From: a virus | Virus record (IMG/VR): IMGVR_UViG_3300027746_000075 | Coordinates: 1-29,369 of that record | Reading direction: 5' to 3' (one strand) | DNA: 29,369 nt | Shown: positions 1-29,369 of the stretch, one piece after another | How the letters are laid out: every line of letters starts with the position of its first letter | Position numbering within the stretch: the stretch's first letter is position 1 | Position numbers and translations under genes: made by a program | The notes under the pieces: generated by a model | What the model saw: the letters and a program-made list of their open reading frames with translations, nothing else | Told to the model about the DNA's origin: nothing | Databases searched by the model: none

Positions 1-49
1 TCACGTTGTTGAGTTGCTGTGTGTTTGCTGTGTTGTCTGTATTTACCAT
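1..49 (-). CDS. 5' end of a small minus-strand gene, cut by the left edge
   Basis: Sixteen codons are visible, reading MVNTDNTANTQQLNNV, and the frame is open to the window edge. The start is chosen because the ATG lies 6 nt after a -10 (TATTCT) with the same geometry as the other minus-strand genes of this region. No function can be given from this fragment; it is Asn/Thr/Gln-rich. Confidence 0.4.
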   Translation of the reverse strand, partial: MVNTDNTANTQQLNNV

Positions 50-55
50 GTAGAA

Positions 56-83
56 AGAATATCACACCCTACCGAAAACACAA
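56..83 (-). promoter_or_regulatory. Candidate leaderless promoter of the left-edge gene
   Basis: On the minus strand there is a TTGTGT -35, a 16-nt spacer ending in TGA (extended -10), and a TATTCT -10. The ATG follows after 6 nt, leaving no room for a ribosome binding site. The layout matches the promoters at 1069, 1299, 2559, 3489, 3775, 4033 and 4254. Confidence 0.5.
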
Positions 84-160
84 GATATTTTTTGCGATTA
101 AAAAAATATTTATTTTTTGCTTGCCACGCCACTTGGCACGCATCCTGCTAAGCATATTGC

Positions 161-237
161 GTAAAGTGCTGATATTCAACGACTTACAAAAAACGGCGGG
201 GCGCGCCGCCGTAAGTGCTTGATTTTCAACGACTTAC
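161..237. repeat. Pair of 27-bp imperfect palindromes, copy 1
   Basis: Two 27-bp elements start at 161 and 211, exactly 50 bp apart. The second has arms GTAAGTGCTTGA and TCAACGACTTAC around a 3-nt centre. The 23-bp spacer contains a GC-rich hairpin (ACGGCGG at 193-199, CCGCCGT at 206-212). The stop codon of the 55-aa gene (234-236) lies inside the second element. Confidence 0.85.
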
Positions 238-401
238 TTCACAAGGTAGTAGTCAAGATCTCCGTTGGCGTGAAGCCGCGTGACCCAACCCGCATGGTTG
301 AACCAAGTTATGTTCTGCGCGAGCAACGAGGGCTTGCGCTTGGGAGTGTAGATGGAAATTATATTGAGTATAACTTCTGTTACGCGTTGGATTATGTTCA
401 T
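234..401 (-). CDS. Hypothetical 55-aa protein
   Basis: The frame encodes 55 residues (MNIIQRVTEV... to ...LDYYLVK). It begins with an amphipathic or hydrophobic stretch (residues 2-18) and continues with a Trp- and Asn-containing segment (TWFNHAGWVTRLHANGDLDY). I do not recognise a family. It starts 8 nt after the stop of the 21-aa ORF upstream, so it is probably the last gene of the unit running leftward from 1062. Its TAA stop is part of a 27-bp palindromic repeat. The codons are G+C-richer than those of the virion genes further right. Confidence 0.5.
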   Translation of the reverse strand: MNIIQRVTEVILNIISIYTPKRKPSLLAQNITWFNHAGWVTRLHANGDLDYYLVK

Positions 402-409
402 AGATTATA

Positions 410-475
410 TTATATTCTGGGTTTGGTGGTGATGGTATAGAAAACGAAAAGCATGCACGCTATGATGAGGATCAT
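410..475 (-). CDS. Candidate 21-aa hydrophobic micro-protein
   Basis: The ATG overlaps the TGA stop of the preceding gene in an ATGA arrangement, which suggests translational coupling. The peptide (MILIIACMLF, then VFYTITTKPRI) has about 13 consecutive hydrophobic residues followed by a short basic tail, as expected for a single membrane-spanning segment. It is too short to assign to a family. The evidence is the coupling, the tight packing with both neighbours and the composition; it could still be chance. Confidence 0.35.
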   Translation of the reverse strand: MILIIACMLFVFYTITTKPRI

Positions 476-624
476 TGCGCCTCCCCGTATTTGTGTTTGG
501 CCTTGCGCGTGTAGGCGTTCTTCACGCGCATGGTGAATGATGGACGGCAAGCGGTCTTGCGAACACTGCGCTCGATCTCGCGCGCGAAGGGGCGCGTGTC
601 GATGGTCATTATGATTTTGCTCAT
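472..624 (-). CDS. Hypothetical basic 50-aa protein
   Basis: The 50 codons encode a strongly basic protein rich in Arg and Lys (for example RPFAREIERSVRK and YTRKAKHKYGEAQ). The start lies one nucleotide after the TAA of the 71-aa gene upstream, and the stop overlaps the start of a 21-aa ORF, so it sits inside a compact polycistronic unit. The charge would suit nucleic-acid binding, but no motif supports this. Family unknown. Confidence 0.55.
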   Translation of the reverse strand: MSKIIMTIDTRPFAREIERSVRKTACRPSFTMRVKNAYTRKAKHKYGEAQ

Positions 625-625
625 G

Positions 626-841
626 TTAGTTGACTCCGAAGATGATTGCGTTTTTGCCTTTGAGGTTCAGCAACTCATGCGCGAGCGTGGTGATGCTGTG
701 GCATAGGAGATCGAGCTTGTGTTCATGCACTTCGAGAGTTTTCTCGATTATTGTTTCGTTGCGCTTGTGCTCCTTAAGCGCGTTGCTGTGCTTGATGAGT
801 GTTTCGAGGGCTTTGATGATTCCGTCTTGTGTGTTGTCCAT
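626..841 (-). CDS. Hypothetical 71-aa helical protein
   Basis: This 71-residue protein (MDNTQDGIIKALETLIKHSN...) is predicted by eye to be almost wholly alpha-helical. Leu/Ile appear at heptad-like intervals from about residue 9 to 60, consistent with a short coiled coil or a helical dimer. It begins 35 nt after the end of the 61-aa gene and ends 1 nt before the next ATG. A TTGACC/TAACAT pair upstream could be its own promoter, but its ATG is 10 nt from the -10, unlike the 6-7 nt of neighbouring promoters. Function unknown. Confidence 0.55.
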   Translation of the reverse strand: MDNTQDGIIKALETLIKHSNALKEHKRNETIIEKTLEVHEHKLDLLCHSITTLAHELLNLKGKNAIIFGVN

Positions 842-876
842 AGTGGTGATGATGTTAGCGTGTTAGGGTTGAAAGG

Positions 877-1062
877 TCAAGAGTTTTTCTTAAAGTATGC
901 GGAGATGTCTTCCGCGCTTGCAGGGCGCAAGTCGTTGAGGAAGAATTTCCCGAAGATGTCGTGATGACGGACAACGGCTTGATTGCCTTCGATGCTGACG
1001 ATGCGGAAGCAACGTGTGCCAACTTTCCAGATTTGGCTTTTTTGTGGTGTTTTCTTTTTCAT
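877..1062 (-). CDS. Hypothetical 61-aa protein, first gene of a leftward operon
   Basis: The protein has a basic N-terminus (MKKKTPQKSQIWKVGTRCFRI), then a segment that looks like a small beta-barrel (VSIEGNQAVVRHHDIFGKFFLNDLRP), and a short helix at the end. The start is fixed by the promoter: the ATG lies 6 nt beyond TATCTT. It appears to head a leftward series of four further short genes ending at 234. I do not recognise the family; the arrangement of basic tail plus small beta domain is only suggestive of nucleic-acid binding. Confidence 0.6.
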   Translation of the reverse strand: MKKKTPQKSQIWKVGTRCFRIVSIEGNQAVVRHHDIFGKFFLNDLRPASAEDISAYFKKNS

Positions 1063-1068
1063 GTTATT

Positions 1069-1096
1069 AAGATAGCAGAGATGCGGTGAAAGTCAA
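1069..1096 (-). promoter_or_regulatory. Leaderless sigma70-type promoter for the gene starting at 1062
   Basis: The minus strand shows TTGACT, a 16-nt spacer ending in TGC (extended -10 TGn), and TATCTT. The ATG follows 6 nt later. An A/T-rich run precedes the -35, as in the sister promoters. With such spacing, transcription should start at or next to the A of ATG. Confidence 0.75.
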
Positions 1097-1109
1097 TGGA
1101 TTTTTTTAT

Positions 1110-1292
1110 TTATTTTCTCACGCGCTTTTTCCAAACCAGCGGTTCGACCCGATCAAACTGGACGAGACAGAAAAGCCCGCCCTTGTTGGTGTAGGTGAAC
1201 GTGCGCGTGGCGAGCGAAGCGAACGTGCAAGCCGCCTTGTTTTTCGTGGCGAACTCGATGATCTCTCCACTCGTGTAGTATTTCTTTGTCAT
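1110..1292 (-). CDS. Hypothetical 60-aa protein, related to the gene at 4074
   Basis: The protein starts MTKKYYTSGEIIEF and resembles the start of the 57-aa protein at 4074-4247 (MIKNRYTSKEIGQL); both end in a run of basic residues (WKKRVRK versus VNKKKLR). The two genes also share a promoter with the same discriminator and upstream sequence, so they look like diverged duplicates. The ATG at 1292 lies 6 nt after TATCTT; an earlier in-line ATG would sit inside the -10 to start interval. Predicted mixed alpha/beta; function unknown. Confidence 0.55.
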   Translation of the reverse strand: MTKKYYTSGEIIEFATKNKAACTFASLATRTFTYTNKGGLFCLVQFDRVEPLVWKKRVRK

Positions 1293-1298
1293 ACATAC

Positions 1299-1326
1299 AA
1301 GATACCACAGATGCGCAAAAATGCAA
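1299..1326 (-). promoter_or_regulatory. Leaderless promoter for the gene starting at 1292
   Basis: The minus strand shows a TTGCAT -35, a 16-nt spacer ending in TGG, a TATCTT -10, and the ATG after 6 nt. Upstream (1327-1370) is the A/T-rich block shared with the promoters near 2590 and 4285. Confidence 0.65.
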
Positions 1327-1409
1327 GATATTTTTTGCGATTCTGCAAAGTATTTTTGTTGACGAAAAAAAACTTTTCAACTTGGCACGCTTTATGAATG
1401 GCATAATGC

Positions 1410-1486
1410 ATAAGTGCTTCATTTTCAACGACTTACGCCGCGCGGCGGGGCGCGTCGTCGTAAGTGCTTGATATTCAACAGCTTAC
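1410..1486. repeat. Pair of 27-bp imperfect palindromes, copy 2
   Basis: Elements start at 1410 and 1460, again exactly 50 bp apart, with a 23-bp GC-rich spacer related to that at 188-210. The first has A in place of the leading G. The pair lies between a terminator (1503-1537) and a divergent-side TTGGCACGC block (1382-1390). Confidence 0.85.
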
Positions 1487-1502
1487 ACGAAAAGATTTTT
1501 GC

Positions 1503-1537
1503 AAAAAAAAGCTTGACACGCGCGGGGCGTGCCAAGC
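1503..1537 (-). terminator. Intrinsic terminator of the operon ending at 1555
   Basis: On the minus strand an 11-bp stem (arms at 1527-1537 and 1511-1521, one G-U pair, 5-nt loop) is followed directly by eight T residues. It lies 17 nt after the TAG stop of the 82-aa gene and is a textbook rho-independent terminator. Confidence 0.85.
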
Positions 1538-1554
1538 GTGAGAGTGTGGCGCGA

Positions 1555-1803
1555 CTACTTCGCGGCCAAGGGTGCGACCAAGGGCTTTTCGATCTCGTCG
1601 AAGATGTTCACGTTAGGCTTGGCCCAAGTGAAAGACGTTGAGCCAGTCGCGGGATTAGTCACGCGCCAGTAGGCGTGACCGCCTTCGACCGCCGCCTTGT
1701 TGAAAGGCAGGACGATGAACACGAAGAAAGCCGCGCTGGTTACGATGAGGGTGACAAGGCTACTCATCAGAGCAACCGCCGTGGTGTATGTGTATTTATT
1801 CAT
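1555..1803 (-). CDS. Hypothetical 82-aa single-pass membrane protein
   Basis: The protein has a short polar N-terminus (MNKYTYTTAV) and one long hydrophobic segment at about residues 9-33 (ALMSSLVTLIVTSAAFFVFIVL). A soluble tail of about 50 residues containing aromatic residues and NPATGSTSFTW follows. This suggests a membrane anchor with the tail outside or inside the membrane. It is the last gene of a leftward operon, 12 nt after the 60-aa gene, and is followed by a strong terminator. Its position next to a 30-aa transmembrane peptide gene makes a membrane role (superinfection exclusion, holin-like or spanin-like) possible, but no diagnostic motif is present. Confidence 0.6.
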   Translation of the reverse strand: MNKYTYTTAVALMSSLVTLIVTSAAFFVFIVLPFNKAAVEGGHAYWRVTNPATGSTSFTWAKPNVNIFDEIEKPLVAPLAAK

Positions 1804-1815
1804 TGAGTGTTTAGG

Positions 1816-1998
1816 TTAGATGTTTTTCTCGTCGTGTGCAAGCATTTTTTCCATGCGTTCGTGTAAAAGTTTATAGACAAGGTGCGCGTCATGCACAGCG
1901 TCAACGCAATCTTTCCTCATGCCTTCCATGAGAAAATCTTTTGCGAAGAAACGCACACCATTTGATTCGAGGGCTTTTTGTATGTTGGGAGTGATCAT
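1816..1998 (-). CDS. Hypothetical 60-aa helical protein
   Basis: The 60-residue protein (MITPNIQKALESNGVRFFAK...) is mainly helical and charged, with several His and Met residues toward the C-terminus (AVHDAHLVYKLLHERMEKML). Its ATG follows the stop of the 30-aa gene after one nucleotide (TAATATG), which suggests coupled translation within the operon running from 2277 to 1555. No family recognised. Confidence 0.5.
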   Translation of the reverse strand: MITPNIQKALESNGVRFFAKDFLMEGMRKDCVDAVHDAHLVYKLLHERMEKMLAHDEKNI

Positions 1999-1999
1999 A

Positions 2000-2092
2000 T
2001 TAGATGGAGAGTAAGAAGCCGATGAGGCCGATTGAAACGGCGATGAGAGTGAAGAGGGCGAAGCCCAGCAAGTCGAGGATTTGTTCTTTCAT
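2000..2092 (-). CDS. 30-aa single transmembrane micro-protein
   Basis: The 30-residue peptide begins MKEQILDLLG and then has an almost unbroken hydrophobic helix (FALFTLIAVS followed by IGLIGFLLSI) running to its last residue. It starts 11 nt after the stop of the 57-aa gene, and its stop is 1 nt before the next ATG, so it lies inside a real operon. Such peptides in phages can be holins, antiholins or small membrane effectors, but nothing in the sequence selects one role. Confidence 0.5.
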   Translation of the reverse strand: MKEQILDLLGFALFTLIAVSIGLIGFLLSI

Positions 2093-2103
2093 GAGATTAT
2101 TTT

Positions 2104-2277
2104 TTATTCTTCAACTCCGCAGGCTTTGAGGAAAGCTTCTTTCTTGAAGAGGGAATTTTCACGCTTCAACATTCCGCAAAGGCTTTTTGCGATAGAGTCA
2201 ACAGTTTGCTGATGTTCTCCGAACGTGCGTTCGTGTTTGAGGATTTGAGCGATTTCGATGTAGTGCTTTTTTGTCAT
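2104..2277 (-). CDS. 57-aa phage protein with C-terminal FLKACG motif
   Basis: The protein begins MTKKHYIEIAQILKHE and ends KKEAFLKACGVEE. This pattern (a KKHY.EIA.IL start and an F..ACG end) is one I know from short uncharacterised proteins of phages and mobile islands; their function is unknown. It is the first gene of an operon that continues with a 30-aa membrane peptide, a 60-aa helical protein and an 82-aa membrane protein. A possible promoter just upstream (TTGACC at 2307-2312, weak -10 at 2285-2290) would again leave only 7 nt before the ATG. Confidence 0.65.
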   Translation of the reverse strand: MTKKHYIEIAQILKHERTFGEHQQTVDSIAKSLCGMLKRENSLFKKEAFLKACGVEE

Positions 2278-2284
2278 GGTGTTA

Positions 2285-2312
2285 TTTTGATTTATTTTGT
2301 GGTTAGGGTCAA
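2285..2312 (-). promoter_or_regulatory. Possible leaderless promoter for the gene starting at 2277
   Basis: The minus strand shows a good -35 (TTGACC) preceded by an A/T-rich run. The element at the expected -10 position (TCAAAA) is poor. The spacing to the ATG (7 nt) fits the regional pattern. Confidence 0.35.
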
Positions 2313-2321
2313 GGGATTATT

Positions 2322-2552
2322 TTAGAAGTCGCGGAATCTTTCGATGCGCTCAACTTCGGAATCTCTCCAAGCGTTTTCCGATTCTTCCGTGCTATCGCCT
2401 AGGCTGTCCTCGTTGGCGGGTTCCGCCGCGAACGTGCGTAGCGCGTTGCGCTCGTCATGCTCGGTAGCGTAGTCGCTAGGCGTGTTGATGCCAACCCAGT
2501 CGTATGGCATTTCGGAGGGTTGCGGGATGTTGATGTTGTTGGTGTTGTTCAT
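2322..2552 (-). CDS. Hypothetical acidic 76-aa protein
   Basis: The protein starts MNNTNNINIPQPSEMPYDWVG and becomes strongly acidic in its second half (EPANEDSLGDSTEESENAWRDSEVERIERF). Low complexity and few hydrophobic residues suggest it is largely disordered. The ATG is 6 nt after a TATTCT -10. It appears monocistronic, since the next gene leftward has its own possible promoter. An acidic, disordered phage protein could be a DNA mimic or inhibitor, but this is speculation. Family unknown. Confidence 0.55.
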   Translation of the reverse strand: MNNTNNINIPQPSEMPYDWVGINTPSDYATEHDERNALRTFAAEPANEDSLGDSTEESENAWRDSEVERIERFRDF

Positions 2553-2558
2553 AGTTAA

Positions 2559-2587
2559 AGAATAGATGAGGTTGAGAAAAAACGCAA
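2559..2587 (-). promoter_or_regulatory. Leaderless promoter for the gene starting at 2552
   Basis: The minus strand shows a TTGCGT -35, a 17-nt spacer, a TATTCT -10 and 6 nt to the ATG. An A-rich run ending in CCC precedes the -35, as at the 3489, 3775 and 4033 promoters. Confidence 0.6.
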
Positions 2588-2683
2588 GGGATTTTTTGCG
2601 ATTGTGTGAATTATTTTTGTTGATGATTTTTCAAACGAACGTTTTATTTCATGAGTTGGCACGCCGCTTGCGTAGCATGTTGC

Positions 2684-2930
2684 GTAAAGCGTTGATATTC
2701 AACGACTTACGCCAAACGGCGGGGCGCGGCCGCGTAAGTGCTTGATGTTCAACAGCTTAACCTATGATCGTGAAATTCGTTTCGTGATGATCAGTAAGCG
2801 CCTCATACTCAACGGCTTAACCTATGATCGTGAAATCTATTTCATGATGATCAGTAAGCGCTTGATACTCAACGACTTACGCGCGCGCGCCCCACGCGTA
2901 TGCGTAAGTGCTTGATACTAAACACCTTAC
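2684..2930. repeat. Array of five 27-bp palindromes at 50/60-bp spacing
   Basis: Elements start at 2684, 2734, 2794, 2854 and 2904, giving intervals of 50, 60, 60 and 50 bp. The two 60-bp intervals hold nearly identical 33-bp spacers (2761-2793 and 2821-2853), each with two GATC sites and a partial inverted repeat. The 50-bp intervals hold 23-bp GC-rich spacers. No gene lies in 2553-3218. The cluster is the best candidate in the window for an origin of replication or a partition site. Confidence 0.85.
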
Positions 2931-2941
2931 GACATTAACGC

Positions 2942-3014
2942 TAAATTCCGCCGAGCGACGAACGTGGTTTTATTGAATTCCTTAAATTCCGCCGAGCGAC
3001 GAACGTGGTTTTAT
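2942..3014. repeat. Perfect 32-bp direct repeat, two copies
   Basis: A 32-bp sequence beginning TAAATTCCGCCGAGCGACG is present at 2942-2973 and again, identical, at 2983-3014 (start-to-start 41 bp). It sits between two members of the palindrome array, in a non-coding region. Confidence 0.9.
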
Positions 3015-3023
3015 CTATACTAC

Positions 3024-3100
3024 GTAAAGCGTTGATATTCAACGACTTACGCCAAACGGCGGGGCGCGCCGCCGTAAGTGCTTGATACTCAAGGGGTTAC
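3024..3100. repeat. Pair of 27-bp imperfect palindromes, last copy
   Basis: Elements start at 3024 and 3074, 50 bp apart. The 23-bp spacer is nearly identical to those at 188-210 and 2711-2733. The right arm of the last element is degenerate (AAGGGGTTAC). Confidence 0.8.
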
Positions 3101-3172
3101 AAGGCATCGTTCGTGGTGCTTAAGGCGTTGGCTTAGCCCGAAGGTGAGAATCATCTATCACACTAGGCAAGC

Positions 3173-3200
3173 AAAAAGCGCATAGTGATACACTATACGC
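3173..3200 (-). terminator. Intrinsic terminator after the gene ending at 3219
   Basis: On the minus strand a 10-bp stem with one G-U pair (arms 3191-3200 and 3178-3187) encloses a 3-nt loop and is followed by five T residues (A run at 3173-3177). It lies 18 nt past the stop of the 87-aa gene. Confidence 0.8.
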
Positions 3201-3218
3201 AGTTGTGTGTTATTTACC

Positions 3219-3482
3219 TTACCAACCTGCCATCCCAGGATCAATTTCGTTTAGGATGACGCTATCAATTTTCTTTTGCAGATCCTCGTCACTGATTATC
3301 GAGTCCAGAGACACAGGATGCAGTATCGAGGACGCTTTGAAGTCTACGACCTCAGTATCAGTATCGTCGTTAAACAGATTGAGCGTTACCATTTCGAAGT
3401 TCATGTCGCTGTCAACATAAAACTCCGCGTCGATGCTGTAATTGGTTTCGTTGAAGGTGAATGAGGTGTTTATATCTTTCAT
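3219..3482 (-). CDS. Hypothetical acidic 87-aa protein, paralogue of the next gene
   Basis: The protein (MKDINTSFTFNETNYSIDAE...) shares its N-terminal half with the 77-aa protein at 3535-3768: both have an FTFN.TNY.ID.EF core, then a conserved NDDTDTEV motif at about residues 38-45, before the C-termini diverge. They are tandem duplicates. Acidic composition and predicted beta strands suggest a small soluble domain. The ATG is set by a strong promoter 6 nt upstream, and a hairpin terminator follows, so it is probably transcribed alone. No family recognised. Confidence 0.65.
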   Translation of the reverse strand: MKDINTSFTFNETNYSIDAEFYVDSDMNFEMVTLNLFNDDTDTEVVDFKASSILHPVSLDSIISDEDLQKKIDSVILNEIDPGMAGW

Positions 3483-3488
3483 GCTTTT

Positions 3489-3516
3489 AATTTATCAGAG
3501 ATTGATGGATTGTCAA
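3489..3516 (-). promoter_or_regulatory. Leaderless promoter for the gene starting at 3482
   Basis: The minus strand shows a perfect TTGACA -35, a 16-nt spacer ending CTCTGA (extended -10) and a TAAATT -10. The ATG starts after 6 nt. It is almost identical to the promoter at 3775-3802. Confidence 0.75.
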
Positions 3517-3534
3517 GGGATTTTTTTATTTATT

Positions 3535-3768
3535 TTAGACCTCTGCGCCTCCGTAACAAGGCGCATTATCGTTGGCAACGTCCATCATCATTTGGTTAAT
3601 GTGCTGATGCAGTTCGATGCTGATGCTTTCAACTTCCGTATCGGTGTCATCGTTCCAGAGTGAGTGCGTAACGACTTCGATGCTGTTCTCTTCGCTATCG
3701 AAGAGAAACTCCGTGTCGATGTTGTAGTTGGTTCCGTTGAAGGTGAATTCTTTTCTTAGGTAGTTCAT
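3535..3768 (-). CDS. Hypothetical acidic 77-aa protein, paralogue of the previous gene
   Basis: The protein begins MNYLRKEFTFNGTNYNIDTE and contains the NDDTDTEV motif (about residues 39-46) shared with the 87-aa neighbour. The C-terminal part (ELHQHINQMMMDVANDNAPC) differs and looks helical. The gene has its own leaderless promoter, almost identical to that of its neighbour, so duplication included the control region. Function unknown. Confidence 0.65.
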   Translation of the reverse strand: MNYLRKEFTFNGTNYNIDTEFLFDSEENSIEVVTHSLWNDDTDTEVESISIELHQHINQMMMDVANDNAPCYGGAEV

Positions 3769-3774
3769 ATTTTT

Positions 3775-3802
3775 AATTTATCAGAGATTGGTTAATTGTC
3801 AA
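3775..3802 (-). promoter_or_regulatory. Leaderless promoter for the gene starting at 3768
   Basis: The minus strand shows a TTGACA -35, a 16-nt spacer ending CTCTGA, a TAAATT -10 and the ATG after 6 nt. Confidence 0.75.
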
Positions 3803-3821
3803 GGGATTTTTTTCGATTATT

Positions 3822-4025
3822 TTAGACCTTTGCGCCCTCGTAGTAGGCATCAAGGTCGCGCAGATGGCGAGTGGTGAAGCCAGCCTTATCGGTGCGCTTG
3901 ATGATGCGCTCAAGCTCACGCGCCGCTTGACGCGAGGCGACTAGGAAGCTGGACGCGCTGACAGTTATGTCGAGAACGCGCGCTTTGGTTGTTTTGTTGG
4001 TTAGGATGAACGTGTATGTTTTCAT
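3822..4025 (-). CDS. Hypothetical 67-aa protein
   Basis: The protein begins with a strand-like segment (MKTYTFILTNKTTKARVLDI). A helix rich in Ala and Arg follows (VASRQAARELERIIKRTDKA), then TTRHLRDLDAYYEG. The beta-beta-alpha order and the basic helix are reminiscent of small phage proteins of unknown role. The ATG follows a TAAATT -10 after 7 nt. It is monocistronic, because each neighbouring gene has its own promoter. Confidence 0.6.
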   Translation of the reverse strand: MKTYTFILTNKTTKARVLDITVSASSFLVASRQAARELERIIKRTDKAGFTTRHLRDLDAYYEGAKV

Positions 4026-4032
4026 TTGATTA

Positions 4033-4060
4033 AATTTATCAGAGTTGGGAAAAAATGCAA
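4033..4060 (-). promoter_or_regulatory. Leaderless promoter for the gene starting at 4025
   Basis: The minus strand shows a TTGCAT -35, a 16-nt spacer ending CTCTGA and a TAAATT -10, with 7 nt to the ATG. The A-rich run before the -35 is conserved with the sister promoters. Confidence 0.7.
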
Positions 4061-4073
4061 GGATTTTTTTCGA

Positions 4074-4247
4074 TTAGCGTAACTTTTTTTTGTTGACGTT
4101 CCACAGGTCGCTCATCGGGATTCGATGGCATTTGAACTCGAGCGTTCCCTTGCTGGAGGTGACGCGGTAGATTCGCACGTTCACGCCTGCAAACACGGGT
4201 GCGCCCAACTGACCGATTTCTTTCGAGGTGTATCTGTTCTTAATCAT
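4074..4247 (-). CDS. Hypothetical 57-aa protein, related to the gene at 1110
   Basis: The chosen start (MIKNRYTSKEIGQL) lies 6 nt after a TATCCT -10, matching the regional pattern. A longer frame up to 4304 would read through the promoter and is rejected. The N-terminal K..YTS.EI pattern and basic C-terminus (NVNKKKLR) resemble the 60-aa protein at 1110-1292. The middle (VFAGVNVRIYRVTSSKGTLEFKC) looks like beta strands. Family unknown. Confidence 0.55.
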   Translation of the reverse strand: MIKNRYTSKEIGQLGAPVFAGVNVRIYRVTSSKGTLEFKCHRIPMSDLWNVNKKKLR

Positions 4248-4253
4248 GTAGAC

Positions 4254-4281
4254 AGGATACCACAGCCTACGGAAAACACCA
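4254..4281 (-). promoter_or_regulatory. Candidate leaderless promoter for the gene starting at 4247
   Basis: The minus strand shows a weak -35 (TGGTGT), a 16-nt spacer ending TGG, a TATCCT -10 and 6 nt to the ATG. The discriminator and spacer edge match those of the promoter at 1299-1326. Confidence 0.5.
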
Positions 4282-4361
4282 GAAAAATCTTTGCGGTTTT
4301 GCAAAGTATTTTTGTTGATGATACCCCCCCACTTTTTGAAAAAAAGCGAACGCTCGTTTGA

Positions 4362-4632
4362 ATTTTAGGGGGCGGGGGGGACCGTTTTCAATCTCCTGAA
4401 TTTTTCTATTAATTCATTTAATTTAACCCATACGTATAAGTCTTATATCAAATATATAGATATATAAAATATAAATTTATATCAAATATACATATTACTA
4501 TTCATATGTATAAAGATATCCCTATTCTTATATATCCCCCCTACCCTTTTATAAAACCGTATAGAGAAAACACCCTAATAATAAAATAACAAATCTAAAA
4601 AATCCGCGGGGTATTTTTTTACGGATATTTTT
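4362..4632. other. AT-rich intergenic stretch at a composition boundary
   Basis: No gene is supported here. The stretch begins just after a poly-C/poly-G block (about 4323-4381) and then becomes very AT-rich. It holds a 14-bp direct repeat (TTATATCAAATATA at 4443-4456 and 4477-4490). At its right end, on the minus strand, a weak 5-bp stem (ATCCG/CGGAT) with a T run could terminate the gene at 4636. It separates the G+C-richer small-gene region from the AT-rich remainder. Confidence 0.5.
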
Positions 4633-4635
4633 AAT

Positions 4636-4803
4636 TTAATCAGTTACTTGTTCTGGGTATAAGTCCACGTAATGTTCGTGGCAAAGATAACGGCGCGTTT
4701 CGTCGCCAAGATGTATGACTTCTGTGGCGCGTTTACCGCACGTGAGTAGTGCGCCAGCACTATCATTTACTGAAACGTACAACTCGCAAGTTCGGGACAT
4801 CAT
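4636..4803 (-). CDS. 55-aa putative zinc-binding protein
   Basis: The protein (MMSRTCELYVSVNDSAG...) has Cys6, Cys22 and a CHEH cluster at residues 41-44, spaced like a small zinc finger or treble-clef fold. The start is uncertain: ATGs at 4803, 4800 and 4812 are all possible, and the longest frame reaches 4833. A TATTAT element a few bases before the ATG at 4812 would again fit a leaderless start. It could be a small nucleic-acid-binding or adaptor protein, but the family is not identified. Confidence 0.5.
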   Translation of the reverse strand: MMSRTCELYVSVNDSAGALLTCGKRATEVIHLGDETRRYLCHEHYVDLYPEQVTD

Positions 4804-4870
4804 AAATTCCATACTAATAATACTGAATAGCACTTTAATTGTATAAAAATAAATTAATTATCAATTTCTG

Positions 4871-4878
4871 GTGTAATT
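4871..4878 (+). promoter_or_regulatory. GTGTAAW motif 7 nt before the ATG at 4886
   Basis: The sequence is GTGTAATT, one of nine copies immediately upstream of gene starts. It is followed after 7 nt by the ATG of a 10-codon ORF. Confidence 0.4.
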
Positions 4879-4885
4879 AAATTAC

Positions 4886-4918
4886 ATGCCTATCACAAAT
4901 ATAGGAAAAATAGTGTAA
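4886..4918 (+). CDS. Possible 10-aa leader ORF in frame with the LamG-like gene
   Basis: Ten codons read MPITNIGKIV, followed by TAA. The ORF is in the same frame as the gene starting at 4934, with only four more codons between its stop and that start. It is preceded by its own GTGTAATT motif. It may be a leader peptide or the remnant of a longer N-terminus cut off by a stop codon. Confidence 0.25.
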   Translation: MPITNIGKIV

Positions 4919-4920
4919 TA
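4913..4920 (+). promoter_or_regulatory. GTGTAAW motif 13 nt before the ATG at 4934
   Basis: The sequence is GTGTAATA, followed by a TATATATAC stretch and then the start of the LamG-like gene. No Shine-Dalgarno sequence is present. Confidence 0.45.
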
Positions 4921-4933
4921 CTATATATACTGT

Positions 4934-5731
4934 ATGAATGTTGTAATTGGCGGCGATAAAAGTTTAATTTTTGCTTCTGGAGCTAATGATATAGTAGCAT
5001 TTCGTCCCGCTTTTTGGCCGACTGACGTGCCAGGTTTATCCTCATGGTTTAGTGCTGATTATGGTGTTTACACAAATACTACAACTTTAGCGCAGGATGG
5101 AAATACAGTTAATATTTGGAATAGTCGTGTGAATGGCATTACTTTATCTCAGTCCACACTTCTAAAACAGCCTAAATTTGAAAATGGTGGAATAAAATTT
5201 GATGGAGCGATAGGCTTTAATAATTCTGATATAAATTCTGATTTGTTATCTGGAACAAATAGCGCCGCTTTAATTTCCCCATTAAATTATTATGTAGTTG
5301 CTAGTGGAATCTCTGGCGCGACTACAAATGCGCCAGCACCTATAATAAAACAATCAAATAATACTATAAGTAATTCCCCCTATGTTTTTGCAATAAATAA
5401 TATTAGCGTTCTTGGCGCTGCTAATACACAAAATATATCTACCAGTCTTAACGCGGGCAATACAAAAAGCGTTACCGCCTGTATTTTTACTGATAATAAT
5501 AATGCAACCATAAGAAATGGTAGCTCTACACAAAGTATTATCGCGCTTGGTAACGCAAGTAATTCGGATACAACATTTTACGTTGGCGGTTTTAGTCAAA
5601 CAAGTCAAACATCTTCAAACGCCTTGATGGGTACTATTTATGAAATACTTATTTATTCGGGCGTAGAGCATACCACAGAACAACAAAATTTAGTATTACA
5701 ATATTTATCCCAAAAATGGGGGGTAGCATAA
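4934..5731 (+). CDS. LamG/concanavalin-like virion protein
   Basis: This 265-aa protein shows the layout of phage and bacterial proteins with a concanavalin-A-like (LamG) beta-sandwich. It opens with VPGLSSWFSADYGV at about residue 33, then an N.WN..R.NG strand and K.P.F..GGIKFDG at about 76-93. It closes with IYEILIYSG....T.EQQ..V.QYLSQKWGVA. Such domains bind sugars, and in phages usually decorate tail fibres or capsids. It has a GTGTAATA motif 13 nt upstream. It converges with the glycosyltransferase pair, with stops 2 nt apart. The fold is fairly secure; the virion location is inferred. Confidence 0.75.
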   Translation: MNVVIGGDKSLIFASGANDIVAFRPAFWPTDVPGLSSWFSADYGVYTNTTTLAQDGNTVNIWNSRVNGITLSQSTLLKQPKFENGGIKFDGAIGFNNSDINSDLLSGTNSAALISPLNYYVVASGISGATTNAPAPIIKQSNNTISNSPYVFAINNISVLGAANTQNISTSLNAGNTKSVTACIFTDNNNATIRNGSSTQSIIALGNASNSDTTFYVGGFSQTSQTSSNALMGTIYEILIYSGVEHTTEQQNLVLQYLSQKWGVA

Positions 5732-5733
5732 AT

Positions 5734-6519
5734 TTATTTACTTTTATTAATTAGTGCGGTTTTACTTCTCATCGCATGCACAATTGCAGGTTGAACTGTT
5801 AACTTTTCATATGTCATATAAGATGTATAGTCCCATTGATGATCATATGGAAGTTTGTCTCTAAAAGTTCCTACCCAATCTGAAGCCCAATAATTTACGT
5901 ACTTTTCTAAATAACGATCAGTTACATCTGGCGACATCAAATGCGATAAATAACCTATGGAAACTTCCTCTGGAACTGTATAGCCGCGTGCCTTAAGATG
6001 GTTATGAAATTCGTAAGCTAATTCTGAAGCCCTATTTATAAAATTGCGGTGACAAATCCAAAAACCACCATTAGTATTCCTAATTTCTGCTGATTGAACT
6101 CCATTTTGATACATTGCAGAACATAATGTATTATTGGGAATACCCCACCAGTCCTGCCTTTTGGTTCTATGTGAATTAACTGGACTTTCTAAAAAAGAAT
6201 GCCATGGGGAACCATTCATTATTTTATCGATATCCATATGTGGGTGTCTAACAAAAAAATGATCAGCGTCTATAAATATAAAATATTCATAATCTAACTT
6301 ACTAAGTTGTTTTTTTAAGTATTCAAATTTAAAAAACTGTAAACGGTCTAATTCAATAGAATCATCTAAACGGTGATTAATACAATTCTTAATTGGCTTT
6401 TCACTGAATACAATAAAGTCTTCTTCAATACCCACACCAATTGCCGAATCCACTAATGATTGGCAAATGTGATCATAATCACCCCAAGATATAGACCAAT
6501 AACAAAATTTTTTCTTCAT
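5734..6519 (-). CDS. GT-A-type glycosyltransferase
   Basis: This 261-aa protein has the hallmarks of a nucleotide-sugar-dependent GT-A transferase. It has an N-terminal Rossmann-like strand (KFCYWSISWGDYD) and a hydrophobic strand ending in the metal-binding DxD motif (FIFIDADHFF, Asp84 and Asp86). A later NTNGGFWICHRNF segment near residue 150 resembles the acceptor-side motif of GT6/GT8-like enzymes. It lies 5 nt downstream of a GT-B enzyme, and the two are probably co-transcribed. Likely substrates are virion proteins, phage DNA or host surface sugars; the sequence does not decide. No Shine-Dalgarno sequence is seen. Confidence 0.75.
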   Translation of the reverse strand: MKKKFCYWSISWGDYDHICQSLVDSAIGVGIEEDFIVFSEKPIKNCINHRLDDSIELDRLQFFKFEYLKKQLSKLDYEYFIFIDADHFFVRHPHMDIDKIMNGSPWHSFLESPVNSHRTKRQDWWGIPNNTLCSAMYQNGVQSAEIRNTNGGFWICHRNFINRASELAYEFHNHLKARGYTVPEEVSIGYLSHLMSPDVTDRYLEKYVNYWASDWVGTFRDKLPYDHQWDYTSYMTYEKLTVQPAIVHAMRSKTALINKSK

Positions 6520-6524
6520 AACTT

Positions 6525-7583
6525 TTATTCTACATTATCTAACATATTAAATATATTTTCTAAATGAAAATTCTGATTATTAATATCACACCATATTTTT
6601 TTAGAAAATTCCCTGGTATTTTCAGACATTTCTTTTAATAAGGTTTTATTTTTAGACAATAAATTAATATAGTAATAGCATTCATTCATATTATCAAATG
6701 TATACCCAGTTCTACCATGCCATATCATATTAGAAAAATTACCGTAGTTCGGAACTACAGTAGGAACGCCAATTAATTGAGCTTCTATTATAGCGCGGCT
6801 TTGATTTTCTATATATTTATGATTAGCATTAAAAACATACAAGTCTAATTGTGACAAAAATGCAATAGAACTCTTTGCGTTCTCATTAAGTAATTCCCAC
6901 TTATCTTTATTAAAGTCAAACCAGCTATATTTATTTTTTATGTTATCATTCACGCCCATAATACTAAAAAATGAATTTTTTACAGGAATTTTTTCATAAA
7001 ATAACGGGAAATTTTCACTGAATTTCATTTCGTCAGATCTTGATACTTTTCCAATAATAAATTTATCTGTAGACTTTTTTTTAGGTATTTTTTTATAGGC
7101 GTCAAAATTAAAATAATTAGGCAGTATATAAGATTTATTTTTTTTAATATCTGGAGATTTATTTTCTAAGATTTGTTTATGAAAATCACTGGTAAATAAA
7201 TACATGTCTATTAATCCCTCATTAAGACACTGCATTTCTTCCGGAGTAGTCCACATCATGTCATTAGACCATATAAATTTTAGACCCATTTCTTTAATTT
7301 TTAAAATGCGCCATTTTTCACTAAACAGTCTAAAATTACAAAAAGATATAGCGTACCCGTCCACCTGTTTGGGTAAATTATCCCAGTATAAAATATTTAC
7401 ATTATTCTCTTTTAAAAAGTTTACATTTTCTTTTTCTTTAAGTCTGAATTCGTCCAAAGGAATACAGTATAAATTATATTTATTCAATTTATTTAATCCA
7501 GTAATTAAATCTTTTAGTCTAGTATCAGCACCACCTAAATTTGAAGGCCACTGAAAAAAGAAAATATTTTTTTTCATATTCAT
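6525..7583 (-). CDS. GT-B-type (GT4-like) glycosyltransferase
   Basis: This 352-aa protein begins with FFFQWPSNLGGADTRLKDLI, the glycine-rich donor-side loop typical of GT4-like enzymes. Near residues 262-297 it has the C-terminal signature (QSRAIIEAQLIGVPTVVPNY, then GNFSNMIWHGRTGY), where E..A...G.P.V contacts the nucleotide sugar. It is the first of a two-gene leftward unit with the GT-A gene. The start has a TATAAT element a few bases upstream and no Shine-Dalgarno sequence. MNMKK at 7583 is used; MKK two codons later is possible. Role as for its partner. Confidence 0.75.
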   Translation of the reverse strand: MNMKKNIFFFQWPSNLGGADTRLKDLITGLNKLNKYNLYCIPLDEFRLKEKENVNFLKENNVNILYWDNLPKQVDGYAISFCNFRLFSEKWRILKIKEMGLKFIWSNDMMWTTPEEMQCLNEGLIDMYLFTSDFHKQILENKSPDIKKNKSYILPNYFNFDAYKKIPKKKSTDKFIIGKVSRSDEMKFSENFPLFYEKIPVKNSFFSIMGVNDNIKNKYSWFDFNKDKWELLNENAKSSIAFLSQLDLYVFNANHKYIENQSRAIIEAQLIGVPTVVPNYGNFSNMIWHGRTGYTFDNMNECYYYINLLSKNKTLLKEMSENTREFSKKIWCDINNQNFHLENIFNMLDNVE

Positions 7584-7641
7584 ATATTATATTTAGTAAG
7601 CCCTTTTTTTATAAATTTTTTAGATAATTATTTTTACCAAG

Positions 7642-7649
7642 GTGTAAAT
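7642..7649 (+). promoter_or_regulatory. GTGTAAW motif 6 nt before the ATG at 7656
   Basis: The sequence is GTGTAAAT, within TGTAAATA, which resembles a T4-type late promoter (TATAAATA). The ATG of the 57-aa zinc-ribbon gene follows after 6 nt. Confidence 0.45.
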
Positions 7650-7655
7650 AATATT

Positions 7656-7829
7656 ATGAGATCGAATCCGATCCACGATAAAGCGTGCGCGCTTTGTGGT
7701 CAGAAATTACCACTTAACAAATTTGCTTATGATTCGCACGGAGAATCTGGATTTTCTATATATTGTAAGTTATGCGATAAAAGAATCGCGCGCGAAAAGC
7801 ATAAAGATCAAAAAAAACATAGTATATAA
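7656..7829 (+). CDS. 57-aa zinc-ribbon protein
   Basis: This small protein has two CxxC pairs, CALC at residues 11-14 and CKLC at 37-40, with a basic, probably helical C-terminus (DKRIAREKHKDQKKHS). The Cys4 layout is that of a zinc ribbon, as in HNH-like or transcription-factor zinc modules; no HNH catalytic core is present. It overlaps a longer alternative reading in another frame that would extend PhoH upstream. The clear Cys pairs, the upstream GTGTAAAT motif and the good gene spacing favour this separate gene. Probably nucleic-acid binding. Confidence 0.65.
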   Translation: MRSNPIHDKACALCGQKLPLNKFAYDSHGESGFSIYCKLCDKRIAREKHKDQKKHSI

Positions 7830-7855
7830 ATTAAAAAGTGTCTATGCTCTAAAAA

Positions 7856-7863
7856 GTGTAATT
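7856..7863 (+). promoter_or_regulatory. GTGTAAW motif 27 nt before the PhoH start
   Basis: The sequence is GTGTAATT. It is farther from the ATG (7891) than the other copies, with a TTATAT element between, close to the start codon. Confidence 0.35.
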
Positions 7864-7890
7864 AATAGTAGTGTTAATTTGTTATATAAC

Positions 7891-8622
7891 ATGAAAAAAA
7901 AACCTGAAAAAACCCGCGACGTTTCTCCGTATTCGGAGAAGAAAAAAACAAAAGTAACCATAGACCTGAGTATCCGTGAACTGCCCTGGACTGATAAACA
8001 AAAAGAGTTTATTAACCTTGCTTTAGATAAAGATACAAAAGTAATTATCTTAAAAGGTGTTGCTGGTACCGCCAAAACTATTTTGGCAGTTTATAGTGCC
8101 TTGCGCCTCATGAAAGATAAAAAAGCTAGTGAAATATACTACAGCCGCGTTCCAGTCGAATCCTCGGTTCATGGGATTGGCTACATTAAGGGTACATCTG
8201 AAGAAAAAATGTCCCCATATACCCAACCATTGGTAGATAAATTAAATGAACTTCTTCCAGTCCCACACGTTAAGTTTCTAATGCTAGAAGAAAGGATTAT
8301 TGGCGTTCCATTGGGCTTTTTGCGCGGTCTGAACATTTCTAATGCCACATTTATTATGGACGAGGCGCAGAATTGCCGCGTTGAGGATTTTTTATTAGTG
8401 ATGACTCGTATGGCTACGTTTTCTAAGCTGTTTATTTGTGGAGACGCTCAACAGTCCGATATTAGGCAGAGCGGATTCTGTACAGTATTTGATTTATTTA
8501 ATAATGAAGAATCAAAAAATAATGGAATTCATACTTTCGAATTCGGAAAAGAAGATATCGTACGTTCTGAGATCCTTTCATATATTATAGAGAAATTTGA
8601 AAAATTAAAGAATCGAGTGTAA
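7891..8622 (+). CDS. phoH: PhoH-like P-loop ATPase
   Basis: With the start at 7891 the protein is 243 aa, the usual size of phage PhoH-like ATPases. It has a Walker A GVAGTAKT (56-63; the usual form is GPAGTGKT), a Walker B FIMDEAQN (154-161), the GDAQQSD motif (184-190) and a C-terminal IVRSEI arginine region (223-228). The frame is open back to 7696, but that part overlaps the zinc-ribbon gene and lacks PhoH similarity. PhoH proteins are common in large phages and are thought to act on RNA or in phosphate stress. The variant Walker A (Ala before Lys) is worth noting. Confidence 0.9.
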   Translation: MKKKPEKTRDVSPYSEKKKTKVTIDLSIRELPWTDKQKEFINLALDKDTKVIILKGVAGTAKTILAVYSALRLMKDKKASEIYYSRVPVESSVHGIGYIKGTSEEKMSPYTQPLVDKLNELLPVPHVKFLMLEERIIGVPLGFLRGLNISNATFIMDEAQNCRVEDFLLVMTRMATFSKLFICGDAQQSDIRQSGFCTVFDLFNNEESKNNGIHTFEFGKEDIVRSEILSYIIEKFEKLKNRV

Positions 8623-8624
8623 TA
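8617..8624 (+). promoter_or_regulatory. GTGTAAW motif 7 nt before the LRR gene
   Basis: The sequence is GTGTAATA. It overlaps the last codon and the stop of phoH (GTG TAA) and is followed after 7 nt by the ATG at 8632. Confidence 0.4.
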
Positions 8625-8631
8625 TTCTTTA

Positions 8632-10107
8632 ATGATTAATCTTTATCCAGTTAATAACGCGACTATTACGGCTATAGATTGTGGAACACCTTCTGGTATT
8701 TCATTACCATTGTCTGGATCGATTAATATTTCAGAATTTACGAATTTAACTAGTTTTTCATGTACTGGAGGACACAATATTCAAAGTTTCACTGGAAACG
8801 TATCATGCCCTAATTTAAAATCATTAGTTTTAACTCAAAATCTTTTATCACAATTTCCAAATTTAAATAATAACACATTATTAGAGGAATTAAGACTAGA
8901 TAATAATAATATTTCTGGAATAGTTCCATCATTATACGCTTTGACTGGTTTAAAAACATTAAGACTACAACAAAATAGTTTATTAAGTGGAACTTTACCA
9001 AGTTTAACTGGCGGTTTAACTGGTGTTACATCTTTTTATAGTATTGGTTGTAGTATGACTGGAAATATAGTTTTAAATAATTATAATGTTATAACTGATT
9101 ATAGATGTGATAGTCAAGACGGTTCCGTAAAAATAGGTGGTACTATACCCACAATACCCAGTTCATTGCTATATTTTTACATATATAATAATAAAATTAG
9201 TGGCGGTTTACCATCAATGACTAGTACTATAAAAGAGTTTAGATGTTATAATAATTTATTAACTGGTTTTACTAATGATATTAGTAGTGCTAGTTTATTA
9301 CAATATTATTATATTGGTAATAATAAAATCTCTGGATCAATACAATTGGGTCCAAAAAATAGTCAATTTAAATTCTACGATATTTCATCAAATTATATAA
9401 CTGGATTTATTCCATCATATTTAAATACATGGCCTAATTTAAGATTATTTAGTTGTCAAGACAATTATATTTCTGGAAGTATTCCTACATTATTACCCAC
9501 GACTATTGTAGATTTTAATTGTGGGTCTCAAAGTGGAACTGTTAAAATTACTGGATTTATTCCTCCATTAAGTACCTATACAAATTTAAATGTTTGGCAC
9601 AGCAATCAAAATCAAATTAGCGGAAGTATACCCACTTTACCCGCTAGTATAACAGATTTTGTATGTTATCATAGTTTTCCTCTAACTGGTTTTATACCGC
9701 CATTAAACACTCTTGTAAATTTAGATAGATTTAATTGTGGTAATAATAGGATAAGTGGAATGATTCCAGACCTATCTGGTAATAAGAAATTAACAATATT
9801 TAAAGCTTATATGAATAATTTGACAGGATATGCTGGTACTTCATTACCCCCGACTCTTACTGAAATATCATTGAATAATAATTATTTTAAACAACCTGCT
9901 ATTGATAGCTTTTTAGTAGCTCTAAGTGGGGCACAAAGTACTCTTGCTGATAATTCACCATACTTAGTTTATGGAAGTTTATTAGAATTCGATGGAACTG
10001 ATATGTCATCGCCAGGAATTTCTGGACGCGATGCTATAAAATATCTTACGGGTAGAAATAACCAAGGATGGTGGCAAATCACTACGGGAATGAGCGTAAT
10101 ATTATGA
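8632..10107 (+). CDS. Leucine-rich-repeat protein, probable virion adhesin
   Basis: This 491-aa protein consists mostly of irregular leucine-rich repeats of the plant-like type. Repeated units look like L..L.L..N.ISG.IP.L, for example NKISGSIQ, NYISGSIPTL, NQISGSIPTL and NRISGMIPDL. They run from about residue 35 to 420. A C-terminal segment (IDSFLVALSGAQSTLADNSP...NNQGWWQITTG) matches the tail often found on LRR proteins of environmental phages. There is no signal peptide. It overlaps the next gene by ATGA. LRR surfaces bind proteins or glycans, so a receptor-binding virion part is the likely role; this is inference. The coding sequence is very AT-rich. Confidence 0.8.
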   Translation: MINLYPVNNATITAIDCGTPSGISLPLSGSINISEFTNLTSFSCTGGHNIQSFTGNVSCPNLKSLVLTQNLLSQFPNLNNNTLLEELRLDNNNISGIVPSLYALTGLKTLRLQQNSLLSGTLPSLTGGLTGVTSFYSIGCSMTGNIVLNNYNVITDYRCDSQDGSVKIGGTIPTIPSSLLYFYIYNNKISGGLPSMTSTIKEFRCYNNLLTGFTNDISSASLLQYYYIGNNKISGSIQLGPKNSQFKFYDISSNYITGFIPSYLNTWPNLRLFSCQDNYISGSIPTLLPTTIVDFNCGSQSGTVKITGFIPPLSTYTNLNVWHSNQNQISGSIPTLPASITDFVCYHSFPLTGFIPPLNTLVNLDRFNCGNNRISGMIPDLSGNKKLTIFKAYMNNLTGYAGTSLPPTLTEISLNNNYFKQPAIDSFLVALSGAQSTLADNSPYLVYGSLLEFDGTDMSSPGISGRDAIKYLTGRNNQGWWQITTGMSVIL

Positions 10108-10388
10108 TAACAATTTATACAAATCAAAATTTAAATACGCAAGATTATACTATTTATTATGGTCAAACACAACTTAATATAGATTCAAACAAATGGTGGT
10201 TTTTATATAATTTTGATACAAGTACGATTCTTATACAACCCAAACAAAAAGCTTTGAGTATTTTAGTTAATTTCACCGTAGTACTTTCTGATACTCTAGA
10301 AGAATTAAATTCTTATATTCAGACTAATAATTTAGTTTTATCCCGTGGTTTAAGAAAAACATTAAATCCTTATATTAATTACGATTAA
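10104..10388 (+). CDS. Hypothetical 94-aa partner of the LRR protein
   Basis: The start used (MITIYTNQNLNTQDYTIYYG) overlaps the LRR stop as ATGA, implying coupled translation. A longer frame from 10068 would run deep into the LRR gene and is less likely. The protein is rich in Tyr, Asn and Thr, with predicted beta strands (KWWFLYNFDTSTILIQ) and a helical end. It may be a chaperone or accessory of the LRR protein; no family is recognised. Its TAA shares the bases TTAA with the stop of the convergent gene. Confidence 0.6.
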   Translation: MITIYTNQNLNTQDYTIYYGQTQLNIDSNKWWFLYNFDTSTILIQPKQKALSILVNFTVVLSDTLEELNSYIQTNNLVLSRGLRKTLNPYINYD

Positions 10389-10969
10389 CTATATATACCC
10401 ACGATTTTGTCGGGTATATCTAGATAATCTTTTACATTATCTAATAATTTAGTAGGGCAAATCTTTTGTACCTTACGATATTTTCTATTGTTATCTGGCC
10501 AATTATTATAATTATATAAAAAAGCATATTTATACAATATGCTATTGGCATTTTGCGCATATTCTTTATAATCAAATAAATTATTATTTTTAATAATTTT
10601 AAACGTACGTTTTTCGCAATCTAATTCTAATTCCATTAATGCTAATAATTCTTTTTTATATTTTTCAGGTTTTAATAGTATTTGACTATATGTAATATCA
10701 TAATCACAATATTTATTCCATACTTTAGTATCATCGCGCCACTGTAAAAAATGTGCATATTCATGAATAAGAACTCCAAACCATTCGTGGTCTTTTAATC
10801 CACCTTTCGCTACTTTAATAATAGGATTGTCGTTAGTGTCCATATAAAAAAGCCCAGAACATTTACTTTTGCCACCACAGTAACGTCCTTTTATAAAGAC
10901 TATCTTTCCGTCTAAATCTTTTAAGTCCTCATCAATGATTTTAAGCACTTCATGTGTATTAAGCGACAT
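10385..10969 (-). CDS. HExxH putative zinc metalloprotease
   Basis: This 194-aa protein contains HEYAH at residues 69-73 (within FGVLIHEYAHFLQW) and a downstream LMELELDCEKR (111-121) whose acidic residues could supply the third zinc ligand. I recognise the pattern HEY.H..QW...ELDCEKR from uncharacterised proteins of large phages. A role in lysis, capsid maturation or host takeover is possible. MSLNTHEV at 10969 is preferred over the longer frame to 11011, because a GTGTAAAT motif lies 8 nt before it. The gene stands alone on the minus strand between plus-strand late genes. Confidence 0.65.
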   Translation of the reverse strand: MSLNTHEVLKIIDEDLKDLDGKIVFIKGRYCGGKSKCSGLFYMDTNDNPIIKVAKGGLKDHEWFGVLIHEYAHFLQWRDDTKVWNKYCDYDITYSQILLKPEKYKKELLALMELELDCEKRTFKIIKNNNLFDYKEYAQNANSILYKYAFLYNYNNWPDNNRKYRKVQKICPTKLLDNVKDYLDIPDKIVGIYS

Positions 10970-10977
10970 CGGTAGTA

Positions 10978-10985
10978 ATTTACAC
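10978..10985 (-). promoter_or_regulatory. GTGTAAW motif 8 nt before the metalloprotease start
   Basis: On the minus strand the sequence is GTGTAAAT, 8 nt before the ATG at 10969. Its presence on the minus strand, next to the only minus gene in this block, supports the motif as a start signal. Confidence 0.5.
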
Positions 10986-11031
10986 TGTAAAATTATAAAA
11001 GAGTTAACCAAAAGAGATTTTTGAATTTCTT

Positions 11032-11039
11032 GTGTAAAT
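11032..11039 (+). promoter_or_regulatory. GTGTAAW motif before the late-control block
   Basis: The sequence is GTGTAAAT, 16 nt before the ATG at 11056, with TAATAATAAG between. It would drive the zinc-ribbon, sigma and packaging genes. Confidence 0.45.
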
Positions 11040-11055
11040 CAGTAATAATAAGTGT

Positions 11056-11451
11056 ATGAAATATTTTTGTTCCAAGTGCGGGAAGACTACTGCATATAAT
11101 TTAGACTTACCCAAGTTTTGTTCAGCTTGTGGGCAATCTTTTGCTAGCATGCCTAATAAATCCATTACCACTAGTATATATAAAAATGAATTAAAATTAA
11201 AGGAAAATAAATATCCCGAAGATGATGTTCAAAATAATCAGGTAAATTCTAATATAAATTTTAAAAATATAAAACCCGCATTTACAATCGACGTATATAA
11301 ACCACATAATGAAACTTTTGGATCACTAATAGATAATCCATATAAACCTATAGAAAATAATGATATACAATTTAATAATATTAATAGATCAAGTGAAGAA
11401 ATCCTAGCAGAATTCCAAAGGGAAGCTGGTTCTTTAAGATCTAACGAATAA
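11056..11451 (+). CDS. 131-aa double-CxxC zinc-ribbon protein
   Basis: The N-terminus (MKYFCSKCGKTTAYNLD..KFCSACGQSF) carries CSKC (5-8) and CSAC (22-25), a classic rubredoxin-like zinc ribbon. The rest (about residues 35-131) is Asn/Lys-rich and probably disordered until a short helical end (SSEEILAEFQREAGSL). It precedes the sigma factor by 3 nt, so the two are probably co-transcribed; it might help transcription or bind nucleic acid. No specific family name can be given. Confidence 0.65.
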   Translation: MKYFCSKCGKTTAYNLDLPKFCSACGQSFASMPNKSITTSIYKNELKLKENKYPEDDVQNNQVNSNINFKNIKPAFTIDVYKPHNETFGSLIDNPYKPIENNDIQFNNINRSSEEILAEFQREAGSLRSNE

Positions 11452-11454
11452 TAT

Positions 11455-12162
11455 ATGCCTAAAAAGATAAAAGTTATTAGGCCTACATTCGAAGACTCTA
11501 TTGATATTATAGACTCAGAAATTAAAAAAAGAAAACATCGTTGGCATTTAACTGCGATTGCATGGATGGATTTTGAAGATGTTTCTCAACGATTACGTTT
11601 ACATATATATAAAAAATGGGAGAAATGGGACGAAGATCGTCCATTACGACCATGGTTAAATCAGGTTATTAATCACCAAATGACTAATATGCTGAGGAAT
11701 CACTATTCTAATTTCTCAAGGCCATGTTTAAAATGTCCGTTTAATACTGGTGATTACGGTTGCTCTATACATGGAACTCAAAATAATAGTTGTAAAGATT
11801 ATAAAAAATGGGAAAAAAGTAAAAAGTCTGCTTACGATGTGAAATTCCCGTTAAGTATTCATAGCCCAAATCATGAAAATCCCGAGACAACATTGGAGAG
11901 CATTTTACATGATACTGAAAATTATCTTAATATAGAAACTGTATTACCAGCATTTCATGAAATAATGAAAAAAAATTTAACTAATATTGAATGGAAAGTT
12001 TATGATTGTATGTTTTTACAAAATTTAGAAGAGTCAGACGTAGCTAAAAAAATGGGTTACAAATTGAGTTTGAAAGAGGGGCGACCAGCTTATCGTCAAA
12101 TCAGTAAAATCAAATCTAGAATTTTACAAAAAGCACGCGAATTAGTAAAGGAGGTAATATGA
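11455..12162 (+). CDS. Phage-encoded sigma70-family (ECF-like) factor
   Basis: In this 235-aa protein, residues 30-84 look like sigma region 2 (WMDFEDVSQRLRLHIYKKWE, then DRPLRPWLNQVINHQMTNML). Residues 176-231 look like region 4, with a helix-turn-helix (NIEWKVYDCMFLQNLEESDV, then AYRQISKIKSRILQKA). Between them is an unusual Cys/His cluster (Cys91, Cys94, Cys103, His106, Cys113) that could hold zinc. The middle linker replaces region 3, as in ECF factors. In large phages such proteins direct late transcription. The gene sits at the head of the packaging genes, and its stop overlaps the next start. Confidence 0.75.
   Translation: MPKKIKVIRPTFEDSIDIIDSEIKKRKHRWHLTAIAWMDFEDVSQRLRLHIYKKWEKWDEDRPLRPWLNQVINHQMTNMLRNHYSNFSRPCLKCPFNTGDYGCSIHGTQNNSCKDYKKWEKSKKSAYDVKFPLSIHSPNHENPETTLESILHDTENYLNIETVLPAFHEIMKKNLTNIEWKVYDCMFLQNLEESDVAKKMGYKLSLKEGRPAYRQISKIKSRILQKARELVKEVI
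12148..12154 (+). promoter_or_regulatory. Strong Shine-Dalgarno site for the gene at 12159
   Basis: AAGGAGG lies 4 nt before the ATG, inside the end of the sigma gene. It is the only near-perfect ribosome binding site I saw in the window. It supports a start that overlaps the sigma stop (ATATGA), and the host therefore probably retains anti-Shine-Dalgarno recognition. Confidence 0.75.
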
Positions 12163-13256
12163 GTGATTTGACTGAAGAACAGGGTAATAGAGTAAAAGAA
12201 ATTTTAAAGAAAAATCCAGAAGCAAGTATATCTGAAATTACTGTTTATGCATATGATGATCCAACTATGGATAGTCGTAGCAAAGAGGGACGTATAGTAA
12301 AAAAATTTCTATTAGATAATAAGATTGAATATAAAAATCGTTCGGTATTTACTCGTGACCGCATTGAGCTAACAAAAGAACATAAAGAATTCATAGAAAA
12401 TAATTATAAAAATCAACATTACTTAGATATGGCAAAAATCTTATTTAAAAATAATGATTTAACCCATTTAAATTTAGAAGCGCGAGAAGTAAATAAATAT
12501 GTTGAAATAATTCAAAAAAAAGATCCTACATACTTGGAAATGAATACTTATGTGCCAAAAGAACGCGTTAATCCACTAGGTGAGTATTTCCCACCGCGCA
12601 GATCTGATCAAACTTTATATAGAATTAATAGGTATTTAAATATAGGATGGGAATTAGAAAAATTAAAAGCCGTACAAATTAAACAAGTCGATACTTTACA
12701 AAGGTATTTAAATACTTTTAGTTTTTGTTATCAAATCAATACTTATAGGCGAGATGATGACAGAAAATTATTTGAAGATGCCTTTATTCGTTATACTTAT
12801 GATAAAGATGACTTGACTCAAGAGGAGTTGGACCAATTTATTGTATTATGCACAGAAGTAGTCACCGCTTCTACGATACTTCAACAGGTGGAGGACTTAC
12901 GTCAAACATTAAGGCAAGCTAGCGAAGAGGAAGAGGGGCGTAATATTAAAATGCAACTTAACGAGGCTATTAGTAATCTACAGACTGAGTATAACCAGTG
13001 CCGTGGGCGTCAAAACAAATTATATAAATCCCTTGTAGACGATAGATCTAAAAAGATACAAGAACGTAAACAGGAGAATGCAAGTATTTTAAATTTAGTT
13101 CAAGCGTGGAAGGACGAGGAACGTCGTAAAAGTATTATTCACCTAGCCGAAGCTCAGAAACAAAATCTTGAAGGTGAGGCTAGACGCTTGTCCTCTATGG
13201 ACGAATTAAAGGCAGTAATTCGAGGAATTGATATAGATGAAATGGTTCATAGCTAA
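12159..13256 (+). CDS. Hypothetical 365-aa coiled-coil protein, possible terminase small-subunit analogue
   Basis: The N-terminal part (about 1-60; EEQGNRVKEILKKNPEASIS, then EGRIVKKFLLDNKI) resembles a winged-helix or HTH unit. The C-terminal part (about 230-345) is long, charged and helical, with heptad-like Leu (for example LQQVEDLRQTLRQASEEEEG), and is probably a coiled coil. DNA-binding N-terminus plus coiled-coil oligomerisation and location two genes before TerL are features of small terminase subunits. The length is greater than usual (about 150-200) and no signature confirms this. It could also be a scaffold or replication protein. Confidence 0.55.
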   Translation: MSDLTEEQGNRVKEILKKNPEASISEITVYAYDDPTMDSRSKEGRIVKKFLLDNKIEYKNRSVFTRDRIELTKEHKEFIENNYKNQHYLDMAKILFKNNDLTHLNLEAREVNKYVEIIQKKDPTYLEMNTYVPKERVNPLGEYFPPRRSDQTLYRINRYLNIGWELEKLKAVQIKQVDTLQRYLNTFSFCYQINTYRRDDDRKLFEDAFIRYTYDKDDLTQEELDQFIVLCTEVVTASTILQQVEDLRQTLRQASEEEEGRNIKMQLNEAISNLQTEYNQCRGRQNKLYKSLVDDRSKKIQERKQENASILNLVQAWKDEERRKSIIHLAEAQKQNLEGEARRLSSMDELKAVIRGIDIDEMVHS

Positions 13257-13267
13257 TATAATTATAT

Positions 13268-14194
13268 ATGGATAAGAACACAATGTATTTAAAATGTAAG
13301 GTTTGCGGAAACGAGTTTATTTCCTTTGTAGATATAAAAGATCATTTAAAAAATTTTCATAAAGTATCTGCCAAAACTTATTTTGAATCTAATTGGAGGC
13401 GTATTGATCGTTTCAATGGTGAAAAATTAGAATACAAAACCTTTGATCAGTATATAACTTGCGATTTTAAAGATAAGAAGAATTATAAAAGCTGGTTAAA
13501 AACTTTATCTAAAGAGGAATGTGGGGATTATTTTAAACATAAATTATCGCAGTATTGTGATTTTAAATATTTAGAATATGTTCCCTCCCAAGTAGAATGT
13601 CAAACAATTAATTGTTTAATTCCAGCTAGTAGTATGGAGGGATTCTCTGGACTCACTTATAATCAAATTTGTGAATCAATAAAATTGAAAACAAGATTCG
13701 ATTATATTAAAAAAGATATCGCTTTAACTCCCATCGATCAAATTATCATAGATACACGCGAGCAAAAGCCTTTTAAATTTAAGGACAAAATTGTAATTGA
13801 TTCTAAATTAGAATACGGGGATTATTCTGTACATCCTAATAATAAATTAGCTGTAGAACGCAAAAGTCTTGTTGATTTGTTCGGTACTTTGAGCGGCGGG
13901 AGGGAGAGGTTTGAAAAAGAAATTCAACGCGCTAAAAAAATGAATGGTTATATTGTTGTCGTAGTCGAGTCTACTTTAAATAATATGATGTATCAGAAAC
14001 AAAAGTTCTCGAAGGCTTCTGGAGATTTTATTGCCCATAATATGCGCCAAATTTTAAGAAGTTATGATAATATACAATTTGTATTTTGTGACGGACGTGA
14101 AGACGCACGTAATAAAACCGTTCATATATTAGAAATGGATGAAATGGCTTTTAATATAGATTTACAATATTATTTTGACACAACATGGCACTAA
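13268..14194 (+). CDS. C2H2 zinc finger plus ERCC4-type nuclease
   Basis: The 308-aa protein has a C2H2-like finger at residues 10-31 (CKVCGNEF...HLKNFH), then a linker of about 120 residues. From about 158 it has an ERCC4 (XPF/Mus81-type) nuclease domain: IIIDTREQKPF (159-169), LEYGDYSV (181-188), AVERKSLVDLFGTL (195-208) and GRERFEKEI (211-219). The conserved D162, D185 and ERK at 197-199 are intact. ERCC4 nucleases cut branched or junction DNA. Immediately before TerL (10-nt overlap), it may resolve replication intermediates before packaging; this is inference. Confidence 0.85.
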   Translation: MDKNTMYLKCKVCGNEFISFVDIKDHLKNFHKVSAKTYFESNWRRIDRFNGEKLEYKTFDQYITCDFKDKKNYKSWLKTLSKEECGDYFKHKLSQYCDFKYLEYVPSQVECQTINCLIPASSMEGFSGLTYNQICESIKLKTRFDYIKKDIALTPIDQIIIDTREQKPFKFKDKIVIDSKLEYGDYSVHPNNKLAVERKSLVDLFGTLSGGRERFEKEIQRAKKMNGYIVVVVESTLNNMMYQKQKFSKASGDFIAHNMRQILRSYDNIQFVFCDGREDARNKTVHILEMDEMAFNIDLQYYFDTTWH

Positions 14195-16200
14195 TTGTAG
14201 GAAATCAAAAAAAATCTAAGCCATTAGCTAACGTTAATCAAGAGTTACTCGATTTAAAAGGAGACTTGACCGATGAAGAAGCGCGGATTAGCCTTGCCAA
14301 ATTTCTAAGATATAATCTTGGTTTTACTACAGAACTATCTTTAGGTTTAACATTAGAAGCTTATCAAGAATTAACACTCAATTCTTTTTTCAATAGAAAT
14401 TATTGCATGTTAATATGGGGTCGTGGTGGCGCAAAAAGTTTTTGCGCCGCTATTTATTGTATTCTTAAATGCATGCTAGAGCCTGGGACTAAAATACTTA
14501 TTGCGTCTATTAATTTTCGTACGAGTCGCCGCGTTTTCAATGAAATCGAAAAATTTCTAATGTCTCCAGAGGCAGCTCTCGCGCGACAGTGTTTTGGTTT
14601 GAAAAGCAAGCGTAATGACCAGTACGAATGGCAAATTAATGGCGGTAGTATTACAGCTATCCCGTTAACTGGGGAAAAAATCCGTGGTATTCGTGCTAAC
14701 GTGTTGATTCTAGACGAGTTTTTACTATTACCTCCAGATATTATTGATAATGTTCTTATACCCTTCCTAAGTTCCCCAAGAGATGTAGGTGAACGTATTC
14801 GTATTAGAAAATTAGAAGATGAGTTGCTTAAAAAAGGATTATTACATCCTGATAATAGGCACATATTTGAAAATACATCTCAAATGTTATGTTTGAGTTC
14901 GGCCAGTTATACTTTTGAGCATTTATTTCGCGTGCATCAACAGTGGTCTAGTTTAATAGAGACTCCAGATGAACAGGGATCAAAAGAAGGCGAACTTCCA
15001 GGAACATATTTTATTTCCCAATTAAGTTATGAAGCGCTACCGCCACATATGGTAGATCAAGGAGCAATTCAGGTAGCCCAAAGTGGGGGGAGTTCTCACC
15101 ACTCATTTCTTCGTGAATATTGCGCACGTTTTATTGACGGCGGAGATAGTTATTTCTCCCCCAAAAAGATGCATGTATGTACTATCCCAGACGGCGAATA
15201 TCCCACTACAAAAGTAGTCGGAGATAGTGACAAAAAATATATATTATCAATCGATCCGAACTTTAGCTCCTCTAAAAAGATGCATGTATGTACTATCCCA
15301 GACGGCGAATATCCCACTACAAAAGTAGTCGGAGATAGTGACAAAAAATATATATTATCAATCGATCCGAACTTTAGCTCCTCTAAAACTGCTGACTATT
15401 TTGCAATGAGTGTTATAGAGCTAGATGAAGAAAAAAAACAAGGTGTTCTTGTTCATGGCTATCAGGCAGCTGGATCTTCGCTACAAGACCATATTAAGTA
15501 TTTTTATTATTTATATAAAAACTTTAATATTAATTTAATTGTAATTGACCATGCTGGTGCAGATACTTTTATAGACGCAGTTAATAATTCTGAATACATG
15601 AAAGGTCTTAATCGTAAAATTGGTTTCATAGACTTTGATTCTGATAAAGAGAATGAGGATTATACTGCGATGGTAAAAGATTGCGCGCGTCAATATAATA
15701 AAGATTTTGGAACGATTTGTGTGAAACAATTTTTTACCTCGGCATTTTTGGGTAGAGCTAACTCCTATCTTCAAACTTGTATTGATCATAAAAAGATTTG
15801 GTTTTCCTCTCGTGCAAGCAATCATCCAGATATTGTTGAGAATATATTCTCAATGAATCTTCCGATGGAATATATTTACCCTAGAGGTATCGGTGAAAAA
15901 GCCGATAATGAATATGAAACAAAAAAATTAACAGTAAGAGAGTTTATAGAACAGCAGGATTTTATTATACAAGATACTAAAGATCAATGCGCAAACGTAG
16001 AGGTGAGTACTACTTCCAGAGGAACCCAAAGCTTTGATTTACCGTCACATTTAAGAAAATCAACTAGCATTAATAGGGCTAGAAAAGATAATTATACCAC
16101 TCTTATGTTGGGGAACTGGGGGGTTAAAATTTATTTTGATTTAATGGCTCCAGAGAATTTTATTAAAAAAAATGTACAATTCGTTGCTGAACTTATCTAA
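14185..16200 (+). CDS. terL: Terminase large subunit with internal tandem duplication
   Basis: The 671-aa protein is the packaging motor. Its ATPase domain has Walker A GRGGAKS (79-85) and Walker B VLILDE (173-178). The nuclease domain starts at KKYILSIDPNFSSSKTADYF, where Asp394 is the likely first metal ligand. A 37-aa block (327-363) is repeated exactly as residues 364-400, so a second copy of the SIDPNF strand occurs at Asp357. Removing one copy gives 634 aa, closer to the usual size. The start overlaps the ERCC4 gene by 10 nt. The identity is secure; whether the duplicated form is active is not. Confidence 0.9.
   Translation: MALIVGNQKKSKPLANVNQELLDLKGDLTDEEARISLAKFLRYNLGFTTELSLGLTLEAYQELTLNSFFNRNYCMLIWGRGGAKSFCAAIYCILKCMLEPGTKILIASINFRTSRRVFNEIEKFLMSPEAALARQCFGLKSKRNDQYEWQINGGSITAIPLTGEKIRGIRANVLILDEFLLLPPDIIDNVLIPFLSSPRDVGERIRIRKLEDELLKKGLLHPDNRHIFENTSQMLCLSSASYTFEHLFRVHQQWSSLIETPDEQGSKEGELPGTYFISQLSYEALPPHMVDQGAIQVAQSGGSSHHSFLREYCARFIDGGDSYFSPKKMHVCTIPDGEYPTTKVVGDSDKKYILSIDPNFSSSKKMHVCTIPDGEYPTTKVVGDSDKKYILSIDPNFSSSKTADYFAMSVIELDEEKKQGVLVHGYQAAGSSLQDHIKYFYYLYKNFNINLIVIDHAGADTFIDAVNNSEYMKGLNRKIGFIDFDSDKENEDYTAMVKDCARQYNKDFGTICVKQFFTSAFLGRANSYLQTCIDHKKIWFSSRASNHPDIVENIFSMNLPMEYIYPRGIGEKADNEYETKKLTVREFIEQQDFIIQDTKDQCANVEVSTTSRGTQSFDLPSHLRKSTSINRARKDNYTTLMLGNWGVKIYFDLMAPENFIKKNVQFVAELI
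15163..15388. repeat. Perfect 111-bp in-frame tandem duplication within terL
   Basis: Bases 15163-15277 are identical to 15274-15388 (offset 111). The copies share a 4-base AAAA at the junction, a microhomology typical of slippage or template switching. The unit encodes 37 residues starting KKMHVCTIPDGEYPTTKVVG. No substitutions separate the copies. Confidence 0.95.
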
Positions 16201-16214
16201 TAAATAAGATTTTG

Positions 16215-16222
16215 GTGTAATA
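16215..16222 (+). promoter_or_regulatory. GTGTAAW motif before the portal gene
   Basis: The sequence is GTGTAATA, 17 nt before the ATG at 16240, with ACTATTATAAT between. It lies in the only gap (39 nt) of the packaging block. Confidence 0.5.
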
Positions 16223-16239
16223 AACTATTATAATAAATT

Positions 16240-18198
16240 ATGGCGAGCACTAAAAATGTAAAATTCCCAGAGCCAGAGATGATTGAAGGTTCGGTAAAAT
16301 ATAATGATTCTATTGAAGTAAAGGCTAGCCGTGGAGACTCCACTTCTTCTGTTCGTAGGAATCGTTCTACAACTATTTCTAGAACTGATAAGTATTCTAA
16401 TATCGAAGGTGGCGTAATACCGTTCACTTATGGTGGTGGGCATGGTAGGTATAATTCTAATATTAGTATTCGTGACACTATTATTCTCTGTCAAAAGGCG
16501 TATTATAATTTTTCAATTTTTAGAAATACAATTGATTTAATGACAGAGTTTAGCTGTTCACCGATTTATTTTACTGGTGGAAACGAGCAATCTCGTAAGT
16601 TTTTCCAAGCATGGGGCGATAGAGTTAACCTGTGGAAATTACAGGATATGTTCTTTCGTGAATTTTATAGAAGTGGTAATGTATTTTTATATAAATTAAA
16701 TGCTGCTTTTACAAAGCAAGACATGCGCGTTATTTCGGATCTAATTACTACAGAGGCGCGCACGGGCGAAGTTCCTATTCGCTATATAGTTTTAAACCCC
16801 GCTGATATTCAAGCTATTGGATCGGCATCTTTTATTAGTCCAAAATATATTAAAATATTAAATGATTTTGAAATGCAAGTTTTAACTAACCCTACTTCTG
16901 AAGAAGATAAGGCATTATCAATGCGGGTTAAAAATATTAAGGACTTACAGGATAAAACTAATCTTAGTATGACTAATCAATATATGGTTTTTGAATTAGA
17001 GCCAGAAAGGTTTATTCCAGTATTTTATAAAAAGCAGGATTACGAACCATTTGCTATTCCGATGGGTTTCCCAGTTTTAGAGGACATTAACTGGAAGCAA
17101 GAGTTAAAGAACATGGATATGGCTATTAGTCGTACAATCCAGCAAACCGTACTGCTTGTCACGATGGGTAATGACGAAATCGGTATGCCGACAAAAGAAC
17201 AGATCGGAACACTCAGAAAAATATTTGAAAATGAGAGTGTTGGCCGTATTCTTGTTACAGATTATACTACTAATATTAAATTTATTATTCCAGAAATCGG
17301 ACAGATTCTTGATCCTAGAAAATATGAAGTTGTAGATCGTGATATTCGTTATGGTCTTAATAATGTACTTTTTGGTGAGGAAAAATACGCTAATACTAGT
17401 ACTAAAATAGAAGTATTTCTTTCGCGTTTAAAGCACGCGCGCGAGACTTTTATGAATGAGTTTTTAATTCCAGAAATGAAGAAAATCAGCAAGGATTTGG
17501 GTTTTAAAAATATTCCGACCCCAAGATTTAAAGATGCTGATTTTAAGAGCGATGCAACTTTAACTCGTACTTACTCTAGACTCATTGAACTTGGGGTATT
17601 AACTCCAGAAGAAGGTCTTACGGCAATTGATACTGGACGTTTACCACTTCCAGACGAAAGTATTAAATCTCAAAAAGAATTTATTAAATTACAGGACGAG
17701 GATGGGTTATATCGACCATTATTGAATAAACCCGCTGGAACTCCTGGAGGTCCACCTATGCCACCCAAACCTATCTCAGCACCAAACCCTGGAATTTCTG
17801 GACCCACGGGTCGGCCAGCGGGAACTGGCACTCCGCAAACAACTAAAACTCCTGGAAAAATCGGTATAAAAGCTAGTGAGAGTAAACCCCAAGTAAATGC
17901 CGACCTTGTTTCTAAAAATTTAATGAAATTTGATCAACTTGTAGAATCAGTCGGGACTTATTTAAAAGAAAAATATAGCAAAAAAAATCTTTCGAAAGAA
18001 CAGAAGGAAATTATTAAGACTGTAGCTGAAACTATAGCTACTAATGAAAACCCAAAAGATTGGTCGAATAAAATTGAAAATTATATTAACAAACCAGTAG
18101 AAATAACTGTAAATATGAATGAGATTCAAGGCATTGCTGAAGAATATGGTATAGATTATAAAACGGCAATTCTTCTTTACCACAGTAGAATTGAATAA
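16240..18198 (+). CDS. Portal protein
   Basis: The 652-aa protein directly follows TerL and has the character of a phage portal (connector) protein. It has a long alpha/beta core with FFREFYRSGNVFLYKLNAAF at about 133-155, RYIVLNPADIQAIG near 185, and a stem/wing part (LKHARETFMNEFLIPEMKKI near 405-425). A Pro/Gly-rich linker (GTPGGPPMPPKPISAPNPG and following, about 500-545) precedes a C-terminal helical domain (about 560-652) that many portals lack. Portals form the 12-mer ring through which DNA enters. Assignment rests on position, size and the core pattern; confidence is high but not absolute. Confidence 0.8.
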   Translation: MASTKNVKFPEPEMIEGSVKYNDSIEVKASRGDSTSSVRRNRSTTISRTDKYSNIEGGVIPFTYGGGHGRYNSNISIRDTIILCQKAYYNFSIFRNTIDLMTEFSCSPIYFTGGNEQSRKFFQAWGDRVNLWKLQDMFFREFYRSGNVFLYKLNAAFTKQDMRVISDLITTEARTGEVPIRYIVLNPADIQAIGSASFISPKYIKILNDFEMQVLTNPTSEEDKALSMRVKNIKDLQDKTNLSMTNQYMVFELEPERFIPVFYKKQDYEPFAIPMGFPVLEDINWKQELKNMDMAISRTIQQTVLLVTMGNDEIGMPTKEQIGTLRKIFENESVGRILVTDYTTNIKFIIPEIGQILDPRKYEVVDRDIRYGLNNVLFGEEKYANTSTKIEVFLSRLKHARETFMNEFLIPEMKKISKDLGFKNIPTPRFKDADFKSDATLTRTYSRLIELGVLTPEEGLTAIDTGRLPLPDESIKSQKEFIKLQDEDGLYRPLLNKPAGTPGGPPMPPKPISAPNPGISGPTGRPAGTGTPQTTKTPGKIGIKASESKPQVNADLVSKNLMKFDQLVESVGTYLKEKYSKKNLSKEQKEIIKTVAETIATNENPKDWSNKIENYINKPVEITVNMNEIQGIAEEYGIDYKTAILLYHSRIE

Positions 18199-18201
18199 AT
18201 T

Positions 18202-19110
18202 ATGAGTAAGAGTTTAATACGAAAAAATCAATTGCATCCAGATATCTCTGATTTAATCGGTGATTATGGTAGTAATTTTTTCGTAACTCCTAGTCAACTA
18301 AATTCTGGAGTTAATAGTATACAAAGTGTTTATATTACTGGATTTCAGAATGTATCTGGTGTTAAAAATTTTAATAATAGACCTACTTTTAGTGGTATAG
18401 GATTAGCTACTACAGGTGATATTATTTCGTCCTCAATTCAACCATTAAAAAATGGACAAGACGTCGTAACTTTCTTAAATGCTACCTATTTTCCATCTCA
18501 ATATGCTACTATAGGTTTAAGTATCCCGTCCACTCTATTAGAATTAGGTACAAGTTATTCAAATGTTCCATATGTAGTTACAGTGCAGCAAAATGAATCA
18601 ACTTCTATATCTAATTTATTATTAAAAAGTGGAAATAACACTGTAAGAACTATTACTACACCAATCGTCGGAACTACCACGTATACTATAACCCCAGAGT
18701 TATTATTAAAAAATACTTCCACTTTAACAGCATCATTAACAGTAAATAATAATGGATCTATTTCTAACCCTAGTAGTTCAGTAGAAGTTATTTTTGTAGC
18801 CCCCAGCTGGAAAGGGCAGGGAGCTAACGGACTTACTAATGGCGTACAAACAATGACAAAATATTTAAATACAAAAGCAAATAGAACATTTCGTTTTGAT
18901 ACCACAAATAATCATTTTTATTATGCATATCCAAGCGGATGGGGTCCATTATCTTCTATTATAGATCCAAACAATTTTCCTATTACCACTTCATTTTCAA
19001 GTACAACGGTTAATTTAATTTTAGCTGATAGCACGCCATATCCATATAGAATCTATCAATCAATTATTGCTTCTACAAATCCAAACTTTAATATAACGTT
19101 TAACTTTTAA
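18202..19110 (+). CDS. Virion fibre/baseplate protein, 302 aa
   Basis: Near residues 42-72 the protein has one diverged copy of the fibre module (VYITGFQNVSGVKNFNNRPT). Two Ig-like beta segments follow (VTVQQNESTSISNLLLKSGN). The C-terminal domain (about 205-302) contains WKGQGANGLT, RTFRFDTTNNHFYYAYPSGW and ends PYRIYQSIIAS...FNF; the same domain closes the 1003-aa neighbour. It follows the portal gene by 3 nt with no Shine-Dalgarno sequence. It is probably a structural component of the tail tip or neck; the precise place is unknown. Confidence 0.65.
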   Translation: MSKSLIRKNQLHPDISDLIGDYGSNFFVTPSQLNSGVNSIQSVYITGFQNVSGVKNFNNRPTFSGIGLATTGDIISSSIQPLKNGQDVVTFLNATYFPSQYATIGLSIPSTLLELGTSYSNVPYVVTVQQNESTSISNLLLKSGNNTVRTITTPIVGTTTYTITPELLLKNTSTLTASLTVNNNGSISNPSSSVEVIFVAPSWKGQGANGLTNGVQTMTKYLNTKANRTFRFDTTNNHFYYAYPSGWGPLSSIIDPNNFPITTSFSSTTVNLILADSTPYPYRIYQSIIASTNPNFNITFNF

Positions 19111-19112
19111 TT

Positions 19113-22100
19113 ATGGGAATACCACTTTCAACAAATTTTAATCTTACAGCTGGTATACCTCTAGATTCTAGAGTGGTCGTATCAGATATAACCCAAAGAG
19201 ATAATTTAGTTACGAATTCAATATCATATGTAGGAATGATTGTTTTTGTTACTAGTACTAATCGACATTACTATCTTAATACAAATAATATATGGGATGA
19301 TATCGGTGGCGGTGATTTTGTTTATACAACTGGTAATCAAAAAATAAGTGGCAGCAAATCTTTTCAAAAAAATTTGTATTTTACTGGTGGTAGTCAATTT
19401 TTATATTTTGGAGAGTCTAGTGGAACTGCTGATTATGGTACAATAATGTATGTTAGGAGTGGAAGTGATCCATTTTCAACTTTTACAATAATGAGAGGTG
19501 GTACGAGTCCAGCTCATAGTTATGGTATAGTATTTGAAGGAGGGGACAAGAATACAAAAAAGGGGTATCTAACGTCTGGCACGAGTACATTATCTACTGG
19601 ATATCAGTATGCAACTTTAGACTGGGTTAATAGACAATTGTTTAAAAATTGGAATTTTGATGATCGCCCCACCGTTAATGGAATTGGGGTACTTTTACAG
19701 GGCGAGGCTACTGCCGGAGGCTCAATAGCTAATATTGTTTATACGACTGGTAATCAGAATATTAATGGTGAAAAAACTTTTAATTATATAAACACTATTA
19801 TTACAGGAATAGATTTTAATGGTGAAGTATTTGCAAGGGAAAATATAGAAGCTCTACGTTTCGTATCCGTGCAAAATCCTAATAGTTATATTTATTGGAA
19901 TGGATTGCGTTGGGATTTATATTCTGATACTGAATATTATGTAGTATATTACAATAATAATTTTAGTTTACAAGGCCCATGGATTTCTGTAGATGATCCT
20001 GCTATTCAAGAAGAATACGTTTATCCAATTTTGACGTCAACTAATTCGTACTTTAAGACTAAAGATTTTAATATTGAGTTAAAAAATAAAAATCTTATTT
20101 TTAAGGATAGTTTTATATCTGGTGCTAAATTTTTATCAAGACCTACTTTTAATCAAATACCCGTTGCTTTAAGCGGAGAAGGTTTATCGATTAGAAGTTC
20201 CAAAATTAATGAGACGCTCTGGGCTTTAAATACCTTTGACACATCAAAATTAGGAAGTTGGGACGGCAATGAGCCCAATACTTGGCAATTTTATGATTTG
20301 AGTTATAGTGGAAATAATTCTTTATTTCCATTCTTCCCTTATACATATTTCGGTGGTATACAAGAGTATCGTGGATATACTTGTCAACAATTACCTCAAT
20401 ACCCATTCCTCTCAAACGGTTGTACTAATAATATATATTACAGTATTGGTAAATATCATAATATTACTATTAAAACAGGACTTACTTTTGCAGTTGATGG
20501 TTTTGTATTCCATGATAACAAAGTAACTGGGGTCACCTTACCAACTAATCAAGTTTTATATTCAGATCAATCAAGTGGTTATAGAAAATACAAAGCAGAT
20601 CAACCAGGTGCTACTAGAGCTAGTGGTGGAGATCAACTCGAGGGTTTATCTATAAATTTTAATATATTGAAATTAAATAATACTATTGGTTTATCTAAAT
20701 GGGTAGTTTCTGGACAGGGTTCTTATTGGAATACTATTGGCGTTACCTCTTTAACATCTGGATTAAATCCTTGGGACGTTTCTTGGCCGAGTGGACTATC
20801 TATTGGCGTTACCTCCATCACTGGTTCAAAGACTTGGAGTTTAAGACTTACAAATGATAATTTATGGGATGGCGGAGATTTTAGTAGTGATTCTATTGTT
20901 ACTGATACAGCAAATACTGGTAATAATCCAATTTTAGCTTTTGCCAATTATTTTACTTTATCGTCTGGTCAATTTGATGGTCGCTCAGCAACACTTTTGG
21001 GTTCTGAAGGGGTTTCTCCGAATCCTTCTAGATCTGATCATACGCATCCAATAACATTAAGTTTTCCATCACGCCCGACTGTAAATGGAACTGGGGTTCT
21101 TTTAAGTGGTGAGGCCGCACAAGTTGATCTCTCTTCGACTGTTCGTACAACTGGTAATCAAACAATTAGTGGGATTAAAAAATTTACTCAATTAAATTTT
21201 CAGCCAGTAGATCCATCGTATTCAAGTGCCCATATTAAATCTACAATGTGGGATGGAATGACAGAGGGTATAGGATTATTTAGTCTTAATGACCAAATTG
21301 TTAATTTTAATGACGGTGAAATTGAGTTATATAAAACAACTCGTTTTTCTCAACGCCCCACGTTAAATGGAACAGGCTTTCTTTTAATTGGCGAAGCGAC
21401 TGCTGGAGGTGATCTACTTTTTAATGGTAATAGACAAATTAAACGTGATGGACAATTCAAAGGAATTAATCCTGGTGGCACGACAATATCAGGATTTTTA
21501 AATAATTTATTTTATCCATTCGTACAGGGCTCAATTTCTTTAAATTCGATAGCATTACAAGAAAAAGGTAAGCCCTTGGCAAGCGTTCCATTTATCGGAA
21601 CAATAACATCAAATGATGATACTATAACAAATTTAAAATATAAAATCGGAGGATCTCAAGTCGGTAGTACGGTAACTAACCCAGTATCGAATTTTTCCTA
21701 TTCTCATAGCCAACCTATTACGGCAACTACTACAATATCTATAGACGTTACATCAGCCAATAATGGGAATTCTAATACACTTTCAGCTTCACAAACTATT
21801 GATTTTGAAGCACCATATTATTGGGGAGTGGGAATAGCTGGATTTACTGAGGCTGACATAAAAGCCAATCTCACGAAAGTATTACAATCTAAATCTAATA
21901 AATCACATTCTTTTACGACTAGTAATGAAAAAAAATATATAGTTATTTCAAGTTCATGGGGGGCTATTATAAGTATTCTAGATCCAGCCTTATTTGAAAA
22001 TATTGGTGGATGGACTTCTAGATCAGCTACTTTTACATTATTTGATAGTACACCACATAGTTATACAATATGGGAAGCAAATAATTTAACCACTAACACA

Positions 22101-22124
22101 TTAACTTACACATTTAAATTTTAA
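19113..22124 (+). CDS. Large modular tail-fibre protein, 1003 aa
   Basis: The N-terminal module (about 1-68; GIPL..NF.L..GIPLDSRVVV to YYLNTNNIWDDIG) is one I know from phage tail proteins and recurs at the start of the 216-aa gene downstream. Several copies of the TTGNQ..SG.K.F and RPTVNGTGVLLSGE modules follow. Between them is a unique region (about 370-640; rich in Trp, Tyr and Gly) that could bind a receptor. An Ig-like segment and a C-terminal domain (about 900-1003) match the end of the 302-aa protein. It is probably a trimeric fibre; host-recognition role inferred. Confidence 0.75.
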   Translation: MGIPLSTNFNLTAGIPLDSRVVVSDITQRDNLVTNSISYVGMIVFVTSTNRHYYLNTNNIWDDIGGGDFVYTTGNQKISGSKSFQKNLYFTGGSQFLYFGESSGTADYGTIMYVRSGSDPFSTFTIMRGGTSPAHSYGIVFEGGDKNTKKGYLTSGTSTLSTGYQYATLDWVNRQLFKNWNFDDRPTVNGIGVLLQGEATAGGSIANIVYTTGNQNINGEKTFNYINTIITGIDFNGEVFARENIEALRFVSVQNPNSYIYWNGLRWDLYSDTEYYVVYYNNNFSLQGPWISVDDPAIQEEYVYPILTSTNSYFKTKDFNIELKNKNLIFKDSFISGAKFLSRPTFNQIPVALSGEGLSIRSSKINETLWALNTFDTSKLGSWDGNEPNTWQFYDLSYSGNNSLFPFFPYTYFGGIQEYRGYTCQQLPQYPFLSNGCTNNIYYSIGKYHNITIKTGLTFAVDGFVFHDNKVTGVTLPTNQVLYSDQSSGYRKYKADQPGATRASGGDQLEGLSINFNILKLNNTIGLSKWVVSGQGSYWNTIGVTSLTSGLNPWDVSWPSGLSIGVTSITGSKTWSLRLTNDNLWDGGDFSSDSIVTDTANTGNNPILAFANYFTLSSGQFDGRSATLLGSEGVSPNPSRSDHTHPITLSFPSRPTVNGTGVLLSGEAAQVDLSSTVRTTGNQTISGIKKFTQLNFQPVDPSYSSAHIKSTMWDGMTEGIGLFSLNDQIVNFNDGEIELYKTTRFSQRPTLNGTGFLLIGEATAGGDLLFNGNRQIKRDGQFKGINPGGTTISGFLNNLFYPFVQGSISLNSIALQEKGKPLASVPFIGTITSNDDTITNLKYKIGGSQVGSTVTNPVSNFSYSHSQPITATTTISIDVTSANNGNSNTLSASQTIDFEAPYYWGVGIAGFTEADIKANLTKVLQSKSNKSHSFTTSNEKKYIVISSSWGAIISILDPALFENIGGWTSRSATFTLFDSTPHSYTIWEANNLTTNTLTYTFKF

Positions 22125-22130
22125 AAAATT

Positions 22131-22781
22131 ATGGCAGGAATACCTTTAGGATTAAACTTTGACCTCGGCTCAGCTTTACCTCTTGACAGTCGTTTAGTTG
22201 TAAATACTTTTGCAAATCTTACTAGTATTCCAAATCAATATTCGGGAATGCAAGTATATGCTGCAGATACTAAAAAATTATATTATTTAGAAAGTACTAA
22301 TAGCTGGTTAGAAGTAAGCTTGTTGAATGCGTCGGTACAAACAACTGGAGCGCAAAATATTAGCGGAACAAAAACTTTTATTTCTAATATAGTTCTTTAT
22401 TCTGGCGTTAACGTCACATTTAACGAAGCTACAAATGTAGTATTTTCTGGGACTCCAGTTTTTAATTCTGGAATTAATTCTAATGTTTTATTGAATACTA
22501 AAAATAGTCATTTTGATATAACTAGCGATATGAATGGTAAGATGATCCTAGTATCTGGGGCGGCTAATACTATTATTACTGGAACCATACAATTAAATTT
22601 AAATAATGGTTATAATGTTAGTATAACACAAATGGGTAGTGGTCAAGTATTTATTACTGGAGTAAATTTAATAGATATAAAACAAAAATTTAATTTATAT
22701 TCTACTGCTGGTCAATATTCTGTAGTATCTTTATTACATTATGGATCTAATAAATATTTATTATATGGGGATCTTGCTTAA
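22131..22781 (+). CDS. Tail fibre or collar protein, 216 aa
   Basis: The protein opens with MAGIPLGLNFDLGSALPLDS, followed by a YSGMQVYAADTKKLYYLEST segment; this module is shared with the 1003-aa fibre. One TTGAQNISGTKTF module lies near residues 74-86. The C-terminal half (about 125-216; DMNGKMILVSGAANTIITGT and a final YLLYGDLA) is a small beta knob of the type found at the ends of phage fibres. It lies 6 nt after the preceding gene. Virion structural role is likely. Confidence 0.65.
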   Translation: MAGIPLGLNFDLGSALPLDSRLVVNTFANLTSIPNQYSGMQVYAADTKKLYYLESTNSWLEVSLLNASVQTTGAQNISGTKTFISNIVLYSGVNVTFNEATNVVFSGTPVFNSGINSNVLLNTKNSHFDITSDMNGKMILVSGAANTIITGTIQLNLNNGYNVSITQMGSGQVFITGVNLIDIKQKFNLYSTAGQYSVVSLLHYGSNKYLLYGDLA

Positions 22782-22786
22782 TATGT

Positions 22787-23506
22787 ATGTTCAATAATTA
22801 TGCTGCACATATTGGAATTTTAACTAACGCTGGTCAACGAATTATTACAGCAACGGTTAAATGGAATTTTAATAATTTAACAGTATTAGGATTCGGTAAT
22901 GATACCAGTAATAAAGAAGATAGGCCAAGAATTAATTTTTGGAGAAATGACGGTGACGCTCGATATGCTCAATACGTATCTGGCGGAAAGAATGTTTTAT
23001 ATCCTATGTCTACTGGAGATATTATTGAACCATGGGGAAATAGAAATACTGGGGAATATACTTTCCAAATACCTCTTAGTGGTACTTTATATGCTGGAAT
23101 AGATTTGTTTACACATTCTTATATGTTACCAACGGGATTAAACCCACCGTTAAGTGAATGGACGACTAGAAATACTAATAATCCTAATGAAATACAGTAT
23201 CAATATAGATTTAAAAATAGTGAAACTTCGAAGAATATTACTATTGAATTAGGTACTGGAGTATGTGGACAGCCAAGTATTCCAACTAGATCTCCAGGTC
23301 AAAAAATTATATATTCGGTAGATGTCAATAATTGTCCAAAATTTACTCTATTATCTGGTTTCTGGTCATTTAATACAGCTACGAATAAAGCAATAAGTAA
23401 TTTTAAAATTACTTCTAATGGCACTGTTAATATTAATTGGGGCGACGATACAACACAAACAGCGGCAAGTTCTAATATTACATATAATCATAAATTTGAA
23501 AAATAA
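22787..23506 (+). CDS. Virion protein ending in a cut-short PKD-like domain, 239 aa
   Basis: The 239-aa protein has a beta-rich N-terminal part (residues 1-130, e.g. YTFQIPLSGTLYAGIDLFTH). A second domain starts near residue 185 (CPKFTLLSGFWSFNT). It ends with ITSNGTVNINWGDDTTQTAA and NHKFEK. The NWGD..T motif followed by NH.F is the beginning of a PKD/BspA-like fold, which normally continues for further strands; here two TAA codons follow at once. The start at 22787 is preferred because an ATG 4 nt earlier meets a stop after four codons. The specific role is unknown. Confidence 0.55.
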   Translation: MFNNYAAHIGILTNAGQRIITATVKWNFNNLTVLGFGNDTSNKEDRPRINFWRNDGDARYAQYVSGGKNVLYPMSTGDIIEPWGNRNTGEYTFQIPLSGTLYAGIDLFTHSYMLPTGLNPPLSEWTTRNTNNPNEIQYQYRFKNSETSKNITIELGTGVCGQPSIPTRSPGQKIIYSVDVNNCPKFTLLSGFWSFNTATNKAISNFKITSNGTVNINWGDDTTQTAASSNITYNHKFEK

Positions 23507-23533
23507 TAATTTGAATACTATACTATGATTAAT

Positions 23534-23541
23534 GTGTAATT
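23534..23541 (+). promoter_or_regulatory. GTGTAAW motif before the baseplate-like gene
   Basis: The sequence is GTGTAATT, 13 nt before the ATG at 23555, followed by TAGTATAATTG. A TATACTAT/ATAGTATA inverted repeat (about 23518-23551) surrounds it. Confidence 0.5.
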
Positions 23542-23554
23542 ATAGTATAATTGT

Positions 23555-23902
23555 ATGAATCCTGCCGTTTATAATTTACCAACTGGATACCGTGGTGACA
23601 CTTACGGGCCTATTACTTTTCGTTTTTACAATAGTTCGGGAAGTGGTATTAATTTGAGTGGTGTTTCTGGCGCACTGCAAGTCAGACAGGCGCAAGATTT
23701 ACCAGTTGTGGCACAATGGATAACCGCTGATAGTTCAATGAGAATTAGTGGAAATACTGTAACACTTTCGCCACGTTCTGGTAATTGTATGCGCATGATG
23801 CCAGGAGTTTATTCTTATGATTTACAATTAATTTCTGGAACTTCAACTCGAACATATTTAAAAGGAACTCTTCCAATTGATGGAGATATAACTAGCCTAT
23901 AG
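23555..23902 (+). CDS. Baseplate-type (BppU N-terminal-like) protein, 115 aa
   Basis: The 115-aa beta protein has the sequence rhythm of small phage baseplate or head-fibre adaptors. It begins with YRGDTYGPITFRF, then INLSGVSGALQVRQ, and has a turn NTVTLSP near residue 70. It ends with PGVYSYDLQLISGTSTRTYL, then KGTLPIDGDITSL. The lPPG.Y.YDLQ...G...T...G.....DIT layout is familiar from phage proteins that attach fibres to baseplates. It ends 1 nt before the solenoid protein gene, suggesting joint expression and assembly. I hold the family assignment moderately. Confidence 0.6.
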   Translation: MNPAVYNLPTGYRGDTYGPITFRFYNSSGSGINLSGVSGALQVRQAQDLPVVAQWITADSSMRISGNTVTLSPRSGNCMRMMPGVYSYDLQLISGTSTRTYLKGTLPIDGDITSL

Positions 23903-23903
23903 T

Positions 23904-25571
23904 ATGTCTGATGATATTTATATTAATATAGATGATGAGCAGCCCAAACCAGTTGATGTAGTTCAAGTAGAGTTTGATAAGCAGGATGTTTATATAGACG
24001 TTCAGCAGGATTACGCGCCAGTTTTATCAGTTAATGGTCAAGTTGGATATGTAAATCTTACGCCAGAAAATTTGGGATTAAATAATATTGTTTATACCAC
24101 TGGTAATCAAAATATTGGGGGCGTAAAAACTTTCGCATCGCGCCCAACAGTTAATGGAACTGGGGTTCTTTTGAGTGGAGAATCGTTGACCACAGTTCAA
24201 ATTTTAAATACAACATACTCCACATTAACAGGTTTAAAAGCTACAAACAGTTTACTCAGCGGCCAATTATATAGAATTTCAGATTTTGTTCTCAAATGGA
24301 ATAACCAATCAATCAACGATCAAACAGTAAAAACAGCAGCCTCTGGCGAGCCCTTAATTGTCACTGCTCTTTCTAATAATACAATACATCCCATAGCGCG
24401 ATCAGAAATTTATCCTCAAGACACGGTTTATTATAATATAGATGCTACTAGTTCTTATTCTTGGGGAACTATAAATAATAATTTAGCTATACCAGACTTT
24501 AAGGGCTGGATTTATAGAAGAGTAGATAATTTTCTTAATATTGATATTTCTTATGATTGGAGAAACATAACAGTTAATTGTTGTAAACCGGATGTTAGTT
24601 CTGTGCCTAATTATTCTCCTAATGTTCAATACTCTAGATTAGATTATGTTAAAGAAACTGGCAATAATAGCAATCGCGGCAAGTTATTTTATTCTATTAT
24701 AACAGGCAATTTTGGTAATGTTTTAAGTAATCATAACGCTTGGATTGAAGTATCAGATTTTGTTGAGAGCGGAACTTATTTCGCTACGGATGAAAGTTTT
24801 GGATGGAGTGCTTTGTATGACCTTGCAATATACTTACCATTCATTACTGGTTCAAGAATTCAACAACCAACCTTTGTTTCTACTCTTACTGGATTAGGAG
24901 TTTTTTATATGTATGATGTTCATGATGTAAAAATACAAGGTGGTCATAGTAATGTAATATTTGGAGCTGGTTTCTTCAACAATACAATTGAAAATGATTT
25001 TAACAATAATACAATCGGACCTAATTTTCGTGAGAATAAAATAGGAAACAATTTTGAAAATAACGTAATAGGAATCAATTTCCGAAGTAACACAATAGCA
25101 AACGGTTTCGTGCGTAATGTAATCGGACATTATATGGTAGATAATAGAATCGGAAATACTACACAGTTTAATACAATTGGATCTTTATTCTTTAATAATA
25201 CACTCGGAAGCACTAATATGAGTAATGTAATTGGAAATTACTTCTCTAATAACACAATCGGAAATCAATTTCTAAATAATAGAATTGCAAATAATTTTTA
25301 CGAGAATACAATTGGAGCTACTTTCTATTACAATGCAATCGGAGATTGGTTCATAAATAATACAATTGGCAGCGCTTTTCAGAGTAACACTATTAAAGAT
25401 AATTTTAGATATAACACTGTAGAAGCTTTTTTTGATAATGTTAATTTTTTAAATGCAACCCGTGTGTACGGCACTTATAATACAACATTATTTAAAAACT
25501 CAGCAAACGTCAAGAGACTAAGATATTTTGATGAAAATGACCGAATAACAGTAACTAGCCCAACAGACTAA
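23904..25571 (+). CDS. Fibre protein with nine-residue beta-solenoid repeats, 555 aa
   Basis: The 555-aa protein has an acidic N-terminus (about 1-35; residues resembling a virion-attachment peptide), then VLSVNGQVGYVNLTPENLGL. One TTGNQNIGGVKTFASRPTVN module with GTGVLLSGE follows (about 66-95). A mixed domain spans about 100-350. Residues 353-514 form 18 tandem nine-residue repeats with the consensus IG..F..NT, probably a parallel beta-solenoid. A short C-terminal tail follows. It starts 1 nt after the baseplate-like gene. It is probably a trimeric fibre shaft or tip; attachment role inferred. Confidence 0.75.
   Translation: MSDDIYINIDDEQPKPVDVVQVEFDKQDVYIDVQQDYAPVLSVNGQVGYVNLTPENLGLNNIVYTTGNQNIGGVKTFASRPTVNGTGVLLSGESLTTVQILNTTYSTLTGLKATNSLLSGQLYRISDFVLKWNNQSINDQTVKTAASGEPLIVTALSNNTIHPIARSEIYPQDTVYYNIDATSSYSWGTINNNLAIPDFKGWIYRRVDNFLNIDISYDWRNITVNCCKPDVSSVPNYSPNVQYSRLDYVKETGNNSNRGKLFYSIITGNFGNVLSNHNAWIEVSDFVESGTYFATDESFGWSALYDLAIYLPFITGSRIQQPTFVSTLTGLGVFYMYDVHDVKIQGGHSNVIFGAGFFNNTIENDFNNNTIGPNFRENKIGNNFENNVIGINFRSNTIANGFVRNVIGHYMVDNRIGNTTQFNTIGSLFFNNTLGSTNMSNVIGNYFSNNTIGNQFLNNRIANNFYENTIGATFYYNAIGDWFINNTIGSAFQSNTIKDNFRYNTVEAFFDNVNFLNATRVYGTYNTTLFKNSANVKRLRYFDENDRITVTSPTD
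24960..25445 (+). repeat. Tandem 27-bp coding repeats (18 units)
   Basis: Eighteen consecutive 27-bp units encode nine-residue repeats such as IGNNFENNV, IGINFRSNT, IGNYFSNNT and IGDWFINNT. The DNA is diverged while the Ile, Gly, Phe and Asn positions are kept, so selection on the protein maintains the pattern. Confidence 0.9.
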
Positions 25572-25575
25572 ATTT

Positions 25576-25662
25576 ATGGAAAATATATTTATAAACAAAT
25601 TAAATAAACCTGGGTCAGAGGGTGTAATACAAGATAAGAAAGTATATCTAGAGAAAAAGTAA
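25576..25662 (+). CDS. Possible 28-aa small protein
   Basis: Twenty-eight codons (MENIFINKLNKPGSEGVIQD, then KKVYLEKK) lie between two fibre genes and start 4 nt after the previous stop. The peptide is basic and polar. It may be real because it fills most of a 113-nt gap in an otherwise dense block and its start spacing matches its neighbours. A GTGTAATA copy at 25622 lies inside it. Function unknown. Confidence 0.35.
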   Translation: MENIFINKLNKPGSEGVIQDKKVYLEKK

Positions 25663-25684
25663 ATATAGCAATTATCACTTATAT

Positions 25685-28600
25685 ATGAGTACAATTACAT
25701 ACGTAACAGACCAATCTTTACAAGAAATTCCAATTATATATGGAACTGGTAATCAAAGAATTAGCGGTACTAAAACTTTTGCAAGCGGAATCTTTGCACC
25801 TAATTTGATTTATATTACTGGCGCTCAAACTATTAGTGGTGCAAAAACATTTAGATATGATCAAAATCAATCTTTTATAGTCAATAACAAAAATAATAAT
25901 TCTTCGCAAGGATATATAAATATTAATGAATATAATGCTAAATGGGGTTACGGATATAATTCAGTAGTTAGTAATTATTTTGGTAATACAGTAAATGGTT
26001 TTTTATTTCTTAATAATGATTTATATTCCAATAGTGATTTGTATGGAAATTATTTATATATAAATGGTATATTTGATCAAGAAGACGCTAGCAGTATATT
26101 AGAAATGCATTCGGGTTCTATTATTTTGAAGCCTAGTAATGTTTTAGGAACTGGTTATGTAAATATAGGAGATCTACCTTACGGTCCTTTTGTAGAATTA
26201 CGCGTGCAGGGGAACGCCTATGCCCGCAATTTAGTTTATAATACTGGAACACAAACAATTAGTGGTACTAAAAATTTTGCAACACGTCCAACTGTAAATG
26301 GAACTGGAGTACTTTTGAGTGGAGAGGCTTCAGCTGGAACTTTTACTAATGTTATTTATACAACAGGAAATCAGACAATTAGTGGGATTAAAACTTTTGC
26401 GTCCCGCCCAATTGTTAGTGGTAGTGGATTATTATTAACTGGAGAAGCTTTGCCAGCTAAATTTATCGACTTTTTAACTCCAACGACTATAACACAATCT
26501 AATAATGCAGTAACTCAAACAATAGATATTATTAGCTCTGGCGTAAGATTGACTCGCGGTGATTGTTGTTTATTATATAATCCACTATTTGACACTCCTG
26601 GTCAAAATCCAACAAATACAGAATGGAATGCGGATGGATGGTCTGATTTATCAAACTTATCTTCAAGAACATATTTTACGTTACTTTACGTGACTCCTAA
26701 TGGTGAAAATTTTGGTAATTGGATTATAGGTAAAAATCTTATAATGCGAGATACTACCACTAATAAATATTATAAATTTATATTTAATAGTTGGCAGGCT
26801 GGAGCGGGATCTAGCCCAAATTATAGAGGATTTAGTTATACAAGAACGGAAATCGGGTCTTATTATGAAGTTAGTACTTCTACTAATTTTACTAGCCGTC
26901 CTACAGTAAATGGAACTGGTGTTCTTTTAAATGGTGAAGCTTCAGCCGTAACTTTACCGACAACGATTGTTTATACGACTGGTAATCAAACTGTTAGTGG
27001 AATTAAAACTTTCGCATCACGCCCGACTGTAAATGGAATTAGCGTTCTTTTAAGTGGAGAAGCTGCAAGTTTACCAACAACAATTCTTTATACAACGGGT
27101 AATCAAATTAAAAGTGGTCGTTTGATAATTGGTGATGATGCGGGTAGCATCGTAGATCCAAATTCTCCATATACATTAAGTCTTCAAACAAATAGTCCAG
27201 CCACATGGCTAGAAATTTTAAATAATAGTGGTTCTAATAAAGGGGTATTTTTTGGAATACAAGATAATGATTTTGAACAATATAATTGGCAAGGTGGAGA
27301 TATAAAATTCTTTACTTCACAAAATCCTTCGGATGGAACTGAGAGGTTAAGAATCACAAAGTCTGGAAATGTTGGTATTGGTACGAACTCCCCATCTGAG
27401 AAATTAGAAGTAGCTGGAAATATAAAAGTTACTAATAGTGGATTTTTTACCAGCGGAATTAAAGTCGGAAATAGTTCTATAATTATAACAGAAAATCGTA
27501 TTGATGGTGGATATAATGCTTCGAATGGTAATTTAATATACGGGTTATTGGGAATTCAATATAGTGGTTATTTTGATAACGATCCAGAATGGTTTAAAAC
27601 AGCAACTATAGAACCAATAATCAATGAATTAGTGGTAACTGGAGTCTCAGCGTCTGGAACCTATATAAGAGTTTCAAATATACTTAATCAAGGCACAAGT
27701 TATTTTCAAGGCCCAAACAGTTGGGCAATTAGATATTATAGTCAAGCCCCATTAGGAGAATCTTATTGGTATTTAAGCCCAAACTATTCTACTGGATACT
27801 TTACATCATTAGATTTAAAAACATGGAGTTTAGCACAAAATATCCCAGCTTGGAATGGTGGGGGTACATATAATATTAATGATATAGTAAGTCATGGTGG
27901 ATCTAATTGGATATGTAAAGCTTATGCGCCAGTGGGTTATGGACCATTCGGTGGTTATCTAGATGGTACTGCAAATGGCACAGATTATTGGGATGAATTG
28001 CCAGCTACTCAAAATTCTACGGTAACACAAACCCAAAATTCTGAAAATAGTACTGTTTTCAACGCGGATCGCGCGCTTTTAAATGGAACCTCGTGGGAGT
28101 GGGTTGGATATTTTGTACCTCAAGTAACAGAAACTTATAATTTTTATTTAGGTAATATAGATGAAGCAGGCTATTTCTGGATGGGCGATAAGGCTTTAAA
28201 TGGGTATACTACAGGAAATGCTGATCTTATTAATAATAGTAATGTACAAAATTTATTGTTAAATTCTGGACAAAGTTACCCAGTTAGATTGCAATGGGGG
28301 CACCCAATAACCCCAACTAATCTAGGTATACAATTAGGATATCAAATACCAAATTTAAGTTTTTATTCTTATGATTGGTCTGGTGTATTTTTCCACGGAT
28401 CAGTTGGAAAAGGTTTTTATATTGAAACAATTAGTGGTGACGCATCTTTTGCTGGAAATGTTCAAGCCAATAGTGCCACTTTTAATACGCGCCCAACAGT
28501 TAATGGAACTGGAATTGTTTTAAACGGAGAAGTTAGTACTATACTTAGCGGGGTATTTTATACAGCTGAAGTTAACATCAAAAATAATAATGGGTCAACA

Positions 28601-29369
28601 ATATATAAAGGGCAACCAGTTTATGTTTCTAGCGCACAAGGTTCTAATATTTTAGTTAAATTAGCTAGTAACACTGGAGAGTCAACATCTTCCAAAACTT
28701 TTGGACTTGTTAATCAATCAAGTTTGGCCCAAAATGCACAAGGAACTGTTGTCACAGAGGGGTTACTTCAAGGTTTTAACACTTCTGAGGCCGGAAATGA
28801 AGGCGATCCAATATGGTTAGGGACAACTGGTAATCTAATTTATGGGCTTACGAATAAACCTCAAGCGCCAAATCATCTTGTTTATCTTGGTGTCGTAACT
28901 CGAAAACACGCCACCCAAGGTGAAATTTTTGTTCATATTCAAAACGGTTTCGAAGTAAGAGAGTTGCATGACGCCAGAATAATTAACGAACAAAATAAAG
29001 ATGTATTAATATACAATAGTGGTAGTGGATTATGGCTTAACAGGCAAATTACCACAGGTGATGTTTATGGAATTTCTAATTATGCAACCGTTAGTAATCT
29101 TGCGACTACTGGTTCGACGCTCGATACGAAAATTAATTCGTTGAGCGGAACGCTAACAGGCGGTTACGCCACGATAACAAATCTTGCGACTACTGGTTCG
29201 ACGCTCGATACGAAAATTAATTCGTTGAGCGGATATGTAACTGGCGTTACTGGTACATTCGGCGCAAGCGTTAACGCTCTTAATACTTACGCAGTACTAA
29301 CTACTGGTAATCAGACTATAAGTGGAATTAAAACTTTTACGACTGGTATTGATATTGTTAATGGAATAA
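25685..29369 (+). CDS. Giant modular tail fibre, 5' part (1228 codons, open at right edge)
   Basis: The frame runs without a stop from ATG 25685 to the window end. It contains about six TTGNQ/RPTVNG modules. It also has a coiled-coil-type fibre linker (ITKSGNVGIGTNSPSEKLEV, about 560-580) and a CBM5/12-like carbohydrate-binding segment (AWNGGGTYNINDIVSHGGSN to YWDEL, about 720-772). A PA14-like sugar-binding segment spans about 790-880 (WEWVGYFVPQVTETYNFYLG). A domain known from phage tail proteins follows at about 965-1097 (KNNNGSTIYKGQPVYVSS). Two 28-residue repeats lie near the end. This is very probably the main receptor-binding fibre; its C-terminus is missing. Confidence 0.85.
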   Translation, partial: MSTITYVTDQSLQEIPIIYGTGNQRISGTKTFASGIFAPNLIYITGAQTISGAKTFRYDQNQSFIVNNKNNNSSQGYININEYNAKWGYGYNSVVSNYFGNTVNGFLFLNNDLYSNSDLYGNYLYINGIFDQEDASSILEMHSGSIILKPSNVLGTGYVNIGDLPYGPFVELRVQGNAYARNLVYNTGTQTISGTKNFATRPTVNGTGVLLSGEASAGTFTNVIYTTGNQTISGIKTFASRPIVSGSGLLLTGEALPAKFIDFLTPTTITQSNNAVTQTIDIISSGVRLTRGDCCLLYNPLFDTPGQNPTNTEWNADGWSDLSNLSSRTYFTLLYVTPNGENFGNWIIGKNLIMRDTTTNKYYKFIFNSWQAGAGSSPNYRGFSYTRTEIGSYYEVSTSTNFTSRPTVNGTGVLLNGEASAVTLPTTIVYTTGNQTVSGIKTFASRPTVNGISVLLSGEAASLPTTILYTTGNQIKSGRLIIGDDAGSIVDPNSPYTLSLQTNSPATWLEILNNSGSNKGVFFGIQDNDFEQYNWQGGDIKFFTSQNPSDGTERLRITKSGNVGIGTNSPSEKLEVAGNIKVTNSGFFTSGIKVGNSSIIITENRIDGGYNASNGNLIYGLLGIQYSGYFDNDPEWFKTATIEPIINELVVTGVSASGTYIRVSNILNQGTSYFQGPNSWAIRYYSQAPLGESYWYLSPNYSTGYFTSLDLKTWSLAQNIPAWNGGGTYNINDIVSHGGSNWICKAYAPVGYGPFGGYLDGTANGTDYWDELPATQNSTVTQTQNSENSTVFNADRALLNGTSWEWVGYFVPQVTETYNFYLGNIDEAGYFWMGDKALNGYTTGNADLINNSNVQNLLLNSGQSYPVRLQWGHPITPTNLGIQLGYQIPNLSFYSYDWSGVFFHGSVGKGFYIETISGDASFAGNVQANSATFNTRPTVNGTGIVLNGEVSTILSGVFYTAEVNIKNNNGSTIYKGQPVYVSSAQGSNILVKLASNTGESTSSKTFGLVNQSSLAQNAQGTVVTEGLLQGFNTSEAGNEGDPIWLGTTGNLIYGLTNKPQAPNHLVYLGVVTRKHATQGEIFVHIQNGFEVRELHDARIINEQNKDVLIYNSGSGLWLNRQITTGDVYGISNYATVSNLATTGSTLDTKINSLSGTLTGGYATITNLATTGSTLDTKINSLSGYVTGVTGTFGASVNALNTYAVLTTGNQTISGIKTFTTGIDIVNGI
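29081..29248 (+). repeat. Two 84-bp tandem coding repeats
   Basis: Units at 29081-29164 and 29165-29248 encode YAT..NLATTGSTLDTKINSL. A 54-base core is identical (29096-29149 and 29180-29233). The codons are G+C-richer than around them. The protein pattern is that of a trimeric coiled-coil shaft. Confidence 0.85.

Follow-up and report, generated by a model that had tools for sequence, protein, structure and literature searches.

A 111-bp in-frame tandem duplication across the first nuclease motif of the large terminase gene in one assembled phage record

Does a phage really encode, within its packaging motor, two copies of the strand that carries the first catalytic residue of the terminase nuclease, and if the extra copy is no feature of the virus, how did it enter the sequence? 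The question is raised by the window analysed here, the whole 29,369-nt stretch of IMG/VR virus record IMGVR_UViG_3300027746_000075, in whose terL a 111-bp unit stands twice, head to tail. The features on which the argument turns are as follows:

14185..16200, + strand: terL, large terminase, 671 aa (PHROG_2, PHROG_38, PHROG_9; IMG/VR relatives)
15156..15166, + strand: left breakpoint homology CTCCCCCAAAA (against 15378-15388, 9/11 identical, 4 nt exact)
15163..15273, + strand: copy 1 of the 111-bp unit (exact period-111 run)
15253..15255, + strand: Asp357, nuclease motif I, first copy (translation)
15267..15277, + strand: hybrid junction, CTCCTCTAAAA and then AGATGC (window sequence; not found in IMG/VR)
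15274..15384, + strand: copy 2 of the 111-bp unit (exact period-111 run)
15364..15366, + strand: Asp394, motif I, second copy, normal context (invariant in relatives; RuvC position 7)
15378..15388, + strand: right breakpoint homology CTCCTCTAAAA (sequence comparison)
15547..15549, + strand: Asp455, probable catalytic motif II (VIDHAG; invariant)
16087..16089, + strand: Asp635, probable catalytic motif III (RKDNY; invariant)

A preliminary description of this DNA had named the gene TerL, and this identity is supported by three PHROG families of terminase large subunits: PHROG_2 (E 4.5e-20, residues 54-503), PHROG_38 (E 4.4e-13) and PHROG_9 (E 1e-08). The product had no match in Pfam at 1e-3, nor among PDB chains searched by sequence profile at E up to 1. 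It is a large terminase by its profiles, its Walker motifs and the three acidic residues of a RuvC/RNase H-like nuclease. Walker A (GRGGAKS, residues 79-85) and Walker B (VLILDE, residues 173-178) lie in the N-terminal half, and their residues are invariant in 34 sequences, except G82; D394, D455 and D635 are invariant in the relatives, including a clade at about 50% identity. In the TerL of G20c, cleavage requires D294, D347 and D429, the first of which sits on a core strand (PMC5389553); by analogy with that pattern, Asp455 probably takes the role of D347 and Asp635 probably that of D429. Upstream of terL are genes for a sigma-70 region 2 protein (11455-12162) and, directly adjacent, for an ERCC4-type nuclease (13268-14194).

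The duplication itself is seen directly in the window, which contains no N bases. At period 111 the match is exact over 115 bases (15163-15277 = 15274-15388); copy 2 runs on into the normal downstream sequence, and the match persists for 4 further bases, to 15388. On the left, 7 more bases, from 15156, are imperfectly homologous, with C/T mismatches at 15160/15271 and 15162/15273; a repeat search paired 15156-15266 with 15267-15377 at 98%, and TRF placed the tandem repeat at 15156-15388. In 586 kb, made up of the window and an initial set of relatives, no exact run at periods 24-599 was longer, and a tandem match of 115 exact bases cannot be chance. The unit amounts to 37 codons, so the frame is kept; it contains no stop, terL is otherwise open, and KKMHVCTIPDGEYPTTKVVGDSDKKYILSIDPNFSSS is encoded twice. 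D357 and D394 each lie within KKYILSIDPNFSSSK, the SIDPNF strand, and only the D394 copy is followed by TADYFAMSVIELD. Both the perfect 37-residue duplication and the pair of SIDPNF strands, with a normal context after the second only, had been noticed before; the exact run confirms the one and the translation the other.

Is the second copy shared by related viruses? Relatives of this TerL are encoded on over 300 IMG/VR stretches. The full-length ones are mostly of 633-634 aa, against 671 aa in the window, and nearly all of those among the best 80 fall 111 or 114 bp short of it and have the unit once here. The comparison with relatives that the preliminary description had proposed gave one copy in 199 loci and two in none, for all loci fetched (58 distinct 80-residue neighbourhoods), a count in which some loci overlap or come from one contig twice. 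Duplication aside, 23 TerLs at about 50% identity have gaps of at most one residue over window residues 301-431. Another clade of relatives, about 53% identical, carries no insertion over this stretch and, at its downstream end, at most a one-residue gap. A search of bacterial genomes confirmed no TerL relatives.

One contig is almost a twin of the window. IMG/VR contig IMGVR_UViG_3300010885_040934 (L082; 9335 bp) covers window 14517-23962, beginning within terL, and carries the unit once. Its left flank and unit are 100% identical to the window (761/761 bases, ending with the first copy), and the 8.7 kb beyond have 4 substitutions, two junction bases aside; overall this makes 4 substitutions over about 9.4 kb, or ~0.04% divergence. 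Two are synonymous, and the others are N311D and T438S in ORF 19113-22124. In IMG/VR, L082 alone was found to have the left single-copy boundary or the unit core, and exact and degenerate searches for the two-copy junction found it in no IMG/VR contig, although such a search may omit records that closely resemble that of the window. Judged by the single copy in L082, the 199 single-copy loci and the absence of the junction from IMG/VR, the duplication is derived, very young and peculiar to this record; on the same sequence comparison it is younger than the split that left about 0.04% divergence from L082. The near-identical one-copy contig thus supports the earlier suggestion of a very recent event and narrows the choice between it, a still-variable repeat and an assembly artefact: several copy numbers among close relatives, as in a variable tandem repeat of the contingency type, were not seen, and with a one-copy twin and a universal single copy the lineage has no such repeat in an established or recurrently variable form.

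The breakpoints indicate how the copy may have arisen. They have CTCCyCyAAAA in common, with 9/11 bases identical and AAAA exact; a 9/11 match is reached by 0.04% of random site pairs, and exact homology of at least 4 nt by 2.4% of random junctions. At the middle, the two-copy junction CTCCTCTAAAAAGATG follows the right-hand sequence through AAAA and the left-hand sequence thereafter, and the stretches to set against it when one- and two-copy forms are compared are CTCCTCTAAAACTGCTG and CTCCCCCAAAAAGATG. Such homology fits a single template slip or switch, be its setting the phage, the preparation of the library or the joining of ends in assembly. A DNA hairpin at the unit was considered as the cause of slippage and set aside (z -1.14, not notable). 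We put at a little over one half the probability that, in one phage lineage or one molecule, terL very recently underwent a single in-frame tandem duplication of 111 bp. The most likely course, we infer, is that a growing strand slipped backwards or changed template between the imperfect CTCCyCyAAAA copies 111 bp apart, which would leave the hybrid junction at the common AAAA; the resulting allele would be a neutral-to-harmful, unfixed variant and no adapted feature.

Known duplications offer partial parallels. Those arising spontaneously in Salmonella likewise have their junctions at short homology (PMC3411829); the present one differs in being intragenic, 111 bp long and known from one assembled record, with 4 nt exact within a 9/11 match. 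We found no literature on a duplication inside terL, and nothing specific on false duplication, intragenic duplication or slipped misalignment. Amplification of T4 gene 17, the terL of that phage, around the pac site was reportedly obtained under laboratory selection by Wu, Lin and Black in 1995. Such T4 mutants, which are covered in a review (PMC3012670), resemble our case in that a duplication affects the large terminase gene of a phage, whereas here it is a 37-codon segment within the gene.

What would the protein look like? AlphaFold2 was run on the two-copy and one-copy TerL and gave mean pLDDT values of 42-43, low owing to the shallow alignment, so that any statement on the fold is weak. 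In the two-copy model (mean pLDDT only 42), residues 376-647 superpose on residues 273-441 of the G20c nuclease with Z 8.8, and residue 388 aligns to RuvC residue 1, so that D394 falls at position 7 of RuvC. Copy 2 is modelled as a strand (E388-397), which the one-copy model has at 351-359, and copy 1 as coil whose pLDDT is near 22. Taken with the invariance of D394 and the need of G20c for D294, D347 and D429, the superposition on RuvC and G20c suggests that what was duplicated is very probably strand beta-1 of the nuclease, which bears catalytic Asp I, and the RuvC position and the invariance of D394, D455 and D635 support the earlier proposal that the first catalytic Asp had been duplicated. 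Like the TerLs of G20c and T4/RB49 (PDB 5m1p, 3cpe, 3c6h), this protein joins an ATPase to a RuvC-like nuclease, a likeness to their nucleases drawn through a low-confidence model only; unlike them, it has the strand with the first catalytic Asp twice. If translated, copy 2 (D394) would supply beta-1 where it normally lies, and the first copy would be a 37-residue additional linker between the ATPase and nuclease domains. We favour this extra linker over a loop after beta-1, the models being too weak for more. The loop before the nuclease domain that had been predicted for a real duplication would fit the low-confidence model, with copy 2 in the fold and copy 1 as linker, and there is no sign of a function for it.

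The main competitor to a real duplication, plausible if short of probable, is an artefact: a chimeric molecule from library preparation or amplification, or a faulty joining of overlapping contig ends, the real virus being one-copy. In the latter form, ends with a true overlap of about 122 bp would have been joined through the short, imperfect CTCCyCyAAAA and left unmerged. A k-mer size of 127 is common in short-read assembly, and an overlap of about 122 bp is below it. An artefact would also suit the one-copy twin at about 0.04% divergence, the junction's presence in no other IMG/VR contig, and the universal single copy at a site where the family has no comparable insertions, which makes a viable 37-residue insertion unlikely a priori. 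In read data from Salmonella, moreover, verification failed for candidate junctions whose microhomology was 7 and 9 bp and succeeded for several with more (PMC3411829), and the exact microhomology here is 4 nt. Against this, a k-mer assembler cannot make the junction from one-copy reads with an exact overlap of only 4 nt, so the artefact requires a chimeric read or a faulty end-join, and the unit is in frame, for which an artefact has a probability of 1/3. Across 1.26 Mb of distinct sequence from related contigs of this virus group, the period was divisible by 3 in 12/12 near-complete tandem duplications and in 47/47 exact-repeat entries of 50 nt or more, which are not all independent. Long tandem repeats here thus generally obey coding constraint and no out-of-frame repeat of such kind was seen, which makes frame-blind assembly duplications rare in these contigs, not absent. 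As proof of reality, however, the in-frame bias is weakened, since the other near-perfect duplications sit in tail or fibre-like, collagen-like and LRR proteins, and the coding constraint of repeat-type proteins is no warrant for a duplication in an enzyme. On balance we hold the duplication to be real by a judgement only just on the affirmative side.

Two further explanations accept the second copy as real and ask more of it. That it is a maintained or adaptive insertion, altering the coupling of ATPase and nuclease or acting as a reversible on/off repeat of the motor, is quite improbable: the unit is complete, in frame and free of stops, and one-copy and two-copy sequences both exist as assemblies, but the copies have not diverged, there is no third copy, no second case occurs in about 200 relatives, a doubled core beta strand is structurally awkward, and copy 1 is unstructured in the low-confidence model. 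That two copies are ancestral and were lost in the relatives has next to no probability, for beyond the window itself nothing speaks for it, all relatives have one copy, including those at about 50% identity, and the copies show zero divergence. There is likewise only a slender prospect that a real, translated two-copy allele yields a viable TerL, in which an extra 37-residue segment with a second motif-I strand lies between the ATPase and nuclease domains and the motor tolerates a reversible insertion where all relatives are unaltered; were this so, nature would have tested how much a packaging motor can be lengthened where its ATPase meets its nuclease. The case is an ordinary type of event on one record, with no evidence of a new motor feature, and when a conserved enzyme shows a perfect in-frame duplication that is unique to a single assembled record, reads should confirm it before it is taken for a functional insertion.

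The window holds other repeats. Its left end (1-4380) has a GC content of 45-47%, against 28-37% elsewhere, and no ORF above 103 aa; that this end makes the contig chimeric was considered and rejected, since relatives have 84%-identical sequence there. The region contains an exact 32-nt direct repeat, TAAATTCCGCCGAGCGACGAACGTGGTTTTAT (2942-3014, start-to-start 41 bp), and a palindromic 27-mer that approximates GTAAGTGCTTGATwTTCAACGACTTAC and occurs ten times, often as pairs spaced by 50 bp around a GC-rich hairpin. The 27-mer element lies upstream of terL in six relatives (L084, L086, L089, L093, L109 and L115), in some on both strands; it had no match in the phage and plasmid collections, in Rfam or, as an exact 27-mer, in bacterial genomes, and may represent a family of operators, origins or terminators. 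Imperfect 27-bp tandem repeats occupy 25040-25327, in ORF 23904-25571. Near-perfect in-frame tandem duplications were also found in three relatives (L195 12568-12805, 81 bp; L196 17678-17907, 114 bp; L110 11274-11491, 105 bp), in long repeat-rich proteins, and the extra 105-bp copy of L110 is absent from its close relatives L109 and L111, suggesting that genes of this sort undergo such changes often and have done so recently.
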